DNA from: a virus
Length of the DNA: 58,355 nt
Direction: 5' to 3' (one strand)
Virus record (IMG/VR): IMGVR_UViG_3300036760_000091
Span: 1-58,355 of that record
Shown: in pieces, positions 1 through 58,355 of the stretch
Position numbering within the stretch: position 1 is the stretch's first letter
Layout: the number at the start of each line of letters is the position of its first letter
Made by a program: the position numbers and the translations under genes
Notes under the pieces: model-generated
The model's database searches: none
Told to the model about the DNA's origin: nothing
What the model saw: only the letters and a program-made list of their open reading frames with translations

Positions 1-514
1 CCCGGCCCCGACCCTCACGGGCGCGACCCTCACGGACGCGACCCTCAGGGGCGCGACCCTCACGGGCGCGAACCTCACGGGCGCGACCCTCACGGACGCG
101 ACCCTCAGGGGCGCGACCCTCACGGGCGCGACCCTCACGGACGCGTACCTCACGGGCGCGAACCTCACGGGCGCGAACCTCACGGACGCGTACCTCACGG
201 GCGCGAACCTCACGGGCGCGACCCTCAGGGGCGCGAACCTCACGGACGCGAACAACTTGCGCCTACCGACCGGAGAGACGTGGCTCGAGTACTTGACTGA
301 AACGGTGCCCGCGCTGCTCACGGCCGGCGGGAAGTCGCTGGAGAGCTTCGCTGCTCACTGGGAGTGCCATTCCTGGGAGAACTGCCCAATGGCTCACGCC
401 TTCGACGCCAAGCGGCTGGAGGATCTGCCGATTCTTCTGAGGCCGCGCGCGGACCAGTTCATCCAGTTCTTCGACGCCAAGCAGATTCCGTGGCCGCTTC
501 CAGTGAAGGCGTGA
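1..514 (+). CDS. Pentapeptide-repeat protein, C-terminal part
   Basis: Open from the first base. Sixteen 15-base units encode A-(N/T/Y)-L-(T/R)-(G/D) pentapeptides, the signature of a right-handed quadrilateral beta-helix with central Leu and Ala two residues before it. A non-repeat tail follows, with a W-x-C-H-x-W-x-N-C-P-M-A motif and a C-terminal F-D-A-K-Q-I-P segment, a combination I recognise from phage pentapeptide proteins. The N-terminus is at 57955-58355; joining the window ends gives one frame and at least 36 repeats. The first 10 bases fit the repeat only with several substitutions to C, which looks like a poor contig end. Function is unknown; some family members mimic DNA (inference only). 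Confidence 0.85.
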   Translation, partial: PAPTLTGATLTDATLRGATLTGANLTGATLTDATLRGATLTGATLTDAYLTGANLTGANLTDAYLTGANLTGATLRGANLTDANNLRLPTGETWLEYLTETVPALLTAGGKSLESFAAHWECHSWENCPMAHAFDAKRLEDLPILLRPRADQFIQFFDAKQIPWPLPVKA

Positions 515-624
515 AGAAAATCTGTTCATGGTGCGGGGTCACGCTCGCTGATGGTCCCCTGCCTGCCTCACACGGTATCTGCCCGGCGCGGCCAAACGCG
601 CCACGAAAGGACGGCGGTAAATGA
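511..624 (+). CDS. Small zinc-finger-like protein (37 aa)
   Basis: GTG start overlaps the stop of the pentapeptide gene. The product begins with a C-x2-C pair (CSWC) and later has SHGIC, the kind of H-x2-C arrangement that binds one zinc ion. The rest is proline- and lysine-rich. The start is set by the overlap and the downstream gene overlaps by 4 bases, so this belongs to a translationally coupled run. Function unknown. Confidence 0.55.
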   Translation: MKKICSWCGVTLADGPLPASHGICPARPNAPRKDGGK

Positions 625-938
625 CTGAAGACCAGATGCGCGCGGACACGCTCACCGATCCGCTCCCGGGCGTCTCTCGGATGCGCGAGGCGACGACCGT
701 TGAGGAAGTCCTCGCCAAGCTCGGGCCGGCGCTCGGGTTCGTCAGCCTCCCGGACGTGCGCCTGCTCGCGGCGCACCCGAAGTACCGCCTGCAGGCGATT
801 CTGGTCCGCTGCGGGGCCTTCCGGCTCACGGCTCCCGCGCAGGACATCGAGGCGATCGTCCACCTGATCGAGCGCGAGGGCACGACCTACGTGCGCGATA
901 TGTCCGTCCCGACGTCGGGACAGGGAGTCGGCCGATGA
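621..938 (+). CDS. Hypothetical protein (105 aa)
   Basis: ATG overlaps the preceding stop (ATGA-type coupling). No family recognised. The sequence looks folded, with alternating hydrophobic residues and no low complexity. Its last residues (VPTSGQG) are encoded by a copy of the genome's dispersed palindrome at 906-921, so the C-terminus may have been extended or altered by that element. Confidence 0.6.
   Translation: MTEDQMRADTLTDPLPGVSRMREATTVEEVLAKLGPALGFVSLPDVRLLAAHPKYRLQAILVRCGAFRLTAPAQDIEAIVHLIEREGTTYVRDMSVPTSGQGVGR
906..921. repeat. Dispersed palindrome, copy 1
   Basis: GTCCCGACGTCGGGAC, a perfect 16-bp palindrome containing the 14-bp core TCCCGACGTCGGGA found six times in the window. 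This copy lies inside the 3' end of the 621-938 gene and is read as VPTSG. Confidence 0.85.
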
Positions 939-1036
939 CCGTCACCAAAGCCGCGCAAGCCTCGCCCACCTGAATCGCCCGGAAGGCGCGGCGGTCGAGT
1001 GCAACGCCCTCATCACCCAGTAGAAGGAGAGACGTC

Positions 1037-1384
1037 ATGTTCAAGGTTCACATCATCCCGAACGACAAAGGCAACCCGCCCGGCAAGCTCGCAGACGCCG
1101 AACTGCACTTCGAGGCCGAGGCGGGACCGCTCGCCGGGCAGAAGTTGATCGGCTTCTCGGTCTGGGAGTCGGTCAACGGTCGCAACGTGACGTTCCCGGC
1201 CCGGAGCTACAGCGTCAACGGCGATCGTCGGAGCTTCGCGCTCGTGCGGCCCATCAAGGATGGCTCCCCGGCCCCGTTGCGCGAGGTCATCCTCGCCGCC
1301 TACGCCAACTGGGAAGCCGCCGTGGACGAGACGGCCCGCGAGAACGCCGACATCGAGTCCGACGCCCGCCAGTCCGCCCGCTAG
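1037..1384 (+). CDS. Hypothetical protein (115 aa)
   Basis: ATG is preceded by a good Shine-Dalgarno sequence (GAAGGAGA, 7-8 bases upstream). The middle of the protein (GFSVWE, then NVTFPARSYSVNG and FALVRPI) looks like a conserved beta-rich small domain often seen in phage and mobile-element proteins, but I cannot name it. The C-terminus is a charged helix. It is followed at once by a strong hairpin, so it is probably the last gene of its transcript. Confidence 0.65.
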   Translation: MFKVHIIPNDKGNPPGKLADAELHFEAEAGPLAGQKLIGFSVWESVNGRNVTFPARSYSVNGDRRSFALVRPIKDGSPAPLREVILAAYANWEAAVDETARENADIESDARQSAR

Positions 1385-1401
1385 CCCGCTCCCCGCCGTT
1401 T

Positions 1402-1435
1402 CCCCGGACTGTCCATCTTTCTTGACAGTCCGGGG
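1402..1435 (+). terminator. Perfect 12-bp hairpin after the 1037-1384 gene
   Basis: CCCCGGACTGTC (1402-1413) pairs perfectly with GACAGTCCGGGG (1424-1435) around a 10-base loop. It sits 17 bases after a stop codon and before the packaging operon. There is no clear U-tract, so termination is likely but not certain. Confidence 0.65.
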
Positions 1436-1475
1436 CCTTCTACCTCATCCTATGCCTCGACGGAAGACGGACTTA

Positions 1476-1489
1476 TCCCGACGTCGGGA
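1476..1489. repeat. Dispersed palindrome, copy 2 (intergenic)
   Basis: TCCCGACGTCGGGA, the only one of six copies outside a coding region. It lies between the 1402-1435 hairpin and the small-terminase start at 1531, where an operator would sit. Confidence 0.85.
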
Positions 1490-1530
1490 CGAGCCGTCAT
1501 ACCGATTTCCCGACAACTGAGGCTCTACCG

Positions 1531-2169
1531 GTGCCCAAGACCAAGCGGGACCTCGCTCGGCCCCTCACTCCGCGCCAAGCCGCCTTTGTCGCGGCCTACC
1601 TCGTCTGCGGCATCGCCACTCAGGCTCTGGTCGAGGCCGGCTACTCGCCCAAGAGCGCAGACAGCCAGGCCAGCCATGTGCTGAGACTTCCGCAGGTCCG
1701 CGCGGCGATCCGTGCGGGCGAGAGCGCGAAGCTCGATCGGACGCTGCTGACAGCGGAGCGCGTGCTCGAAGAGCACCGACGGTTGGCGTTCAGCGACATC
1801 GGGCACCTGTTCACGACGGACGGGAAGCTCAAGCCCATCCGATCGTTGCCGGCGGAGATTCGGAGCTGCATCTCCAGCGTGAAGGTGATGAAGCGCAACC
1901 TGATCGCCGGGGACGGCGTGGCCGAGGACGTGATTGAGATCAAACTCTGGGACAAGAACAAGGCCCTGGAGAACCTGATGAAACACTTCGGGTTGATGGT
2001 GGATCTGCACGCGGACGTCACCCAGAAGATGATTGACAGCATGGACGAGGGGGACATCCGGACGCGGATTGCCCAGATCCTCGCCAAGATCCCGCCCGCG
2101 CAGCTGGCGGCGATCCCGCAAATCGTTAAGGAAAATGCGGTAGGCCCATCGGCGGGAACCAACCGGTGA
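1531..2169 (+). CDS. Terminase small subunit
   Basis: Starts with GTG. The N-terminus (LTPRQAAFVAAYL, then GIATQALVEAGYS) is the helix-turn-helix of the Terminase_2 small-subunit family, which recognises phage DNA for packaging. A DIGHLF segment and a central NKALENLMKHFGL helix are also typical; the C-terminal region probably oligomerises and contacts the large subunit. At 212 aa it has normal length. It lies directly upstream of the large-subunit ATPase gene, separated by two very small genes. The stop overlaps the next GTG. Confidence 0.9.
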   Translation: MPKTKRDLARPLTPRQAAFVAAYLVCGIATQALVEAGYSPKSADSQASHVLRLPQVRAAIRAGESAKLDRTLLTAERVLEEHRRLAFSDIGHLFTTDGKLKPIRSLPAEIRSCISSVKVMKRNLIAGDGVAEDVIEIKLWDKNKALENLMKHFGLMVDLHADVTQKMIDSMDEGDIRTRIAQILAKIPPAQLAAIPQIVKENAVGPSAGTNR

Positions 2170-2456
2170 GCCTGATGAACTGCTGCGGCGGACAGGCGCG
2201 GCCGCGCGAGAAGGGTGATCCGCCGATCGTGGTCGTGAAGGGCCGGTGTCCGCTCTGCATCCAGGCGGCGCATGAACTGGCCCTGCCGGCGGGCGTCGTG
2301 CCGTTCGTCATCGTGGCGCACACCATCACGGCGGCGGAAGAGGCGCTGATCGATCATTGCGACCTGTTCCACGGGCCAAAGGTCCCCGGCTTCGACATGA
2401 CGTTCGAGGAAACGAGCGCGCCGGGCCGGCCGATCACGCGGAGCATCAAACAGTGA
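2166..2456 (+). CDS. Hypothetical protein with CPLC motif (96 aa)
   Basis: GTG overlaps the small-terminase stop; ATG at 2175 is an alternative start. Two Cys pairs are visible (NCCGG near residue 5 and CPLC near residue 28). The rest is short beta/alpha sequence without a family match I know. Position between the terminase subunits suggests co-transcription with packaging genes; no function assigned. Confidence 0.6.
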   Translation: MSLMNCCGGQARPREKGDPPIVVVKGRCPLCIQAAHELALPAGVVPFVIVAHTITAAEEALIDHCDLFHGPKVPGFDMTFEETSAPGRPITRSIKQ

Positions 2457-2575
2457 GGCGCTACAGCGTGCTCGGGTCGTTGGTGAAGGACTCGTACTGG
2501 CGCGCGTTCATCTACGGGCTGATCATCGGCGGGCTGGTGGTCGACCTCGCGCACAAGGTAGCGAGGTCATGGTGA
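2453..2575 (+). CDS. Small single-pass membrane protein (40 aa)
   Basis: GTG overlaps the preceding stop (GTGA). The product has one hydrophobic segment (AFIYGLIIGGLVVDLA) flanked by basic residues. It ends 7 bases after the start of the large-terminase gene. No family recognised. Confidence 0.5.
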   Translation: MRRYSVLGSLVKDSYWRAFIYGLIIGGLVVDLAHKVARSW

Positions 2576-3408
2576 CGTTGATCCCAGGCGTGCCGGACGC
2601 CGACATCCGCGAGTTATTCGCGCTCTACGAGAGCCTGACGGCCCGCGAAGGCTGCGCGTTCAACACCTACTTCCCGGACGCGGGACCGCTCCGCCGGGAG
2701 CTGTATCCGCGCTCGCTGCTGTTCTGGCTGGCCGGCACGCTCGACCGGGAGCGCATGATGATGGCCGCGAACCGGTGCAGCAAGACCGTGACAGCGGCCT
2801 TTGAGATGACCAGCCACCTGACGGGCCTGTACAAACCGTGGTGGCCGGGCCGGACGTTCGAGGGGCCGATCGAGGCGTGGGCAGCGGGCGACACGCTCGA
2901 AACGACGCGGGACATCATCCAGAACGAACTGTGCGGGCCTCGGCAGCTGGTGAAGGTCAAGCGGTTCGCCGGCATGATTCCGCCTCACCTGATTCTCGAT
3001 CGGTCGCTGAAGTCGGGCAGCGTGAGCGAGTGCATCGACACGCTGTGGATCAAGCACCGGGAGCGGCACCACGGTGCGCCGTGCACGTCGGTCCTCCAGT
3101 TCAAGGCGTTCAACCAGGGCCGGCTGTCGTTCCAGGGGACGAGCAAGCACCTGATCTGGCTGGACGAGGAACCGCCCGAAGCCGGGGACGAAGCGCCCGG
3201 CGGGGGTGGCACGCCGAGCGGGAACGGAGACGTGGTCACAGAGTGCCTGTTGCGGACGGCGACGACCAATGGCCTGCTGATGTTGACCCTGACGCCGCTG
3301 CGCGGGCTGACGCCGTTCCTGGAGAGCTGTCTCGAGCGCGGGGTGATGGTGGACGCGGACGGCGCGGTCATCAACGCGAAGGTCGGGATGTTTGGAGCAG
3401 CAGCATGA
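2569..3408 (+). CDS. Terminase large subunit, ATPase half (5' exon or fragment)
   Basis: Encodes the N-terminal ATPase domain of a P22-type large terminase. A Walker A-like segment NRCSKT is at residues 68-73; relatives I recall carry NRxGKT, so the Gly before the Lys is Ser here. HLTGLYKPWWPG follows, then Walker B LIWLDEE (195-201) and the coupling motif LTLTPLRGLTPF. The gene stops after 279 codons with the C-terminal nuclease domain missing; that half lies 3.3 kb downstream at 6710-7528. The stop is in an ATGA overlap with the next gene. Either this is the 5' exon of a spliced gene or the terminase is made as two polypeptides. Confidence 0.88.
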   Translation: MVTLIPGVPDADIRELFALYESLTAREGCAFNTYFPDAGPLRRELYPRSLLFWLAGTLDRERMMMAANRCSKTVTAAFEMTSHLTGLYKPWWPGRTFEGPIEAWAAGDTLETTRDIIQNELCGPRQLVKVKRFAGMIPPHLILDRSLKSGSVSECIDTLWIKHRERHHGAPCTSVLQFKAFNQGRLSFQGTSKHLIWLDEEPPEAGDEAPGGGGTPSGNGDVVTECLLRTATTNGLLMLTLTPLRGLTPFLESCLERGVMVDADGAVINAKVGMFGAAA

Positions 3409-3737
3409 GCACACAAGAAGAAGATTTCCAGCGGTTCTGTGAGGCCCTCCCTGCGCCGACGTGCGCGCCGAAGGACTGCACCCACCCGCAGCACGCCGCG
3501 TTTGTGGCGGTCAACCGGATGCTGGATAGCGGCCTGTTCTGCGCGGACGTCCGGATACGGTGCGTCGAGTGCGGCATCGACTTCCGGTTTACTGGTCTGC
3601 CCTCGGGCGTCCATCCGACGCAGCCGATGGTGTCGATCACGGGGACGGAACTCCGCGCGCCGATTGAGCCGGAAACCGAGACACGGCTCCACGAGACGGC
3701 CTCGTTCACCATGCCGGCCATCCCGACGAGGCACTGA
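3405..3737 (+). CDS. Putative zinc-binding protein (110 aa)
   Basis: ATG overlaps the terminase stop (ATGA). Contains CAPKDCTH near residue 22 and VRIRCVECG near residue 52, followed by FRFTGLPSG and ELRAPIEPE, a pattern I recall from small phage proteins without a name. The Cys and His residues could bind zinc. First gene of the insertion that splits the large terminase. Confidence 0.65.
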   Translation: MSTQEEDFQRFCEALPAPTCAPKDCTHPQHAAFVAVNRMLDSGLFCADVRIRCVECGIDFRFTGLPSGVHPTQPMVSITGTELRAPIEPETETRLHETASFTMPAIPTRH

Positions 3738-3739
3738 CA

Positions 3740-3964
3740 ATGACGACACCGTGGCCGATCGATAAGCAGTATCCGGGACAGCCGGAGCATGGCGACACCG
3801 TCCGGGTGCGTCCGCCCGGCCTCTACCCGCCGTTGCCGGCGGAACCGCGTCGAGTCGGCGGATGGAAGATCGCGCTCATCCTGTCGATCGGCCTACTGTC
3901 GGCCTTCGGCGCGGGTGTCGGCCTCGTGTGGCTCTGGGGTCGGTTCGTGATGTCCTGCTCATGA
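3740..3964 (+). CDS. Small membrane protein (74 aa)
   Basis: ATG two bases after the previous stop. A proline-rich N-terminal half (about 40 residues) is followed by one strong hydrophobic segment (IALILSIGLLSAFGAGVG to about residue 66), then a short tail. Likely an inner-membrane protein with its N-terminus in the cytoplasm. Family unknown. Confidence 0.6.
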   Translation: MTTPWPIDKQYPGQPEHGDTVRVRPPGLYPPLPAEPRRVGGWKIALILSIGLLSAFGAGVGLVWLWGRFVMSCS

Positions 3965-3992
3965 CCGGGCGTATACTGTCCAGCACTCCACA

Positions 3993-4376
3993 ATGAACCG
4001 CCGGCACTTTCTCCAGTCGCTGCTGGCCGTCCCGGCGCTGACGCTCGCCCTGGCCAAGAAGCCCGAGGCGGCGCTGTGTAAATGCGGGAAGCCGATGCCG
4101 GCCCACCTGGCGCGGCTGACGCCGGAGGACTTTCAGGCGCGCTACATCCGGCCGGCGGCGCTGGCGATTGCCGCCAAAATTGACGAAGACTGCCTGCGCG
4201 CGTATCTCGAAGTCAACCGGCAGATGGACGAGTGGTACGGCGAGCCGGTAGGCGGCTGGAACGCGCGGCCGGTCACGCTGCTACCGCCGCAGCCCGATCA
4301 GGTGTTCATCGCGTCCGGCGGGCGGGGCTACATCCTCACTGGCAGCGGTATGGGATTCTCGGAACTGGAGGCGTGA
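3993..4376 (+). CDS. Exported protein with twin-arginine signal peptide (127 aa)
   Basis: The N-terminus MNRRHFLQ followed by a hydrophobic stretch LLAVPALTLALA matches the Tat signal (RRxFL). After the signal comes CKCGKPMPAH, a Cys-rich stretch that could hold a metal or cofactor, which would explain export by Tat in a folded state, then a helical region and a Gly-rich C-terminus. TatA is encoded 0.7 kb downstream and a second Tat-signal protein at 4845. Substrate and activity unknown. Confidence 0.7.
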   Translation: MNRRHFLQSLLAVPALTLALAKKPEAALCKCGKPMPAHLARLTPEDFQARYIRPAALAIAAKIDEDCLRAYLEVNRQMDEWYGEPVGGWNARPVTLLPPQPDQVFIASGGRGYILTGSGMGFSELEA

Positions 4377-4537
4377 TGGCGAAGACACTACACCCGACGA
4401 TGCAGGCGCGCGCAGCGGCCACGAAGGCGGTCTACGCGGAGAAGCGGACCGACCCGAGCTTCATGGCGAAGTCCCCGCGTGAGCGGATCGGCATCGTCAG
4501 CCGGGAAGTCTCGAAGCGCGGCGGCGGCACGAAGTGA
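4376..4537 (+). CDS. Hypothetical basic protein (53 aa)
   Basis: ATG overlaps the previous stop (TGATG). Lysine/arginine-rich short helical protein ending in a Gly-rich tail; nothing recognised. Its stop overlaps the next GTG. Placement inside a coupled gene run is the main support. Confidence 0.5.
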   Translation: MAKTLHPTMQARAAATKAVYAEKRTDPSFMAKSPRERIGIVSREVSKRGGGTK

Positions 4538-4734
4538 AACCGCTCACGCCTGAAGGCCGGGTCATGCGGCTGGTGCGCCGGGTGGCGTACCGTCTCGTGG
4601 GGATCCGCGTCGGGCCGGCGATGCTCCAGATCCGTGGCGAGTGGATTTACATCGGCCCTTGCGGCAAGACATGGCGTGTCGTGCCCACAGGCGACGAGCA
4701 CTCTCCGCTGATGATCATGCTGGAGAAGTACTAA
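4534..4734 (+). CDS. Hypothetical protein (66 aa)
   Basis: GTG overlaps the previous stop. Basic N-terminal helix (GRVMRLVRRVAYRLVG) followed by a small beta-like part (IRGEWIYIGPCGKTWRVV). No family recognised. Confidence 0.5.
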   Translation: MKPLTPEGRVMRLVRRVAYRLVGIRVGPAMLQIRGEWIYIGPCGKTWRVVPTGDEHSPLMIMLEKY

Positions 4735-4807
4735 CCCAGACCCTCCGGGCTGCACGTCGAGGACGACGTGGAGCACCCTGCTTGTGGACTAGGCAAGGCC
4801 CGACCTC

Positions 4808-4824
4808 GGCGGGGTGCACCCGCC
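4808..4824 (+). other. Hairpin in the 110-base gap before the second Tat-signal gene
   Basis: GGCGGG (4808-4813) pairs with CCCGCC (4819-4824) around a 5-base loop. The gap 4735-4844 otherwise holds nothing I can recognise. The hairpin could separate the TatA sub-operon from the genes before it. Confidence 0.35.
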
Positions 4825-4844
4825 CGGCCCGGACGAACGAACCG

Positions 4845-5027
4845 ATGAACAGACGCCGCTTTCTCCACCTGTTGACGATGGCCGCTTCGGCGGTGGCGGT
4901 CAGTCCGTATTGGACGCCGACGCCGGAACTGGTCGAGCCGCTCCCTCCGCCGCCGGTCTATTCGGGCGACCCGTGGGTCTACGAATCCACCGTCACGCGC
5001 GTGGCCGCGATCGGGCCGACCAGATGA
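4845..5027 (+). CDS. Short exported protein with twin-arginine signal peptide (60 aa)
   Basis: ATG at 4845 gives MNRRRFLHLLTMAASAVAV, a second Tat signal (RRxFL) almost identical in its first eight residues to that of the 3993 gene. The mature part is only about 35 residues and proline-rich. It overlaps the next small frame and is 90 bases upstream of TatA, so signal protein and transporter component would be co-expressed. Confidence 0.65.
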   Translation: MNRRRFLHLLTMAASAVAVSPYWTPTPELVEPLPPPPVYSGDPWVYESTVTRVAAIGPTR

Positions 5028-5113
5028 TCGCCATCGAAGTCGGTGGCGGAGTGCTCTACAACGGGTCACGCAGCACCCGACGGTCAAGTTCTGCGAGAAA
5101 GCTGATTGTGTAG
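5024..5113 (+). CDS. Tiny ORF before tatA (29 aa)
   Basis: ATG overlaps the previous stop (ATGA). It runs to the base pair before tatA. In the tatA frame, the bases just upstream read TQHPTVKFCEKADC, which looks more protein-like than the 5024 frame in the same stretch, so a frameshift here is possible. Weakly supported. Confidence 0.3.
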   Translation: MIAIEVGGGVLYNGSRSTRRSSSARKLIV

Positions 5114-5115
5114 TC

Positions 5116-5292
5116 ATGCTCGGAAGCCTCGGAATGCCGGAACTGGTTGTCATCGCGGTCGTCGTGCTGCTCATCTTCGGACCGAAGAAGCTGCCCGGCC
5201 TCGCGCGCGGCCTCGGAGAGTCGATCAAGGAGTTCAAGAAGGCGGGGAAGGAACTTCAGGACACGGTGAACGAGGCCCATGACCGCGACTAG
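5116..5292 (+). CDS. tatA: TatA/E-type twin-arginine translocase subunit (58 aa)
   Basis: TatA forms the membrane pore-like assembly that moves folded proteins across the inner membrane after TatBC binds an RR signal. Residues 1-20 form the short transmembrane helix (GMPELVVIAVVVLLIF), followed by the diagnostic hinge FGPKKLPGLARGLG (21-34) and an amphipathic helix ESIKEFKKAGKELQD. All hallmarks are present: PEL, FGPKKLP, the Gly after the hinge and the lysine face. At 58 aa it is short but close to TatE-type lengths. Two Tat-signal proteins lie within 1.2 kb upstream. No TatB or TatC is in the window, so it would have to work with host TatBC. It overlaps the next gene by 14 bases. Confidence 0.9.
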   Translation: MLGSLGMPELVVIAVVVLLIFGPKKLPGLARGLGESIKEFKKAGKELQDTVNEAHDRD

Positions 5293-5590
5293 CTCCGGCC
5301 CGCTGTCGGAGGATGCGCGCACGGCGCTGCTGCTTGCGCAGGCTGCGCTGGAGAACGTCCATGAACCGCTCGACTCGAATGTGCTGGACGCGGTCAACGC
5401 CGTACTCGAGGCCGACAAGGCGCTGAAGGATCGCGTACATCCGGACCGCCGGCAGTTCTGGCTGATCCTGGATTGTTACCACTGGTACAAATGGACCGGG
5501 GACTCTCCCCATGCCAGCGAGTTGAAATGCCCAACGTGCGGAGCCGGCGCAACGGTCCTTGACCGTACCCCGGTGACGGAACGCCCATGA
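5279..5590 (+). CDS. Hypothetical protein with C-terminal CPTCG knuckle (103 aa)
   Basis: ATG lies inside the end of tatA. The N-terminal 55 residues are a helical Ala/Leu/Glu-rich segment; a WLILDCYHWYKW segment and CPTCG (one half of a zinc ribbon) follow. No family assigned. Confidence 0.6.
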   Translation: MTATSSGPLSEDARTALLLAQAALENVHEPLDSNVLDAVNAVLEADKALKDRVHPDRRQFWLILDCYHWYKWTGDSPHASELKCPTCGAGATVLDRTPVTERP

Positions 5591-5994
5591 GCCGACACAA
5601 CGCGAGCGACCCGTTCAAGGAACTGCCAAAGGCGTTCTGGATCGGGCAGACCATCAAGGCGATCATTGCCACGACCGGCCCGAACCATCGCTACATGATG
5701 TTCCGCGAGGGGTTCGTGCCCTTTCAAGACCGCATCCTGCCAGCGTTCAACAGCATCAACCCGTGCAAGTTCGACGCGAACGACGCGCGGACGATCTGGG
5801 AGGGCCTGAAGAAGTGGTCCGCCCGGCACGAGGCGCATCTCCAGATCTTCCTCGACCGGGCCTTTGAAGAGACGCGCCGCCGGAGCTGGAAACAGGCCGA
5901 CGAGCCGCTCGGGGACAACCACAACCCGGACATCGAGACGGACAGCGTGAAGCACGGGCACGCCTCGTTCGAGAAGGGACGGATGGTCCGATGA
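5587..5994 (+). CDS. Hypothetical protein (135 aa)
   Basis: ATG overlaps the preceding stop. Mixed alpha/beta sequence (AFWIGQTIKAIIATTG, then DANDARTIWEGLKKW) with a charged C-terminus. No motif I can name; it does not resemble homing endonucleases, which would be expected if the insertion were a mobile intron. Confidence 0.6.
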   Translation: MSRHNASDPFKELPKAFWIGQTIKAIIATTGPNHRYMMFREGFVPFQDRILPAFNSINPCKFDANDARTIWEGLKKWSARHEAHLQIFLDRAFEETRRRSWKQADEPLGDNHNPDIETDSVKHGHASFEKGRMVR

Positions 5995-6200
5995 CGCAAC
6001 CCACCGGCACGGCGCAAGGGCGCTGCGAGACGACCCAGACCGAGCGGTACGTCAACGCGGCCTGCACCTGCGACACGTACCCGGAGAACCTCGGCCCGTG
6101 CCTGCGCTTCGAGGAAGGCGAGCGTTCTGGGTTCTGCGTCTACTGCGATCACGGCGTGGGTTGTCATCAGCAATTGCTTCAAGCCGGGATCATTCCCTGA
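5991..6200 (+). CDS. Cys-rich hypothetical protein (69 aa)
   Basis: ATG overlaps the previous stop. Seven cysteines, including CTCDTYPENLGPC and CVYCDHGVGCH, suggest one or two zinc sites. Small nucleic-acid-binding protein is possible but unproven. Confidence 0.55.
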   Translation: MTQPTGTAQGRCETTQTERYVNAACTCDTYPENLGPCLRFEEGERSGFCVYCDHGVGCHQQLLQAGIIP

Positions 6201-6586
6201 TGGGTCGCAAAGCCCAAGCCAAGCGTGCGGAGAAGGCCACGAAGCCGAAGGGCCGCAAGACTGTCTCAGGGTCGAGGGACACCCGCGTCATGCAGCGACT
6301 GAAGAAGCTGATGCCGGAGATCACGACGAAGCACCAGGTGGAAGAGATGGTCGCGCAGTCGAGCAACCCGCGCGCGGCGCGGAAGCTCTATCTGCGCTTG
6401 CTCGGAGGGCGCTACGACGAGTTGCCCTGCTGCGGGAAGGCCGAACTGTGCCGCGTCCAGCACGCCGCGATCGAGCACGGCGACCGCTGTCCGGAGAAGG
6501 ACAAGCAGGTCGTGCTGCCGGATTCCGTCGACGGCCTTGCCGCCATGCGCTACGGCCGCGTCACCCGCGCGCTGGAGAGTCTGTAA
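6200..6586 (+). CDS. Hypothetical basic protein (128 aa)
   Basis: ATG overlaps the previous stop (TGATG). Lysine-rich N-terminus, a central helical region (LKKLMPEITTKHQVEEMV) and a CCGKAELC...C segment near residue 75 that could bind metal. Family unknown. Confidence 0.6.
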   Translation: MGRKAQAKRAEKATKPKGRKTVSGSRDTRVMQRLKKLMPEITTKHQVEEMVAQSSNPRAARKLYLRLLGGRYDELPCCGKAELCRVQHAAIEHGDRCPEKDKQVVLPDSVDGLAAMRYGRVTRALESL

Positions 6587-6709
6587 GTGGCGTTCAAGAC
6601 GAAGACCGCCGCGCGCGTCTACCACGCGAAGTGGCGGCAGTCGAACGGCACAGTGTCAAGAAGCGATATCGCAGAGTCGCTGATCGCGTATCTCATTGCG
6701 AGTAGGTGA
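6587..6709 (+). CDS. Small ORF in frame with the terminase nuclease half (40 aa)
   Basis: GTG directly follows the stop of the previous gene. It ends at TGA 6707-6709 and the very next in-frame codons are those of the terminase C-terminal half, so read-through of TGA (followed by C, a leaky context) would fuse the two. No family recognised. Confidence 0.4.
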   Translation: MAFKTKTAARVYHAKWRQSNGTVSRSDIAESLIAYLIASR

Positions 6710-6723
6710 CTTATCTTTATAAT
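6696..6723 (+). promoter_or_regulatory. Possible sigma70-type promoter before the nuclease half of terL
   Basis: TTGCGA (6696-6701), 16-base spacer, then a perfect TATAAT (6718-6723) inside an AT-rich patch that stands out in this GC-rich genome. It overlaps the first conserved codons of the terminase nuclease half, so it may equally be a coincidence or part of a splice-site structure. Confidence 0.4.
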
Positions 6724-7528
6724 CACGGCAAATTGGGACGACAATGCCCCACACCTTGACGCGAAGGCGCGCGCGGACCTGTGGGCGGCGATTCCGAATT
6801 ACCAGAAAGACGCGCGATCGAAGGGCATCCCGCAGTTGGGAGCCGGGGTCATCTACCCGATTCCCGACACGGACATCCTGGTCGATGCGTTCAAGATCCC
6901 GGACTTCTGGCCGCGCGGCTACGGCCTCGACATCGGCTGGAACAAGGTGGCGGTCATCTGGGACGCGATGGACCCGGACACGCTCGACAACGAGGGCGGA
7001 CCGACGATCTACCGGTACGACGAGCACTACGCGGGCGAGCAGCATCCGTCGATCCACGCGGAGGCTATCCGTCGACGCGGCGTCTGGATCCCCGGCGTCA
7101 TCGACCCGGCGGCGCGCGGCCGCACCCAGGACGACGGCAAGAAGCTGATTACGATCTGGCGCGCGGCCATCTACGGCGTCGAGGACATCTCGCTCGGCGT
7201 CCAGATGCTCGGCATCGCCAACAACGCGGTCGAGAGCGGCATCAGCCTCGAGTACACGGCTATGACGACGGGCCGGCTGAAGGTGTTCAAGAACCGCTGC
7301 CCGAACTGGATGGCGGAGCGCCGGCTGTATCGGCGCGATGAGCACGGCCGGATCGTGAAGAAGAACGACCACGCGCTCGACGCCGGCCGCTACCGGACCG
7401 CGTCCGGGACGGGGTACTTGAAGGCGAAGCCGGTGACGGCGCGGGAAGATCCCTTGTCGGCGTTTATGAGCGGCCATCGTGGTGGCTCTGGCAATAACGG
7501 GCAGATGCCCGGACTGGAGAATATCTGA
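6710..7528 (+). CDS. Terminase large subunit, nuclease half (3' exon or fragment)
   Basis: Open from just after TGA 6707-6709. It opens with TANWDDNAPHL and IPNYQKDARSKGIPQLGAG, the conserved linker of P22-like terminases, then the RNase H-fold nuclease: GLDIGW, VIDPAARGR and KNDHALDAGRYR carry the acidic residues that cut concatemeric DNA. There is no ATG or GTG upstream of the linker; the first standard start is TTG at 6836, after the linker. The conserved linker therefore can only be translated by splicing, stop read-through or an unusual start. It ends in an ATGA-type overlap with the portal gene. Confidence 0.85.
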   Translation, partial: LIFIITANWDDNAPHLDAKARADLWAAIPNYQKDARSKGIPQLGAGVIYPIPDTDILVDAFKIPDFWPRGYGLDIGWNKVAVIWDAMDPDTLDNEGGPTIYRYDEHYAGEQHPSIHAEAIRRRGVWIPGVIDPAARGRTQDDGKKLITIWRAAIYGVEDISLGVQMLGIANNAVESGISLEYTAMTTGRLKVFKNRCPNWMAERRLYRRDEHGRIVKKNDHALDAGRYRTASGTGYLKAKPVTAREDPLSAFMSGHRGGSGNNGQMPGLENI

Positions 7529-10062
7529 TGGCCGGCGACGGAACCGAGGTCTACACCACCAGTGCACGCGGCGACAATCTCGCCGTGCCGAAGGATCTCG
7601 TCACCGAGTCGGCCACCGAGCGCGAGAAGGAGACGCCCGAGGCGAAGGCGAAGCGCGAGTCTGACGCCAAGACCATCCTCGAGACGATCAAGGAAATCCG
7701 GGCCACCGAGCGCGCAGAAGACCAGTTCCGGAAGGACGCGAAGGACGATGCGGACTTCCGTGTCGGCACGAAGGGTGATCGCCACTACCAGTGGCCCCCG
7801 CAGGTGGTCGAGAAGCGCAAGGCGGAGGGCCGGCTGATCACCACGATCAACCGGATGCCGAGTTTCGTCCGGCAGGTCACGAACCAAGCGCGTCAGGCCC
7901 GGCTCCGTATCCGCGTGAACCCGTCGGCCGGCCACGGCGCGGCGCGCGTCAAGATCGCGGAGGTCATCCAGGGCATCATCCGCAACATCGAGACGGACAG
8001 CTTCGCGGACCGGGCGTACAACAAGGCGGCAGACAAACAGGCCGAGCAGGGTCGGGGCTTCTTCCGGCTGATCACGGAGTGGGCGGACGAAAAGAGCTTC
8101 CAGCAGAAGATCAAAATCCGTCAGGAGAAGGACCCGCTCTGCATCTACTTCGATCCAAACTGCCAAGAGGCCGACTACTCGGATGCCTGGTGGGCGCACA
8201 AGATCGTAGACCTCTCCGACGACGACTTCGAGTCCCAGACCGGCGAGAAAGCGCCGACCGAGCAGCAGATCACAGCCTTTGTTGGAGACGACACCGACAA
8301 GAAGGACTGGTTCCCGGCCGGGAAGACGCGCTTCGTGGAGAGCTTTCGTAAGGAGAAGGACGGCCCGCCGAGAAAGCTGGCCGAACTGTCGACACCCACG
8401 CGCGACGTCATCGAATATCCCGACGAAGCCGGCCTGAAGAAGCTCAAGGACGCCGGTATCACGATCCTCCGGACCCGTGACGCTCAGAAATACAAGATGA
8501 CCTGGCGCAAGTTGACCGGGTTGAAGGTGTACGAGACGACGACGTGGGCCGGCGAGGCCCCGCCGTGGATTCCTGTCATTGGCGAAGAGAACGAAGCCGA
8601 CGGCGAATTGGACTTCCGGGGCGTGGTGCGTGACGCCAAGCAGCCCGCGATGCTCTTCAACGTCGAATCCGCCGCGCTCCTCGAGGCGATCGGCCTCGGC
8701 ATTAAGGCGTCGATCGTCGGCTACAAGGGCCAGTTCGGCGCGGAGAACAGCGCCACGCGCCGCGCGTGGGAATCCGCCAACACGACCCCGCACGTCTTCC
8801 TCGAGATCGAACCGGTCACGATCGACGGCAAGCCCGCGCCGATTCCGCAACGGCAGATGTTCGAGGCTCCGGTCGAAGCCATCATCGCTGGCATTCAACA
8901 GACGGACGCGGATCTGAAGAGCACCGCCGGCTGGCATGACGATTCCCTCGGGGTGGCCGGCCGGTCCGATTCCGGCAAGGCCATCACCGCCCGCCAGCGG
9001 CAGGACGAACTGGGAAGCTCGCACTACCTCGACAACCTCCGCTTCGCGCTGTGCTCGGCCGGCAAGCAGTTGATCCGGTTGATCCGGGTGACGTACACGA
9101 TGCCCCAGGTCGTCCGCATCACGGGCAACGACGACGTCGCGCGGGACGTGATGGTTTTCTCAGGCAAAGACGCGGATCCCCGCGACCAGCAGAACTGGCA
9201 GGTCCATCCGGCGAGCGCCACGCAGCATCACAAGACGGCAAAGGGCGAGATGATCGCCCCCGGCCAGCCGATTCCCTTTGAGCTACCGGAAGGCGTGAAG
9301 GAGATCTACGACCTGTCGGTGGGCGAGTTCGACGTTGAAGTCTCGGCCGCGCCGGACCCCGGCACGCGCCGGCAGGAGCAGATGGACGCGCTGACGGGCG
9401 TGTTCAAGACGCTCCGCCCGGAGATCACCGAGAAGTTCCTCGACCTCCTGTTCCAGTTGGGCGACCTCCCGGTCTTCCAGCAAATGAGCGAGCGCGCAAA
9501 GAAGCTCGGCCTCGGCATGTCGGACGACGACGGCCAGATGGCGAACTGGCCACCGGAGGCGCAGGCGATCGTCGGCAAGATGAAAGCCGAGCTTCAGAAG
9601 ATGCAGCAGGAGCTGCAGGCCGCGACGATGAAGCTGGCGACCAAACAGCCGGAACTCGAGAGCCGCGAGCGCATCGCCAAAGACAAGAACACGCTCGAGA
9701 TGATCCTTGCCCACCTGGACGACATGTCCGCGAAGTGGGAGATGCGCGCCAAGCACGAGACGGCGATCGCGGTGGCGGAAATCAGCTCGAAGGCCAAAGA
9801 GCCGGATCTCACGAAGGTCGAGATCGCGCGCCTCGGCGTGCAGTCCGACGACGCGCAGCGCGCGCACGAGTCGATTCAGGCCAACGCCGACCGGACGCAC
9901 GAAGCCACGCAGGCCGAGCAGGATCGTCAGCACGAAGCCGAGCAGGCCGAGGCCGCACGGACAGCGGCCGTGCAGGCGCAGGAGTCGTCACAGCAGCACG
10001 ACGCGGCGCAGACCGAGCGCGCCGCGCAGGCCGAGCCGACGGACGAAGGAGGCGGAGCGTAG
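7528..10062 (+). CDS. Portal protein (P22-type), with long coiled-coil tail
   Basis: 844 aa, in the expected place after the terminase. The portal is the dodecameric ring at the capsid vertex through which DNA enters and leaves. N-terminal helical region with QWPPQVVEKRKAEGRLITTINRM, then VRQVTNQARQARLRIRV and DPNCQEADYSDAWWA are typical of P22 gp1-like portals. Residues beyond about 660 form a charged coiled coil with repeated EATQAEQDRQHEAEQAEA segments, longer than usual and matching the P22 portal barrel. ATG overlaps the terminase stop. Confidence 0.85.
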   Translation: MAGDGTEVYTTSARGDNLAVPKDLVTESATEREKETPEAKAKRESDAKTILETIKEIRATERAEDQFRKDAKDDADFRVGTKGDRHYQWPPQVVEKRKAEGRLITTINRMPSFVRQVTNQARQARLRIRVNPSAGHGAARVKIAEVIQGIIRNIETDSFADRAYNKAADKQAEQGRGFFRLITEWADEKSFQQKIKIRQEKDPLCIYFDPNCQEADYSDAWWAHKIVDLSDDDFESQTGEKAPTEQQITAFVGDDTDKKDWFPAGKTRFVESFRKEKDGPPRKLAELSTPTRDVIEYPDEAGLKKLKDAGITILRTRDAQKYKMTWRKLTGLKVYETTTWAGEAPPWIPVIGEENEADGELDFRGVVRDAKQPAMLFNVESAALLEAIGLGIKASIVGYKGQFGAENSATRRAWESANTTPHVFLEIEPVTIDGKPAPIPQRQMFEAPVEAIIAGIQQTDADLKSTAGWHDDSLGVAGRSDSGKAITARQRQDELGSSHYLDNLRFALCSAGKQLIRLIRVTYTMPQVVRITGNDDVARDVMVFSGKDADPRDQQNWQVHPASATQHHKTAKGEMIAPGQPIPFELPEGVKEIYDLSVGEFDVEVSAAPDPGTRRQEQMDALTGVFKTLRPEITEKFLDLLFQLGDLPVFQQMSERAKKLGLGMSDDDGQMANWPPEAQAIVGKMKAELQKMQQELQAATMKLATKQPELESRERIAKDKNTLEMILAHLDDMSAKWEMRAKHETAIAVAEISSKAKEPDLTKVEIARLGVQSDDAQRAHESIQANADRTHEATQAEQDRQHEAEQAEAARTAAVQAQESSQQHDAAQTERAAQAEPTDEGGGA

Positions 10063-10254
10063 ATGGATCACCAGCCGGTCCCTGAACGGAAAAAGCTGAC
10101 CGTCCGAGAAGCCGCCGATCGCTGCGGGGTCAACTACGACACCTTTCTCAGTTGGGTGAAGAAAGGGGCGTGCCCGCACATCCTGGTGGGTCCCGCGCAA
10201 AGCATCCGCGTCTTCGAGGATGACGTCAGGCTCCTAATCGAGATCAAAAACTAA
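10063..10254 (+). CDS. Excisionase/MerR-like helix-turn-helix protein (63 aa)
   Basis: ATG immediately follows the portal stop. TVREAADRCGVNYDTFLSWV is a winged helix-turn-helix of the small HTH_17 or excisionase type, ending with an I-R-V-F-E-D-D-V wing. Such proteins bind DNA as regulators or recombination directionality factors; no integrase is present here, so a regulatory role is more likely. Confidence 0.7.
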   Translation: MDHQPVPERKKLTVREAADRCGVNYDTFLSWVKKGACPHILVGPAQSIRVFEDDVRLLIEIKN

Positions 10255-10278
10255 CCGAGACTCCCGATCCTGCCGAAA

Positions 10279-10300
10279 GTCGGAAGAACCCCCTTCCGAC
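10279..10300 (+). terminator. Hairpin after the HTH gene
   Basis: GTCGGAAG (10279-10286) pairs with CTTCCGAC (10293-10300) around a 6-base loop, in the 81-base gap before an HNH gene. No U-tract follows; terminator or attenuator. Confidence 0.45.
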
Positions 10301-10335
10301 ACCACGCCATCTCATCGGACACTGTCGCCACACAA

Positions 10336-10680
10336 ATGGTTGCAGGTTCCTGCCAGAAGTGCGGCGTCGTCCGCGAACGCCTTCACCGCGATCACGTTGT
10401 TCCGAAACATCTGGGCGGAGCCAGCCATAAGAGCAACTACCAGTACCTCTGCGCGAATTGCCATGAAGACAAAACGCGCGAGGAAATGAAGGTCTTCTAC
10501 AACACGCCCGCTCAGCGTGCTGCGCGCGCAGAGCGCGCTCGTCGTCCAAAGGAAGACACAACCAAGTTGGCACATCGGAATGCCACTCGGGAATGGTGGA
10601 CGACTGCGACTCCAGCGCAAAAGGAAGAGCGAGCGGCGCAGATGCGGCGTGGATGGTCAAGTCGAAGGGAAGCAGCGTAA
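10336..10680 (+). CDS. HNH endonuclease (free-standing, 114 aa)
   Basis: CQKCGVV near the N-terminus, RDHVVPKHLGG and LCANCHEDKT form a complete zinc-stabilised HNH (beta-beta-alpha-metal) nuclease. A basic helical tail follows. It interrupts the portal-to-scaffold gene order and abuts the next gene, as expected of a homing-type endonuclease. Seven more endonuclease-like genes are scattered through the window. Confidence 0.85.
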   Translation: MVAGSCQKCGVVRERLHRDHVVPKHLGGASHKSNYQYLCANCHEDKTREEMKVFYNTPAQRAARAERARRPKEDTTKLAHRNATREWWTTATPAQKEERAAQMRRGWSSRREAA

Positions 10681-11031
10681 ATGGCAGGTCCTGCGACATC
10701 TTCCCCGGTTGGAACTTCGTACGCCGCGCCCGCCGCTTCTCCGAAGCGCGGCGCACTTGAAAACATCGACATCGAGATCGCCGGCAACGGCGGCTGCATG
10801 GTGACGATGCGCTACAAGTCGCTGCCCTCGAAGAAGGGCGACAGCATGGTGATCGATTACGACTCCACCCGCGAGAAGGCGGCGCTCGGCAGCACCGATG
10901 AACTCCTGACGTACCTGAAAAGCAAATTGGGCGCGTCCGCCGCCGAACCCGACGAGGACGACACGACGGCGGAATCCGCCACCGCGCCGACGCCGCAAAT
11001 GGGCGGGGGCGACACGAGCGAGCAGGCGTAA
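10681..11031 (+). CDS. Hypothetical virion-region protein (116 aa)
   Basis: ATG directly after the HNH stop. A small beta-rich core (IDIEIAGNGGCMVTMRYKSL) is flanked by disordered Ala/Pro/Thr-rich arms, with an acidic C-terminus. Lies between portal and scaffold genes; may be a head-assembly helper. Confidence 0.6.
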   Translation: MAGPATSSPVGTSYAAPAASPKRGALENIDIEIAGNGGCMVTMRYKSLPSKKGDSMVIDYDSTREKAALGSTDELLTYLKSKLGASAAEPDEDDTTAESATAPTPQMGGGDTSEQA

Positions 11032-11083
11032 TCGAGTTTTCACCAACGCGCGGGTTTGAACGCGCGATCAGGGAGCACCGACG

Positions 11084-12214
11084 ATGACACCCACCGACCA
11101 GCAAAGCGATATCGAAGTCACTACCGCGACCCGATCGGTCGAGGAAGTGAACGCTTCGCTGGCCGAGGCTGCGCCCAAGCCTGCCGAGGCGAAGGTCCCG
11201 ACCGCCGCAGAGATCAAGACGGCGAGCGAATCGGCCATCGCAGAAGACGCCGCCGCCACGGGGTTGGACGCGGAAGTGCTCAAGGCCATCAACGACCTCG
11301 AGCCGCCGCCCGACAAGAAGATCGAGACGGTCCCGGAGCGCCGCGCGCGCATCAGCCGATCCACCAAGCGCGTCCTCGGAGAGATCGCCAAGCGGAAGAC
11401 GGCTGAAACCGAGCGCGACGACGCGCGCACGAAGCTGTCCGAGGCCACCGCCAAGATTGCGGAACTGACGGCGGGGAAACCTGCCGACGGTGCCGCTGCT
11501 GCGAAAGCAGCCCCCAACGCGGACGGGAAGCCCGCGACCACCACGCCGGAGTTCAACTTTCCCTCGTGGGAGAAGTACCAGGAAGAGCACCCGGACGCCG
11601 ACTTTACGGAATACAGTGACGCGCGCACCGACGCGCGATACCAGTACAACGAATCGCTGAAGACGAAGAAGCTCGAGTCGGAAGACATCGACAAGCGCAC
11701 GAAGCTCGCGTTTGATGACGCCGCCGCTGGCGAACAGGAAGTTCGCGCCGAGTTCCCGGACTACGACGAAGTGACGTCGAAGATCGTGCTCGCCACGATC
11801 GAGGTCGAGGAAAACGGTCAGAAGGTCATCAAGCCGGCTTCGGGCACCGTGGCCCTCCAGGGCGAACTGCTCCGGATGGGTGGCAAGAAGGGTGCGGCGT
11901 TCAATCGGTTCCTCGGACTCAATCCGGCCGACGCGAAGGCGCTCATGGAGTCGCCAACGCCTGCGGACTTCCTCCGTCTTTTTGGTCAACTCGAATATCG
12001 GTTCTCGCAGGCACCCGCCGCGCCGGCTTCCGCCGCCGCGACGACCGACGCCAAGCCTGCTGTGACCAAGACACCCAAACCCGCTGCGCCCGCCCCGCTG
12101 GCACCGGTTCGAGGCGCGCACTCTCCAACGAAGACGGCCGCTGATGTTGCTGAAGACGGCGAGGATGCGGACGACTACATCTCGCGCCGGAAACAGGAAC
12201 TGGCGTCTGCGTAG
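11084..12214 (+). CDS. Scaffolding-type head assembly protein
   Basis: 376 aa, highly charged and helical, with coiled-coil stretches (EIAKRKTAETERDDARTKLS) and long Ala/Pro/Lys-rich disordered parts. The position directly before the coat protein and the composition are those of a P22-like scaffold, which lines the procapsid and leaves before DNA packaging. No sequence motif is decisive. A good ribosome-binding site (AGGGAG) precedes ATG. Confidence 0.7.
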   Translation: MTPTDQQSDIEVTTATRSVEEVNASLAEAAPKPAEAKVPTAAEIKTASESAIAEDAAATGLDAEVLKAINDLEPPPDKKIETVPERRARISRSTKRVLGEIAKRKTAETERDDARTKLSEATAKIAELTAGKPADGAAAAKAAPNADGKPATTTPEFNFPSWEKYQEEHPDADFTEYSDARTDARYQYNESLKTKKLESEDIDKRTKLAFDDAAAGEQEVRAEFPDYDEVTSKIVLATIEVEENGQKVIKPASGTVALQGELLRMGGKKGAAFNRFLGLNPADAKALMESPTPADFLRLFGQLEYRFSQAPAAPASAAATTDAKPAVTKTPKPAAPAPLAPVRGAHSPTKTAADVAEDGEDADDYISRRKQELASA

Positions 12215-12225
12215 GAAGGTAGATC

Positions 12226-13449
12226 GTGGCTGATAACGACATTCTCACAGACGACGTCCTCGCCAAAGAGGCGCTGATGATCGTCGAGAACAACCTCGGC
12301 ATCACGAAGCTGATCAAGCGTCGATATGAAGGACGCTTCGCCCGTGAGGGCGGAAAGATTGGCGACCACATCGGCATCCGCAAGCCGGTTCAGTGGTCCG
12401 GTCGTGAAGGCGAAGTCATGGAGCCGGAGGGCGCGCAGGAACGCAGCGTCACCCTGAAGATCGACCATCTGATCGGTCAGGACCTCTCGTTCTCCAACGT
12501 GGACCTCACGCTGAAAATCGACATGTTCCGCGAACGGTATTTCGACACCGCTTGCGCGCGCATTGCGAACATGCTCGACCAGGCCGTCTGCCGGCAGTAC
12601 GTGAACATCCCGAACTACACCGGCGTCCCTGGCACGACCCCGACGACGTTGGACTCGTTCTTCGACGCCAGCGTCCTGATGTCGAACTTCGGCGTCCCCG
12701 GCCGTGGCCGGTCGATGGTCGTCTCGCCCCGCGTCGAGGCGTCGATCGTCAACGCTCTGAAGGGTCTGTTCCAGTCGGCCACCGCGCTCTCGAAGCAGTA
12801 CGAGACGGCGATGCTCGGCCATGTGATCGGCTTCGACTGGATCATGGACCAGAACATCAGCCTCCACACGATCGGCCTCCTCGGCGGCACCCCGCTGGTG
12901 ACGACGGCGAGCCAGAGCGGCTCGACCATCAACACGAACGGCTGGACGGCGACCACGGGCAAGGTCAAGCAGGGCGACATCGTCGGGTTCAGCGCGACCG
13001 ACGCCGTCAACCCGATGTCGAAGGATGACACCGGGGCGCTGCGCGGCTTCGTCGTGACCTCGGACACCACGGCGGACGGGTCGGGCAACATGACGATCCC
13101 GATCTTCCCGACGATGGAGTTCTCGGGGCCGTACCAGAACGTCAGCGCCCTGCCGGCGGCAAACGCGCCCGTGACGATCTTCGGATCGGCCTCGGCCTAC
13201 GCGAGCACCGCCACCAAGCAGAACCTGGCGATTCACACGGAGTGCATGACCGCCGCGTTCGTGGACCTGGACCTGCCGAAGGGCATGGCGATGGCCGCGC
13301 GCGCGAAGAGCAACAAACTCGGGCTGGCCATCCGGATCGTCAAGGGTTTCGACATCCGGACCAACCAGGAGCTGTGCCGTCTCGACGTGCTGTTCGGCCT
13401 CAAGGTCCTCTACGAGGACTTCGGATGCCGCGTGCAGTCGGCGCAGTAG
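12226..13449 (+). CDS. Major capsid protein, P22 coat family
   Basis: 407 aa with GTG start. N-terminal VLAKEALMIVENNLGITKLIKRRYEG, then a G-DHIGIRKP strand and an HLIGQDLSFSNVDLTL segment resemble the P22 coat (HK97 fold with an inserted domain). The central region DSFFDASVLMSNFGVPGRGR and the C-terminal GFDIRTNQELCRLDVLFGLK are also typical. It follows the scaffold by 11 bases and is followed by a strong hairpin. Confidence 0.88.
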   Translation: MADNDILTDDVLAKEALMIVENNLGITKLIKRRYEGRFAREGGKIGDHIGIRKPVQWSGREGEVMEPEGAQERSVTLKIDHLIGQDLSFSNVDLTLKIDMFRERYFDTACARIANMLDQAVCRQYVNIPNYTGVPGTTPTTLDSFFDASVLMSNFGVPGRGRSMVVSPRVEASIVNALKGLFQSATALSKQYETAMLGHVIGFDWIMDQNISLHTIGLLGGTPLVTTASQSGSTINTNGWTATTGKVKQGDIVGFSATDAVNPMSKDDTGALRGFVVTSDTTADGSGNMTIPIFPTMEFSGPYQNVSALPAANAPVTIFGSASAYASTATKQNLAIHTECMTAAFVDLDLPKGMAMAARAKSNKLGLAIRIVKGFDIRTNQELCRLDVLFGLKVLYEDFGCRVQSAQ

Positions 13450-13481
13450 TACTCGAGGGACATAACCACCACGCAGAAAGA

Positions 13482-13511
13482 CGCCCGGCGGGCGAGCAAC
13501 CCCGCCGGGCG
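13482..13511 (+). terminator. Strong hairpin after the coat gene
   Basis: CGCCCGGCGGG (13482-13492) pairs perfectly over 11 bp with CCCGCCGGGCG (13501-13511) around an 8-base loop, 33 bases after the coat stop. It lacks a long U-tract; probable terminator that separates coat from the exported-protein cluster. Confidence 0.65.
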
Positions 13512-13554
13512 CGTTCCTGAACCGACTTATCAACCCTTTCGAGGGGAGAACTCA

Positions 13555-14487
13555 GTGATGAAGCGCACCCGTTCGATCCTGCCGATGCTGCTGTTCGCCG
13601 TCATCTTCATGATGCTCGGTGCGCACGCGCACGCGCAGACGTTTCTGACCACAACCACGACGACCGCCGCCGTCACCAGCCGATCGCAGCAGCAGGTTCC
13701 GCTGACGTCCGTGACCGGCATGAACGTCAACGACTACCTCTGGTGGGACGGTGAGGTGTCGCAGGTTCAGGCGATCAACACGACCAGCAAGATCGTCACG
13801 CTGACGCGCGGGAAGCGCGGCCAGACACCCAACGACTCAATGGGTGCAGGCCGAGGCCACGCGAGCGGTGTCACCGTCCTCTACGGGCCAGTGAAGGCGT
13901 TCTATCTGGACGACGTCTCCGGCGCATGCACGGCCGCGAACGAACAATACATGCCTCACGTCGTCGTCACGTCCGGCCGCGTCTACGACTGCATCGGCTC
14001 GGTGTGGCAGGTCGTGCGCGACATCTTCGGCACGCCGGCTGAGACGCAGCTGGTCGACAATGCCTCGGTGGCGTCAGGCACCACGCAGTCGACGGACTAC
14101 ACGCTGAACTCCATCGTGATTCCGCAGGCGGAGTGGGCGCTGTCGCGCGGCATCTCGTGTCGCACCTGGGGGCAGTCCGCCACCAACGCGAACGCGAAGA
14201 CCTACAAGATGTTCTTCGGGGCGACGGCGGTGGCGACGGATGCGACTGGTTCCTACAACAACGTGTCGTATCTGGCGAGCCTCGACGTCCTGCGGACCGG
14301 CATCTCGACGCAGTTTGGCTCGGCAACGATCACCGGCACGCCCGGTGCGCCCACCGCCGGCCCCACCACGAACTCGGCGCTGGCGGAGGCGGAAACCGCC
14401 GCCATCACCATCAAGTTCACGTCGAACAACACCGCCGCTGCCGCCGCGTCTGCGACCGGCAAGGGCATGACCTGCTCGCTGTACTAG
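13555..14487 (+). CDS. Sec-exported protein 1 of 4 (310 aa)
   Basis: Starts GTG/ATG (13555 or 13558) after GGGGAGA. N-terminus MKRTRSILPMLLFAVIFMML then AHAHAQ is a complete Sec signal with an Ala-x-Ala cleavage site. The mature protein is beta-rich and Thr/Ser/Ala-rich; the C-terminal half resembles fibre or decoration-type domains, and cysteines occur near the end (TCSLY). First of four adjacent signal-peptide genes directly after the coat gene. Function unknown; an exported virion accessory or periplasmic protein are both possible. Confidence 0.75.
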   Translation: MMKRTRSILPMLLFAVIFMMLGAHAHAQTFLTTTTTTAAVTSRSQQQVPLTSVTGMNVNDYLWWDGEVSQVQAINTTSKIVTLTRGKRGQTPNDSMGAGRGHASGVTVLYGPVKAFYLDDVSGACTAANEQYMPHVVVTSGRVYDCIGSVWQVVRDIFGTPAETQLVDNASVASGTTQSTDYTLNSIVIPQAEWALSRGISCRTWGQSATNANAKTYKMFFGATAVATDATGSYNNVSYLASLDVLRTGISTQFGSATITGTPGAPTAGPTTNSALAEAETAAITIKFTSNNTAAAAASATGKGMTCSLY

Positions 14488-14497
14488 GGCTGACGCC

Positions 14498-14950
14498 ATG
14501 ACGCGCCTGATTCAACTCCTCGCCCTGCTCGGTCTGCCAGCGTTGGTGCTGGCCCAGAGCGCCTCTGGCTATCAGCAGCTGTCGATGTCGGACCTCGTGA
14601 CCCCGAGCACGATCAGTGCTGGCGTCACGCTGAACTCGACACGCTGCGAGGGGACGCTCGAGACGGCTAAAATCCGCGTGCTCTGGACAGGAGCCGTACC
14701 GACGACGACGTCGGGACAGCCGATGTATGTCGGGGACCGCATCACGCTCGCCAACGCGACGGACATCAGGAATTTCAAAGCCATCATCATGTCAGGCCAG
14801 TCCGGCTCATCCGTCGCCGTGCTGAACCTGACGTGCGCGGGCGGGACACTGGCGGAGCGGTCGTTCATTGCGCCCGCCACGTCTGCGTCGACGTCGGGCC
14901 TTCCGATCTGCAACCCGCTGTACAAAGCCGCTGGCGTCAGCTGCCAGTAA
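14498..14950 (+). CDS. Sec-exported protein 2 of 4 (150 aa)
   Basis: MTRLIQLLALLGLPALVLAQ is a Sec signal peptide. The mature part is about 130 residues, beta-rich, with Cys residues at about 54, 111, 137 and 149. It ends ICNPLYKAAGVSCQ, closely similar to the end of the 15500 protein, so the two are probably paralogues with a C-terminal disulphide. No named family. Confidence 0.7.
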   Translation: MTRLIQLLALLGLPALVLAQSASGYQQLSMSDLVTPSTISAGVTLNSTRCEGTLETAKIRVLWTGAVPTTTSGQPMYVGDRITLANATDIRNFKAIIMSGQSGSSVAVLNLTCAGGTLAERSFIAPATSASTSGLPICNPLYKAAGVSCQ

Positions 14951-14982
14951 AGACAACTTCTTTCGCATAAGGGAGACTGGAA

Positions 14983-15471
14983 ATGTTCCGAAACCTGAAG
15001 ATCGCCGCCGTCCTCGCCGCGCTGCTCATGCTCGCGGTTCCCATTCACGCGCAGAATCCGTCCGGGATCGCCGGCTCGGTGCCCACGCAGGCGGGATCTC
15101 CTGCGTATTCGCTGACCGCCATCAGCTCGACGGCGGCGGTGAACAACCAGGTCACACTGACCATCCCCGCGCCGACCGCGTCCGGGTACTACAACTATAT
15201 CTGCTACTTGGGCTACAACGCCTCGCAGGACGGCACGGCCACGGCGCAGACGAATGCCGTGACGACCAGCACGAACTTCAACGCGTTCGCGCTGAAGTAC
15301 AGCCTGACGGCGACGGCGACCATCAACTACGCCCGCGACTTCTACTGGGGGAACCCGGCGACGGGGTGTGTGAAGAGCGCCGCGCCGACGACGTCGACGA
15401 CCTTCGTGTCGCCGGCTGCGGGTGCGAACATCGCCTTCACCTGGCAGGCGACATATTACCAAGCGCCATAA
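14983..15471 (+). CDS. Sec-exported protein 3 of 4 (162 aa)
   Basis: Good ribosome-binding site (AAGGGAGA). MFRNLKIAAVLAALLMLAV followed by PIHAQ is a Sec signal. The mature protein is a Thr/Ala/Ser-rich predicted beta sandwich with two cysteines (YICYLGY and GCVKS), suggesting a disulphide outside the cytoplasm. Family unknown. Confidence 0.7.
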   Translation: MFRNLKIAAVLAALLMLAVPIHAQNPSGIAGSVPTQAGSPAYSLTAISSTAAVNNQVTLTIPAPTASGYYNYICYLGYNASQDGTATAQTNAVTTSTNFNAFALKYSLTATATINYARDFYWGNPATGCVKSAAPTTSTTFVSPAAGANIAFTWQATYYQAP

Positions 15472-15499
15472 ATTCAGTTAATTCAGACACTTAACTGGC

Positions 15500-15979
15500 A
15501 TGACGCCGTTCCGCGTGCTGCTCGCGCTGGTCCTGCTCGGCCTTCTGGTCGCGCCGGTCCGCGCGCAGCAGCCGGTTACGACCCAGACTCTCACCGTCAC
15601 GGCCACCACGGCCGTAGGGCTGTCCACGACGACGATCAGCCCTGCCGGCGCGCCGGCAGTAGGCAATTGTCAGGGGCAGGTCCAGGGCGGCTCCGTGCTG
15701 GTCTGGGCGACGGGGGCGACTCCGGCGGTCGCCAGCGGGAGCACGCCAGCCTCGGGCTTCTGGCTGAACCCAGGGTCCTTGTTCTGGCTGACGTCGTTCA
15801 TCGCGTCCAAGCAGTTTCTTGCCGTGGCCGTCGGGGCGACCGCCACGATTCAGTTTCAATGCGCGCGCGGCGCGGACATGTCCGGGTCGCTCCCTCCGTT
15901 GGTGGTGAATTACGACCCCGGCACGGTGGGCGTCTCGTCCTGTAACGCGCTGCTCAAAGCATCCGGCTACTGCCGGTAG
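15500..15979 (+). CDS. Sec-exported protein 4 of 4 (159 aa)
   Basis: MTPFRVLLALVLLGLLVAPV then RAQQ is a Sec signal with cleavage after RAQ. The mature domain is beta-rich with Cys near residues 56, 123, 148 and 157, and ends SCNALLKASGYCR, matching the 14498 protein. Its stop lies 10 bases before the next GTG. Confidence 0.7.
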   Translation: MTPFRVLLALVLLGLLVAPVRAQQPVTTQTLTVTATTAVGLSTTTISPAGAPAVGNCQGQVQGGSVLVWATGATPAVASGSTPASGFWLNPGSLFWLTSFIASKQFLAVAVGATATIQFQCARGADMSGSLPPLVVNYDPGTVGVSSCNALLKASGYCR

Positions 15980-15988
15980 GAGATCAAC

Positions 15989-16738
15989 GTGGCCGAAGAC
16001 ACCGAAGTCAACCCGCACTATCCGCGCTTCATGTTCCACGCCTCGCTCGATGAGGGGAAGTGGAAGGGCGGGCGTCTGTTCAAGACGGCCGAGGAACTCG
16101 AGGCGGCGATGGCCGAGGACGACCGGTGGGTCGACACGCCGGCCAAGTTCGATCCGAACTACACGGCCCCGGCGCGCAAGCTCGCGCCCGGTGAAGAACT
16201 GGCCGAGGGCGAGGTCGAAGCGGCTCCGGAAGGCGAGCAGTATCCGCGCTGGATCTTCCCGAGCGAGAAGGACATCGACGGCAAGCCGTTGCCGCCGGTC
16301 TTGGTGCAGACCGCCGAGGAACACGCGGCGTGCGATCCTGAGCTGTGGCACGAGTCGCCGGACCCGAAGACGTGGGGCAAGATCAAGCGGCCCGTGGCGG
16401 CGCGGCAGATGGAAGAGAGCGAAAAGCCGGCCCTGCCGGCTGCTGGCTCGTCGCCCGTGCCGGCCGCGCCCACGCCGGTCCCGGTGGACGTCGACGCCGC
16501 CGCGCTCGCCGCTGCCGCCGATGCGCGCGCCGCGCAGGTTGCGGCCGACGCGAAGGACGCCCAGGCCGTGCACGATGCGACCGTGGACGAGATCGCCGTC
16601 AAGATCGACAAATGCAACGACCCGGAGGTCCTGAAGCGGCTCCGGATGCTCGAAGCGGTGAACCCGGACGGGCCGAGGGTCGGCATCCTGAAGCCGATCA
16701 AGGCCAAACTCGATCAACTCGCTGCCGACAAGGCGTAG
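15989..16738 (+). CDS. Hypothetical protein with duplicated YPR-F module (249 aa)
   Basis: GTG start after AGGAG. Two related segments are visible: YPRFMFHASLDEGK... with TAEELEAAMAEDDRWVDTP (residues 10-50) and YPRWIFPSEKD... with TAEEHAACDPELWHESP (about 85-128). A disordered Ala/Pro linker and an acidic helical C-terminus follow. It lies between the exported cluster and the head-completion genes, so a structural role is likely. Confidence 0.6.
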   Translation: MAEDTEVNPHYPRFMFHASLDEGKWKGGRLFKTAEELEAAMAEDDRWVDTPAKFDPNYTAPARKLAPGEELAEGEVEAAPEGEQYPRWIFPSEKDIDGKPLPPVLVQTAEEHAACDPELWHESPDPKTWGKIKRPVAARQMEESEKPALPAAGSSPVPAAPTPVPVDVDAAALAAAADARAAQVAADAKDAQAVHDATVDEIAVKIDKCNDPEVLKRLRMLEAVNPDGPRVGILKPIKAKLDQLAADKA

Positions 16739-16750
16739 AAGGGATGAGGC

Positions 16751-17488
16751 GTGGCCTATACTGCGCTCAATCTCTGCAACGCGGCCGCGCGTGAGATCGG
16801 CTACATCGACAATAGCGACTCGCTCGAGGGCGAAGATTCCAGCACCGCCCTCGAGATCTTGCAGGCGATGGTTGACCTCGACCAGGGCAACCGTCGCCTG
16901 ATCTACACCGTCCAGACCATCACTCGAGTACTCGCCGCCAACGTCCAGAGCTACACCGTCGGTGCAGCCGGCGGGGACGTCGTCGGCGCGCGGCCGTTGT
17001 GGGTCGTGCGCCCGATGATCACGCCGGCCGGCGAGACGCAGGAAATCCCGCTCACGCCTTACCTCTCGGTCGAGGAATGGCTCGGAGAGCAGCTGAAGAC
17101 GCTGACCGACGTGTATCCACGCCGGGTGCTCTACCAGCCGACGACGCCGATCCTCGGGACGTTCACGTTCTGGCCGATCCAGACGTCCTCCCCGACGTTC
17201 AAGTACGGCTTGCCGCTGCCGCTGACAACCCCTGTGGCGCTGACAACGGACCTGGCCTTCCCGCCCGGCGGCTACCAGGAACTCTGGCGGCTCCAGCTGT
17301 CGCGGCGTCTCTGCCGGCCCTTCAAGAAGCCGATCCCGCCTGAGCTGGAACAGGACATCGAATATGCGTTCGGCATCGTCGCGCGGAACAACGAGAGTCC
17401 GCTTCCGATGGCGAAGACGGATGCGGCCCTGCTCGGTTCCGGGGGACGTGGAGGGTTCGACATCATCTCGAACTCGTACAGGTCCTAA
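16751..17488 (+). CDS. Head-completion / tail accessory protein (P22 gp4-like)
   Basis: GTG start. N-terminal AYTALNLCNAAAREIGYID then STALEILQAMVDLD is the helical start of the phage head-closure/gp4-like family that docks under the portal. FTFWPIQTSSPTFKYGLPLPL and LAFPPGGYQELWRLQLS are typical of this family. 245 aa; followed directly by the gp10-like gene, as in P22-type phages. Confidence 0.75.
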   Translation: MAYTALNLCNAAAREIGYIDNSDSLEGEDSSTALEILQAMVDLDQGNRRLIYTVQTITRVLAANVQSYTVGAAGGDVVGARPLWVVRPMITPAGETQEIPLTPYLSVEEWLGEQLKTLTDVYPRRVLYQPTTPILGTFTFWPIQTSSPTFKYGLPLPLTTPVALTTDLAFPPGGYQELWRLQLSRRLCRPFKKPIPPELEQDIEYAFGIVARNNESPLPMAKTDAALLGSGGRGGFDIISNSYRS

Positions 17489-17490
17489 CT

Positions 17491-18942
17491 ATGCCACGCA
17501 TGAAGTACCCATCGTTTTGTGGGCCTTCCTACGTTGCTCAGTCAAGCATCACTGACTGCGAACAGTGCTTCAACCTGTTTCCAGAGAGCAACAAGGCTCC
17601 GAGCGCGAAGTCGCAGTACTCGCTGCTGCCGACGCCTGGCCTGAGCCTGCTGGCGACGGCGGACCAGGTGGGCGGACGCGCAATCTTCTGTGAAGGTGGG
17701 CGGGCGTTCTGCGTCATCGGGTCCACCTTTTACGAGATCAACAGCGACTTCACGTTGACGTCGCGTGCGACTGGGCTGAAGACAAACGCCAACCCCGCGA
17801 CGATCTGCGCGAACGACGATCTGAACGGCGAGGTCTTCGTCACGAGCGGCGGCAACGGCTACATCTTCGACCTGCCCACGAACACATGGACAGTCATCGC
17901 CAACCTGGTCGGCAAAGCCGACATGGGCGCGCACAGCGAAGGCTTCTTCCTCGCGCTTCAGTTCTCGACGTCGACGGTGTTTCAATCGAAGGTCGATGAC
18001 GGGCTGACGTGGGACCCGAACGACTTCTTCCAGCGATCGGCGTTCCCGGACCCGTGGAAGTCGCTGACGGTGACGCCGTCAGGACAGGTGCTCCTGCTCG
18101 GCACCGCCACGGGCGAACTCTGGGGCGATGTCGGCACGTCCCCGATCGCCTTCGCGCCGATCGGCGGGGCGAAGTTCAAGCAGGGGATCGTCTCGCCCTT
18201 CTCCGCGCGCGCGCTCGGGTCTTCGATGATCTGGGTGGCGCAGAACTCCGATGGCAACCGGACGATCCAGCAGCTGTCTGGCTACAACGCCTTCCAGGTC
18301 AGCACGCCGCCGATCGACTACGCGCTCCAGCAGTACGACGATATCTCCGACGCGGTGCCCACAAACTACGACCTCGAAGGGCACATGCACTACTCGTTGA
18401 ATTTCCCGAATGCGAATGCCAATTGGACCTTCGACCAGACGGAAGGCTTCTTCCATCGGCGCGGCACCTGGAACACCGGAACGGCCCAGTGGGATGCGTG
18501 GCGCGCGGGGCCTCATGCCGTCGTCTACGGGAAGCATGTCGTGCTCGATCGGCTGTCCGGCGCGGTCTATCAGCTCGGGACGCAGTTCGGCTACGACGCG
18601 GACAGCGGCCCGTTGCGCCGGATGCGGATTCCGCCGGCCATGAACGAGCGGCACCAGACGATGTACTACTCGGATCTCGAGGTGTACATGGAGGTCGGCC
18701 TCGCCAACTACAACGGCGCGGGCAGCAACCCCTTCCTGTATCTCGAGTCGAGCAAGGACGGCGGCAAGACCTTCGGCCATCGCCGCGCGCGCAGCTGCGG
18801 GGTCGCCGGCCGCTACCAGACGCGCGTGCGATGGGGCACGATGCACGCCGCGCGTGACCACGCGGACCGGCTGACCTACGACGCCCCGGTGCCGCTCCGG
18901 ATTACTGACGCGTACATCACCGTCGATGCCGGCACATCGTAA
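17491..18942 (+). CDS. Packaged-DNA stabilisation / tail hub protein (P22 gp10-like)
   Basis: 483 aa, ATG two bases after the preceding stop. Starts YPSFCGPSYVAQSSITDCEQCFNLFPE and LLPTPGLSLL, the characteristic opening of gp10-like proteins that plug the portal and form the short-tail hub. The body is beta-propeller-like repeats (GNGYIFDL, GTATGELWG, GEL). C-terminal region ends in a beta domain. Confidence 0.8.
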   Translation: MPRMKYPSFCGPSYVAQSSITDCEQCFNLFPESNKAPSAKSQYSLLPTPGLSLLATADQVGGRAIFCEGGRAFCVIGSTFYEINSDFTLTSRATGLKTNANPATICANDDLNGEVFVTSGGNGYIFDLPTNTWTVIANLVGKADMGAHSEGFFLALQFSTSTVFQSKVDDGLTWDPNDFFQRSAFPDPWKSLTVTPSGQVLLLGTATGELWGDVGTSPIAFAPIGGAKFKQGIVSPFSARALGSSMIWVAQNSDGNRTIQQLSGYNAFQVSTPPIDYALQQYDDISDAVPTNYDLEGHMHYSLNFPNANANWTFDQTEGFFHRRGTWNTGTAQWDAWRAGPHAVVYGKHVVLDRLSGAVYQLGTQFGYDADSGPLRRMRIPPAMNERHQTMYYSDLEVYMEVGLANYNGAGSNPFLYLESSKDGGKTFGHRRARSCGVAGRYQTRVRWGTMHAARDHADRLTYDAPVPLRITDAYITVDAGTS

Positions 18943-19469
18943 TGGCGGTCGCGCAGGTCGAAGACGCCCCGCTCGAGGAGCCGATCGTCCTGTTGTCGGA
19001 CGCCGCCAAGAAACGGCTCCAGGTCAACGAGGATCGCGGCGACCTCCGCATCAATCCGCGCTGGTACGACTGGATCTGGCAGTCGCTGCTGAAGCGGCTG
19101 AACTCCGCCCCGTCCCAGTTCGGCACCGTCGTCTCGAAACAGGGGCTAACCGCCGCGCAGGCCGTGACGGCGATCGTCCTGCCGGCGCTGGCGCAAGGGC
19201 GCTACCGGGCGACGGTGCATGTGAAGGTCCGGACCGCCGCCGGCACGAACAGTCAGATCCTCGTCACGATCGGCTACACAAACAACGGGGTGGCGTGCTC
19301 GCAGTCCACGACCAATCTGACGACGAATACGACGTCCTCGGTGGAGGGCAAAGTGATGCCGATCGTCTGTGATCAGGCGTCTCCGATTACCTGGTCGACC
19401 ACCTACGTCTCGGCCGGCGTGCCCGCGATGGCGTACGACGTCGACATCAGCCTTGAGGCGCAGAACTGA
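18942..19469 (+). CDS. Hypothetical virion protein (175 aa)
   Basis: ATG overlaps the previous stop. N-terminal part is charged and helical (NPRWYDWIWQSLLKRL); the C-terminal 100 residues are Thr/Ala-rich beta strands (VTIGYTNNGVACSQ). Position after the gp10-like gene is that of a needle or tail-tip gene in P22, but no similarity to needle proteins is visible. Confidence 0.6.
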   Translation: MAVAQVEDAPLEEPIVLLSDAAKKRLQVNEDRGDLRINPRWYDWIWQSLLKRLNSAPSQFGTVVSKQGLTAAQAVTAIVLPALAQGRYRATVHVKVRTAAGTNSQILVTIGYTNNGVACSQSTTNLTTNTTSSVEGKVMPIVCDQASPITWSTTYVSAGVPAMAYDVDISLEAQN

Positions 19470-19927
19470 TGATCCGCCAAGCCACGATCGCGGACCTTGA
19501 CGCTGTCGTTACAATGGGGCGTCACTTTCGGTCTTCCCTGAACTACACGAACGTCATTGCGGAGAACGTCCCGCAGATGTACGCGACGGCCACGGCGCTG
19601 ATCGAGCGCCCCGACCAGATCCTCCTGGTTGCGGAGTCGGACGCGGCGCTGGTCGGGATGCTCGGCGGACTGCTCTTCGACCACTTCATCTCCGGCGAGC
19701 GCACCGCCGCCGAGATGTTCTGGTGGGTCGAACCGAGACACCGGTTCGGGGTGCATGGCATCAAGCTTTTGAAGATCTTCGAGCGGTGGGCGGGTCGGCA
19801 CGGCGCGTCGATGGTGCAGATGATCGCGCCGTCGATCGAGGTCGGGGCCATCTACGAACGCCTCGGCTACGCGGCCGTCGAAGTGGGTTGGCAGAAGCGG
19901 TTGCAACCAATGCGGAAGGTGGCGTGA
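19469..19927 (+). CDS. GNAT-family acetyltransferase (152 aa)
   Basis: MIRQATIADLDAVV is the classic first strand-helix of GNAT acyltransferases; WVEPRHRFGVHGIKLLKIFERWA supplies the acetyl-CoA-binding loop region and IYERLGY the C-terminal strand. Substrate unknown. Related genes occur in phage virion clusters. ATG and stop overlap both neighbours. Confidence 0.75.
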   Translation: MIRQATIADLDAVVTMGRHFRSSLNYTNVIAENVPQMYATATALIERPDQILLVAESDAALVGMLGGLLFDHFISGERTAAEMFWWVEPRHRFGVHGIKLLKIFERWAGRHGASMVQMIAPSIEVGAIYERLGYAAVEVGWQKRLQPMRKVA

Positions 19928-20598
19928 TGGATTCCCTTCAGGAACGGATCGACGGATGCCGGCAGATGGCGGCGCAGGGTGCGCCTCGGCTCGAGTCGCT
20001 CGCGGCTGAAGACCCCAGGCTGTCGGCCGTCCACGTCTTTGACGACGTCCTGCCGGACCCCCTCAAGTACCGCGCGCGCGCGCTGGCGCTGCCGTTCAGC
20101 AGCGTGCCGGTGGCCGAGGGCGTCATCTTCCACGGGATCGCGCCCTGCGCTGATCCGACGCTGCCAGAGGCCCTCCGGCGACTCTTCCCAGGCGTCGACA
20201 CCGGCCTGACGTTCTTCAGGCAGAGTCCCGCCGGCCAGCAGGAGCCGAACTACATCCACACCGACCGGGACATGGGCGACTGGACGGCCATCCTGTACTT
20301 GAACCCGGAGCCTGCCGAGGGCGACGGGACGACGTTCTGGGAGAGCCGATCGACGGGCGCGCGGGCGAGTCAGGCGAAGACGGAAGCTGACTTCCATGCC
20401 GAGTGGCCGACGTGGCGCGATCTGTCGGCCTGGCGGCGCTGGCGCACGGTGGACGCGAAGTTCAACCGCCTGCTTGTCTTCTCCGCGCCGATGTTTCACT
20501 CGCGGGCGATTCACGAGAACTACGGAACAGCCGGCGTTGACGCGCGGCTGATTCAGCTGGTCTTCGGCCGAGGGCTACTCACGGAGCCGACACGATGA
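19927..20598 (+). CDS. 2-oxoglutarate/Fe(II)-type oxygenase (224 aa)
   Basis: YIHTDRDMGDWTAILYLN supplies the H-x-D iron ligands and FSAPMFHSRAIHENYG the distal His, followed by the Arg (ARLIQLVF) expected to bind 2-oxoglutarate. The GDGTTFW turn between them is typical of the double-stranded beta-helix. It probably hydroxylates a protein, peptide or nucleotide; the substrate cannot be told. ATG overlaps the GNAT stop, so the two enzymes are coupled. Confidence 0.75.
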   Translation: MDSLQERIDGCRQMAAQGAPRLESLAAEDPRLSAVHVFDDVLPDPLKYRARALALPFSSVPVAEGVIFHGIAPCADPTLPEALRRLFPGVDTGLTFFRQSPAGQQEPNYIHTDRDMGDWTAILYLNPEPAEGDGTTFWESRSTGARASQAKTEADFHAEWPTWRDLSAWRRWRTVDAKFNRLLVFSAPMFHSRAIHENYGTAGVDARLIQLVFGRGLLTEPTR

Positions 20599-21092
20599 CT
20601 GGCATCTACGCGATCACGAACCGGACTACCGGCCGACACTACATCGGCAGCTCGAACGATGTTGAGCACCGCTTTCGTCAGCACCTGCAGGACCTGCGCG
20701 CTGGTAATCATGGAAACGTCAGGCTCCAGAGTTCATGGAACATGCACGGCGAGGTCGCCTTCGACTTCGAGGTAATCGAAGAGGTCAACGCCGAGAATCT
20801 TCTCCGCAGAGAGCAGATGTATCTCGACGCCTTTTTCGATGACCTCTACAACCTGTCGAAGATGGCTCACTGTCCAAACGCCCCAGGCGTTGCTTTCAGT
20901 GAACGCCATCGCGCTGCGTTGAAGCGTTCAAACAGGAATAGCGGCCGACGTCTCAGCGAGTCAACACGCGCGAAGATGAGCGCGTCTCGGATGGGCCGCG
21001 CGCCAACAGTCGGAATGACAGGAAAACGCCACACAGCTGAAGCTCGTGCCCGGATGCGAGCGAATCGGCATGGAGTCGCCCGATGTGTATAG
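20595..21092 (+). CDS. GIY-YIG homing-type endonuclease 1 (165 aa)
   Basis: GIYAITN followed by HYIGSS is the GIY-YIG core, with the catalytic Arg in HRFRQHL and the Glu in RREQMYLD. The C-terminal region has NUMOD3-type motifs (SERHRAALKRSN, TRAKMSASRMG) that bind DNA. It is a close paralogue of the 22782 gene. ATG overlaps the previous stop and the end overlaps the next start, so it is slotted between virion genes without disrupting them. Confidence 0.88.
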   Translation: MTGIYAITNRTTGRHYIGSSNDVEHRFRQHLQDLRAGNHGNVRLQSSWNMHGEVAFDFEVIEEVNAENLLRREQMYLDAFFDDLYNLSKMAHCPNAPGVAFSERHRAALKRSNRNSGRRLSESTRAKMSASRMGRAPTVGMTGKRHTAEARARMRANRHGVARCV

Positions 21093-21763
21093 GCACAAGC
21101 GCCGCCGTCGGCACCGCGATCGCTGGTATCGCTGGAGCCACTGGCGTCATCGTCGCCGGCAAGATGGGTGCGGACGCCGCCCACGAGGGCGCGAGCGCGA
21201 CGTCCGACGCCGCCGCGCGTGCCGAGAAGGTCGCGGAGGCGCAACTCTCAGAGAACAAGCGCCAGTTCGACCTCACGCAGAAAAACAACTGGGCGCAGTA
21301 CCTCGCGCACGAGCAGCGGATGGCCCCGTATCGTGGCCTCGGCGTCAGCGCGACGAACACGCTGTCGGACATGCTCCACATCCCGATGGCGAACATCGCG
21401 CCACCGCCGAATCCGGATTGGGGCACGGCTCCGACGGCGACGACCCAGACCGGGCAAGCGCCGGCCCCGGACGTGCCGCAGGCGACCACGGCTGGAGCGC
21501 CACCGCCCTTCGCCGCGCCTGGAGGCGGGCAGGTCTACACGTCGATGCCGACGTTGAACTCGATGCTGGTCGCGCCGTTGGCGTCGATGGGGCCGAGCGC
21601 AGCCGGCGGCGTGCGTCAGCCGGCGCAGATGACGAGCGGCGCGCCGCCGATGGTGATGATGCGCGCGCCGAACGGACGGACGCAGCAGGTGCCGGCCAAC
21701 CAGGTCGCGCACTACCAGTCCAAAGGCGCGACTATCGTGGCCGCGTCAGGGCAGGTGACATAG
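21083..21763 (+). CDS. Putative internal virion / DNA-ejection protein (226 aa)
   Basis: Hydrophobic Gly/Ala-rich N-terminus (VGTAIAGIAGATGVIVAG) then a long helical segment (SATSDAAARAEKVAEAQL), a disordered Pro-rich middle and a small C-terminal module NGRTQQVPANQVAHYQSKGA. This architecture and place are typical of ejected internal proteins of podoviruses. Specific role unknown. Confidence 0.6.
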   Translation: MCIGTSAAVGTAIAGIAGATGVIVAGKMGADAAHEGASATSDAAARAEKVAEAQLSENKRQFDLTQKNNWAQYLAHEQRMAPYRGLGVSATNTLSDMLHIPMANIAPPPNPDWGTAPTATTQTGQAPAPDVPQATTAGAPPPFAAPGGGQVYTSMPTLNSMLVAPLASMGPSAAGGVRQPAQMTSGAPPMVMMRAPNGRTQQVPANQVAHYQSKGATIVAASGQVT

Positions 21764-22777
21764 ATGGCTGGCAGCATTTACGACTCGTACGGTGAACAGC
21801 AGCAGGACGACTGGTTCGCCAACAACGCGCCGCCGGCTCCACCGCCGGTCGATCCCGCTGGCGCAGGACTGAATTACTCGGTCGAGACGGCCGCGCCCGA
21901 AACGCAGAGCCAAATTGACGGCACAGGCGACCCGACGGGGTCGAACGGGGACCCCTCACAGACCACATCGCCGCCAGCTGGCCCGCAGAATCCAGGCCCG
22001 CAAGGCGTAGGCGACCCAGGTAACAACTACAACGCCGTGGCGGGCTTCTATTCGACCTTCCTCGGGCGCGGTGGCAACGCCAGCGAAATTAACGGCTGGT
22101 TGAATAGCGGCCTGGACCTCGGCACGATTCAGAATCAGATCGCCAACTCGGCGGAAGCGCAAGCGTACGGATCACGAGGAAACAGCGGTGGTCAAGGGAC
22201 CATGCGCGACATCCTCGCGCCGTTCACCGGCAGCTGGACGCCGCAGAACGCGCCCGTCTTTGGGCAGGGCGGCTCTCCGATCGCGCCGTTCAGCTTCAGC
22301 CGGCAACTGCCCGTCTTTCAAAAGTTCGACGCGCCGACGCTCGAGCAGGCGCGGGACGAACCTGGGTTCCAGCTCGCCCTTCAGGAAGGGACCGAGGGGA
22401 TCCAGAACAGCGCGGCGGGCCGTGGCCTCACGCGGAGCGGAGGGACGCTCAAGGACATCCTCAAGTACAACCAGAACTTTGCCAACCAGAACTACCAGAA
22501 CGTCTACAACCGAGGGTTCAACACCTGGCAGGCCAACACGTCCGGGGACCTGAACAACTGGCTGACCGGCGCGAACGCGGACCTGAACAAATACAATACG
22601 AACGTCTCGACGCAGTACCAAATGCCGTTCGATGCCGCGATGCGCTCCACCGGCATGAACAACGACAACAGCTGGAAGAGCTACCTTCAGAACTACGACC
22701 AGTTCAAGTACAACGAACAGTGGCCGTACCAAGTTTTATCTGATCAACAAAAGATTGGAATTTCAGCGAATCAATAG
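21764..22777 (+). CDS. Putative internal virion protein with DUF4214-like segment (337 aa)
   Basis: ATG abuts the previous stop. Disordered acidic N-terminus; residues about 92-130 (FYSTFLGRGGNASEINGWL, then AQAYGS) resemble DUF4214 repeats; the rest is Asn/Gln-rich (NQNFANQNYQNVYNRGF). Ends four bases before the second GIY-YIG gene, so its C-terminus may have been changed by that insertion. Confidence 0.6.
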   Translation: MAGSIYDSYGEQQQDDWFANNAPPAPPPVDPAGAGLNYSVETAAPETQSQIDGTGDPTGSNGDPSQTTSPPAGPQNPGPQGVGDPGNNYNAVAGFYSTFLGRGGNASEINGWLNSGLDLGTIQNQIANSAEAQAYGSRGNSGGQGTMRDILAPFTGSWTPQNAPVFGQGGSPIAPFSFSRQLPVFQKFDAPTLEQARDEPGFQLALQEGTEGIQNSAAGRGLTRSGGTLKDILKYNQNFANQNYQNVYNRGFNTWQANTSGDLNNWLTGANADLNKYNTNVSTQYQMPFDAAMRSTGMNNDNSWKSYLQNYDQFKYNEQWPYQVLSDQQKIGISANQ

Positions 22778-22781
22778 AGCG

Positions 22782-23411
22782 ATGAGTATCAGCGGTATCT
22801 ACGCCATCACGCATCGTGCGACCAACCGACACTACGTCGGCAGTTCTACGCACGTCATGCGACGTTTGATGAATCACCGGACGCTTCTCCGACGCGGGGC
22901 GCATGAGAACCCACGTTTGCAGTTCGCGTGGAACAAACACGGCGAGGTGTCGTTCGATTTCGATCTTCTCGAAGAAGTAGACGAGGTCAACCTGTTGGCG
23001 TCAGAGCAGCGTTACCTAGACGCCTTCTTTGAGCAGCTCTACAACCTTTCGCGGGTCGCTGGCAAACCTCCTAGCCCGAGAGGGGTACCGAAGTCGCCCG
23101 AACATCGAGCAAAGATTGCGGAAGGAAATAGAGGCAAAGTGTTCACGGAAGAACGTCGCGCGAATCTCAGCGCAGCGCAAGCCAGAAGAATGGCCGATCC
23201 CGCCCGGAGGGTCAAGCAAGGTCTAACGCGGAAAGGCGTTCCGCTGTCTCCTGAGCATCGCGCGAAAGTCGCTGGCGTATGGAAGGGTCGGAGGCACACG
23301 CCTGAATCCAGAGCCAAGATCCGAGCGTCCGCCCTCGGCCACGGTTGTTCGGCTGAGACACGGGCCAAGATCGGCGCGGCGACCCGCGCTCGTTCCAAGA
23401 AGGCAGCTTAA
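22782..23411 (+). CDS. GIY-YIG homing-type endonuclease 2 (209 aa)
   Basis: SGIYAITH and HYVGSS form the core; EQRYLDAFFEQLYNLS matches endonuclease 1. The C-terminus carries four NUMOD3-like DNA-binding repeats (SPEHRAKIAEGNRG, SPEHRAKVAGVWKG, TPESRAKIRAS, SAETRAKIGAA). Start at ATG 22782 is chosen because it fits the family; TTG at 22755 is upstream in frame. Confidence 0.88.
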   Translation: MSISGIYAITHRATNRHYVGSSTHVMRRLMNHRTLLRRGAHENPRLQFAWNKHGEVSFDFDLLEEVDEVNLLASEQRYLDAFFEQLYNLSRVAGKPPSPRGVPKSPEHRAKIAEGNRGKVFTEERRANLSAAQARRMADPARRVKQGLTRKGVPLSPEHRAKVAGVWKGRRHTPESRAKIRASALGHGCSAETRAKIGAATRARSKKAA

Positions 23412-25079
23412 ATGTCCGGACAATTCGTCTTCCAGGCATATCAGCAGGACTCGTCTCCAGTGACGAACGCCATTATGGCGGGCGGTGCTGCGCGGGCGCG
23501 CGGCGCGGAGGTCGCCGGGCAGGCATGGGGGGGGGCTGTTCAGGGCGTCGGCCAAGCCGTCGGTCAAACGCTGAACGACATCCTGAAGTACCGATCGCCG
23601 GAAGCGCAGGCCAAGCGCGCTGAGGCTACGCTGGCGCTCGAAGACACGAACGACACGCTGGCGATGCAGAAGGCGATGCGCGCGGCCGGTGGCGATCCGA
23701 ACGCGGCGCTGATGTCGCTCGATAAGGCCGGCGCGATCGGCGCGTCGACGAAGCTCCGCACCCAGATGAACGTGGAGCGCAACAAGGGCCTCGACACGCA
23801 CATCAAGGAACTCACGGTCCAGAAGGACAACTTCGAGCAGGCCACGAAGCTGATCGGCTCGGTGCCGGAGGCCGACCCGAAAGACCCGGACAGCCTCGCC
23901 AAAGCGAGCGAGGTCTACAAGTCGATCGTCCCGCAGTTGCGCGGGCTGCTGTCCGGCCCGGTGGACCCGGCCACGGGAAAGCCGACGCCCGGTGTCGGCG
24001 CGTCGATTCCGGACGAGTACAACCCGGACACCGTCCAGAAGATGCGGACCCTCGGGATGAGTGTCACCGAGGCCCTCAGCTACCGGAAGGAAGCGGCGGC
24101 GGAAGCGCGCGCGGCGCTCACGGGGGCCACGACGAAGGCCGAGCTGATCGACAAGATGACGACGTCGACGGCGAACTACCTCCGGACGGTCGACAACCCG
24201 GCGGAGTGGGCGAAGACGCTGGCTGGCGTCAAGCAGCTGGTGCCGCCGGACGTGGCGGACGCCATCATCGGCCGGTTCGATCAGACCTTCGATCCGAAAG
24301 TCTCGCCGCAGAAGGCCGCTGTGCTGCTCGAGAAGCCGAAGGAGACGACGTACGAACCGAAGAACGTCATCGCCACCGTGGCCGGGAAGCGCGTCCTACT
24401 CAGCGCCGGGTTCGATAAAGAGAAAAACCAGTGGTTTGCCCCGGACGCGCCTGGGGTGCCGCTGAAGAACGTCGTGGAGTTCGTGAAGGGGCCGGAAGGG
24501 CAGCTGACCACGGCTGACCGGAGCGAACTGACGAAAGCCGTCCAGGACAACCCGCATATCTGGAACCAGCTGACCGAGACAGCGCGGACGCAGATTGCCG
24601 GCGACCTGCACAAGGCCGGGTTCAAGTTCCCGATGATCGACCACGGGGCGAGCGTGGCAGCGGCCGAACGCTGGAAGATGGGCGCGCTGAAGGCGCTCGA
24701 CACCGAGTACGGCACAAAGCGCGGACTGAAAGGGCCGTTCGGGATGACGCAGGCGCAGTACGACGCCAAGAAGGCCGAGATCCTGACGTCGTACAACCTC
24801 CAGATCGGGTCGCAGGGCCAGCCGCCGCCGAAGCCCGCCGCGCCGCCGCCAGCGCCGGCACAGCCCGCGCCTCCCGCTGCTCCGGCCGCTGCCGCACCGG
24901 TTGCGCCGGTTCCACCGCCAGCGCCGGCCGCGCCCGCCGCGCCAGCCAAGCCGGCGACGACCGCTCCGGCGGCTGGAGAAGTGCCGTTGCACCTTCCGAG
25001 CGGGAACATTGCGTGGTTCAAGGACCAGGCCGCGCTCGATGCGTTTCTGAAGAAGCACAACCTGACCGTTAAAAAATGA
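23412..25079 (+). CDS. Putative internal virion protein (555 aa)
   Basis: ATG abuts the GIY-YIG stop. Ala/Gly-rich N-terminus, then long helical region with no enzyme motif, and a Pro/Ala-rich linker (residues about 470-525) before a small C-terminal domain. Its stop overlaps the start of the giant gene that follows. Order and composition suggest an ejected protein. Confidence 0.6.
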   Translation: MSGQFVFQAYQQDSSPVTNAIMAGGAARARGAEVAGQAWGGAVQGVGQAVGQTLNDILKYRSPEAQAKRAEATLALEDTNDTLAMQKAMRAAGGDPNAALMSLDKAGAIGASTKLRTQMNVERNKGLDTHIKELTVQKDNFEQATKLIGSVPEADPKDPDSLAKASEVYKSIVPQLRGLLSGPVDPATGKPTPGVGASIPDEYNPDTVQKMRTLGMSVTEALSYRKEAAAEARAALTGATTKAELIDKMTTSTANYLRTVDNPAEWAKTLAGVKQLVPPDVADAIIGRFDQTFDPKVSPQKAAVLLEKPKETTYEPKNVIATVAGKRVLLSAGFDKEKNQWFAPDAPGVPLKNVVEFVKGPEGQLTTADRSELTKAVQDNPHIWNQLTETARTQIAGDLHKAGFKFPMIDHGASVAAAERWKMGALKALDTEYGTKRGLKGPFGMTQAQYDAKKAEILTSYNLQIGSQGQPPPKPAAPPPAPAQPAPPAAPAAAAPVAPVPPPAPAAPAAPAKPATTAPAAGEVPLHLPSGNIAWFKDQAALDAFLKKHNLTVKK

Positions 25080-28000
25080 GCGACGACCTCGACCTCGACA
25101 CGCTGGCGGCAGACGCTGGCGCGAAGGTCACGCCGCCGACGTTGCCGAGCACGCAGTACAGCGGCGTCATGGCGTTCAAGCCGGAACAGAAAGCTGAAGA
25201 CTGGGACGCGATCGCTAAAGCGGCCGGCGCGCGCGTCGGTGCGCCGAAAGCCGAGGCCCCGCTCGACGTCGAGGCCGCAGCTCGAGCCGAAGGGGCCACG
25301 ATTCGTCGTCCAGAAGCGCATATTGGACCAGCGCCGACACCACACGTCAAGGAGGGCGAATCGGTCCAGTTCCTCCATGTCGACGCCTCCGGGTTGCCAG
25401 CCGCGCCTCGTGTTGCGCCACCGAAAGCAGATGGACCGCCGCTTGTGAATGGCCGTCCTGTAGGCGACACGCGGAACGTCTGGGACCCCGTGGGCGCGAT
25501 GCAGAAGATCGGCGCAAGCGCGACGGCGATCAAGAGCACGTTGGACGCCGGGCAAGTGCTGTGGAAAAGCGACCACGACCGGAACGCGGCATCGGCGGCA
25601 ATCGAAGGACTATTTGAACTAACCAAGCCGTTGATGGTCACGCTCGGCGCGGCTGCGCCTGCGCACGCGGCCGTCGGCATCGCCGCGACGATGGCGGCCC
25701 AGAAGGCGACGTATGCCTTCGTGAAGTCCAACGGTGGGACGGATACGGATGCACGCCTGGCTGGTAATATCGCCGCCTTGCTCGCCGCCGGCATCAGCAG
25801 CAAGAAGGTGATCGAGGCTGGCAATAAGGGCGTCGAGGCCGCACTCGACGCAGCGAAGTCTGCCGCACGCCCGTTGGCGTTGTCGGCCAAGCTGGCTTAT
25901 GCGGGTTACGGTCCTGGAGACATTCCAGGTGGACGCGCTGTGCCGTTTGCCGCAGACGGGCCGAACGGCCCTAGCGACGTGCGGACCATTGTCGAGTTGT
26001 TCACAGAGGCTCCCAAAGGTACGCCGGCAGCGGACATCGACGCGATCCGACGCGGGTTCACTGGAGAGCCATCCCCAGGCCATGAGTTTACGGCGGTCGG
26101 AGAAGAGCCTCCCGTCCCGACGTCGGGACCGGTCGCTGTTGAACCAGAGATCAAGGCACTGGAGCGCGTACTCGAGGAACAGGACGCGCTGCGAAAGGCT
26201 GGAGCAGCCAAGACGGACCAGCTGTATGCCGCTGCAGCGCAGAAACTGGAGGGAGCCGATGCCACTCAAGCCGGGCAGCAGCCGGAGAACGATCTCGGAG
26301 AACATCTCGGAACTGACACACCACGGGTCCCGGCCACGGTCGCACCGGCAGATCGTAGCGATCGCCCTGTCGAACGCGGACCGGCATCCATCCCCACGGT
26401 CGAGCAGCCCGAGTCGACACTACGGGGCGGGGAACTGGAAGCATCACCACAAGCGGACCTGATCGAGCGGATCGTGACGGCCGCGCACCGCCCACGCCCA
26501 GAGGTCGCCCCGGTCACAGAACTCAAGGGCACGGACGGAAAGTGGTATCGAGGCAATGGGTTCCCTGTCGGCGTGCAGATGGTGGACCCGGTCGAGAAGC
26601 GCACGGCCGGCTATTCGCTCTTGATGCCGGACGGCACCCGCGCCGGCACGATTCGTCCGACGGCTGACGACGTTCACGCGGACATTCAGCGCGCCGAAAA
26701 TGCGAACGATCAGGATTTCCGCCAAGCTCTCAGGGAGATGCCGCCGGAGCGGTTGCAGTCACAGGCCGAGTTCTGGCTGAAGGACAAAGCGCCGAAGGCG
26801 AAGACCGTCGAGACGCCAGCGCCGGAGATGGGCGTCGGCACCACGTTCAACGCCGAGGGGAAGACGTGGCGTGTCCTGAAGTATCAGGAGCACGGCAAGG
26901 GCACGCAGCTCGAGCAGGTCGGGACAACGCTGGCTCCAACCAGCGGAGTGATGGCCCCTGGCCGAGTGACGAGTCGGTGGGTGTCTGATTCTGAACTTCG
27001 CGTGATGCTCGGAGAGCACGCGGCCGCAACGCCGAAGCCGGCGGTGGATCTGGTCATCCAGTCGCTCAGGCCTGGTGCCGCGCCTCGCACGGTCACGCTG
27101 CCGGCGACGTCCGCGCCTCCGGCGGTACTCGAGCAGCCGAAGCTGGCGGGCGCGGAGATCCGCCACAACACCCAGAACGGGGGCGTCGAGGTCAAATTCG
27201 CGTCGAAGCCGGCCCAGGAAGTCCTCGAGCAGTTGAAGGCCAAAGGCTTCAAATGGGCGAAGGGTAACAAGGTCTGGTACAAGAAGATTGCCGCGCCTGG
27301 GAACACGTCGGCCTACCTCTCCGAGCACGATCGGCTGACCAAGATCTTGCAGGGGATCGTCGGAACTGCGCCGGTCGCTGCCCCGTTGACAGCCTCGACG
27401 GAAGCGCCCACAGTAAAGGAAGCCGATGTCGCAACCAGTGGAACTGACGCCGGACAACTACCTGTCGCTGGAGGACCAGCCGCTGACGCCGTACGAGATG
27501 GAGGCGAAGGCGCACTGGGAGCGGTTCCTCCCGCGAGCGGTAGCCGAGTTGAACCGGAAGGGGCCGGAGGCGTTGGACACGGCGATTCGAGCAGCCGCGC
27601 ACCTGACGGAGTACCACACGCTGCGAGCGATGGCGGAGAATCCGGGGCTGCACGAACTCCAGGCGCGACGGATGTTCGAGAATCAGTGGCTCATGGTCCC
27701 ACCGGAGCCACCCACGACCCAGGGCACGCCGCCCTCGACTACCAACTCACGCCCGAGCGCATCGCCGCCATCATCGGACGCGGCCCGCTCGAACGCGCCC
27801 GAGGCAACCTCGAGGCCGTCGACCTCATAAAGCGGCTCACCGCCGAGAACCGCTACGCCACGCCAGACGAACAGGAGATCCTGGCGAAGTACGTCGGATG
27901 GGGCGCGAGTGAACTCGCCAAATTCCTCAGTGACTATCCCGACGCCGGCTGGAGCAAGAACGAGCGCGCGATCTGGGAGCGCATCAAGACCGACCTGACG

Positions 28001-31000
28001 GCGGACGAGCGGAAAGCTCTCGAGCGGTCGACCCCGAACGCCCATTTCACCTTCGATCTCTACCGGCCGATCTGGGAGGCGCTGGTCAACGCCGGCTTCA
28101 CGGGCGGGCGCATCCTCGAGCCGGCCGTCGGCACCGGGCACGCCTTCGGCTACATGCCGCCGGACGTCCGGGACGCCTCGACGCTGAACGCCGTCGAGCA
28201 GGAGCCGTTTACCGCCGCCATCGCCCATCATCTCTATCCCTCGGCGCGCGTGCAGCCGGTCGGCTATGAGAACGCCCGCATCGCGCGCGGGACGCAGGAC
28301 CTGGTCATCAGCAACGTGCCCTTCGGAGACTTCGGCGTGCAGGACAAGCACATGCCGAGCCTGCTGACGGACCCGAAGCAAGGGGGGATGATCCACAACT
28401 ACTTCTTCGGCAAGGCGCTCGAGCACGTCCGGCCGGGCGGGCTGATTGTCTTCGTGACCTCGAAAGGCACGATGGACGCGGCCGTCACCACGCGCATCCG
28501 CAGCTACCTGATGGAGCGCGCGGCCTTTGTCGGCGCGATCCGCCTGCCAAATACAGCCTTCGGGAAGTCGGCCAAAACGGAGGTCATCACCGACCTGATC
28601 GTCCTGCGCCGGCTGCTGCCTGGCGAGACGCCGGACCCGGTCCAGAGCAAGCTGTTCATCGAAGCCCCGAAGCACGAGGGCCTCACGAAGTCGGTCTACT
28701 CGCGCGGGCGGACGCAGGACAGCACGATCACGCGGTCGTCCTGGTATACCGCGCATCCGGAGTACATCCTCGGCACCGAGTCGCGCGAAGGCACGATGTA
28801 CGGCGGGGGCGAGTACACCGTCACGGCGACGACGCCGAACGTCACTGAGGCGATGGCGAACGCCCTGAAGACGTTGCTGCCACAAGGGACGTACGTGCCG
28901 GCGGTCCGCGAGATGGCGGTGCGGTCGACGGCCGTGGCGGAAGGCGCGTTCAAAGCCGGCGAACTGCGCGTCAACCCCCAGACGGGCAATATCGATCGCG
29001 TCGGTCCGACGGGCGAAATTAGCGATGCCACGCCGATGCGTCTCATCAAGGAGACGGGCGAGAAGATCGTGGACACGAAGGCGGTCCACCGCATCAAGGG
29101 GATGATCGCCATCCGGGATGCCCTGCGCGCCACGGTCGCGGCGATGCAGAACCGGGAATCGACGGATAAGGAGATCAAGGACCATCAGCGGGCGCTCCGC
29201 AGCCTGTATCAGCAGTTTGTCCAGAAGCACGGCGAGTTGAACAGCCGCAAGAATCGTGGCCTGTTCAAGAACGATCCGGAAAGCGCCAACCTGACGGGCC
29301 TCGAGCAACTCGAACTACAAACGAAGATCGAGCAGAAAGACGGGGAGCCGGTCCTCAAGATCTTCTACAGAGTCACCGGCCCGGCGGACATCTTCACGAA
29401 GCGGGTCATTAATCCGGACCCGCTGATCACGCACGTCGACACCCCAGAGGCGGCGCTCTTCGCGTCCCTCGGCCTCCACGGTCGGTTGGACTGGCCGTAC
29501 ATGGCCGAGATCAGCGGGCAGGACGTCGAGGATCTCAAGGCCGCGTTACTTCACGCCGGCATCGTCTTCGAGCAGCCAGACGGCGCGGTCGTCCTCGGAG
29601 AGGAATATCTCTCGGGTGACGTCGTCTCGAAGCTGGCGGACGCCGAAGCCGCGCATGATCCAAAGTTCGCACCGAACATTGAGGCGCTGAAGGCGGTTCA
29701 GCCAGCGCCGAAGACGGCGGACGACGTCGCGTCCGGCGCGGTGGCGATCGGCCTCGGGTCGCACTGGGTGCCGCCGTCGGACCTGTCGGCGTTCGCGGCC
29801 GAGCAGCTTCATCTACGCGGCGGGGTTCGGTACACGGTCGAGAGCACGGCGGCGCTCGTGACATGGACCGGCGGGTTCTCAGACAGCGCGGTCCGCGCCT
29901 CCGCGCAGCACCCGATGGCGGTACGGTACGGCGCTGGCGACGACGCCGAGACGCAGCCGGAGGTCTACGGCTTCCTTGATCTCCTGAATGACGCGCTGAA
30001 TCTCCGGACGCCTGACCTCGGCCACTACGTGCGCGAGGTCGACGGGTCGCGTCACTACGTGAAAGAGCCGAAGAACACGCTGGCGGCTCGGGCCAACGTG
30101 GAGGCCCTGCGGGACGCTTGGACCGAGTTCGTCTATAAGCACCCCGCCGTCATCGACGCCCTACTCGAGCAGTACAACGCCCGGTTCAACCGGACGGTCG
30201 AGCGCACCCTTGACGGGTCGCACCTGACGTTCCCAGGCATGGCGACGATCACGGATGCGGCCGGGAACGTCCTGCACTTCTTCCCGCACCAGAAGAACGT
30301 CGTCTGGAGGATTCTCGCCACCGGCAACACGCTGATGGCGCACGAGGTCGGTGCCGGGAAGACCTACGCCATGATCGCGGCGGCGATGGAGATGCGGCGC
30401 ACCGGCCGCGCCCAGAAGCCGATGATCACCGTTCCGACGTATCTCCTGCGCCAGTGGGCGAGCGATATCAAGACGCTCTACCCGGCGGCGAAGGTGCTGG
30501 CGTTCGATGAAAAGGACCTCGAGGCGTCCAAGCGGCGCGAAGCGATGGCCCGGATCGCGTTCGGGAACTGGGACATCGTCCTGGTGCCGCACTCGTCGTT
30601 CGAGTTGCTGAAGTCATCGCCGGAGCGGATCAAGGCCGTCACGCAGGAATGGATTGACGAACTGATTGCGGCCGAACTCGCAAACGGCGACGACGAAAGC
30701 CCGTCCGTCAAGCAGATGCAGCGGATGCGCCGGAAGATGGAGGACAAGGTCGCGGCGCTGACCGACTCGATCGACAAGGGCAACGACACGAACATGTATT
30801 GGGATCAGCTCGGCGTCGACGCGCTGATGGTGGACGAAGCCCACGCCTTCAAGAACCTCTTCTTCCACTCGAAGATCGACAACATGCGCGGCCTGAGCCG
30901 GAGCACGGCCGACAAGTCGCTCGACCTGCTGGTGAAGATCCGCGACATCAACGAGAACTCGAACTACCGGAACATCGTGCTGGCGACGGCGACCCCGGTG

Positions 31001-34000
31001 ATGAACTCGATCGGGGAAGTCTTCACGATGCAGCGGTATCTGCAACCGCAGACACTGAAGAAGTACGGCCTCGAGAACTTCGACAACTGGTACGCGATGT
31101 TCGCGCACGCCAAGATGGTGACGGAACAGCGCCAGGACGGCACCTACCACGAAGTCATGCGTCTAGCGTCGTTCAGCAACCTCCAGACGCTGTCGAAGAT
31201 GGTCCGGGAGGTCATGGACTACGTCGGGTGGGAGGACATGCCCTACCTGAAGCTGCCGAAGATTGCCGGCGGCAAGATCGAGATCGTCCAAACGCAGCCG
31301 GCCCCGATGTATGACCGCGCGCGCGAATGGTTCACCGAGCGCCTGGCGGCGATCAAAGCGAACCCCCCGCACATCAAGCGCGACGGCACCTACGTCGCTC
31401 CGGAGCGGATGGACATGCTGACCGGGCAGGGGATGGGCAAGCACGACAACATCCTGACCGTGATGACCGACGCGAAGAAGGCCGCGATCGACCTGCGGCT
31501 GATCCTCGGCAATCGCGCCAAAGACACCCCCGGCTCGCGTCTCCAGGTCGCGGCGAAGATGATGGTGGAGCAGTACAAGGCGACGAAGGCCGAGAAGGGC
31601 GTCCAATTGGTCTTCATGGACCTCGGAACACCGCCGAACCCCGGCGCGCTCGAGTTCCTCGGCAAGCTCAAGGTCGATGACGAGACGGAAGGTGAAGCCA
31701 ACGAGCAGGATCTGGTCGAGGACGCGCTGGACGCGACGGAGGCGGGCGGCTTCAATCTCTACGATGCGCTGAAGGCGCTGCTGGTCAAGCAGGGCGTGCC
31801 CTCGCACGAGATCGCGTATCTACACCAAGCCAATTCCTCGGCCGAGCGCATCGAGTTGTTCAAGGCGGCGAACAACGGCCGCGTGCGGTTCGTCTTCGCG
31901 TCGACCGACAAGGGTGGCGTGGGCATGAACGTCCAGACGCGCCTGTCGGCCATGTGGGAGATCGACCCGCCGCGTCACGGCCGGCCCGGCGATCTTCGGC
32001 AGCGCATGGGACGCATCATCAGGCAAGGCAACACGTATCCAGAGGTCCGGCTGGTGCGGTTCGTCACGCAGGGCACGACCGACGAGTGGACGTGGGGCAT
32101 CACGACAACGAAGGACTACCAGGTGCGGCAGTTCCTGAAGGGGAACCTGTCCACGATGGAGGATGTCGACCCGAACACGATGTCGCTCGAAGAGGCGATG
32201 ATGCGGTCGTCCAATGACCCGCGCACCGTCGAACTCACCGACCTAAAGAGCGTCCTACCGCGCCTCGAGGCGCAGGCGTCCTCGGCCGCGCGCGCCCTCG
32301 GGCAAGCGAAGACCGATATCGCCAACTCGACCGAGCGTCTGGGCTGGCTCAATCGGGACCTCTCGCAGTTGGAGAAGTGGATCGAGGACTCCTACCAGTC
32401 GAAGCGGAAAGACGGCTTCGAGTTGACCATCGGAGACACGACGTACACCGACCGAGCGGAGGCCCAGGCGGCGATTCTGAAGCGCCTGCGTCCGACGCCG
32501 GCGATGGGCGACTCGTTCACGCACGAGGCCGTCATCGGACGGATGGGCGATCGAGACATCACGGCCACCTGGGAGATCTTCAAACGGAAGGAACCGGAGT
32601 GGCGGGACGTCCAGGACGAAAAGACGGGCAAGATTCAGCAGAAGCATTTCATCGTCGACAAGCTGTACAAGCGCGTGGCGCTGACGATGCAGGGCGAGGA
32701 TATCGGCGCAATCAATCGCAGCGCCGTCACGCTGCACCAGGACGACCCGGACGACTACGCGACGTTCGGGAAGGGCCAGGACCCGATCGCCAGCCTCGTG
32801 AACGCCTACGAGAGCTTGCCGCTCCACCGCAACGATCTGACGGCCGGCATCCAGCAGGCGACCGAGAAGATCTCGCACGCCGAGGCCACGCTCAACTCGC
32901 CGTCGTCGGCAGTCGCCAAGCTCACGAAGACACGGGAGCGGATCGCGGCGCTTGAGAAGGAACTGACGGCAGAGAGCGCGGCCAAAGGCGCGGCGGCGAG
33001 TGCGGCGCTTCAGGCAAAGGCCCTGCCGGCGCACGCGGACGCCTCGAATGAACAGGGGTTCGTCAGCCTCGAGCCGCTGAAGCCGATCGCGGACGAACTG
33101 GTCAACCTGGTGGACATCGCGCGGTTCGTCTTCGCGCCGGACACCCGGACACCGGACACGCGCGCCGGGGCAGCGGTGTTGAGCAAGGCGATTGCCGCGC
33201 GGGATCAGACGCTGGCGCGGTTCCAGACGGCCGTAGAAGCCACCGAGCGCGTCATGGACGGCTGGTCACACGATCAGTCGCTCGCCTTCTGGGACGCGAT
33301 GGAAGGCGTCACGCCGACGTCGTCGCTCGGGGATCCGGATCTGATTCGGATGGCCGACGCGCTGAAGACGATCGTGGACTACTGGACCGACCAGGTCACG
33401 AAGCGCGGCCTCATCAAGGCGTACATCGAGCACTACTGGCCGCACGAATGGGTCAAGCGGGGGACGACGCTCGAGAAGGCGATCCGGGCCGTCTTCAGCC
33501 GCCGGCCGATTCAGGGGCCGGAGTCCTATCGGAAGCGGCGCACGATTCCCACAACCCGCGAAGGCATCGAGAAGCACAATCTCGAGCCGGTCAGCTGGAA
33601 CCCGGCCACGCAGTTGATGCGGAAGGTCGCGGAGATGGCGAACTCGGTCAAAGCCTACGAGATGCGGAAGGCGTTCAAGCGTCAGGGCCTGCTGAAGTTC
33701 GTCGGAGAGGGCCAGCGCCGGAAGTTGATCCGGGAGAAGCGGATCGGGCAGAACTGGATTCCGTATCCGGAGGCGTTCGTCGGCACCGTCTACGCCCCGC
33801 CCACGTTCATCACCGAGAGTGGCGAAGAGGCGCGCGTCCCGTTCGGGCGGCTCGTCGCCGGCCGCTACTACGGTCCGCCGGAACTCGTGCAGCTGGTGAA
33901 GAACCACCTGTCGGCGGGTCTGGTCGGGAAGAGTAAGGCATTCGACCTTGTGCGGAGTGCCTCAAACCTCCACACCCAGGCCCTGCTCGGCTGGTCGACG

Positions 34001-35635
34001 TTCCATCTCTGGTTGACCGGGTGGGAGTCGGTGACGTCAAAGCTCACGCTGGCGCTCGACCAGGCGCAGCGCGGCCAGTTCGCGGCGGCAGGGCGCACAG
34101 CCCTTGAGGTTGGCCCACACGGCGTCTTGGCCGACCTGGTGCGGGGGTATAAGGCCGTCCACGAGTACTACACGCTGGACCTGACGGGCAGCGGCCACGC
34201 GCTGACGGACGACCTGTCGCTCATCATCCGAGGGGGTGGCGGTGTCGGCTGGTCGCGCCTCGAGCACATGAGCGCACCGAACAAGCTGATGCGGCAAGGC
34301 CGGGCGGCAGCGGGCGCGCTCCAGCGCGGGGACGTCGGCGGTGCGCTGCTGCATGGCGCTGGCGCGGCGCTGGTCGGTCCGTTCGCGGCCATCGCGGCTC
34401 CGACGCAGTTGATGATGTCGACGTGGGTGCCGTACCTGAAGGTCGCGGCCTACCTTCAGGCGGCGCGGATGGAACTGGCGACGATGGGGACGGCGACGAT
34501 CGCGCAGCAGGACCAGCGCCTGCGCGAGGTCTGGGACTCGATGGACAACCGGTTCGGGTTGCTCCGTTACGAGAATCTGTACTGGAACAACGCCTTCAAG
34601 GACGCGCTGATGTCGGTCATCCGCGCGGTCGGGTTCACTGGCGGCAGCTTCCGCGAGTTTGGCGGGGCCATTCCGGCGCAGATCGGCCGGACGGTGAAGA
34701 ACGCGGGCGGCGCGAAGCTCCCGCCGATTCATCCGAAGATGCTCCACCTGATCTCGACGCTGCTCGTCTTCATGATGCTTGGCGCGGCCTGGATGAAGCT
34801 GACCAGCGGGAAATGGCCGAAGGACCGGAAGGACTTCTTCCACCCGAAGAACGGCGAGATCGATCCGTCGACGGGCGAAGAGCGGCGCGACGACGTCATC
34901 GGCTACCTCCGCACGTTGCAGACGTGGACCCATGACGCGAAGGGGGCCGCGCTCGGCAGCGTCCAGTCGCTCTACACGTCGCTGCTCGAGGCGATCGAGA
35001 ACCAAGACTACAACCGCAATCAGGTCTGGGACCCGGACGATCCGTGGACGAAGGAGCTGCTGGACGCGGTCAAGCACGTCCTCAGCGCGGCCACGCCGAT
35101 CCCGATTCAGAACGCCGAGCGACACGCCGAGCCGGGCGCGACGAAGTTGCAGCGGGTGGCGGAGGCGCTGAAGACGGCGCTGAAGCCCACGGTGCCCACG
35201 CCGCGCTGGCAGCTGCGAAGTGTGGCCGAGGACAAGATCTGGGAGTACTTGCCGCCGACGCCGAAGACCAAGCAGCAGGAAGAAGACGCGGAGATCCGCC
35301 GGCAGGTCCGGGTCGCCGTGCAGTCCGCCACCGGCAGCGAGACGATCGAACACGCGCTCGAGACGGGGAACCTCACCGCGAAGGAATACGAGCGGATCGT
35401 CAAGAGCGTCCAGTTCAACTGGATGCAGGCCAGCTTTAAGAAGCTGAACCTGATGCAGGCGCTGAAGGTCTACGAGCTGGCGACTCCGGACGAACGCGCG
35501 TCGTTGCTCGGCATCCTGCTCACGAAGGTCGACACGGGATTGAAGACCGCGAAGCCGCGCGACATGGACGAATTGTCGAATCGGCTCAACAAGATCGCGG
35601 GGCTTCCTTACACCGTAGAATCTACAGCGCCATGA
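25076..35635 (+). CDS. Giant polyvalent protein: DarB-like methyltransferase + SNF2 helicase
   Basis: 3519 codons in one frame. Residues 1-780: low-similarity N-terminal part with a GFKWAKGNKVWYKK module near 720-740, common in polyvalent proteins. From 888 (DYQLTPERI) a DarB-like region begins: methyltransferase motif I ILEPAVGTGHAFG (1013) and motif IV SNVPFGDF (1079). SNF2-type helicase: Walker A HEVGAGKT (1756-1763), DEAH box (1920-1923), C-terminal GGVGMN (2280) and GRIIRQGN. The last 850 residues look virion-like with one membrane segment. P1 DarB is carried in the virion and protects DNA from restriction, so this may be injected. Residues 395-462 and 784-880 overlap genes in another frame, so it could be two or three proteins; GTG 27686 is a possible internal start. 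Confidence 0.8.
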   Translation: MSDDLDLDTLAADAGAKVTPPTLPSTQYSGVMAFKPEQKAEDWDAIAKAAGARVGAPKAEAPLDVEAAARAEGATIRRPEAHIGPAPTPHVKEGESVQFLHVDASGLPAAPRVAPPKADGPPLVNGRPVGDTRNVWDPVGAMQKIGASATAIKSTLDAGQVLWKSDHDRNAASAAIEGLFELTKPLMVTLGAAAPAHAAVGIAATMAAQKATYAFVKSNGGTDTDARLAGNIAALLAAGISSKKVIEAGNKGVEAALDAAKSAARPLALSAKLAYAGYGPGDIPGGRAVPFAADGPNGPSDVRTIVELFTEAPKGTPAADIDAIRRGFTGEPSPGHEFTAVGEEPPVPTSGPVAVEPEIKALERVLEEQDALRKAGAAKTDQLYAAAAQKLEGADATQAGQQPENDLGEHLGTDTPRVPATVAPADRSDRPVERGPASIPTVEQPESTLRGGELEASPQADLIERIVTAAHRPRPEVAPVTELKGTDGKWYRGNGFPVGVQMVDPVEKRTAGYSLLMPDGTRAGTIRPTADDVHADIQRAENANDQDFRQALREMPPERLQSQAEFWLKDKAPKAKTVETPAPEMGVGTTFNAEGKTWRVLKYQEHGKGTQLEQVGTTLAPTSGVMAPGRVTSRWVSDSELRVMLGEHAAATPKPAVDLVIQSLRPGAAPRTVTLPATSAPPAVLEQPKLAGAEIRHNTQNGGVEVKFASKPAQEVLEQLKAKGFKWAKGNKVWYKKIAAPGNTSAYLSEHDRLTKILQGIVGTAPVAAPLTASTEAPTVKEADVATSGTDAGQLPVAGGPAADAVRDGGEGALGAVPPASGSRVEPEGAGGVGHGDSSSRAPDGVPHAASDGGESGAARTPGATDVRESVAHGPTGATHDPGHAALDYQLTPERIAAIIGRGPLERARGNLEAVDLIKRLTAENRYATPDEQEILAKYVGWGASELAKFLSDYPDAGWSKNERAIWERIKTDLTADERKALERSTPNAHFTFDLYRPIWEALVNAGFTGGRILEPAVGTGHAFGYMPPDVRDASTLNAVEQEPFTAAIAHHLYPSARVQPVGYENARIARGTQDLVISNVPFGDFGVQDKHMPSLLTDPKQGGMIHNYFFGKALEHVRPGGLIVFVTSKGTMDAAVTTRIRSYLMERAAFVGAIRLPNTAFGKSAKTEVITDLIVLRRLLPGETPDPVQSKLFIEAPKHEGLTKSVYSRGRTQDSTITRSSWYTAHPEYILGTESREGTMYGGGEYTVTATTPNVTEAMANALKTLLPQGTYVPAVREMAVRSTAVAEGAFKAGELRVNPQTGNIDRVGPTGEISDATPMRLIKETGEKIVDTKAVHRIKGMIAIRDALRATVAAMQNRESTDKEIKDHQRALRSLYQQFVQKHGELNSRKNRGLFKNDPESANLTGLEQLELQTKIEQKDGEPVLKIFYRVTGPADIFTKRVINPDPLITHVDTPEAALFASLGLHGRLDWPYMAEISGQDVEDLKAALLHAGIVFEQPDGAVVLGEEYLSGDVVSKLADAEAAHDPKFAPNIEALKAVQPAPKTADDVASGAVAIGLGSHWVPPSDLSAFAAEQLHLRGGVRYTVESTAALVTWTGGFSDSAVRASAQHPMAVRYGAGDDAETQPEVYGFLDLLNDALNLRTPDLGHYVREVDGSRHYVKEPKNTLAARANVEALRDAWTEFVYKHPAVIDALLEQYNARFNRTVERTLDGSHLTFPGMATITDAAGNVLHFFPHQKNVVWRILATGNTLMAHEVGAGKTYAMIAAAMEMRRTGRAQKPMITVPTYLLRQWASDIKTLYPAAKVLAFDEKDLEASKRREAMARIAFGNWDIVLVPHSSFELLKSSPERIKAVTQEWIDELIAAELANGDDESPSVKQMQRMRRKMEDKVAALTDSIDKGNDTNMYWDQLGVDALMVDEAHAFKNLFFHSKIDNMRGLSRSTADKSLDLLVKIRDINENSNYRNIVLATATPVMNSIGEVFTMQRYLQPQTLKKYGLENFDNWYAMFAHAKMVTEQRQDGTYHEVMRLASFSNLQTLSKMVREVMDYVGWEDMPYLKLPKIAGGKIEIVQTQPAPMYDRAREWFTERLAAIKANPPHIKRDGTYVAPERMDMLTGQGMGKHDNILTVMTDAKKAAIDLRLILGNRAKDTPGSRLQVAAKMMVEQYKATKAEKGVQLVFMDLGTPPNPGALEFLGKLKVDDETEGEANEQDLVEDALDATEAGGFNLYDALKALLVKQGVPSHEIAYLHQANSSAERIELFKAANNGRVRFVFASTDKGGVGMNVQTRLSAMWEIDPPRHGRPGDLRQRMGRIIRQGNTYPEVRLVRFVTQGTTDEWTWGITTTKDYQVRQFLKGNLSTMEDVDPNTMSLEEAMMRSSNDPRTVELTDLKSVLPRLEAQASSAARALGQAKTDIANSTERLGWLNRDLSQLEKWIEDSYQSKRKDGFELTIGDTTYTDRAEAQAAILKRLRPTPAMGDSFTHEAVIGRMGDRDITATWEIFKRKEPEWRDVQDEKTGKIQQKHFIVDKLYKRVALTMQGEDIGAINRSAVTLHQDDPDDYATFGKGQDPIASLVNAYESLPLHRNDLTAGIQQATEKISHAEATLNSPSSAVAKLTKTRERIAALEKELTAESAAKGAAASAALQAKALPAHADASNEQGFVSLEPLKPIADELVNLVDIARFVFAPDTRTPDTRAGAAVLSKAIAARDQTLARFQTAVEATERVMDGWSHDQSLAFWDAMEGVTPTSSLGDPDLIRMADALKTIVDYWTDQVTKRGLIKAYIEHYWPHEWVKRGTTLEKAIRAVFSRRPIQGPESYRKRRTIPTTREGIEKHNLEPVSWNPATQLMRKVAEMANSVKAYEMRKAFKRQGLLKFVGEGQRRKLIREKRIGQNWIPYPEAFVGTVYAPPTFITESGEEARVPFGRLVAGRYYGPPELVQLVKNHLSAGLVGKSKAFDLVRSASNLHTQALLGWSTFHLWLTGWESVTSKLTLALDQAQRGQFAAAGRTALEVGPHGVLADLVRGYKAVHEYYTLDLTGSGHALTDDLSLIIRGGGGVGWSRLEHMSAPNKLMRQGRAAAGALQRGDVGGALLHGAGAALVGPFAAIAAPTQLMMSTWVPYLKVAAYLQAARMELATMGTATIAQQDQRLREVWDSMDNRFGLLRYENLYWNNAFKDALMSVIRAVGFTGGSFREFGGAIPAQIGRTVKNAGGAKLPPIHPKMLHLISTLLVFMMLGAAWMKLTSGKWPKDRKDFFHPKNGEIDPSTGEERRDDVIGYLRTLQTWTHDAKGAALGSVQSLYTSLLEAIENQDYNRNQVWDPDDPWTKELLDAVKHVLSAATPIPIQNAERHAEPGATKLQRVAEALKTALKPTVPTPRWQLRSVAEDKIWEYLPPTPKTKQQEEDAEIRRQVRVAVQSATGSETIEHALETGNLTAKEYERIVKSVQFNWMQASFKKLNLMQALKVYELATPDERASLLGILLTKVDTGLKTAKPRDMDELSNRLNKIAGLPYTVESTAP
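26114..26129. repeat. Dispersed palindrome, copy 3
   Basis: GTCCCGACGTCGGGAC within the giant gene, read as VPTSG, the same phase as copy 1. Confidence 0.85.
26259..26462 (+). CDS. Overprinted small gene inside the giant ORF (67 aa)
   Basis: Lies in a different frame from the giant gene, with its own Shine-Dalgarno (GGAGGG about 5-7 bases before ATG). MPLKPGSSRRTISENISEL and RQIVAIALSNA match a small basic protein that I know from many phages (MPLKxGxSxxxISxNI then QAVAIAL, a DUF6496-like type). The giant frame over the same bases is low-complexity and unlike a domain, so this frame is the conserved one here. Confidence 0.7.
   Translation: MPLKPGSSRRTISENISELTHHGSRPRSHRQIVAIALSNADRHPSPRSSSPSRHYGAGNWKHHHKRT
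27426..27830 (+). CDS. Second overprinted gene inside the giant ORF (134 aa)
   Basis: AAAGGA lies 5 bases before ATG. Residues 1-95 are protein-like (DNYLSLEDQPLTPYEMEAK, YHTLRAMAENPGLHELQARR, MFENQWLM), while the giant frame across 27426-27700 is Gly/Ala/Asp low-complexity. After about 27720 the situation reverses: this frame turns Ser/Pro-rich and the DarB frame becomes conserved. So the functional gene probably ended near 27720 originally. Family unknown. Confidence 0.65.
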   Translation: MSQPVELTPDNYLSLEDQPLTPYEMEAKAHWERFLPRAVAELNRKGPEALDTAIRAAAHLTEYHTLRAMAENPGLHELQARRMFENQWLMVPPEPPTTQGTPPSTTNSRPSASPPSSDAARSNAPEATSRPSTS

Positions 35636-35727
35636 CATCCGGCATTTACCCGATCGTCCAGTGGGCACTCAGGAAGGGCGAGATGCCCTATACTATCGAC
35701 GCACCCGAACAACCGATCGCCAAATAG
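35632..35727 (+). CDS. Tiny ORF after the giant gene (31 aa)
   Basis: ATG overlaps the stop of the giant gene (ATGA). Product begins MTSGIYPIVQWALRKGE. The coupling is the only support; no family. Confidence 0.4.
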   Translation: MTSGIYPIVQWALRKGEMPYTIDAPEQPIAK

Positions 35728-35739
35728 AGAGACGCGCAC

Positions 35740-36480
35740 ATGGCCCAAGGTACGCTGCTCCCGGTCCCGATCCATATCGCGCAGGACGCCAACGGCGCGC
35801 GGGTCGCCAACGCGAAGCTGTATGTCTACGCGGCCGGCACGGGCAACTACGCGTCGATCTTCACCGACCAGACCCTCGCCGTGCAGTTGAACAACCCGCT
35901 CTCGGCGGATGGCTCCGGGAACTTCGTAGAAATCTGGATCACGCCGGGTTCGTCGGTCGACATCGACATGACGACCAGCGCCGGCACCGGCAATTCCCTC
36001 CCCGGCTATCCGCGCCTGAATGTCCCGGCCACGCCCCTCTCGTCAGGCAACCAGGATTCGACATGGACGGCCGGCGAGAACATTACCGTCAACGACCCGG
36101 TGTATCTATCAGACGGCAGCGGTGGCAAGACCGCTGGCCGGGCGTACAAAGCCGACGCGGCCAACGACTACAGTTCGACCCTGCCAGAAGTAGCGATAGC
36201 GGTTGCCACGGTGACGACGGGCAACACCTTCACCGTGCGAAAGGCTGGACAGTTGACCGGGCAGGTCGGCCTAACGACCGGAGCCACGTACTACGTCGCG
36301 TCCGGCGGTGGCGTGACGACGGTGGCTCCATCGCTGGCGCGCCGGCTTGGACAGGCGCTCTCCACGACCGTCCTCGAGATGTCGGCGGACCCGCCGACGG
36401 GTGGTGGCGGCTACGACTACGCGCAGCTTCAGGTGTTCGGAGCCTTACTGATGTCCCTTGTCCTGTGGAGCATGGCCTGA
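35740..36480 (+). CDS. Fibre-like virion protein (246 aa)
   Basis: ATG after AGAGAGA. The N-terminus (DANGARVANAKLYVYAAGTG, TDQTLAVQLNNPLSADGSG) is the conserved opening of many phage tail-fibre and head-fibre proteins. Residues 105-215 are a beta domain (NDPVYLSDGSGGK, GLTTGATYYVASGG). The last 15 residues are oddly hydrophobic (FGALLMSLVLWSMA). Probably a short fibre or its base. Confidence 0.65.
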   Translation: MAQGTLLPVPIHIAQDANGARVANAKLYVYAAGTGNYASIFTDQTLAVQLNNPLSADGSGNFVEIWITPGSSVDIDMTTSAGTGNSLPGYPRLNVPATPLSSGNQDSTWTAGENITVNDPVYLSDGSGGKTAGRAYKADAANDYSSTLPEVAIAVATVTTGNTFTVRKAGQLTGQVGLTTGATYYVASGGGVTTVAPSLARRLGQALSTTVLEMSADPPTGGGGYDYAQLQVFGALLMSLVLWSMA

Positions 36481-36920
36481 TGGGTCGGCTGCATACGGAC
36501 GAAGATCGCGCCGCGATGCGCGAGGCGTGGGCGAAAAGGCGTAACACTGAAACCGCTCCGCAGCGTGAGTCACGGGAAGCAAAGAACGCGTACATGCGCC
36601 AGTGGAATGGGAAAAATCGGCTGAAGGTTAGGGCGGTGAAGAACGCCAGATACAACGACGAACGGTATTTCTTCTCGCTACGCGGGTCGTTGAACAGGTT
36701 CGGACTGACGTTTGATCAGTTCCACGCGAAGTACGAAGCGCAGGACTTCTGCTGCGCGATCTGTGGAGCCGAAATGGAGAGGCCGCACATCGACCACGAT
36801 CACGGCACAGGCAAGGTGCGCGGTCTGCTGTGTAGCCTCTGCAACATGGGAATTGGCTCTCTCGGTGATAGCGCGGTGCGCTGCATCGCCGCTGCCAATT
36901 ACCTTCAGGTGTTTGGATAA
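36480..36920 (+). CDS. Endonuclease VII-type nuclease 1 (146 aa)
   Basis: CCAICGAEMERPHIDHDHGTGKVRG and LCSLCNMGIGSLGD match the zinc-binding, DHDH catalytic site of T4 endonuclease VII-like enzymes. Such free-standing copies behave as homing endonucleases in phages. ATG overlaps the fibre gene stop. A second copy lies at 37295. Confidence 0.87.
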   Translation: MGRLHTDEDRAAMREAWAKRRNTETAPQRESREAKNAYMRQWNGKNRLKVRAVKNARYNDERYFFSLRGSLNRFGLTFDQFHAKYEAQDFCCAICGAEMERPHIDHDHGTGKVRGLLCSLCNMGIGSLGDSAVRCIAAANYLQVFG

Positions 36921-36929
36921 GGGAGTCTC

Positions 36930-37298
36930 ATGGCCAACGCAGTCAAGAAACTAAAACTCTCCGCCTCCTCGAAAGGGTTGGGGATTCTCATCGCCGCGAC
37001 GGCGACCCCGGGTACTCCGGTCCATGTGACGTCCAACGACGCCACGAAGGATGACGAGGTCTGGCTGTGGCTTGAGAACGAGGACACGGCGGACATCCTG
37101 GCAACCGTCGAGTTCGGCGGCGTGACCAGTCCGAGCATGACTATCAAGGTCAACGTCCCGTTCAAGCAGGGTCTGTTTCTCGCCGTGCCTGGGTTCCTGT
37201 TGTCGGACGGTGGCGCGGGCGCGCTGACGGTCGCGGTGTTCGCCGCAACAACGAACAAGATCACGGCGTACGGCTACGTCATGCGGATTACGCCATGA
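36930..37298 (+). CDS. Small beta-rich virion protein (122 aa)
   Basis: ATG after AAGGGAG. Two beta-rich halves (EVWLWLENEDTADILATVEF; LTVAVFAATTNKITAYGYV) resemble decoration or fibre-associated proteins. It is flanked by two endonuclease VII genes. Stop overlaps the next ATG. Confidence 0.55.
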   Translation: MANAVKKLKLSASSKGLGILIAATATPGTPVHVTSNDATKDDEVWLWLENEDTADILATVEFGGVTSPSMTIKVNVPFKQGLFLAVPGFLLSDGGAGALTVAVFAATTNKITAYGYVMRITP

Positions 37299-37642
37299 GC
37301 ACAGCCGAAGAACAGAGACGCTGGCGGAAGAAGCACGGCAGGAATCGCCATCGTCCGAAGACGTATCTGGAGAATCGTCACTCGAATCTCAAGAAATACT
37401 ATGGAATTGGACTGAGCGAGTTTGATCAGATGCTCATCCTTCAGGGCGGCGGATGCGCTGCTTGCGGCGGTCCGCCGACCGGAAAGAGAAACGTGTTTCA
37501 CGTCGATCACGACCACAAGACAAAGAAGGTTCGCGGGTTGCTGTGTCACGGATGCAATTCCGCATTGGGGAGCGTAGGCGACAACACCGAGAGACTTTCT
37601 CTGTTGATCTCTTACCTCAACAAAGCTCGAATCACTCCGTAG
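37295..37642 (+). CDS. Endonuclease VII-type nuclease 2 (115 aa)
   Basis: CAACGGPPTGK, FHVDHDHKTKKVRGLLCHGCN and GSVGDN reproduce the endonuclease VII signature. It is shorter than copy 1 but complete at the active site. ATG overlaps the previous stop. Confidence 0.87.
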   Translation: MSTAEEQRRWRKKHGRNRHRPKTYLENRHSNLKKYYGIGLSEFDQMLILQGGGCAACGGPPTGKRNVFHVDHDHKTKKVRGLLCHGCNSALGSVGDNTERLSLLISYLNKARITP

Positions 37643-37646
37643 GCCG

Positions 37647-38240
37647 ATGCCAGTTCGTTTCGATCCTCGTACGCGACTCGTCGGGCCGTCATCGGCAGCG
37701 ATGGTTGCCAGTTGGGGCAACCGTCTGCCCATTGTGCGAACCGTGCAGCGCGGGACATTCGCGACGGCGGCTGGCACTTCAGCGACCGCTACGATTACAG
37801 CCGTAGACACCAACAACGCGGAACTGGTCCTTCTCGGAACAAGCCAAACCGACGCAAATGCGAACGCCGCCGTCATGTTTGGCCGTGCAACACTCACGAA
37901 CGGTACGACCATCACTGGGACAATTGGCTTCGCCGGCACCGTGACCTTTTCGTATGAGGTCATGGAGTATTTCCCAGGATGGTTCAAGAGTGTCCAGCGC
38001 GGAACGATTGCGATCGGCGCGGCCACGAGCGCGACCGCCACCGTCACGAGCGTCAATATATTGAAGTCGCGGCTAACGTGGCAGGGCTACTCGATGACGA
38101 CAGCCGCGTCGGTGACGACTGATATTTGGGCCGTGAAGGAAGTCCTGACGAACGGCACGACGATCACTGGAAGTCGAGCTACTGGAGATGCGAATAATCC
38201 TCCGACCTTGTCGTATCAACTTTTAGAGCATTACCTATGA
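37647..38240 (+). CDS. Tandem-repeat virion protein (197 aa)
   Basis: Two copies of an 80-residue beta domain are visible: VQRGTFATAAGTSATATITAV... LTNGTTITG... EVMEYF (residues 32-110) and VQRGTIAIGAATSATATVTSV... LTNGTTITG... QLLEHYL (114-197). Probably a fibre or decoration protein. Stop overlaps the next ATG. Confidence 0.6.
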   Translation: MPVRFDPRTRLVGPSSAAMVASWGNRLPIVRTVQRGTFATAAGTSATATITAVDTNNAELVLLGTSQTDANANAAVMFGRATLTNGTTITGTIGFAGTVTFSYEVMEYFPGWFKSVQRGTIAIGAATSATATVTSVNILKSRLTWQGYSMTTAASVTTDIWAVKEVLTNGTTITGSRATGDANNPPTLSYQLLEHYL

Positions 38241-38740
38241 GCAAAGATCATCGGTGGCTGGAAATCGACGCGCGCGGGATGGCGTTTCACGAGCGGTTTC
38301 TCCCGGAAGGTGTTGAACCGCCGGCTGAAGTCTTCTACTGCGACTGCAACGGCGTTGGCCGAGAGTCCTGGAATCCGCATGTGCCGCTGTCGGTCGCTCT
38401 CACACCAGAAGAGCAGGCCGTCGCCCCCTGTCAAGTGTGCGGAAAAGATAGGAACGATCTCGATCACAAGGCCGACGGCCTCGTCGGGCATACATACGTT
38501 CCACCAGTTGAGCGGGTGCAGACCGCCGACGAGTGGAAGGCGGAGCACGCGGCGGCTGAGGACGGCTGCGTCGTCAGGCGGCAGATCTTTGTCGATGTCA
38601 CTGACCTGAAAGTCCGCAAAGCGGCTCGTGGTATGGCGTACGACGAGAAGACGGCGACCTTCTCGGTGCCAGAAGGATTTGTCTTCAACGCCAACGACGG
38701 GGCGTACGTTCCGGCTCCGATAGCCTCGGCTCGCGGATGA
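38237..38740 (+). CDS. Hypothetical protein with Cys pairs (167 aa)
   Basis: ATG overlaps the previous stop. CDCNGVG and CQVCGK could form a zinc site. The rest is mixed alpha/beta without a known family. Confidence 0.55.
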   Translation: MSKDHRWLEIDARGMAFHERFLPEGVEPPAEVFYCDCNGVGRESWNPHVPLSVALTPEEQAVAPCQVCGKDRNDLDHKADGLVGHTYVPPVERVQTADEWKAEHAAAEDGCVVRRQIFVDVTDLKVRKAARGMAYDEKTATFSVPEGFVFNANDGAYVPAPIASARG

Positions 38741-39090
38741 TCCCAACGATGACGCCTACTGACGGCTCCCCTGCCGGCGAACCGTCGCGGGCATCAGGCC
38801 AGTGGTGGATTGAGGTCTTGCTGAAACTCACGTTGCAGCACGGCATCCCGATGGTCGTCGCGTTGATTCTTGGCGGAATCATCTTGTGGTGGTCGAACGG
38901 GGTCATCGCCTCGATGGCAAAGGAAGTCTCAGGGACGAAGATCGCCTTAGAGCAGCATCAGCAATTGATGCTGCTGGACGCGGCGTCGGCCAAGGAAGCC
39001 CGCGAACGCGAGATCCGGATTCTCGAGCTGCTGTGTCAGAGCATGGCGAAGAGTGACGCCATGCGGATCGCCTGCGGAGGCGGCAAGTAG
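38737..39090 (+). CDS. Membrane protein with C-terminal coiled coil, lysis-cassette candidate (117 aa)
   Basis: One strong membrane segment (IPMVVALILGGIILWW) then a charged helix (ALEQHQQLMLLDAASAKEARE). The topology fits a holin or an inner-membrane spanin. It lies immediately before a peptidoglycan-enzyme gene. ATG at 38749 is an alternative start. Confidence 0.6.
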   Translation: MIPTMTPTDGSPAGEPSRASGQWWIEVLLKLTLQHGIPMVVALILGGIILWWSNGVIASMAKEVSGTKIALEQHQQLMLLDAASAKEAREREIRILELLCQSMAKSDAMRIACGGGK

Positions 39091-39473
39091 TGTTCTTTTA
39101 TCGGCAAGGCACCGGGGAACTCTTCGACGAGGATACCCTTATCTCGACCGGCTATTCCGGGCATGGCGAAGGGAAGAACAACACGGAGATGCAGGATCGG
39201 CACGACGTCGGCCCCCTCCCGTGCGGCGTCTGGACGATGCACCGCGCCGAGCATGTCGATGCCCCAGGCCCGCACGGGCCGTTCACGCTTCGTCTGACCC
39301 CGAACGAAGGGACAGACACCTTCGGTCGAGACAGCTTCCTCTGCCACGGGGACTCAAAGGAGCACCCAGGCGACGCCTCGCTCGGCTGCATGATTCAGGC
39401 GCGCAAGATTCGGGAACGGCTCGATGCAGCGGTCGAGGCTGGCGATGACCAGTTGACGGTGACAGCGGAATGA
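39090..39473 (+). CDS. DUF2778/Tlde1-like peptidoglycan enzyme, probable endolysin (127 aa)
   Basis: GYSGHGEGKNNTEMQ, VGPLPCGVW, GPFTLRLTP, LCHGDSKEHPGDASLGCM: this is the DUF2778 pattern with catalytic His (HGDS) and Cys (SLGC) of L,D-transpeptidase-type enzymes. Tlde1 members cut or exchange peptide bonds in peptidoglycan. No signal peptide, so it would need a holin, and membrane proteins lie on both sides. GTG overlaps the preceding TAG. Confidence 0.75.
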   Translation: MFFYRQGTGELFDEDTLISTGYSGHGEGKNNTEMQDRHDVGPLPCGVWTMHRAEHVDAPGPHGPFTLRLTPNEGTDTFGRDSFLCHGDSKEHPGDASLGCMIQARKIRERLDAAVEAGDDQLTVTAE

Positions 39474-39649
39474 GCAAACCACAACACCCGCCGACGATTG
39501 CCGGCGTACCGGTCGACGTGGTCTTGAAGGTGGGTGCCGCGATCATCGCGGGCGCAGTGTGGCTTGGGATTCTCGAATATCGGGTTCAGCAGCTAGAATC
39601 ACACGACACCTACTACCACGGCACCCTCAAGAAGGGACAGGAGCACTGA
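39470..39649 (+). CDS. Small membrane protein in lysis cassette (59 aa)
   Basis: ATG overlaps the previous stop. One membrane segment (VLKVGAAIIAGAVWLGILE) then a hydrophilic tail (YRVQQLESHDTYYHG). Possible holin, antiholin or small spanin. Confidence 0.55.
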   Translation: MSKPQHPPTIAGVPVDVVLKVGAAIIAGAVWLGILEYRVQQLESHDTYYHGTLKKGQEH

Positions 39650-39651
39650 AC

Positions 39652-40326
39652 ATGTTCAATCTGACAACCGAACAGACGCACGCCGTCGCGGTGCGCGCAG
39701 GCGGCGCGGTGCGCGCCTTCGCCACCCTCGCGGTCGCCTACGCGGTGCAGAAGCACTGGATTCCTGGTAGCGGGCTCCTCTCCGGCTGGCTCGGTGACCA
39801 GCTGGCCGCCGAGCTGGCGATGGCCGTGACGGCCGGCGGCATGTTCGCGTGGAGCTGGATCAACAAGAACAAAGATCGGAATCGGCTACTCGCCGCGATC
39901 GCGGCCGATCCGACCGCCGCGACGACCCTCGACACGTTTCTGAGCGACTTCAAGGCGTCGACGAAGACGCAGGCTCGCGTGACCGGCGGGACTGGACCGA
40001 TGCAACTGGTCCTCGTCCTGGTGTTGCTCGGCGCGATGACATCGTGTGTGCGAGTACATCTCCCCCGGCTGCCTGATGGCTCGCTCGACGTCCGCAGGCT
40101 GGTGACGTGGGCAAGTGACGGCGTGGAAGCCGACTGTCAGTTTCAACCCACGGCGGCGTTTTGTATCTTCGGTCGTGATGCCGTGGCGGACGCGCGCGCC
40201 GCGATGGATCGGAATCCGGCGGCGCTACAGGTCGCAGCTCGGCGGTCGCTGGTGGACAGCGCGGCGAAGTGGCCGGTGATTCAGCCGTGGGTGCAGTGGC
40301 TCGTTGACGGCCTCACCACATCGTGA
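39652..40326 (+). CDS. Holin-like protein with internal lipoprotein-type start (224 aa)
   Basis: Residues 20-75 contain two membrane segments (AVRAFATLAVAYAVQ; ELAMAVTAGGMFAWSWI) followed by a basic stretch, as in many phage holins. An in-frame ATG at 40000 gives MQLVLVLVLLGAMTSC, a lipoprotein signal with lipobox-like Cys, so a separate outer-membrane lipoprotein (as in Rz1-type spanins) may be made from the same frame. Confidence 0.6.
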   Translation: MFNLTTEQTHAVAVRAGGAVRAFATLAVAYAVQKHWIPGSGLLSGWLGDQLAAELAMAVTAGGMFAWSWINKNKDRNRLLAAIAADPTAATTLDTFLSDFKASTKTQARVTGGTGPMQLVLVLVLLGAMTSCVRVHLPRLPDGSLDVRRLVTWASDGVEADCQFQPTAAFCIFGRDAVADARAAMDRNPAALQVAARRSLVDSAAKWPVIQPWVQWLVDGLTTS

Positions 40327-40598
40327 GACTGATCGGTGTGCTGTTGGGCCTGGTTCTTCTCGCCGCACAACAGCCAGCGCATCCAGCCGCCCTGCCGCCA
40401 GGCCAGTTCTGCCAGCATGTCGTGAAGGGGCAGACGGCCCCGGCGCATCCGTGCGCGTGTCAGCGGGAATGCGTCGACGTGGCGACGGAAGACGAGCACG
40501 GCACGCAGCGGACAGAGATCAAGATCCGCGAAGACCCAAAGTGTAAACAGGAATGCCACCAAGATCACTGCCATTGCCCGGTGCGCGGGTGTCCATGA
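40323..40598 (+). CDS. Cys-rich exported protein (91 aa)
   Basis: GTG overlaps the previous stop. MRLIGVLLGLVLLAAQQ is a Sec signal; the mature 65 residues hold nine cysteines (HPCACQREC, KCKQEC, HCHCPVRGC) and several His, suggesting disulphides or metal binding. Small secreted Cys-rich proteins are rare in phages. Family unknown. Confidence 0.6.
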   Translation: MRLIGVLLGLVLLAAQQPAHPAALPPGQFCQHVVKGQTAPAHPCACQRECVDVATEDEHGTQRTEIKIREDPKCKQECHQDHCHCPVRGCP

Positions 40599-41214
40599 CG
40601 CGCCTCAGTCTTGGCGTGGCGGCGCTGGCCGTCGCCTGTGGCGCGCTACGCGCGCCAGTCCTCCAGCCGCACACCGCGCCCATTCCCCATCTCGGGATCA
40701 ACTGGGCCTATGGGCCGTTCGATCCGCAGGTGCTCAACGAACTCGCGGCGTATCACCGCCCGCTGACGATTCGCGCGGCCGTGCGGTCGCTGGCAGAAGC
40801 GACACGCATCATCGCCGACGTCTCGGGAAGAAGTATTGCAGCCAGAAGTGTCAACCCACGGTCAGTGACGAGACGCTGCGCTACGCCTCGTTGATGTTGG
40901 ACAACCTGCCGTGTGAGGCGATTTTTTCTGTGCATCTCTACGGGGATAGTAGTGATGCGATCCTCGCGCCGCTCCAACAGGCCGCAGGCTGCCATCGGAT
41001 CGCGGTGACGGAGTTCGGGATTCAGGCCAGCACGCCCACAGGCGACGTCGCCCAGCTCGCCTACCTACAGGAGAAGCTGCGTGCCTTCACGCGACTCGGC
41101 GCGATCTATGCCACGATTTACAGCTTGCCGTACGGCCCATCAGACCTTGACGCTTTCGGCCTGCGGCGGATGGATGGGACGTGGAAACCCGGCGCGCAGG
41201 TCTTCCTCGATTAA
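40595..41214 (+). pseudogene. Exported glycoside-hydrolase-like protein, interrupted by a -1 frameshift
   Basis: First part (ATG 40595 to about 40830) encodes signal peptide MTRLSLGVAALAVACG and LGINWAYGPFDPQVLNELAA. The frame then shifts by -1 near 40826-40832 (TCGGGAAGAAG): the second part reads KKYCSQKCQP, then AIFSVHLYGD, IAVTEFGI and GTWKPGAQVF to 41214. VTEFGI resembles the catalytic Glu strand of TIM-barrel glycoside hydrolases. A lost base or sequencing error is likely; -1 recoding is possible. Confidence 0.5.
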
Positions 41215-41247
41215 CTACTTGACAAGAAGACGTCCGTAGCCTTACTC
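41215..41247 (+). promoter_or_regulatory. Early promoter P1
   Basis: CTACTTGACAAGAAGAC (41215-41231) contains -35 TTGACA (41219-41224); with a 17-base spacer the -10 is TTACTC (41242-41247). The same 17-base block occurs at 45905 and 57342. It precedes the first gene of the early region (41276). Confidence 0.7.
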
Positions 41248-41275
41248 TTCGCGGTGAAAGGAAGGGAAAGGTCTT

Positions 41276-41503
41276 ATGGAACGATCACCGGTTACATCCT
41301 CGTTCATCGCGGCCGTCGGGCACGATCCGGACACCAAACAGATGGAGGTTGAATTTACGAACGGGACCGTCGAGGTCCACGACGGCGTCAGCGTGGACGA
41401 TCACGCGGCGTTCGTCAGCGCGAAGAGCGTGGGGTCGCACTGGCACTCGAACTACAAGGGCAAGGGGAAGGTCCAGCCGAAGCCGGACGAGCAGGCGTTC
41501 TGA
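41276..41503 (+). CDS. KTSC-domain-like protein (75 aa)
   Basis: VTSSFIAAVGHDPDTKQMEV and GVSVDDHAAFVSAKSVGSHW resemble the small KTSC domain (SS-I then A-x-S-x-G). The domain occurs in phage and conjugation proteins and may bind nucleic acid. First gene after promoter P1. Confidence 0.6.
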   Translation: MERSPVTSSFIAAVGHDPDTKQMEVEFTNGTVEVHDGVSVDDHAAFVSAKSVGSHWHSNYKGKGKVQPKPDEQAF

Positions 41504-41760
41504 TGCCTGCACCGAACGCGATGGACACTCGGCCAGTCCGAAACGCCATCGTGGTCAGGGTGCTGAAGTTGCTTCGGTGGCTAGAAGAGGGTCGTCCGCT
41601 GTCACTCGAACAGATCGCTGCACGGTTCAACACTTGCCAGCGGACGGCCCGACGAGATATCGCGGTACTGGAGGAAGTCGGATGCAACATTCAGAAAGAG
41701 ATTCACCAAGACCATCTGTCGCGCGGGAACCCGGATCGTGTGAGATGGGTGATTCGGTGA
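41503..41760 (+). CDS. DeoR-type helix-turn-helix regulator (85 aa)
   Basis: VLKLLRWLEEGRPLSLEQIA then CQRTARRDIAVLEEVG is the winged HTH that opens DeoR/WYL regulators. Only the DNA-binding domain is present, so it could be a small phage repressor or activator. ATG overlaps the KTSC stop. It is a candidate for binding one of the repeated promoter or palindrome sites (inference). Confidence 0.75.
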   Translation: MPAPNAMDTRPVRNAIVVRVLKLLRWLEEGRPLSLEQIAARFNTCQRTARRDIAVLEEVGCNIQKEIHQDHLSRGNPDRVRWVIR

Positions 41761-41942
41761 GTCACTACATCCCCTACTTCACGAAGGACGGGCCGAAGGG
41801 GACGCAGGAAGCGGCCTGCACGGCCTACATTGACCCCACCCGTCACAGCGCCGAGCCATCCTGTTGGGGATGCCGAGCATGGCTGGACAACGACGCGGAG
41901 GCCCTGAAGAAGCTCCGCGCCGTCGAGAAGGGAGCGGACTGA
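41757..41942 (+). CDS. Hypothetical protein (61 aa)
   Basis: GTG overlaps the previous stop (GTGA); ATG 41745 in frame is an alternative. A CWGCRAWL pair could bind metal. No family. Confidence 0.5.
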   Translation: MSHYIPYFTKDGPKGTQEAACTAYIDPTRHSAEPSCWGCRAWLDNDAEALKKLRAVEKGAD

Positions 41943-42197
41943 ATGCCGCGCGGTCGGTTGTCGATTTTCGGGAGCAAGGCGGACGGAGTCCAGGTGCACG
42001 GCGTGATCTCGAAGGTTGGGAGTCATCGGTTCGAGCGCGAGCGCAAGAAGCTCGCGGCCATCTACCTCGACGTCATCGGGAAGAAGCCAGCGGTCATCAG
42101 CGATGCGGACACGGTGGAGTTTCTGGCGCGCGGTGTCGCCGAGACGCGCAGCTGTCTTCACGATCTCAAGAAAGGACTGATACATGGCAAAGACTGA
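41943..42197 (+). CDS. Hypothetical protein (84 aa)
   Basis: ATG abuts the previous stop. Basic, helix-rich (HRFERERKKLAAIYLDVIGK; VEFLARGVAETRSCL). It overlaps the ERF start by 14 bases, so it may act with the recombination genes. Confidence 0.5.
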   Translation: MPRGRLSIFGSKADGVQVHGVISKVGSHRFERERKKLAAIYLDVIGKKPAVISDADTVEFLARGVAETRSCLHDLKKGLIHGKD

Positions 42198-43170
42198 AGT
42201 GGTCAACAACATGCCGGCGGACACGAAGGCGGTCGGGCAGCGTCCCGACGTCGGGAAAGTGCGGCGGGGCAAGACGAAGGCCCGCCAGAAGCCGGCCGAG
42301 AAGAAGGCCGCGCCGCCGACGCCAGCGACGGCGACGATTACGGCCATCGCCCACCGCGCGGCCGTGACGCCGGAGATGTCGCTGTTCGAGCGCATCGCGG
42401 CGAACCCGAATATCAGCGTCGAGAAATTGGACGCCCTGATCTCCGCGCAGGAACGGATCAAGAAGATCAACGCGGAGACGGCGTTCAACGAGGCGTTTGC
42501 GAAGATGCAGGCTGGCCTCCCGGTCGTCATCAAGCGCGGCCTCATCAAGGTCGAGGGCAACGTCCGGAGCAAGTACGCGCGCTACGAGGACATTGTCGAG
42601 AAGATTCGGCCGGTCCTGTCGGAGCACGGGTTTTCCATTCGCCACGAGACGAAGCAGCTCGAGGGCGGGATGATCGAGATCACGGGCGTCCTGGCGCATC
42701 GGGACGGCCACTCGGTCAAGGACGTCTTCACGACAAAGGCCGATTCCGGCGGCAAGATGAACGACATCCAGCGGATCGGGTCGGCCATCTCCTACGGGAA
42801 GCGGTACACGCTTTCGTCGCTGGTCGGCATCGCCACGGCGGGCGAGGATGACGACGGCAACGCCACGGGTGCGCGGACGAGCGCGAAGGACCGGAAGCCC
42901 GCGCCGCCGGCTGCGGGGAGCGACGGGAAGGGCGAAGAGGTCATCACCGACGGCCAGCGGAAGCGGCTCTGGACGATCATCAAGAACGTCGGCCGTCCGG
43001 ACACCGAGGTCAAGATGTGGCTGCAGGTGAAGTACAACATCGAGTCCACGAAGAAGATCCCGAAGAAGCTCTACGAGGAAATCTGCAAGGCGATTGAGGC
43101 TCCTGGCGCGCTGCCGTTGCCGGAGTCGGACCAGGCGGAGGCGCGTGAACCTGGGAGCGACGACCAGTGA
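42184..43170 (+). CDS. erf: ERF-family single-strand annealing protein
   Basis: 328 aa. Core from residue 65: LFERIAANPNISVEKLDAL, AFNEAFAKMQAGLPVV, YARYEDIVEKIRPVLSEHGF, then GSAISYGKRYTLSSLVGIAT, the full ERF/Rad52-like signature seen in P22 Erf. It anneals complementary strands during recombination and circularisation. The N-terminal 55 residues are basic and disordered and include a palindrome copy (read RPDVG). A PD-(D/E)XK exonuclease partner lies downstream. Confidence 0.9.
   Translation: MAKTEVVNNMPADTKAVGQRPDVGKVRRGKTKARQKPAEKKAAPPTPATATITAIAHRAAVTPEMSLFERIAANPNISVEKLDALISAQERIKKINAETAFNEAFAKMQAGLPVVIKRGLIKVEGNVRSKYARYEDIVEKIRPVLSEHGFSIRHETKQLEGGMIEITGVLAHRDGHSVKDVFTTKADSGGKMNDIQRIGSAISYGKRYTLSSLVGIATAGEDDDGNATGARTSAKDRKPAPPAAGSDGKGEEVITDGQRKRLWTIIKNVGRPDTEVKMWLQVKYNIESTKKIPKKLYEEICKAIEAPGALPLPESDQAEAREPGSDDQ
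42243..42256. repeat. Dispersed palindrome, copy 4
   Basis: TCCCGACGTCGGGA near the 5' end of the ERF gene, read as RPDVG, a different phase from copies 1 and 3. Confidence 0.85.
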
Positions 43171-43349
43171 GCGGCGACACGCACGTCGCGGCGAAGGTGT
43201 CGGTCAGCTACGGCCGGTCGCTGGCGATCTGCTACGTGCGGTTCCCGACGGAGAAGATCGACAACGCGAAGCCGACGTGTCCGTGGTGCCGGAAGAAGCT
43301 GGCGGAGAAGGGGTTGAGGCATGGCGATCCTCCGACGTCGATCGAGTAG
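43167..43349 (+). CDS. Hypothetical protein with CPWC knuckle (60 aa)
   Basis: GTG overlaps the ERF stop. One CPWCRKK near residue 38. Its end overlaps the start of the HNH gene by 29 bases, so the HNH gene may have truncated it. Confidence 0.5.
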   Translation: MSGDTHVAAKVSVSYGRSLAICYVRFPTEKIDNAKPTCPWCRKKLAEKGLRHGDPPTSIE

Positions 43350-43734
43350 GCCGCTTGGGTCGAGACGGGTGAACTCGAAGGGCTATGTGACGATTAAGTC
43401 CGGCCCTGGGCGTGTCCGGTTCGAGCACATCGTCGTAGCCGAGAAGGCGCTCGGTCGACAACTACCGCGTGGTGCTGTCGTCCATCACGTCAACGACGCT
43501 AGGGACGAGAACCGGAACGACAACCTCTGCATCCTTCAAGACGACCGCGAGCACAAACGTCTCCACGCTCGACGGAAGGTGCTCCGCGCAGGCGGCGACC
43601 AGTGGCGCGACATCTGGTGCTCAGAATGCCAAGCGCCACGGCCGTCGTCGGATTTCTCGACGCACCGCCAGCCGAATCGGCGTCCTCCAAGTAATTGCCG
43701 CGAGTGCACAAACCGGCTCAGGAGGGTTGCGTGA
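43321..43734 (+). CDS. HNH endonuclease with zinc-ribbon tail (137 aa)
   Basis: GYVTIKSG, HIVVAEKALGRQLPRGAVVHHVN, ENRNDNLCILQDDREHKRLH is the HNH_3 type found in homing endonucleases. A C-terminal CSECQAPRP...CREC zinc ribbon follows. Sits between the ERF and exonuclease genes. Confidence 0.85.
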   Translation: MAILRRRSSRPLGSRRVNSKGYVTIKSGPGRVRFEHIVVAEKALGRQLPRGAVVHHVNDARDENRNDNLCILQDDREHKRLHARRKVLRAGGDQWRDIWCSECQAPRPSSDFSTHRQPNRRPPSNCRECTNRLRRVA

Positions 43735-44366
43735 GAGCCTCCAGCGCGGCCAAGTCGGCCAGTCCGATCTTTCGATTTGACGCAACGGAACATGTCTATT
43801 ACGACGAGTACGGAGAAGTGCTGCCGCACATCACCGGCATCCTTGAGAAAACAGGGTGGGTAGACTCGACATGGTTCTCAGAAGAGAGCAGCATCCGAGG
43901 GACGGCGGTGCACGAGCTGACCGCGCACTACGACCTGGGCGCGCTGGACGCGGCGTCCTGCGTCTCGAGCTACCGGAACTACCTGCTGTCACACGTTGCG
44001 GCGATGAGTATGATTCCTCACGAGTTCTACACGGTCGAAGAGGCGCGCGTCTCGCCGGCAGGCTTTGGCGGGCGTCCCGATCGCACGGGGGTCATCTACG
44101 GGCTGAAGGCGGTCCTCGACGGGAAGAGCGGCGTGAAGCCGTCCCCGGCGCGTCCGGCTGGCAGCGTGGCGTCAGACGACGCGACGTCGCACGGCATCCA
44201 GACGGCCTTGCAGGCGATTCTGGTCGCGCCGGACCTCGGCCTGCCGGCGGAGGCCATCGCGCGGTTCTGCCTCTACTGGAAGCCGAACGGGAAGTTCGTA
44301 CTCGAGCAGCATCGAGATCGGAGAGATTTCGCTGAGGCGTACCGCATTCTCAAGGCGTGTTGCTAA
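43731..44366 (+). CDS. PD-(D/E)XK exonuclease, recombination partner of ERF (211 aa)
   Basis: GTG overlaps the HNH stop. TAVHELTAHYDLG supplies the N-terminal His/Glu region; FGGRPDRTGVIYGLKAVLDGKSG matches G-x-x-D...D-x-K of RecB/Cas4-like exonucleases; QTALQAIL is the helix after the active site. It would process DNA ends for ERF annealing. Confidence 0.75.
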   Translation: MRASSAAKSASPIFRFDATEHVYYDEYGEVLPHITGILEKTGWVDSTWFSEESSIRGTAVHELTAHYDLGALDAASCVSSYRNYLLSHVAAMSMIPHEFYTVEEARVSPAGFGGRPDRTGVIYGLKAVLDGKSGVKPSPARPAGSVASDDATSHGIQTALQAILVAPDLGLPAEAIARFCLYWKPNGKFVLEQHRDRRDFAEAYRILKACC

Positions 44367-44375
44367 AGGAGACAT

Positions 44376-44531
44376 ATGGCATCCTCGACCGACAACATCC
44401 CGCCGGTGACACCGCAGTCGATACACGATGCACAGATCGCTATGTGGAAGGAACGCCGGCAATGTGAGCGGGAGATGCACGTTCTGATCGACAAGGACGG
44501 TCACATAAAGATCAAGAAGGAGCGAGCTTGA
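44376..44531 (+). CDS. Hypothetical protein (51 aa)
   Basis: AAAGGAGA five bases before ATG makes this start convincing despite the size. Charged helix (QIAMWKERRQCEREMHVLI). Stop overlaps the next TTG. Confidence 0.55.
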   Translation: MASSTDNIPPVTPQSIHDAQIAMWKERRQCEREMHVLIDKDGHIKIKKERA

Positions 44532-44902
44532 GTATCTCGAAGTGGACGCCGGACCTGCCGTTTGGCTTCAGGGTGACGCAGAACGGCTATCCACACCAGA
44601 TGTGGGGCGGCAACGAGTACCGGCCGGACGTCGGCTGCTACACGGGCACGGGATCGATGGAGCCACCGCCGGCTCCGGTGCCGATCGAGTGCCAGTACTG
44701 CCACGGGCTGCTGCTGCGGATGGCTCCGCGCTCGGTGAACGCCCGGATCGTGCGTATCCTCCGGGAAGACACGCGCGGGCGCTACGGCCTCGAGCAGCCG
44801 ATTCCCGACACGCATGAGCCGTTGCTCTGCGTACCGTGCTTCCAGGTGTTCACGGTGCTGAAGGATGTGCTCGACACGACCGTAGGAGCGATGCAGAAGT
44901 AA
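44528..44902 (+). CDS. Putative zinc-binding protein (124 aa)
   Basis: TTG start overlaps the previous stop. CQYCHG near residue 55 and CVPCF near 101 form a two-pair zinc site. No family. Confidence 0.55.
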   Translation: MSISKWTPDLPFGFRVTQNGYPHQMWGGNEYRPDVGCYTGTGSMEPPPAPVPIECQYCHGLLLRMAPRSVNARIVRILREDTRGRYGLEQPIPDTHEPLLCVPCFQVFTVLKDVLDTTVGAMQK

Positions 44903-45043
44903 AACAAGCGGGTGGTGCCTCCGACTAGTTCTCGGGTTGGGTCGACATAACCGGCCCATGAAGACGTGAGTAGGCCGTCAACATATCCGGGCATCTGCCG
45001 TCTGCATCGCCAACCGGAGGGTTCGCCGTCGGTGGTGGTTAAC

Positions 45044-45073
45044 GCCGGGCACTGGAATAGGTCGGTGCCCGGC
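45044..45073 (+). other. Hairpin in the 198-base gap 44903-45100
   Basis: GCCGGGCAC (45044-45052) pairs with GTGCCCGGC (45065-45073) over 9 bp, just before the AAAGGA of the 45101 gene. It may be an attenuator or terminator. The rest of the gap shows no gene or tRNA that I can see. Confidence 0.45.
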
Positions 45074-45100
45074 AACCCTTCGTGAAAGGATCGAATCGTC

Positions 45101-45607
45101 ATGGCGGACTGGACTCCCGGCGTCCCGCAGTTCAAACACGAGCGCGTCTCGAAGAAGGTGACGCGCTTTATTCAGCGGTCGGAGCGGAAGATCGAAGAAG
45201 ACAAGAAGAAGGGCGAAGTTCGGAAGCGCGACAAGTACTGCCGCTTTCCGCTCTGCGGCTGCAAGAAGTTCCGGCTGGCCCTTCACGTATCTCATAAGGT
45301 CCATAAAGGAATCGGGGGAAACCCGGCAGGCGATCGGTCGGTGCCGGAGCTGATGGTCTACGTTTGTGCGGCGCGGCATCGGGAGAACCCGGTGTCGATC
45401 GATCGCGGGTCGTTGCGGTGGGAGCCGCTGACCGAGGCCGGGGCGAACGGGCCGATCGCCTGGCACGTCCGCGCGCGGCCGGGCCTCGTCACCGGTCCGC
45501 AGCTGGAGTGGTTCCTCGTGGCCGTTGAGACAGCGCCGCACGTCTACGAACCGCTCAGTCCGGCGCAGAAGTCGGTCCTGACGCGGTTGGCGGAGATGAC
45601 GCTGTGA
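45101..45607 (+). CDS. HNH-like / NinG-type nuclease-related protein (168 aa)
   Basis: AAAGGA upstream of ATG. CRFPLCGC, LALHVSHKVHKGIGGNP and VCAARH form an HNH-like zinc core (Cys pair, His-Lys-x-x, Cys/His). Basic N-terminal helix. It could be a recombination nuclease rather than a homing type, since it heads its own transcript. Confidence 0.6.
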   Translation: MADWTPGVPQFKHERVSKKVTRFIQRSERKIEEDKKKGEVRKRDKYCRFPLCGCKKFRLALHVSHKVHKGIGGNPAGDRSVPELMVYVCAARHRENPVSIDRGSLRWEPLTEAGANGPIAWHVRARPGLVTGPQLEWFLVAVETAPHVYEPLSPAQKSVLTRLAEMTL

Positions 45608-45912
45608 CCCGGCCGATCTGGCTCGAGAACATGGAGTGGTTGCTCGGGCAGCAGCCGGACGACTACGCCGACGAGGCCATCAGTTATCTGGCGACGTTGG
45701 AGATCTTCGGTCGGCTCGGGATGGCGTGGATTGATCGCACGCATGTCGCCTCGAACGCCGACCATGTCGAGGCGGTGCGGACGGCGCTGGCGCGGTTCGA
45801 CGCCTTTGGGGACCTGACCGTGCTCGACCCGGAGAAGTATCTCGGCCTGGTGAACGCCATCGCGTTTCAGAAACGCGCGCGCCTCCTGCTCCGGTCTATC
45901 GCTTCTACTTGA
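45604..45912 (+). CDS. Hypothetical protein (102 aa)
   Basis: GTG overlaps the previous stop. Helical, acidic and hydrophobic (ENMEWLLGQQPDDYADEAIS); no motif. Promoter P2 begins in its last codons. Confidence 0.5.
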   Translation: MTRPIWLENMEWLLGQQPDDYADEAISYLATLEIFGRLGMAWIDRTHVASNADHVEAVRTALARFDAFGDLTVLDPEKYLGLVNAIAFQKRARLLLRSIAST

Positions 45913-45937
45913 CAAGAAGACAACACGCGCGTAGTCT
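45905..45937 (+). promoter_or_regulatory. Early promoter P2
   Basis: CTACTTGACAAGAAGAC again, -35 TTGACA (45909-45914), 17-base spacer, -10 TAGTCT (45932-45937). The leader carries GGAGCGGGACCTC (45961) and TCTCGAAAGGA (45984), both also present after P3. Drives the 46001 gene. Confidence 0.75.
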
Positions 45938-46000
45938 CAGCGCATCGGAACACGCGGACCGGAGCGGGACCTCAGGCCACGACTCTCGAAAGGATACGGC

Positions 46001-47044
46001 ATGGCGAAGAAGACGGTAGACGACGAGATCGGCCTGGCGCTCGGGGCCTCCACGGACGAACTTCAGACAGGCAGCGATGGGAAGGTGCTGATGTCCTTCC
46101 TGCGGGGCCTTGCCGGGTTCTTCACGACGGCGCGGGCGCTCGAAGAGACAGCGTCGACCAAGCTGGCGCGCGCGCAGGCGTTCCAGTTGCCGACCAACGC
46201 GGACGAGGACGTCGAATTGCAGACGTTCGTAAAGGGCGTGAACGAGGACGACAAGTCGATCGACACGCACTGGGAGATCTGCGGCGTGGCGCATCGGTTT
46301 CACCGCCGGCTGACCGAGGCGCGCGATCGGGGAAAGACGGCAAACAAGGAATCGCGTCGGCTGGCGACGAAGCTCCACAACGACTACACCGAGGCCGAGC
46401 GGCGGCGCGTGGCGGAAGAGGCGGAGCGGGAGCGGCAGGCGCGAGAAGCGGCGGCGCGCGAGGAACAGGCACGGGAAGCGGCCCGGCTGGATGCCGAGGC
46501 CCTCGAGCGCGAGCAGGCGTCTCCGGACCTGTCGGCGCGGGAAGCGCAGTTCGTGGACTACATCTACGGTCGGATGCTGCCCACGCAGGCGGCGCAGCGG
46601 TGCGGCTACAAGGACCCCGCGAAGGTCGGTGAGCGCCTTCTGGGCCTCGTCAAGATTCAGAACGCCCTTCAGGCCAAGCGGGACGCGGCGGCGCTCAGGG
46701 AGCAGGCAGAGGCCACCCGCAAGCAGCCTGTTGAGGTCCGCTCGGAGCCGGCGGCGAAGCCGGACATCAAGAAGGCCCCCGGCGCGCACGACCGGACGAC
46801 CTGGGGCGCGGAGATTCTCAGCACGGAACTGCTCGGCAAGGCCATCATCGCGTCTTTGACCGGACACGACTACGGCGGCGTCGACGCCGGCATCGTGCCG
46901 ATCGCCAACGCGATCGAGATCATCCAGGCCGGCCTGAAGTCGGACGAGGTCAAGACGCTCGTGAACAAGTGCGGGAACCAGCTGCACGAGAAGGTCGATG
47001 CGTGGCCCGGTGTTCGACATACGAAGAAGACGGGGATCGTATGA
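46001..47044 (+). CDS. Coiled-coil protein with small-terminase-like HTH (347 aa)
   Basis: Residues 120-175 are a long Arg/Glu/Ala coiled coil. Then SAREAQFVDYIYGRMLPTQA and AQRCGYKDPAKVGERLL strongly resemble the N-terminal HTH of Terminase_2 small subunits (compare the 1531 gene). The C-terminus is helical. It is the first gene under promoter P2, so an early DNA-binding role is likely. Confidence 0.6.
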   Translation: MAKKTVDDEIGLALGASTDELQTGSDGKVLMSFLRGLAGFFTTARALEETASTKLARAQAFQLPTNADEDVELQTFVKGVNEDDKSIDTHWEICGVAHRFHRRLTEARDRGKTANKESRRLATKLHNDYTEAERRRVAEEAERERQAREAAAREEQAREAARLDAEALEREQASPDLSAREAQFVDYIYGRMLPTQAAQRCGYKDPAKVGERLLGLVKIQNALQAKRDAAALREQAEATRKQPVEVRSEPAAKPDIKKAPGAHDRTTWGAEILSTELLGKAIIASLTGHDYGGVDAGIVPIANAIEIIQAGLKSDEVKTLVNKCGNQLHEKVDAWPGVRHTKKTGIV

Positions 47045-47259
47045 CGAAACGTCAGATGACCGTCGGACGACTCATACGGCAGTTGATGAAGCTGCCACAA
47101 GGCGCGTTGGTCGCCGTGCCGACCGAAGAGGATCGGCTTCCGCAAAACCTTGAAAAGGTCGATGTCTACAGCTTCAGGGGCGAAGGCAGTCAGGAAGCGT
47201 ATGACTTCCAGAACGTCGACGGGAAGCGTCCGGGGCGGACGATCGTGGTGCTGCGATGA
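47041..47259 (+). CDS. Hypothetical protein (72 aa)
   Basis: ATG overlaps the previous stop (TATGA). Small alpha/beta protein: RLIRQLMKLPQGALVAVP then PGRTIVVLR. Similar small proteins of unknown role are common in phages. Confidence 0.5.
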   Translation: MTKRQMTVGRLIRQLMKLPQGALVAVPTEEDRLPQNLEKVDVYSFRGEGSQEAYDFQNVDGKRPGRTIVVLR

Positions 47260-47462
47260 GCAAGTCGAACGCGAAACGGTCCCGGAACAGCTTCGTGCGC
47301 GGCGTCCGGGCCGAAACCGCGATCAACGTGCTCACGCGGGCGCTCGGGTATGTGCAGACCCGGTCGCACGAACAGGCCGTCACGATGATTCAGGAGCGGA
47401 TCGCGTTCTACCGTGAGGAACTGGCAGACGTGCACCGGAAGCGCGTCGGAGGGGTGTCCTGA
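47256..47462 (+). CDS. Hypothetical basic protein (68 aa)
   Basis: ATG overlaps the previous stop. Two helices (RAETAINVLTRALGYVQ; AVTMIQERIAFYREELAD), basic N-terminus. No family. Confidence 0.5.
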   Translation: MSKSNAKRSRNSFVRGVRAETAINVLTRALGYVQTRSHEQAVTMIQERIAFYREELADVHRKRVGGVS

Positions 47463-47728
47463 TGGCGGTCATCCACATCGTGGAAGAGAAGACCGGGCAG
47501 GTTGAGATCTGGGTTGACGTCCCCGGCGCGGAACTGGACGGCGTCATCGTCGGCGTGGGGGAATCGCGCGCGATGGCGATGGCGGACGCGGTCCGTACCC
47601 TCGAGGCGCTGACGGCGCAGCTGCAAAGCCCGCCGGACGTCTGGGAGACGGACCCGACGGATTACACCCTGCGCGGCCACAAGCGCGAGTTCACGATTGC
47701 CTCACATAGATTCGCGGGGGACATATGA
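47462..47728 (+). CDS. Hypothetical protein (88 aa)
   Basis: ATG overlaps the previous stop. Beta-alpha-beta pattern (VEIWVDVPGAELDGVIVGVG then AMAMADAVRTLEALTAQL). No named family. Confidence 0.5.
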   Translation: MAVIHIVEEKTGQVEIWVDVPGAELDGVIVGVGESRAMAMADAVRTLEALTAQLQSPPDVWETDPTDYTLRGHKREFTIASHRFAGDI

Positions 47729-47811
47729 AGTCGATCTACGCCGCACTCTGCCTGGGTGCCGCTGTCGGCATCGTCATCGGGTTCTGCATCGCCATGATGG
47801 TGCTCCGATGA
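47725..47811 (+). CDS. Very small membrane protein (28 aa)
   Basis: ATG overlaps the previous stop. The whole product is one membrane segment (LGAAVGIVIGFCIAMMV) with a Lys at the start. Stop overlaps the next ATG. Confidence 0.45.
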   Translation: MKSIYAALCLGAAVGIVIGFCIAMMVLR

Positions 47812-47960
47812 CAGCGTATCAGCGGATCGTGCTCCGGCTGCTCTACCACATGGTGCGAAACACCGTCAGCCGCAACGACGCGGAGGCGCAGAAGGCCATC
47901 AAGGACGCGCGCCAGATGCTGACCGATGACACCGATCCGGGCGAGGACGCGCCGATTTGA
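47808..47960 (+). CDS. Hypothetical protein (50 aa)
   Basis: ATG overlaps the previous stop. Helical N-terminus (RIVLRLLYHMVRNTV), acidic C-terminus. No family. Confidence 0.45.
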   Translation: MTAYQRIVLRLLYHMVRNTVSRNDAEAQKAIKDARQMLTDDTDPGEDAPI

Positions 47961-48238
47961 TCCTGCTCTCGTTGACACGCGAGCAGGCGATGGCGGTCGC
48001 TGAGGCGGTGCCGGACCTCAGCGACCGTATCCAGGCCGACCTGCGGATGGATGCCGCGATCGACGGGTCGCCCCGGACCGTGCTGTATCGAGATATGGGC
48101 GACGGCCTCGTGGCGGCAGCGGTCGCGTTCTACGACTCCGACGCGGCCGAGCGCGCGGCCGAGGCGCTCTGGCAGGAGACGCTGCGGACCGCGCGACCCA
48201 TCGCACACGAAGATTCACAGGGAGAACTGTTTCGATGA
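47957..48238 (+). CDS. Hypothetical protein (93 aa)
   Basis: TTG start overlapping the previous stop. Alpha/beta fold likely; it ends four bases into the helicase gene, so the two are coupled. No motif. Confidence 0.5.
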   Translation: MILLSLTREQAMAVAEAVPDLSDRIQADLRMDAAIDGSPRTVLYRDMGDGLVAAAVAFYDSDAAERAAEALWQETLRTARPIAHEDSQGELFR

Positions 48239-50061
48239 TTCCGACGCTCCGTCAGTACCAACTCGACGCGCTCGACTCGATCCTCGTGGGCCTGAGCCAC
48301 GGACAACACCGGCAGTTGATCAAGATGCCGACCGGGACCGGGAAGACGGTCATGTTCGCGGAGATGCTGAAGCACCTGACACCGTGGCTCGCCACGATGG
48401 ACCGGGGCAAGGGCGCGCAGATGATGGTCATCGCGCACCGGGAAGAACTACTCGACCAGGCGGCGGAGAAGATCCGGACCCAGAACCCCGGCCTGATGGT
48501 GGCCGTCGAGCAGGGCGATCGAGTCGCCAGTCGCTACTCGGACGTCATCGTCGCGTCGATCCAGACGCTGTCGGCCATGAAGTTCCGCCGGTTGAAGCGC
48601 ATCCTCGCGGCCGCGCCGGACCTCCGGATCGTCGTCGTGGACGAAGCACACCACTCGGCCGCAGCGACCTACCGGACCGCGCTGGCGCACATGGGATTCC
48701 TGCCGGCGGCGGACATGACCGACAAGAACGAGATCGAGGCGGTCACACACGACGACGTCGAGCAGATGGAAGCGGCGCTGCTCGGGTGGGACCAGGTCGC
48801 GCGGAAGGACCGCCTCCTGGTGGGCGTGACGGCCACGCCGAACCGCACCGACGCGATCGGCCTCGGCTGCGTCTTTCAAACCATCAGCTACAGCTACGCC
48901 CTAAAGGCGGCGATCGATGACGGGTACCTCGTGCCGATCGTGCCGTGGGTCATCGAGACGTCGGCCAACCTCGACGCGGTACGCACGACGGCCGGCGAGT
49001 TCAACCAGAAGGATTTGGCGCTGGCGGTGAACAACGCGCAGCGCAACGAGTTGGCCGTGGCCGCGTGGCTCGAACACGGCGACCGGCAGTCTACGATCGC
49101 CTTCACCGTCGACGTCGCGCACGCGCACGACCTGGCGAACGCTTTCCGGACGGCGGGGATCCGCGCGGAGCCGGTCAGTGGCGAGACGCCGAAAGACCAG
49201 CGCCGGCAGATTCTCAAGGATTACACCGACGGGAAGATCGAGGTCATCACGAACTGTATGGTGCTGACGGAGGGGACCGACCTGCCGCGCACCGGCTGCA
49301 TCCTGCACGCGAAGCCGACCAAGAGCGCCACGCTCTACGAGCAGATGACGGGCCGGGGCCTCCGTATTTTTCCCAACAAGACGCGCTGCCTCGTCATCGA
49401 CATCGTGGACATCGCCCGCCGACACAGCCTCCAGACCGCGCCCGTGCTCTACGGCCTGCCGCCGGGCCTGAAGACGAAGGGCGACGAACTCGGCAAGATG
49501 GAGGCGGACCTCGAGGCGCTGATGAAGGAGAAGAATCTCCCGAGTCACCTGATCGAGAAGCTCCTGGCCGAGGGCCGGCTGACGCTCGAGCAGCTCCGCG
49601 CGAAAGCCTCGACGTTCGACATGTGGACCGTGCTGCCGCTCGGAGACTTCGGTGTCGACCGCGCGCTCGACTGGCTGAAGATTGGCGGGGACCGCTACCG
49701 CGTGCAGTACCCGTGGGGCGACGGCACCGAGGTCCTCGACGTCCAGAAGGACATGCTCGGGCACTTCGAGGTTGTCCAGACCATCCGGCCGATGAACCCG
49801 GCGATGCCGAAGCGGCAGCGGACGCTGGCGACGGGCGTGGAGAGCGCGGGCGCGGCCGGCGCGTTTGCGGAAGCCTACGTCGAGCAGGAGCGCCGAAGCG
49901 TGATGAAGTTGAAGAGCAAGGATGCGACCTGGAAGGGCCGGCCGGCGAGCGACAAGCAGATGGCGCTGCTGACGCGCTACAAGGCGCGGTTCGACCCGAA
50001 GACGATCACGATGGGCGAAGCGAGCAAGTTGATCGACCTCGCCAAGTCACGGAGGGTGTGA
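48235..50061 (+). CDS. Superfamily 2 DEAD/DEAH-box helicase (608 aa)
   Basis: Motif Q-like RQYQLDAL, Walker A MPTGTGKTV, motif II VDEAHHS, motif III GVTATPNR, motif V TEGTDLP and motif VI QMTGRGLR are all present, as in SSL2/type III-restriction-like helicases. The C-terminal 180 residues are an extra domain without motifs. Likely acts in replication or recombination with ERF and DnaB. Confidence 0.9.
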   Translation: MIPTLRQYQLDALDSILVGLSHGQHRQLIKMPTGTGKTVMFAEMLKHLTPWLATMDRGKGAQMMVIAHREELLDQAAEKIRTQNPGLMVAVEQGDRVASRYSDVIVASIQTLSAMKFRRLKRILAAAPDLRIVVVDEAHHSAAATYRTALAHMGFLPAADMTDKNEIEAVTHDDVEQMEAALLGWDQVARKDRLLVGVTATPNRTDAIGLGCVFQTISYSYALKAAIDDGYLVPIVPWVIETSANLDAVRTTAGEFNQKDLALAVNNAQRNELAVAAWLEHGDRQSTIAFTVDVAHAHDLANAFRTAGIRAEPVSGETPKDQRRQILKDYTDGKIEVITNCMVLTEGTDLPRTGCILHAKPTKSATLYEQMTGRGLRIFPNKTRCLVIDIVDIARRHSLQTAPVLYGLPPGLKTKGDELGKMEADLEALMKEKNLPSHLIEKLLAEGRLTLEQLRAKASTFDMWTVLPLGDFGVDRALDWLKIGGDRYRVQYPWGDGTEVLDVQKDMLGHFEVVQTIRPMNPAMPKRQRTLATGVESAGAAGAFAEAYVEQERRSVMKLKSKDATWKGRPASDKQMALLTRYKARFDPKTITMGEASKLIDLAKSRRV

Positions 50062-50246
50062 TGGTTCCCCGGAAATACGATCCGGCGCGGTGTCACTACG
50101 ACGTTCGCATGAAAACCACGATGCTCAGGTGGAGACAGTGTCGGAAGAAGCTGCCCGCGAATGGCGGCTACGGTCCGTGCGGGAAGCTCTGCTACCAGCA
50201 CGGCGTCATCGTAGAACGTAAACAGCAAGCTGGCCGGAGGGTGTGA
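50061..50246 (+). CDS. Small Cys-containing protein (61 aa)
   Basis: ATG overlaps the helicase stop (TGATG). C-x... pairs (RCHYDV; QCRKK; PCGKLC) may bind zinc. Basic overall. No family. Confidence 0.5.
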   Translation: MVPRKYDPARCHYDVRMKTTMLRWRQCRKKLPANGGYGPCGKLCYQHGVIVERKQQAGRRV

Positions 50247-50698
50247 TGGCAATGACCGACGACCGCTTGCAGCAGTATCAGACGCGCATCCTCAAGGAGT
50301 GCTCGACGGGCGCGGCCGTCACAATCGTCCTGCGCGAGATGCTGGACGAAGCTCTCGCTGGCGACAAGGGACCGATACACGACGTCGATGTGGCATGGAT
50401 CAACGCGGAGATCGAGCGCGGGCACTACTCGCTTCTACGTGCTCGACTCGCGGAGTTCGGCAAGGACAGCATCATCCCGACGATCATCCGTGAAGAACTA
50501 CTTCAACTATGCTGCGCGGCTTCGCGCGACCGAGGACGCTGCATCGACTACCTGATCGGGACGCTCTCAAATAATCGCACCCATCTTCGGCAGTTCGTCG
50601 CGGAGCTAGAGATTGCGCTCGACCTCGAGACGCACGCCGGCACCGACCCGGCGGCGTGGATCGAAGGCGTCATCACGAAACTGAAAGGACTACTCTGA
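50243..50698 (+). CDS. Hypothetical helical protein (151 aa)
   Basis: GTG 50243 or ATG 50246 overlap the previous stop. All-helical (GAAVTIVLREMLDEALAGD; HYSLLRARLAEFG). No motif. Confidence 0.5.
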   Translation: MMAMTDDRLQQYQTRILKECSTGAAVTIVLREMLDEALAGDKGPIHDVDVAWINAEIERGHYSLLRARLAEFGKDSIIPTIIREELLQLCCAASRDRGRCIDYLIGTLSNNRTHLRQFVAELEIALDLETHAGTDPAAWIEGVITKLKGLL

Positions 50699-50922
50699 TG
50701 TGGGCCAACCCGCAGCACCAGAAACCGATCGAGAAGATTCGCAAGGCGCAATGGACGCCGGAGAACACCGCGCAGACGCAGATTGTTGTCGATCGTCTCG
50801 ACTGGGTGTATGGCGTCCTTGAAGGGATTGGAGCCGAGACGGCGGCGAAGGACGTCCGCGCGGCGATGGAACGCTTCCGTCTATTAGATGGGGGTGTCGT
50901 GCTGCCGGAACGCAAGCCGTAG
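50698..50922 (+). CDS. Hypothetical protein (74 aa)
   Basis: ATG overlaps the previous stop. Helical (QIVVDRLDWVYGVLEGIG; AAKDVRAAMERF). Last gene before the 489-base noncoding region. Confidence 0.5.
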   Translation: MWANPQHQKPIEKIRKAQWTPENTAQTQIVVDRLDWVYGVLEGIGAETAAKDVRAAMERFRLLDGGVVLPERKP

Positions 50923-50927
50923 CGGTG

Positions 50928-50958
50928 TTGATCTTTAATCCTCGATCTGGTGTATAAG
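50928..50958 (+). promoter_or_regulatory. Weak promoter candidate at the edge of the noncoding region
   Basis: TTGATC (50928-50933) and TATAAG (50953-50958) with a long 19-base spacer, in a locally AT-rich patch. Transcription would start just before the hairpins at 50981. Confidence 0.35.
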
Positions 50959-50980
50959 ATCGGCGTTCCAGAAAACGAAA

Positions 50981-51063
50981 GGGCCGGCGGTCATCATTCG
51001 CCGGCCCCAAGTCCGCAACCGTGGGTGCAACACGGCAGGGACGCTTTCAGAAGCGTCATTTTA
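50981..51063 (+). ncRNA. Three-hairpin element ending in a terminator; possible small RNA
   Basis: GGGCCGGCG (50981-50989) pairs with CGCCGGCCC (50999-51007); CCGTG (51019-51023) with CACGG (51031-51035); GACGCTT (51040-51046) with AAGCGTC (51051-51057), the last followed by ATTTTA as in an intrinsic terminator. With the promoter candidate upstream this could make an RNA of about 100 bases. Alternatively it only terminates the upstream operon. Confidence 0.45.
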
Positions 51064-51170
51064 CCCCGCCTTTGTTCTCCCACACAACCTGCGGCCTCAG
51101 TCTCCCGTGACGGCACACCACCGAGCGGAGGCAGGGTATCGGCGGCTACTTGGGTTCTGCACAGCCGCAA

Positions 51171-51342
51171 CGCGCCGGGGCGAATCCCGAGGGCGCGGCA
51201 GGGTGGGGTCGATCATGTTTCGGCCTTCAAAATACTCGGGAGTACCACACGGTACAGCCATCCCGCTTCACGAGGAACCTCGTGGGGTGGGGTGGGCTAT
51301 ACCCGGATGCTTCGCATCCGCTTGCAGTCTGACGACTGCAAG
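51171..51342 (+). other. Hairpin-rich noncoding stretch before the replication genes
   Basis: CGCGCC (51171-51176) with GGCGCG (51192-51197); CACGAG (51269-51274) with CTCGTG (51279-51284); CGGATG (51304-51309) with CATCCG (51315-51320); CTTGCAGTC (51321-51329) with GACTGCAAG (51334-51342, perfect 9 bp, TGAC loop). Open frames exist here but their composition is not protein-like. Candidates: structured leader, ncRNA or replication origin, since DnaB lies just downstream. Confidence 0.45.
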
Positions 51343-51411
51343 AAGCTGTGAAAGCAGCAAAGGCTTCCGGATCAGGATCTGGATTCACCAACCGGGAAAG
51401 GATCACCAGAG

Positions 51412-51936
51412 ATGGCCGACGACGCGAAAACGCTAATTCAAAAACTCCGGCGACTGGGCGACGTCGAAGAGGCGTTGACGACGGAATACCGCGAGAAGAT
51501 GGACGCCATTCGAGGCGAGCGCACGGCGCTGCTCGGCGGCGGGCCTGGGATTGGCGCGGTGCTCAAACGGCTCGAAGCGTCGTATGACGTCGCGTGGTGC
51601 GTCCGGTACGCACCGGGCGCGAAGAATCAATATTCCTGGAACTACAAGGAAGACCGGCCCCACTGGAAGCGGCTCCTGAAGCGGTTGTCGACCGAAGAAC
51701 TCGAAGTCCGGATCGTTCGCTACTTGATGAACGCCGACCAGTTCTACGTGAAGGAACGCCACCCGTTCAGCCTCTTCGTCCGCAACGTCAACGCCTTTGT
51801 CGGGGAAGGGCGAGATGCAGCGGAGATGGAACTCAGCGCCGGCCTTGAACTCTGCATCCGGGAAGGCCAACACGCCCCGCCCTGTAAAAGCGATCAAGAG
51901 CACACGAGGAAGAAAATGCTGGACATGCGTTCGTGA
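51412..51936 (+). CDS. Replication-associated protein, possible helicase loader (174 aa)
   Basis: Start after AAAGGATCACCAGAG. N-terminal coiled coil (LIQKLRRLGDVEEALT), central W-K-R-L-L-K-R-L then NADQFYVKERHPFSLFVRNV, which resembles the C-terminal part of phage replication or loader proteins. It overlaps the DnaB gene by 4 bases, which supports a role with DnaB; no ATPase motif, so it would be a non-ATPase loader. Confidence 0.5.
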   Translation: MADDAKTLIQKLRRLGDVEEALTTEYREKMDAIRGERTALLGGGPGIGAVLKRLEASYDVAWCVRYAPGAKNQYSWNYKEDRPHWKRLLKRLSTEELEVRIVRYLMNADQFYVKERHPFSLFVRNVNAFVGEGRDAAEMELSAGLELCIREGQHAPPCKSDQEHTRKKMLDMRS

Positions 51937-53354
51937 CGCGGTCCCGACGTCGGGACGAGGACCCGGCCCAGATGGAGCGCACGCTTCCCTCGAACCTCGA
52001 GGCCGAACGGTCCGTGATCGGCGCGATCCTGATGCACAACGACGCCCTCGACGTCGCGGCTACCGCGATCACGGCCGCTGACTTCTATCGAGACGCGCAC
52101 CGCCGGATCTTCGAGGCCCTGGTCCGCCTCCGCGATCGGAAGGTGGCGCTCGACCTGGTCACGCTGAAGGACGAACTCGGACGCACGGGCGAGCTGGATG
52201 AAGTTGGCGGGCCGGCCTACATCGCGGCGATGACCGACGGCGTCCCGCGTTCGATGAACGTTGAACACTACGCCGGCATCATCAAGGAGAAGGCGCAGTT
52301 GCGCGGCGTCATCTTCACCGCGAACAAGATGCTGTCGAGCGCCTACGATGCCGGCGAGGACGCGAGTACGATCGTCGCCCACGCGGACCGCGCGATCATT
52401 GACCTGCAGCTCGGGGCGAGCGCGGCTGGCTTGTCGGACCTCCGCCATGCCGGCGCGCGTATTCTGAACGACCTTGAGTACCGCCTCGCGCACCGTGGGC
52501 AGTTGAGCGGCATCGACACCGGGTTTGACTCGATCAACCAGATCACAATGGGTTGGCAGCGCGGCGACATGGTCGTCATCGCGGCGCGGCCGTCCATTGG
52601 GAAGACGACCTTCGCGCTGAACACGGCGGCGATGGCGGCGCGGACCGGGCGCGTGGCGTTCTTCAGTCTGGAGATGAAGCGCAAGCAGATCGAGAACCGC
52701 CTCCTGTCGTCCCTCAGCCGCGTCCCGCTCACGCGCATCATCACCGGCTATCTCAGCGACTCCGACTACACGCACCTGTCACAGGCGCTGGACGTGATGA
52801 CGACGCAGATGCAGTTGTTCATTGACGACCGGGCCGGGCTGAATATCTGGGACATCCGGACCCAGTGTCGACGGATGCGGGCCGAGGGCGGGATTGACTT
52901 GATCGTGATCGACTACGTCGGGCTGATCGCGTCATCGCTGGACAAGCGCGGAGCCACCAGGAACGACGAAGTATCCGACATCAGCCGGCGCGTGAAGGGA
53001 CTGGCGAACGAAGTCGACGCGCCAATCCTCCTGCTGTCGCAGTTGAACCGCGCGAACGAGAAGCGGAACGATCCACGCCCGAAGCTCTCCGACCTGCGCG
53101 AGTCCGGTGCGCTGGAGCAAGACGCGGACATCGTCGGCTTCCTGCACCGCAAGAACCATCGAGAGGGCGGGACGACGGCGTTCATCCTCGAGAAGCAACG
53201 CAACGGGCCGACCGGGTCGATGAATCTGACGCTCGACCGCGACCGCGTGCTCTTCGAGGACGGCGGCGACGACCCGCCCCCAGAGGTCGAAGACAAGAAG
53301 GTCGAGCAAGTCCCGCCGCCGGCCGATCGCCGGCTCTACGACGATAAGGATTGA
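51933..53354 (+). CDS. dnaB: Replicative DNA helicase, DnaB family
   Basis: 473 aa, GTG start overlapping the previous stop. N-terminal DnaB domain (TLPSNLEAERSVIGAILMHN), Walker A RPSIGKTTFA (219-228), Walker B IDLIVIDYVGLI, LSQLNRANEKR and DLRESGALEQDADIV are diagnostic. Unwinds DNA at the phage fork. The first codons carry a palindrome copy (read RSRRRD), so the extreme N-terminus is unusually basic compared with the family. Confidence 0.95.
   Translation: MTRSRRRDEDPAQMERTLPSNLEAERSVIGAILMHNDALDVAATAITAADFYRDAHRRIFEALVRLRDRKVALDLVTLKDELGRTGELDEVGGPAYIAAMTDGVPRSMNVEHYAGIIKEKAQLRGVIFTANKMLSSAYDAGEDASTIVAHADRAIIDLQLGASAAGLSDLRHAGARILNDLEYRLAHRGQLSGIDTGFDSINQITMGWQRGDMVVIAARPSIGKTTFALNTAAMAARTGRVAFFSLEMKRKQIENRLLSSLSRVPLTRIITGYLSDSDYTHLSQALDVMTTQMQLFIDDRAGLNIWDIRTQCRRMRAEGGIDLIVIDYVGLIASSLDKRGATRNDEVSDISRRVKGLANEVDAPILLLSQLNRANEKRNDPRPKLSDLRESGALEQDADIVGFLHRKNHREGGTTAFILEKQRNGPTGSMNLTLDRDRVLFEDGGDDPPPEVEDKKVEQVPPPADRRLYDDKD
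51941..51956. repeat. Dispersed palindrome, copy 5
   Basis: GTCCCGACGTCGGGAC nine bases into the DnaB gene, read as SRRRD, the third coding phase. Confidence 0.85.
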
Positions 53355-53395
53355 CGCTGATGATCCCGACGATCATAATGGCGGCTCATCAATAG

Positions 53396-53914
53396 ATGGC
53401 AAGCAACGCCGGGAAAGGGGCCTACTACAAAGGCGAGCGATTCTGCGGTGCCGAAGTGGCGCTGGAGAGAAAGCGCGCGCGGAATAGGAAGTGGGCCAAC
53501 GCGAACAGGCACCGTGCGAAGGCGTGGGCGGCAGCGAACACAGACAAACTCCACGCCGCGCAGCGGCGCTGGCGGCTGGCGCATCCTGACTATCAGCGCC
53601 AATGGAACGCTGACCATTCAGAGAACCTGAGAGTCAAGCGGATCAGGCACGAGAAGAAATGGCCAGGCAGGAAGAGCGCCAGGCGGGCGAAACGTCGCGT
53701 AGCGCAGAGACACGCCACGGTCGCATGGGCTGACCTCGCCAAGATCGAAGCGATCTACGCTCGCGCAGAAGCGGCGACGAAGGCGACCGGCATCAGGCAC
53801 GAGGTCGATCACATCGTGCCGCTACAGAACCCCAACGTCTGCGGCCTCCATGTCGACTACAACCTTCAGGTGTTGACCAAGAAGGCCAACCGCCAGAAGT
53901 GGAACAGTTTCTAG
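53396..53914 (+). CDS. HNH endonuclease carrying a copied N-terminus (172 aa)
   Basis: C-terminal EVDHIVPLQNPNVCGLHVDY and NLQVLTKKANRQKWN are the HNH core. The middle has N-R-x-W-x-x-A-N type basic repeats. The first 14 residues (MASNAGKGAYYKGE) mirror the start of the downstream nuclease (GVSNAQKGAYYKSR), so the HNH gene seems to have inserted in, and kept a copy of, that gene's 5' end. Its TAG overlaps the GTG of the next gene. Confidence 0.85.
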   Translation: MASNAGKGAYYKGERFCGAEVALERKRARNRKWANANRHRAKAWAAANTDKLHAAQRRWRLAHPDYQRQWNADHSENLRVKRIRHEKKWPGRKSARRAKRRVAQRHATVAWADLAKIEAIYARAEAATKATGIRHEVDHIVPLQNPNVCGLHVDYNLQVLTKKANRQKWNSF

Positions 53915-54330
53915 TGGGCGTCAGCAACGCTCAAAAAGGAGCCTATTACAAATCACGGACGAAGAAGTGGCTGGAAGCCCGTGGCTGGCAAGTCGCGGAC
54001 CTCGAAGTCGTGCGGATGGTGTACGCCCCTGGACGCGCGCCGTTCGCGGTAAAGCGGGACCAGTTCGCCAGTGACCTCTTGGCGCTGCGCGGCGACACGG
54101 TCGCCTTCATCCAGGTCAAAGGCGGCGCGATGTGTGCCGGCCACGGCCAGTTTCCGAAAGCGCGAGCGGCCTTCAGCGCGTTCACGTTCCCCTCTACGGT
54201 CAAATTATTCATCGTCGCGTGGGCACCCCGGAGTCGTGCCCCGCGCATCATCTCAGTGGACGCGCAACCTGAAGATGCCGACACGTACATTGCGCGACGA
54301 AAGGCAGAACACGCACATGGCCAAGCGTAA
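53914..54330 (+). CDS. PD-(D/E)XK nuclease / resolvase-like protein (138 aa)
   Basis: KGAYYKSRTKKWLEARGWQV, then DLLALRGDTVAFIQVKGG match a small restriction-fold nuclease (E/D...D...Q-V-K). Holliday-junction resolvase or repair role is possible. GTG 53914 is chosen because the product then aligns with the HNH N-terminus; GTG 53899 is in frame upstream. Confidence 0.6.
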   Translation: MGVSNAQKGAYYKSRTKKWLEARGWQVADLEVVRMVYAPGRAPFAVKRDQFASDLLALRGDTVAFIQVKGGAMCAGHGQFPKARAAFSAFTFPSTVKLFIVAWAPRSRAPRIISVDAQPEDADTYIARRKAEHAHGQA

Positions 54331-54739
54331 GAAGACCGAGAAGAAGCCCAAGCCGGCGGCGCGCAAGAAGCCGGCTCCGAAGAAACGCCCGAGCGGTCCA
54401 CGTTCCCAGACGCTCCCGGACAAGAGCTTCGATCGCATCCGCAACCGTCGGCTCGACTCGATCTGCGAGATCATCGCGGAGGAGCGCGACCGGGTCAATG
54501 AAGCCCGGAAGGAAGAAGTGGGGCTGATCTCGTCGGCGCTCGACGTCATGCAGAAGGACGGCATCCAGGTCTACAAACACGGCGGCGTCGAACTGGTGCG
54601 CGTCCCCGGCGCGGAAAAACTCCGGGTCCGGCGCGTGAAGGACGAAGGCGATGCCGGCGTGGAAGACCTCGAAGACACCAGCGACCTCGAAACCGGCGCG
54701 GCGCAGGACGTCGACAACGCGGCGAACAACGAGGACTAA
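54317..54739 (+). CDS. Basic-tailed hypothetical protein (140 aa)
   Basis: ATG lies inside the end of the previous gene. Residues 1-35 are Lys/Pro/Ala-rich and disordered (DNA-binding tail); the middle is helical (RRLDSICEIIAEERDRVNEA) and the C-terminus acidic. Could be a nucleoprotein partner of the neighbouring methyltransferase. Confidence 0.55.
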   Translation: MAKRKKTEKKPKPAARKKPAPKKRPSGPRSQTLPDKSFDRIRNRRLDSICEIIAEERDRVNEARKEEVGLISSALDVMQKDGIQVYKHGGVELVRVPGAEKLRVRRVKDEGDAGVEDLEDTSDLETGAAQDVDNAANNED

Positions 54740-54740
54740 C

Positions 54741-55790
54741 ATGCCGACGAAGGGGCGATTGATCGAGAAGCCGTACTTCAAGCCGATCGATCTCGGCGGA
54801 TTCCTCCTGACGGAAACCGGCGTCGACATCGTCGGTCGCCCCTCATTTCAGGACTACCTCGGCGCGCTGGAGTTTGCACGGCGCGCGCACAAGTCGTCCG
54901 GGTTCTGGCTGGCGGACCTGCTGCGCTACGGCGATCAACGGCAGGACTGGAAGGATCGGCTGTCGCAGGCGCAATCCCTCACCGGCCTCAGCGAGAAGAC
55001 GCTCCAGAACGTCCGGGCCGTCGGGGCGATCGACAAATCCCGACGTCGGGATGAGGTTGAACTTGGGCACCACGAGGCGGTCGCCAGCTTGCACCCAGAA
55101 GAGCAGACGGAGTGGCTTGGGCGGGCGGTGGACGAGGGACTCAGCGTCCGCGAGCTGCGCCAGCACATCCGGGCGGCGAAGCGGACGCGCGTGATCGACG
55201 GCCAGGCGGTCCTCGAAGGGATGTTTCGCGTAATTCTCGCAGACCCGCCGTGGTCCTACTCGGATAGCGGTCCGACTGTCGACGGCTCCCTCGGCAAGGC
55301 AGCGCGGCACTACGACGGTATGAGCATCGAGGCGATCTGTAAGCTCCCGGTTCAGGCGCACGCGATGCCGGACGCCACGCTCTTTATGTGGGTGACGACC
55401 CCGTTCATCTACGAGAACCCTGGTCCGCGCGAAGTGCTCGAAGCCTGGGGCTTCAAATACAAAACCATGCGGACGTGGGACAAAGTCCTCGGCTTGCCCG
55501 GCCACTACGCGATGGACGTGACGACCGAGCACCTGGTCATCGCCACGAGGGGCCACGGGATGCCGGACGTCCCGACGCCGCACGAGAAGACGATCTTTGT
55601 GGAACGGCGCGGCGACGAGCACAGCGGGAAGCCGGAGAGCATTCGGAAGTGGATCGAGAAGCACTGGACGCGCGGACCGAGACTCGAACTGTTCGGGCGT
55701 CAGTCGCACGAGGGATGGACGGTTCTGGGAAACGATAGCCGCCTGTGGTCAGAAGAAATGAATCACAGCGGCCTCGTCGGCACGCTCTGA
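54741..55790 (+). CDS. MT-A70 N6-adenine DNA methyltransferase with ParB-like N-terminus
   Basis: 349 aa. DPPW at residues 168-171 (ILADPPWSY) is the catalytic motif; FMWVTTPF, TWDKVLGLPGHY and ESIRKWIEKHW with LELFGR are MT-A70 hallmarks. The N-terminal half (GFWLADLLRYG, LSEKTLQNVRAVGA, LSVRELRQHI) resembles DNA-binding parts of ParB/KorB-type proteins. It probably methylates phage DNA to resist restriction or regulate packaging. A palindrome copy is at 55037-55052. Confidence 0.88.
   Translation: MPTKGRLIEKPYFKPIDLGGFLLTETGVDIVGRPSFQDYLGALEFARRAHKSSGFWLADLLRYGDQRQDWKDRLSQAQSLTGLSEKTLQNVRAVGAIDKSRRRDEVELGHHEAVASLHPEEQTEWLGRAVDEGLSVRELRQHIRAAKRTRVIDGQAVLEGMFRVILADPPWSYSDSGPTVDGSLGKAARHYDGMSIEAICKLPVQAHAMPDATLFMWVTTPFIYENPGPREVLEAWGFKYKTMRTWDKVLGLPGHYAMDVTTEHLVIATRGHGMPDVPTPHEKTIFVERRGDEHSGKPESIRKWIEKHWTRGPRLELFGRQSHEGWTVLGNDSRLWSEEMNHSGLVGTL
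55037..55052. repeat. Dispersed palindrome, copy 6
   Basis: ATCCCGACGTCGGGAT, with the outer pair A-T instead of G-C: a compensatory change that keeps the symmetry at 16 bp. Read as KSRRRD in the methyltransferase gene. Confidence 0.85.
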
Positions 55791-55809
55791 TCTACTTGAA
55801 AGGGTTGAT

Positions 55810-56412
55810 ATGAACGCCTCCGAAGGACGGAAGTTAATCGACGGCTTCACGAAACTGGTCAGCGATCTGGTCGGGGAACCGATCAAAGTGAGCATCGGCC
55901 GCAACATGGACGAGGCCAAAGCGGGCCTGAAGACCGTCGAGCGGGAACTGTCGCCGGCCGAAAAAGACGTGCTGAAGAAGGCATGGAAGCGCGACGTTCC
56001 CTCCGAGCCGAGCGCGGACGCCTTCGAGGACGCGGCGATGGAGCGCATGTATCAGGCGTTCAAGAACCGCATCATCAAGGAGTCGGCTATCGACCCTGTA
56101 TTGTTGCAGCTGCTGACGGTGCGCCCGGAGATTGAACTCGAAGTCGAGCGGCGCGTGGTGTCACTGGACACGAGCAAGCCGAAGGGGCGGATCGCGCGGC
56201 TCATCTCGCAGGGCTGGTTCGACCAGGAGCCGCGCGGCAGCGGGCAGGTCCGCATCGAACTGGTCCGGACAGGCTCGGACCCAGGCAACGCGAGCGTCGG
56301 CACGGCGCTGGCCGACCTGACGCGCGAGGGCTTCCTCGAACGTGCCGGCGAACGCTACGTCAAAGCGCCAGGCGTGAAGATCTCAGAGAAGGAACTGGCG
56401 GTGACGCGGTGA
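55810..56412 (+). CDS. Hypothetical protein with winged-helix-like C-terminus (200 aa)
   Basis: ATG after GAAAGGG. Residues 118-185 (SKPKGRIARLISQGWFD, then ALADLTREGFLERAGERYV) look like a small winged-helix or effector-type domain. N-terminus is mixed alpha/beta. No function assigned. Confidence 0.55.
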   Translation: MNASEGRKLIDGFTKLVSDLVGEPIKVSIGRNMDEAKAGLKTVERELSPAEKDVLKKAWKRDVPSEPSADAFEDAAMERMYQAFKNRIIKESAIDPVLLQLLTVRPEIELEVERRVVSLDTSKPKGRIARLISQGWFDQEPRGSGQVRIELVRTGSDPGNASVGTALADLTREGFLERAGERYVKAPGVKISEKELAVTR

Positions 56413-56615
56413 TGAAGTGGGTCATCGCGGGCGCGGTCGGGCTGTTGATCCTGATCATTATTGGCGTGGTGGCGAACGCTAAGTACATGGTCGCGCACCA
56501 CTGTAAGCCGACCGGGCAGACCCGCTTTGCGTTCATGCAGAAGATCGGGGACATCTACATCCCAGTCAACGAGACGCAGTACCGGTGCGATGGCGACGAA
56601 ATACGATGGAACTGA
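56409..56615 (+). CDS. Small membrane-anchored protein (68 aa)
   Basis: GTG 56409 or ATG 56412 overlaps the previous stop. One N-terminal membrane segment (WVIAGAVGLLILIIIGVV), then an outside domain with two Cys (HHCKPTG, YRCDGDE) that could form a disulphide. Function unknown. Confidence 0.55.
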   Translation: MMKWVIAGAVGLLILIIIGVVANAKYMVAHHCKPTGQTRFAFMQKIGDIYIPVNETQYRCDGDEIRWN

Positions 56616-56776
56616 CCGACATCGAGCAGGAGCACCTGTCGCGCCTTCAGAAGCGCGCGGTGTTCCTGCAACAGCGGACCGCCGGCAAGCCCCACCTGAC
56701 CCACGACGTCAAGGAGCTGAAGGCGTTGCTCTGGGCGCTGGCGCGGTTGCGCGACCTACTTGGGAAGTCAAATTGA
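56606..56776 (+). CDS. Hypothetical helical protein (56 aa)
   Basis: ATG 56606 inside the previous gene's end. Helical (EHLSRLQKRAVFLQQ; LKALLWALARLRDLLG). Overlaps the next start by 4 bases. Confidence 0.5.
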   Translation: MELTDIEQEHLSRLQKRAVFLQQRTAGKPHLTHDVKELKALLWALARLRDLLGKSN

Positions 56777-57371
56777 AGCCCGAAGGGGCGGTGTTTGATC
56801 GGTCGTGGCGCGAGCGGAGCCAGGTGGTTCCGTGCTCGATAACTGACGTAGACGAGTTCGTCCGCCATCACCATTACCTCCACAAGCGGCCGGGCGTTGT
56901 CGTGCTCGCCATGATGTTGACGATTGATGGCTTCGCCAACGGCACCGTTGTCTACTCCTTACCCCCCCTGAAATTGAAGTACGGTATGGCGGTAAGACGT
57001 GGGAGCTGGCGCGGGTCTACCTTTGGGACGAGATCCCACGGAACGCCGAGACGTGGCTGATCGCGCAAACAATCCGCTATATCAAGAAGAACCATCGAGA
57101 CGTCATGTGCCTTGTGAGCTACGCTGACCCGTCGGCGGGACACACCGGAATCATCTACAAGGCTGGCAACTGGATTGAAGACGGCAGCACCGACGAAGGG
57201 CGTTCAACGCCGCGCTTCGATCTTGTGGATGTTGCGACGAAGAAGAAGTACGGCCGGGCGTCTCATGTGCCAGAAGGTAGAGACGTGGAGCGACTCGCGC
57301 GCGTGTCCAAGCGCCGGTATAAGTATGTGCTCAAGGTAGGACTACTTGACAAGAAGACGGAGGCTGAATAA
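56773..57371 (+). CDS. Mom-like DNA-modification protein, split by a -1 shift at a C7 tract
   Basis: TTG 56773 opens a frame with VDEFVRHHHYLHKRPGV, VVVLAMMLTIDGFANGTVVY. At TTACCCCCCCTG (C7 at 56962-56968) the coding signal moves to the -1 frame: WELARVYLWDEIPRNAETWL, CLVSYADPSAGHTGIIYKAG to the stop at 57371. The SYADP-GH-G-IYKAGNW pattern is that of Mu Mom, a GNAT-fold enzyme that modifies adenines (carbamoylmethyl) and blocks restriction. Unshifted, translation stops at 57060. Either a -1 recoding site, a phase-variable tract or a sequencing/assembly error. Function otherwise inferred from the family. Confidence 0.65.
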
Positions 57372-57374
57372 CAA
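57342..57374 (+). promoter_or_regulatory. Early promoter P3
   Basis: CTACTTGACAAGAAGAC again, -35 TTGACA (57346-57351), 17-base spacer, -10 TAACAA (57369-57374). Leader elements GGAGCGGGACCTC (57389) and TCTCGAAAGGA (57410) match those after P2. It overlaps the last codons of the Mom-like gene. Confidence 0.75.
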
Positions 57375-57428
57375 TACGCCCTGTCAGTGGAGCGGGACCT
57401 CCACGGCAGTCTCGAAAGGACAATTGAA

Positions 57429-57677
57429 ATGTCGAAGTTCAAGGTGCCTACCACGCCCAAGCAGATCGACAAGCTGATCGAAGAGGTCTTCTACACCGCC
57501 CACTTCCGAGGCGTCGAGATCAGCGTGATGGAGATCCCGGCGCTGTTCAAGATCGCCCGGACGGCCTACATCGAATCAATGCACGAGGCCCCACTCACGC
57601 CGGAGTCGCTCGACGCCGCGAAGAACGCGATGTTTGTGGCGATGGCCCAGAAGATGAAGAAGGACGGCGCGCTGTGA
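57429..57677 (+). CDS. Hypothetical protein (82 aa)
   Basis: AAAGGA eight bases before ATG in the P3 leader. Helical (KQIDKLIEEVFYTAHFRG; ALFKIARTAYIESMHE). No family. Confidence 0.55.
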   Translation: MSKFKVPTTPKQIDKLIEEVFYTAHFRGVEISVMEIPALFKIARTAYIESMHEAPLTPESLDAAKNAMFVAMAQKMKKDGAL

Positions 57678-57910
57678 GGCGCTGCGCGAAGTTCCGCGTC
57701 CTCGGCCGCTTCGAGATGGCGAGCCGGGCCAGCGTCGGCACGGTGACGATCGATCGGACGTCTGAGACGTTCAGCGTCCGCCAGCTCCGGCATCGTCGGG
57801 TGTTCACGGTGAGCCTGTCAGCGGTGGCCGAATATGTCGTTCGGTCGCTGCTCCAGGCAGAGGCGCGCGAGAAGGCTGCGGCCAAACGCGCGCGGAAAGG
57901 ACGGCGGTAG
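57674..57910 (+). CDS. Hypothetical basic protein (78 aa)
   Basis: GTG overlaps the previous stop. Beta-rich N-terminal half, Arg/Lys/Ala-rich C-terminal helix that may bind nucleic acid. No family. Confidence 0.5.
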   Translation: MRRCAKFRVLGRFEMASRASVGTVTIDRTSETFSVRQLRHRRVFTVSLSAVAEYVVRSLLQAEAREKAAAKRARKGRR

Positions 57911-57954
57911 AGAACCGGAGTGGTCTAATATTCGACAACTTGAAGGAGAAGCAC

Positions 57955-58355
57955 ATGGCACTTGAAGTCACCGTTCACACGATTAAGAACCGCTGGTCAG
58001 ATGCGACGATCTGGGAAGGCGAAGCCTCTTCCATGAGTGACGCGCTGGAAAAGGCGTACCTCACGGGCGCGACCCTCACGGGCGCGACCCTCAGGGGCGC
58101 GAACCTCACGGACGCGAACCTCACGGACGCGTACCTCACGGACGCGAACCTCACGGACGCGTACCTCACGGGCGCGAACCTCACGGACGCGAACCTCACG
58201 GACGCGTACCTCACGGACGCGAACCTCACGGACGCGACCCTCACGGGCGCGAACCTCAGGGGCGCGAACCTCACGGACGCGACCCTCAGGGGCGCGACCC
58301 TCAGGGGCGCGAACCTCACGGACGCGAACCTCACGGACGCGTACCTCACGGACGC
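57955..58355 (+). CDS. Pentapeptide-repeat protein, N-terminal part (continues at 1)
   Basis: GAAGGAGA precedes ATG. About 33 residues of non-repeat N-terminus (TIKNRWSDATIWEGEA, common in phage pentapeptide proteins) lead into 20 pentapeptide units to the last base. The end carries two bases of a codon that the first base of the window completes in frame. At least 36 units in total, a beta-helix of nine or more coils. Confidence 0.87.
   Translation, partial: MALEVTVHTIKNRWSDATIWEGEASSMSDALEKAYLTGATLTGATLRGANLTDANLTDAYLTDANLTDAYLTGANLTDANLTDAYLTDANLTDATLTGANLRGANLTDATLRGATLRGANLTDANLTDAYLTD

Follow-up and report, generated by a model that had tools for sequence, protein, structure and literature searches.

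The window analysed here, the whole stretch of a virus record at its full length of 58,355 bases, carries within a split terminase gene a small reading frame that is, by family score, a genuine tatA, together with two open reading frames whose N-termini resemble Tat signals. TatA belongs to the bacterial apparatus by which folded proteins cross the membrane. We consider a phage-encoded Tat accessory module to be the best explanation of this arrangement, and a probable one. In such a module, the phage would make extra TatA during infection, this TatA would join the TatC-containing translocase of the host, and the membrane insertion or export of small twin-arginine-signal phage proteins encoded in the same run would thereby be supported. 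The same pairing of TatA with Tat-signal proteins recurs in other virus genomes, and it is this recurrence, found with TatA alone as bait, together with the identity of TatA, the Tat-like signals and their adjacency, that makes a phage-supplied Tat route the best explanation.

The tatA product shows the TatA/E layout claimed in the preliminary description of this DNA, namely a short transmembrane helix, an FGPKKLP hinge and an amphipathic lysine-rich helix, and lacks a long C-terminal tail. Family models bear this out, with scores over their curated cut-offs for PF02416 TatA_B_E (77.4 bits, E 4.8e-22; Pfam cut-off 21), TIGR01411 tatAE (71.9 bits; NCBIfam cut-off 53.9) and NF011430 (75.4 bits; NCBIfam cut-off 62), while the NCBIfam TatB model reaches 41.9, under its cut-off of 56.5. 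A family search of G000 recovers tatA again. Eight positions (I13, F21, G22, K25, L26, P27, G34 and K41) are invariant in an alignment of phage and bacterial TatA, and the GC content by codon position in tatA (0.69/0.32/0.85) has the pattern of the phage's own genes. The closest bacterial TatA proteins are 44–62% identical to it (at most about 57–62%) and are scattered over Thermus, Nitrospirota, Aminicenantes, Poribacteria, Bacillota, Cyanobacteria and Acidobacteriota; a TatA tree of 55 columns does not resolve, so that neither a single bacterial donor nor the number of phage acquisitions can be read from it. Phage TatA thus shares the conserved core of bacterial TatA/TatE (PF02416, TIGR01411) and scores as TatA rather than TatB. 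In contrast to the bacterial proteins, the phage versions are only 45–69 aa long without the long tail, their genomes have no TatC, and their genes adjoin Tat-signal ORFs instead of tatC.

Features of the window around tatA, and the lysis-like region, with coordinates as window positions
Feature	Position	Strand	Basis and remarks
Terminase large subunit, ATPase half, upstream border	2569..3408	+	Terminase_6N 20.1 bits; phrog_31467 E 7.8e-52
74-aa ORF, one predicted membrane helix	3740..3964	+	ORF list; same run
c1, Tat-signal ORF	3993..4376	+	127 aa; starts MNRRHFLQSLLAVPALTLALA, MNRRHFL
Two small overlapping ORFs between c1 and c2	4376-4537, 4534-4734	+	ORF list
c2, Tat-signal ORF	4845..5027	+	60 aa; starts MNRRRFLHLLTMAASAVAVS, MNRRRFL
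Putative 29-codon ORF joining c2 to tatA	5024..5113	+	Sequence
tatA	5116..5292	+	58 aa; sequence MLGSLGMPELVVIAVVVLLIFGPKKLPGLARGLGESIKEFKKAGKELQDTVNEAHDRD
Downstream coupled ORFs	5279-5590, 5587-5994, 5991-6200	+	ATG overlaps preceding stop
Terminase large subunit, nuclease half, downstream border	6722..7528	+	phrog_5653 E 5.8e-18
Lysis-like region	38737..40326	+	One-helix ORF 38737, Tlde1-domain protein 39090, weakly holin-like ORF 39559

The genomic setting is that of a phage, with a P22-like portal (phrog_156), a major head protein (phrog_283; the phage's own MCP, 12226-13449), a DnaB helicase and an Erf recombinase. The tatA cassette sits in a 3.3-kb gap that splits the terminase large-subunit gene (window 2569-7528), whose two halves were placed by alignment to the intact TerL of EBPR podovirus 1; homology of the nuclease half runs from 6722 on, with no usual start codon before the first in-frame TTG at 6836. 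In phage ct2G2228 (MW202785), TerL is split at the same place, by about 130 bp. TerL gave no match in Rfam, even at E 10, and an intron of group I or II in the gene is thus unsupported, although the nuclease half does lack an obvious start codon. By eye, the large terminase protein of ctRVW222 (L128 6998-8869) seems to hold an intein near its C-terminus. Host contamination as the source of tatA is ruled out by its position between terminase halves, by the P22-like portal and head protein of the record and by the four further virus records described below. Within the cassette, the preliminary description had seen one coupled run. Several starts do overlap the preceding stop, and the 29-codon ORF joins c2 by an ATGA overlap and leads into tatA by its stop, 2 nt and ATG, but a single gap of 110 nt (4735-4844) precedes c2. 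The product of the ORF at 3740 has no Pfam family match, and the two small ORFs between c1 and c2 have no convincing match in Pfam or PHROGs. No tRNA was found in the window, and no close IMG/VR relatives of its portal or of c1. When its MCP was compared with 396 genomes of one phylum, with an Acidobacteriota genome as centre, one full-length match at 36% was obtained, and the stretch read of that contig has no TatA. After the head protein gene, four consecutive ORFs (13558-15979) carry ordinary Sec-like signal peptides, which is unusual among structural genes.

Both ORFs upstream of tatA begin, as had been noticed, with a Tat-like N-terminus within 1.2 kb of it; a rule-based scan confirms the twin-arginine motif followed by a hydrophobic stretch, as RRHFL in c1 and RRRFL in c2. 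The signal of c2 exceeds the NCBIfam cut-off for TIGR01409 TAT_signal (19.0 bits against 16.7); that of c1 scores 16.7 bits with PF10518 TAT_signal, under the Pfam cut-off of 22.7. On both strands of the 58-kb window, c1 and c2 are the only convincing Tat-signal ORFs, the one further match of the scan being a 45-aa minus-strand ORF within a large gene. In eight random sequences from a first-order Markov model, there were 0, 3, 0, 0, 0, 1, 0 and 0 matches. Like bacterial Tat substrates (TIGR01409, PF10518), the two proteins have MNRRxFL, a hydrophobic stretch and an Ala-rich end. The bodies of the phage cargos differ from those substrates in having no known enzyme domain, and in three of them there are capsid-protein-like segments. 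An AlphaFold model of c1 alone has a pLDDT of 43, too low to use.

Searching other phage genomes, as the preliminary description had proposed, uncovered the pairing again. In IMG/VR, scans for which TatA was the sole bait gave four further virus records with a genuine TatA, representing three further lineages: G001 (locus L002, 100.9 kb), its sister G003 (L136, 103.4 kb), G002 (L134, 48.3 kb) and G004 (L153, 55.7 kb), the last a fragment with no recognised structural gene. Pfam TatA scores are 69.1 bits for L002, 67.2 for L136 and 57.5 for L134; the TatA of L153 is shorter and reaches 45.3, under the NCBIfam cut-off of 53.9. A same-strand Tat-signal ORF lies beside tatA in all four. In G001 and G003, the cargo genes, whose products start MNRRKFLQLAGLTGGG and MNRRRFLQLAAGAG, overlap the tatA stop by 4 nt (AAGTGA...). 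The G002 cargo (SRRDILRGAGIFGALAAVLS) is 26 nt downstream of tatA, with the terminase next, and that of G004 (MNRRLFLAGTAAGVGALTLPALA) also lies downstream, separated from tatA by one small ORF that is coupled at either end. In G002, another Tat-signal ORF closely precedes the portal gene, and TatA is the only protein that this genome has in common with the window (E<1e-4). TatA genes in "phage" records of Staphylococcus, Listeria, Salmonella, Acinetobacter and human-gut contigs look bacterial and were left uncounted: tatC adjoins tatA where such records were examined (L004, L158), and the others are annotated as tatA/tatE on large contigs. Phage-labelled records with a bacterial-type tatA include OR849886, OR848119, OR846728, MT835496 and MT837480, of which the last two look like bacterial contigs because tatC adjoins tatA.

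How readily could such a pairing arise by chance? The same scan on 525 kb of other viral DNA gave eight matches, mostly spurious, and the probability of a same-strand Tat-signal match within 1.3 kb is about 0.02 per locus. Over the four lineages this amounts to P of about 1.5e-7, or about 8e-6 without the window itself, an estimate that comes from few lineages, a simple rule and a small background sample. Among 80 bacterial loci with a similar TatA, none had, by the same filter, a Tat-signal cargo neighbour; nearby matches were present at five of them, and all five are the N-terminus of TatC itself.

None of the five phage records contains TatC (PF00902), in a search whose controls were positive in 11 of 14 cases, and any export must thus use the TatC of the host. 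The phage-controlled Tat route proposed earlier is upheld as regards TatA, the signals, their adjacency and its recurrence, but the phage would not control it on its own, since host TatC is needed. Experiments with mixed translocases in E. coli identify TatA as the Tat subunit with the best chance of functioning in another species (PMC1550398), which would explain why the phage carries only TatA. We infer that the phage TatA is functional, that it would work with host TatC and that both c1 and c2 would be exported by Tat. Several points weigh against such a module. The signal of c1 misses its Pfam cut-off, and the NCBIfam cut-off is narrowly missed by the signals of L002, L136 and L153. Tat cargos are usually folded, often with cofactors; c2 has only 60 residues, and no enzyme fold can be recognised in c1. 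The phage can use the TatA of its host, which leaves the need for a copy of its own unexplained. Tunturiibacter phage Tunturi_3, an isolated Acidobacteriota phage, has an ORF of 170 aa whose Tat-type signal is clear (gp49, L126 27138-27650; MNRRQLFKGAAALVAATVLPLPALA), and the absence of any tatA found in Tunturi_3 despite this ORF likewise counts against it.

These points have to be set against what other readings of the locus would leave unexplained. The preliminary description had itself offered one of them, that TatA is a holin-like helix which weakens the membrane, in lysis or in collapse of the membrane potential, rather than a part of Tat export. Holins do share the plan of a short membrane helix with an amphipathic helix after it, and another ORF with a single helix (3740) lies in the same run. 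TpeE-type holins in particular share with phage TatA this general plan and a proposed mechanism, a weakening of the membrane similar to that by TatA, though the review that proposes this regards the two as unrelated (PMC9527704), and the tatA product of the window is TatA by family score. This reading keeps some weight through the similar weakening of membranes that has been proposed for TatA and some holins. On the other hand, a lysis-like region apart from tatA is present in the phage, and the recurrent pairing with Tat-signal ORFs, seen beside tatA in all five records, would not be expected of a holin; both weaken the reading. The only Pfam match of the product is to TatA, the conservation specific to Tat is kept in its sequence, and no endolysin-like gene was recognised beside tatA in the window. 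We consequently regard a holin-like role as quite improbable. In the lysis-like region itself, the scores are 38.1 bits for PF10908 (cut-off 30.1) and 18.3 bits, under the cut-off, for PF23987; the Tlde1-domain protein (39090-39473), of L,D-transpeptidase type, lies between two membrane ORFs at the place where an endolysin would be expected.

The remaining readings concern the neighbours of tatA as much as tatA itself. The module might disable or divert host Tat, with extra TatA and short signal peptides competing in the translocase, for example to block host export or to exclude other phages. The small size of the cargos and their dissimilarity from one lineage to the next would fit, as would the lack of TatC and the build of c2, hardly more than a signal peptide followed by 40 residues. 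However, the other cargos have 98–239 aa with composed bodies, their capsid-like segments would be left unexplained, and surplus TatA is expected to aid transport rather than to hinder it; such diversion thus appears unlikely. It is also conceivable that tatA is a captured passenger gene (moron) unlinked to its neighbours, whose RR-hydrophobic N-termini would be Sec-type signals or membrane anchors. The cassette does lie in a terminase gap, where a related phage has a stretch that resembles, by eye, a homing-endonuclease remnant, and four ORFs elsewhere in the phage have ordinary Sec-like signals. A passenger would not account for a pairing found in four lineages with TatA alone as bait, at the chance level given above, nor for MNRRxFL starts that follow the consensus beyond merely charged N-termini, nor for tatA and cargo genes that overlap by 4 nt, and we hold it to be very doubtful.

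A finding that the preliminary description had not foreseen is the capsid-protein-like segments of three cargos, strong in two (G001 and G003) and weaker in c1. Over 45 residues, the cargo of G001 can be aligned with the Tunturi_3 major head protein at a score of 94 (shuffled sequences 30.7 +/- 4.7, none of 1000 as good), and the latter protein, used as query on G001, retrieves the cargo (48% over 46 aa, E 1.1e-5) as well as the head protein of G001 itself. The G003 cargo matches the phrog_1357 major head protein, the family of G003's own head protein, at E 0.0024; a second segment matches elsewhere at E 4.6e-5, and the two segments are in reverse order relative to the head protein. For c1, the match to phrog_283, its own head-protein family, is weak (E 0.077), while an HMM of five P22-type coats matches residues 44-73 to coat residues 97-127, in the spine-helix region (E 1.1e-5; none of 2000 shuffles as good), so that a short capsid-like match is probable. 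No such segment was found in the cargos of G002 (L134) or G004 (L153). The three proteins are not capsid proteins: whereas P22-type and phrog_1357 head proteins are resembled by short segments in c1, the G001 (L002) cargo and the G003 (L136) cargo, these cargos carry only that segment, or two permuted ones in L136, behind a Tat signal, and only about 30 residues of c1 match, not a full-length HK97 fold. In G001, the head protein gene (L124 6745-7896) has an extra stretch that looks, by eye, like a translated group I intron, and the head protein gene of G003, where the contig ends, is interrupted at about the same place.

The presence of capsid-like segments in the cargos of three phages is a hint that their role has to do with the capsid; the segment could be a membrane tether for capsid protein, a decoy or a re-used stable helix. 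One could go further and suppose that several unrelated phages have in their Tat cargo, behind the signal, a portion of their own capsid protein. TatA together with host TatC would then deliver a capsid-like helix to the periplasm or the membrane, where it might, for instance, hold or catch capsid protein at the membrane or present a capsid decoy. This idea is tentative, and we think it rather unlikely.

TatA itself is well known. What is new, relative to the open-access literature that was searched, is a viral module of TatA and cargo; no precedent for a phage TatA with Tat substrates was found there, and the preliminary description likewise knew of no described phage module of this kind. No genuine TatA was found in annotated phage genomes, and the words phage and virus are absent from a 2026 Tat review. 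Tailed phages use host Sec for some of their proteins. The findings presented here, drawn from sequence comparison, suggest that some phages supply part of the host export machine for proteins of their own. If this is true, it would raise the question of why proteins with capsid-like segments would reach the membrane or the periplasm, and compact natural TatA variants of 45–69 aa would be on offer. More broadly, some phages would then manage the export of folded proteins themselves, through the subunit that works most readily across species.

Follow-up and report, generated by a model that had tools for sequence, protein, structure and literature searches.

Four adjacent genes with predicted Sec signal peptides directly follow the coat gene in the virion cluster of a P22-like phage

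Four genes encoding proteins with predicted Sec signal peptides lie directly after the major coat gene of a virus that, by gene content, is a P22-like podovirus. The DNA analysed, called the window throughout, is a 58,355-base virus record, and the features at this locus are as follows.

12226-13449, + strand: major coat gene, P22-type, the anchor of the cluster (Pfam PF11651 P22_CoatProtein, E=7.8e-38; PHROG 283 major head protein, E=3.8e-68)
13482-13511, + strand: perfect 11-bp G+C hairpin between the coat gene and ORF1, with no T-run
13555-14487, + strand: ORF1, 310 aa; predicted signal peptide 13555-13635, cut after AHAHA and before Q; tail-fibre-type barrel; 4 Cys in the mature form
14498-14950, + strand: ORF2, 150 aa; predicted signal peptide 14498-14554, cut after LVLA and before Q; 4 Cys; probable paralogue of ORF4
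14983-15471, + strand: ORF3, 162 aa; predicted signal peptide 14983-15051, cut after PIHA and before Q; 2 Cys; orphan
15500-15979, + strand: ORF4, 159 aa; predicted signal peptide 15500-15565, cut after PVRA and before Q; 4 Cys; probable paralogue of ORF2

The four genes are tightly spaced and co-directional, with the P22-type coat gene upstream and the connector genes (15989, gp4-like, Hc3) downstream, which bears out the initial annotation in placing them within the virion cluster, directly after the coat. Long antisense ORFs overlap the cassette genes. Since GC3 is 0.82-0.89 in the cassette ORFs and codon-usage scores are above zero in the annotated frame only, we regard ORF1-4 as real genes rather than shadows of these antisense ORFs; their codon usage also agrees with that of the window's virion genes. 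The segment containing the hairpin (13450-13557) has a predicted RNA fold of -41.4 kcal/mol (z=-3.48), and the hairpin is a possible expression step-down element or mRNA stabiliser.

Elsewhere in the window, the portal protein matches Pfam P22_portal (E=3.8e-116), and the other virion genes comprise a scaffold-like gene, the connector Hc3 and a gene for a 3519-aa DarB-like protein (25076-35635). This DarB-like protein contains zero Cys, and the ejection-type proteins encoded next to it (21764, 23412) have none. The large terminase appears to be divided between two genes lying far apart (2569-3408, 6836-7528) that correspond to ATPase-like and nuclease-like halves. It also appears split in the related phages L008 (2120-2968, 4001-4777) and L010 (589-1431, 1564-2304), and is intact as a single gene in L028 (2344-3864). 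The small protein encoded between the two halves in the window (3993-4376) begins with MNRRHFLQ..., which resembles a twin-arginine (Tat) signal (Pfam TAT_signal, E=0.007, short of the cut-off); a link between this protein and the coat was rejected as too weak (pairwise E=0.007 over 28 residues). In the lysis region, the protein encoded at 39090-39473 matches Pfam Tlde1 (E=2.4e-9) and is possibly the phage's peptidoglycan-active enzyme.

Signal peptides were called with three home-made scorers of the n-, h- and c-regions. By sequence and by these scorers, each of ORF1-4 has a positive n-region, a hydrophobic core and an A-x-A-like cleavage site, and all four were called, the A-Q site not always being the one chosen. 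As background, the scorers made about one call in total when the N-termini of 811 genes from related phages were shuffled, and reshuffling the residues of each cassette N-terminus gave calls in 2-11% of cases. The predicted signal of ORF1 is MKRTRSILPMLLFAVIFMMLGAHAHA, followed by Gln; its start is either GTG 13555 or ATG 13558, of which the ATG is better placed, after GAGGGGAG. For ORF2, ORF3 and ORF4 the predicted signals are MTRLIQLLALLGLPALVLA, MFRNLKIAAVLAALLMLAVPIHA and MTPFRVLLALVLLGLLVAPVRA, again each followed by Gln, so that every one of the four proteins has Gln at +1. Few other window genes have an export-like N-terminus, namely the Tat-like gene at 3993, lysis-region ORFs at 38.7-40.9 kb and a small membrane protein at 56409. 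Export of ORF1-4 via Sec and signal peptidase I is thus a well-supported prediction from sequence, and the initial claim of four adjacent Sec-signal genes stands, as does its core point that such a block is unexpected in the virion cluster of a tailed phage.

The mature proteins are rich in cysteine, with 4, 4, 2 and 4 residues in ORF1-4, or 14/690 (2.0%), compared to 22/4216 (0.52%) in the other virion genes (p=2e-4). An even number of Cys was found in 13 of the 16 signal-bearing proteins of the window and its relatives. Both features are indirect signs, as would be expected of periplasmic disulfide-bonded proteins. Gln occupies +1 in 12 of the same 16 proteins, a set curated by hand and partly by a scorer that rewards Gln, and in 4/4 of those in the window. 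A preference for Gln at this position, the Q-rule, has been described for Bacteroidota exports (PMC5837995). With a scorer blind to +1, we found Gln at +1 in 18/63 calls from acidobacterial DNA compared to 1/17 in Noviherbaspirillum, and this difference makes an acidobacterial host plausible for the window; the small Gemmatimonadota sample (2/4 calls) is also compatible.

A domain shared with tail and tail-fibre families was detected in ORF1, at its N-terminus. In the AlphaFold model this region forms a beta-barrel (pLDDT 68-89 in blocks over residues 1-60), and the C-terminal half has no usable model. The barrel matched PHROG 4406, a virion structural protein family (E=4e-5), and the ORF1 homologue of L017 (6015-6857) matched the tail protein PHROG 1101 (E=3e-6) and the tail fibre PHROG 9851 (E=2e-4); signal-less ORF1 homologues align to the same part of the PHROG 1101 profile. 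In the PDB, Foldseek's top matches were three phage structures (tail tube, baseplate and AP22 tailspike), all at E>0.001; among viral models it gave 21 matches at E<=0.001, including one fibre and one tail-collar protein. Matches to ATP-synthase and pyruvate-kinase were rejected as small-barrel look-alikes. From these profile and fold matches, we assign the ORF1 N-terminal domain to the tail/tail-fibre type. The barrel is common to ORF1 and its relatives in PHROG 1101, 9851 and 4406; the members of these families compared at the post-coat position lack a signal peptide, whereas the window protein has both a signal and a Cys pair.

ORF2 and ORF4 share 27% identity, four aligned Cys and the C-terminal motif CNxLxKAxG..C, which gives moderate support for their being probable paralogues. 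A fold common to all four proteins, as had been suggested, therefore holds at most for this pair, since ORF1 and ORF3 have no visible relation to it. No homologues of ORF2-4 were detected, and none of the three matched a PHROG or Pfam family. ORF3 gave a sub-threshold match to the Bdellovibrio fibre tip Bd2133 (8ok3; E=0.095), which we treat as a lead only. A PETase-like match of ORF4 (E=0.003) was rejected as partial and of low complexity, and AlphaFold models of ORF4, and of ORF4 together with ORF2, yielded no usable fold. A fibre or decoration type for ORF2-4 is suggested by their position and by their neighbour ORF1. Among IMG/VR records, ORF1-4 and the L017 homologue had no close relatives except L017 itself, and ORF1 and ORF3 had none in phage records.

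Coat-based searches recovered 80 viral and 22 genome loci, and the post-coat gene was compared among them. The gene right after the coat varies, and in the majority of the 80 viral loci a signal-bearing gene is absent. Members of the ORF1 family without a signal peptide, with an MSITTTTL-type start, occupy the post-coat position in at least nine loci, including L022, L028, L030-L033, L050 and L065. Signal-bearing members number four: those of the window, L017, L064 and an Acidobacteriales MAG (L089; gene at 1423-2637 of L192). In all four the signal peptide is fused directly onto the conserved family start, and all four carry a Cys pair with a following Trp, which is present in 0/8 of the signal-less members examined (p=0.002). 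On the ORF1-family tree, which is weakly resolved, one change of state is enough to account for the signal peptide. L007 and L008, the phages closest to the window by coat (63% identity), both lack the cassette, and so do the cultured relatives compared. In L007 and L008 the gp4-like connector gene is hugely extended (L008 10688-14464, 1258 aa in total; L007 1697-4222, 841 aa), and the extension is perhaps an alternative adhesive module.

Signal peptides are also predicted on other proteins of related phages, including a tail fibre (L038 7318-9339; PHROG 4492, 6e-40), a beta-helix/tail-spike protein (L014 11932-15573) and a lectin-domain protein (L064 12991-16719), as well as on large late-operon proteins in L030, L033, L050 and L089. 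No comparable signal-bearing virion genes were found in the cultured and environmental relatives in phage records (PBR31, VvAW1, EBPR podovirus 1 and four Manatee Spring records), apart from one glycine-rich call in L203. In the Acidobacteriales phage, the N-terminal part of the protein encoded at L089 3350-5089 resembles an intein end (...THNYFANGVLVHNC) ahead of a terminase-like gene.

The reading we prefer, at a probability of roughly 0.4, is that ORF1-4 are late, Sec-exported, signal-peptidase-I-cut and disulfide-bonded proteins of fibre or decoration type that meet the particles at lysis. They would be synthesised alongside the coat protein, threaded by Sec into the periplasm, cleaved before Gln, and folded in that compartment, where they could acquire disulfide bonds precluded in the cytoplasm. 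Heads and connector would be built in the cytoplasm, as is usual for P22. Lysis would open the inner membrane and mix the particles with the periplasmic pool, which we assume to hold enough unattached cassette protein, and the exported proteins would then dock as accessory fibres or decorations. We hold slightly more tentatively the wider proposal that a P22-like lineage makes its heads in the cytoplasm and its disulfide-bonded fibres or decorations in the periplasm, to be joined at lysis, with the signal peptide as a module added to ordinary tail-fibre-type proteins. The signal-less homologues at the same post-coat place, and the co-occurrence of signal peptide and Cys pair, speak for such assembly in two compartments. 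Against it, most sister proteins are signal-less, so that the post-coat position does not require export, and the Cys enrichment would equally fit exported proteins that never touch the particle. Late joining has a precedent in the P22 tailspike, which is added to finished heads. The decoration protein Dec likewise binds P22 capsids in vitro, post-assembly (PMC6449081). Among the roles listed in the initial annotation, the one we favour for ORF1 is addition to particles at release, given its tail/tail-fibre domain and the signal-less version in sister phages; a superinfection block finds less support, as the lipobox of known lipoprotein-type blockers is absent.

A serious rival, less probable yet fitting almost the same evidence as assembly in two compartments, is receptor masking or superinfection exclusion. 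Here the exported fibre-type domains would never join the particle; they would fill the periplasm or envelope late and occupy receptors, keeping progeny off debris or shutting other phages out of infected cells. The signal peptides and Cys enrichment of the cassette are as this reading predicts, the fibre-type domain of ORF1 would bind the phage's own receptor, and the absence of the cassette from L007 and L008 is as for an accessory trait. In addition, other candidate receptor-binding proteins, without signals, are encoded at 18942-19469 and 37647-38240 of the window, and on their account we dropped the argument that the window has no other receptor-binding protein. However, ORF1-4 have no lipobox or membrane anchor for retention in the envelope, their position in the virion operon suggests late expression, at a stage that is late for exclusion, and in relatives whole tail-fibre and beta-helix proteins, which resemble particle components, also have signal peptides.

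We consider it improbable that the hydrophobic N-termini are uncleaved virion or membrane anchors on ordinary particle proteins of the cytoplasm. Some phage fibres do attach through short N-terminal segments, but all four proteins combine a positive n-region and hydrophobic core with an A-x-A-like site and then Gln, Gln directly follows such a site in 12 of the 16 hand-curated signal-bearing proteins of related phages, and the Cys enrichment points to an oxidising compartment. Marginally less probable again is moron-type cargo, in which exports of host origin would have entered the late operon to modify the host surface, unrelated to the particle. The cassette does vary between close relatives, its Gln at +1 resembles host-type export signals, and Q-rule exports without a known function are encoded by Porphyromonas gingivalis phages (PMC10367356). 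Against this, the ORF1 family is of phage tail/fibre type and signal-less at the same place in sisters, the codon usage is that of the phage's virion genes, and related phages have signal-bearing proteins at several places in the late operon. We rejected an Llp-type lipoprotein blocker of superinfection or receptors, as +1 is Gln in 4/4 rather than the lipobox Cys, and also a role in lysis (spanin, SAR endolysin or holin), as ORF1-4 have no lysis-family match and lysis-type genes lie at ~38.7-41 kb.

Virion proteins with signal peptides are familiar from filamentous phages (M13 gp3, gp8), which assemble at the membrane without lysis. The window phage has candidate virion proteins of this kind, but is by its genes tailed and P22-like, with heads that would be filled in the cytoplasm. 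The cassette resembles phage L Dec and other decoration proteins, for which late docking is known, in consisting of extra small, beta-rich-looking accessory genes in a P22-type virion cluster (PMC6449081, PMC7602432). The post-coat position of ORF1-4 fits capsid decoration proteins such as Dec and Hoc; no sequence link between ORF1-4 and Dec or other decoration proteins was found, and signal peptides are nowhere mentioned in a review of decoration proteins (PMC7602432). Phage-encoded Q-rule exports are already known from Nixviridae phages of P. gingivalis, which, like the window phage by prediction, encode Sec/SPI proteins with an exposed N-terminal Gln; those proteins have no known function, may, in the view discussed there, modify the outer membrane of the host, and are not described as members of tail-fibre-type families (PMC10367356). 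In the open-licence literature we found no report of a signal-bearing subfamily within a tail-fibre-type virion gene of tailed phages, an absence that carries little weight because the search was limited to that literature.

Virion proteins of tailed phages are usually assumed to be cytoplasmic, and exported fibre-type proteins would contradict this assumption. If assembly in two compartments is correct, the envelope of the infected cell would be altered before lysis, and the joining of parts at lysis would be a testable assembly step. In one survey, the absence of signal peptides from phage retroelement-target proteins was counted in favour of their phage origin (PMC6199706); if our reading is true, signal-bearing receptor-binding proteins may be mistaken for host genes. 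Finally, Gln at +1 may give a clue to the phylum that an uncultured phage infects.

Follow-up and report, generated by a model that had tools for sequence, protein, structure and literature searches.

A small phage gene of the phrog_2423 family lies out of frame inside a giant open reading frame (ORF) in the viral DNA analysed here (the window: all 58,355 nucleotides of IMG/VR record IMGVR_UViG_3300036760_000091). Probably, a giant DarB-like frame was laid over this older gene, which would retain its own internal ribosome site, while its out-of-frame reading would give the giant protein a disordered linker. The small gene is almost certainly real and nested, and the giant frame very probably encodes one protein across it. 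The features concerned are the following.

25076-35635, plus strand: giant ORF, 3519 amino acids, DarB-like polyvalent protein (N6 methylase and SNF2 helicase).
25076-26258, plus strand: N-terminal module of the giant frame, 5' of nested gene 1 (giant-frame codon score).
26248-26253, plus strand: Shine-Dalgarno sequence of nested gene 1, GGAGGG, ending five bases 5' of the ATG (from the sequence).
26259-26462, plus strand: nested gene 1, 67 amino acids, phrog_2423 family, in the +1 frame of the giant ORF (HMM match and codon usage).
26463-27400, plus strand: middle module of the giant frame, with a primase-like stretch at about residues 688-744 (codon score and PHROG match).
27415-27422, plus strand: Shine-Dalgarno-like sequence of nested gene 2, AAAGGAAG (from the sequence).
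27426-27830, plus strand: nested gene 2, 134 amino acids, in the +1 frame of the giant ORF like nested gene 1 (codon usage).

The start of the giant ORF overlaps the stop codon of the preceding gene at 25079, and nested gene 1 runs for 67 codons from an ATG to a TGA. The first-pass annotation had described this 67-codon ORF as a recognisable small phage protein with its own Shine-Dalgarno sequence, in a frame other than that of the giant ORF, and had called the giant reading across it low-complexity. We confirmed the ribosome site and the +1 frame, and the description of the giant reading was fair. The protein was indeed recognisable: residues 1 to 50 matched positions 1 to 47 of the 52 positions of the phrog_2423 model (PHROGs v4) with an E value of 1.6e-9, and a search of the whole 58-kb record returned nested gene 1 at 1.2e-10 and no second copy. 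It shares the pattern MPL...G.S...I..NI...G...Q.A.A...A with the phrog_2423 members, including the residues that were near invariant in an alignment of 23 members (M1 P2 L3, G23, Q31, A34, and A40 in window numbering), and the last 20 or so residues showed no conservation within the family. No family was reported when the protein was searched against Pfam and NCBIfam.

As a chance control, the giant frame was recoded synonymously 3000 times, and codon usage was scored with a model for which eleven window genes with PHROG support served as the training set. The small frame at 26259-26462 was open in 74.5% of the recodings, and thus its openness alone is weak evidence. The small ORF could be a chance match generated by the giant protein's own codons: since the two frames have bases in common, HMM scores as high as 29.8 arose among the recodings. 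The observed score, however, was 75.4. The codon score of the small frame (+0.18) was above all 3000 recodings (maximum, 0.06), and that of the giant frame across the same stretch (-0.10) was below all 3000 (mean, 0.45). With the Shine-Dalgarno sequence, and with the same arrangement recurring in unrelated giant genes (see below), a match of this origin is scarcely credible, and codon usage and the HMM score together ruled out a chance open frame as the source of nested gene 1.

Along the window, the codon profile was positive in the giant frame, then in the small frame inside nested gene 1, and then in the giant frame again. All 10 windows starting between 25091 and 26036 had giant-frame scores above zero (0.10 to 0.66), and the middle module scored from 0.29 to 1.01. 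When the whole giant ORF was scanned in 347 windows of 150 nucleotides, the score of an off frame was more than 0.3 above that of the giant frame in two places only, nested gene 1 and 27416-27775. The second place corresponds to nested gene 2, the sole other off-frame island of the giant ORF, which passed the recoding test more strongly than nested gene 1: over 27426-27710, its small-frame score of 0.80 exceeded all 3000 recodings and the giant-frame score of -0.71 was under all of them. Nested gene 2 had no significant match to protein families or phages. The two nested genes separate the N-terminal module, the middle module with its primase-like stretch, and the DarB core from one another.

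The giant ORF could instead be two or three separate genes that flank the small genes, with the frame open by chance in a GC-rich genome. An open frame across nested gene 1 is indeed expected in the 74.5% of recodings given above, and chance off-frame runs were found in GC-rich contigs, in 10 of 806 long ORFs for each off frame. However, the giant-frame coding score was positive on both sides of each nested gene, and the comparisons with other phages described below also argue against separate genes.

The core of the giant protein was covered by phrog_10089 (DarB-like antirestriction) at residues 818 to 2659. The Pfam models SNF2-rel_dom and Helicase_C both exceeded their cutoffs, the N6_Mtase match (18.2 bits) was just under its cutoff of 20.4, and the PHROG matches in the middle module, at residues 688 to 744 and 697 to 738, were weak. 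The giant ORF is preceded by a gene block in which, among others, a head-closure protein and a DNA-ejection protein are encoded, and the portal and major head protein genes lie farther upstream than that block. The position of the giant ORF after the ejection gene hints that its product may travel in the virion and be injected. We also noticed, among the virion genes that precede the giant ORF, two homing-endonuclease-like genes at 20595-21092 and 22755-23411 (phrog_314 and related).

Searches with the N-terminal part and core of the giant protein gave no usable relative among the viral contigs and, in phages, matched only a stretch of about 53 residues (685 to 737). Since the giant gene of the window has no close relative, nesting was tested in other phages. 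As no relative of the giant N-terminal part was found, the evidence on selection in the two frames of the window comes from codon usage.

phrog_2423 comprises small proteins that are widespread among phages and is annotated as being of unknown function. Its members are usually standalone genes or in-frame N-terminal domains, whereas the window copy is nested in a DarB-like gene in another frame. The gene sits among head genes in several named phages, in contrast to the window copy, which is outside the head-gene cluster: it is 3' of a head morphogenesis gene in KBS-S-2A, 5' of the scaffold and major head genes in phiEap-2, 3' of the coat gene in a phage whose head genes resemble those of P22, and flanked by head morphogenesis and protease genes in Pbunavirus. 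The domain forms the in-frame start of the head maturation protease in an Obolenskvirus, and the genes of KPP22M1 and Ab28 carry the database label "virion protein." The gene follows an endolysin gene in Pseudomonas phage O4 and lies amid tRNA genes, 5' of the terminase, in Cronobacter phage A24. Among 288 bacterial genomes of one phylum, the only copy was in the genome already known to hold one. Additionally, we observed the domain in frame at the start of a protein of about 1998 amino acids (contig L018, from 6001), a fused alternative to nesting.

The AlphaFold model of nested gene 1 (mean pLDDT, 78) predicted two helices, at residues 9 to 22 and 29 to 42, and a flexible tail, and Foldseek returned nothing from the PDB at an E value of 0.001 or lower. 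The likeliest role of the phrog_2423 protein would be that of a virion-associated basic helical hairpin. In a profile comparison, some 20 residues (P0002, residues 21 to 40 or so) resembled TAL effector repeats; this resemblance was discarded, as the low E values came from summed repeats and no single stretch passed.

To count the family, relatives of nested gene 1 were gathered from virus contigs and genome contigs, hits scoring below 40 were dropped, and genes 85% identical were merged, which reduced 430 hits to 270 non-redundant members. Of these, 261 were not within a same-strand frame of at least 400 codons, and standalone genes are therefore the common state. The other nine were inside such a frame, all nine in the identical relative frame and none in the other: the window, L013 (listed as duplicate L082), L048, L134, L387, L286, L404, L405, and L411, with L404, L405, and L411 belonging to a single clade (clade V). 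The domain was free of stops in the nesting phase in 57 of the 270 genes and in the other phase in 14. Because the nesting phase is intrinsically stop-poor, the constant relative frame is explained without a special mechanism, and we did not count it as evidence for one.

We dropped L286 (a terminase-like container; GC, 0.68) from the nesting cases, since the terminase frame of its relatives (L031, L032, and L034) ends 23 nucleotides short of the small gene and in another phase. L168, L143, L212, and other frames of 120 to 360 codons were treated as possibly due to chance. Nesting with the same strand and frame was thus found in about five settings other than the window. A clear Shine-Dalgarno sequence preceded the nested gene in L013, L048, and L387 and a weak one in L134, where nesting occurs at a GC content of 0.37, a value that speaks against frames held open merely by GC-rich sequence. 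The upstream parts of the window, L013, L048, L134, and L387 did not convincingly resemble clade V or one another, and common descent of all of the nesting cases was rejected on that ground. Comparison of whole containers gave a weak match between L048 and L387 (23% identity over 317 amino acids; E value, 0.001), and these two nestings may therefore not be independent. L134 and L403 have a downstream module in common, with 31% identity.

To collect clade V, we queried the virus contigs with A2, an alignment of the stretch of giant protein that directly precedes the small gene and does not contain it. This search found 58 loci on 57 contigs, and in 57 of the loci the small gene was nested at the same place in the giant ORF; at the remaining locus (L523), the contig ends 57 bases past the match, too soon for a decision. 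Relatives with a conserved giant frame but no conserved small one, which the first-pass annotation had named as the case against its claim, were sought in clade V, and none was present among the 58 loci, L523 being cut by the contig end. The nested start codon was ATG in all 59 sequences examined. The N-terminal parts of the giant protein were mostly 26 to 29% identical between the two subclades. The nested genes of subclade 1 are preceded by a Shine-Dalgarno-like AAAGGAAAG, and no clear Shine-Dalgarno sequence was seen before the nested ATG of subclade 2 (e.g., AAAGCAGAAAAAGATT). One annotated record of 36.9 kb contains adaptor, scaffold, and major head genes and, 5' of the giant gene, encodes a large protein with a weak internal-virion match, and from this gene content clade V appears to be podovirus-like.

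Several other features of clade V were observed. Some of the cassettes that follow the small gene contain an extra nested ORF (L404, 6777-7007; G005, 26013-26243) with GGAGGAG upstream, whose product (MNKPQNN..EDVETEEKDG..) was recognisable at 40 to 52% identity in remoter cassettes. The giant proteins of L145, L406, and L404 repeat a short motif, FMP or RFMP, at module boundaries, possibly a linker or cleavage signal. One contig (G009; loci L501 and L524) has two different copies of the nested small gene in two stretches of giant ORF, either an assembly artefact or a true duplication.

The 59 clade V sequences were used to count substitutions in the overlap: 8 identical duplicates were removed and 1 of the remaining 51 was left unpaired, giving 25 disjoint pairs with 145 substitutions, a design that reduces but does not remove the non-independence of sites in related sequences. 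Changes that were synonymous in the small frame and nonsynonymous in the giant frame were far in excess (93 observed versus 28 expected), and those that were synonymous in the giant frame and nonsynonymous in the small frame were depleted (14 versus 36.6). None of the 94 small-synonymous substitutions created a stop in the giant frame, versus 11.9 expected (P = 2.9e-6), and the only large indel in the overlap, of 12 nucleotides, preserved both frames. With pairs that were more than 15% different or too short omitted, the dN/dS-like ratio in the overlap was 0.158 in the small frame versus 2.43 in the giant frame (23 of 25 pairs each); in the giant frame it was 0.063 upstream of the small gene (6 of 25 pairs) and 0.127 downstream (3 of 25 pairs). 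An earlier count with seven clade V members gave the same picture. These counts and ratios show that in clade V the small protein sequence is under strong purifying selection and that the giant amino acids in the overlap are free, with selection against stops only.

The selected absence of giant-frame stops and the open frame at 57 of 58 loci argue directly against separate genes with a frame open by chance, and we regard that explanation of the giant ORF as improbable. The first-pass annotation had also offered true dual coding, in which both amino acid sequences of the overlap would be functional and constrained. In its favour, both frames are kept open, even through the one large indel. However, the giant residues are free in clade V, with a giant-frame ratio well above that of the small frame, and giant-synonymous changes were no commoner among small-synonymous changes than expected (share of 0.011 versus 0.034), so that dual coding in this full sense is highly improbable.

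The clade V small gene also lies at a DNA seam. Between the subclades, with up to 250 pairs sampled per class, DNA identity rose from 0.66 in the 300 nucleotides upstream to 0.89 in the small gene and fell back to 0.67 downstream, a region in which the cassettes of most pairs differ (median identity, 0.64). Identity at fourfold sites was 0.37 to 0.38 upstream, near saturation, versus 0.67 to 0.745 in the small gene. In the 56 of 57 nested loci that were long enough for typing, there were 14 cassette types 3' of the small gene, 7 of which were found behind both N-terminal parts, and the C-terminal end of the giant protein was conserved in the 40 complete ends listed. The 3' third of the small gene tracked the cassette (permutation P = 0.0034) and the 5' third did not (P = 0.25), in a test on 740 pairs, 73 with the same cassette and 619 with different ones, that excluded pairs of intermediate cassette identity (0.72 to 0.78) or with short flanks. 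These results show that cassettes are exchanged in clade V, with breakpoints in or near the small gene. As a pattern in this clade, the small gene as the seam where a fixed N-terminal part meets exchangeable cassettes is well supported.

A gene conserved for its own protein leaves a short island of shared DNA at the cassette boundary, and such an island would allow homologous recombination. It is quite possible, although we would not call it probable, that selection maintains the nested small gene as a recombination seam within which phages exchange effector cassettes, and that its out-of-frame reading supplies a tolerant linker in which the giant frame always stays open. Slow change at the silent sites of the small gene, which are first-codon positions of the giant frame, could explain part of the seam signal; contrary to this account, changes at these sites are common. 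The pattern itself was observed in clade V, whereas selection of the small gene for this role, and the extension of the role to the window, would be further steps.

Our preferred explanation for the window remains a giant frame overlaid on an older gene. Nested gene 1 would be translated from an internal ribosome site within the message of the giant protein. The small gene would be the older element, with the giant frame laid over it later, and a ribosome translating the giant frame would read it out of frame, producing a disordered linker rich in Q, E, R, and P between two modules. Selection would hold the small protein sequence and a stop-free giant frame but not the sequence of the linker. 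In the window itself, we directly observed the match to the family, the ribosome site, the codon-adapted small frame, and giant-frame coding on both sides; selection on the two frames and the seam position were observed in clade V instead. By inference, the window behaves like clade V, both proteins are made, and the small protein belongs to the virion.

The other option of the first-pass annotation was a giant ORF fused from formerly separate genes across a small gene. A giant ORF that extends across an older small gene at a module boundary fits the anatomy best, given two nested genes between modules and a mostly standalone family; no split-gene or empty-site relative of any container was found. 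Lacking an ancestor with a standalone small gene and a split container, we read the direction of events from the commonness of the two states. Origin by fusion and origin by insertion are both compatible with an overlaid giant frame.

Gene callers normally retain one of two nested frames, and conserved small genes inside giant phage genes would consequently be lost from annotation. No prior report of phrog_2423 nesting in giant genes was found in the open-licence PMC literature. Overlaying would be a route by which multidomain injected proteins are stitched together and the genes between their modules are not lost, and the seam role, if true, would tie gene overlap to module shuffling in phage effectors. 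As in the viral overprinting treated in PMC8227390, two same-strand frames occupy one stretch of DNA; there, however, a novel frame arises inside an old gene, whereas here the usual story would be reversed, with the small old gene constrained and the larger frame laid across it. The large polyvalent proteins described by Iyer et al. (2017; PMC5512222) provide the closest comparison for the giant protein. The DarB-like members described there have an N-terminal LPD36 domain before the methylase, and, like the window protein, they fuse a methylase to an SNF2 helicase and are encoded after an ejection-type virion gene; the Pfam and PHROG matches reported for the window protein did not include LPD36. 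We saw no description of nested genes in that paper, whose main text does not contain the word "overlapping." The polymorphic toxin cassette systems treated in the same source resemble clade V in having a fixed N-terminal part and exchangeable downstream cassettes, but in clade V the junction is a nested, independently selected gene.
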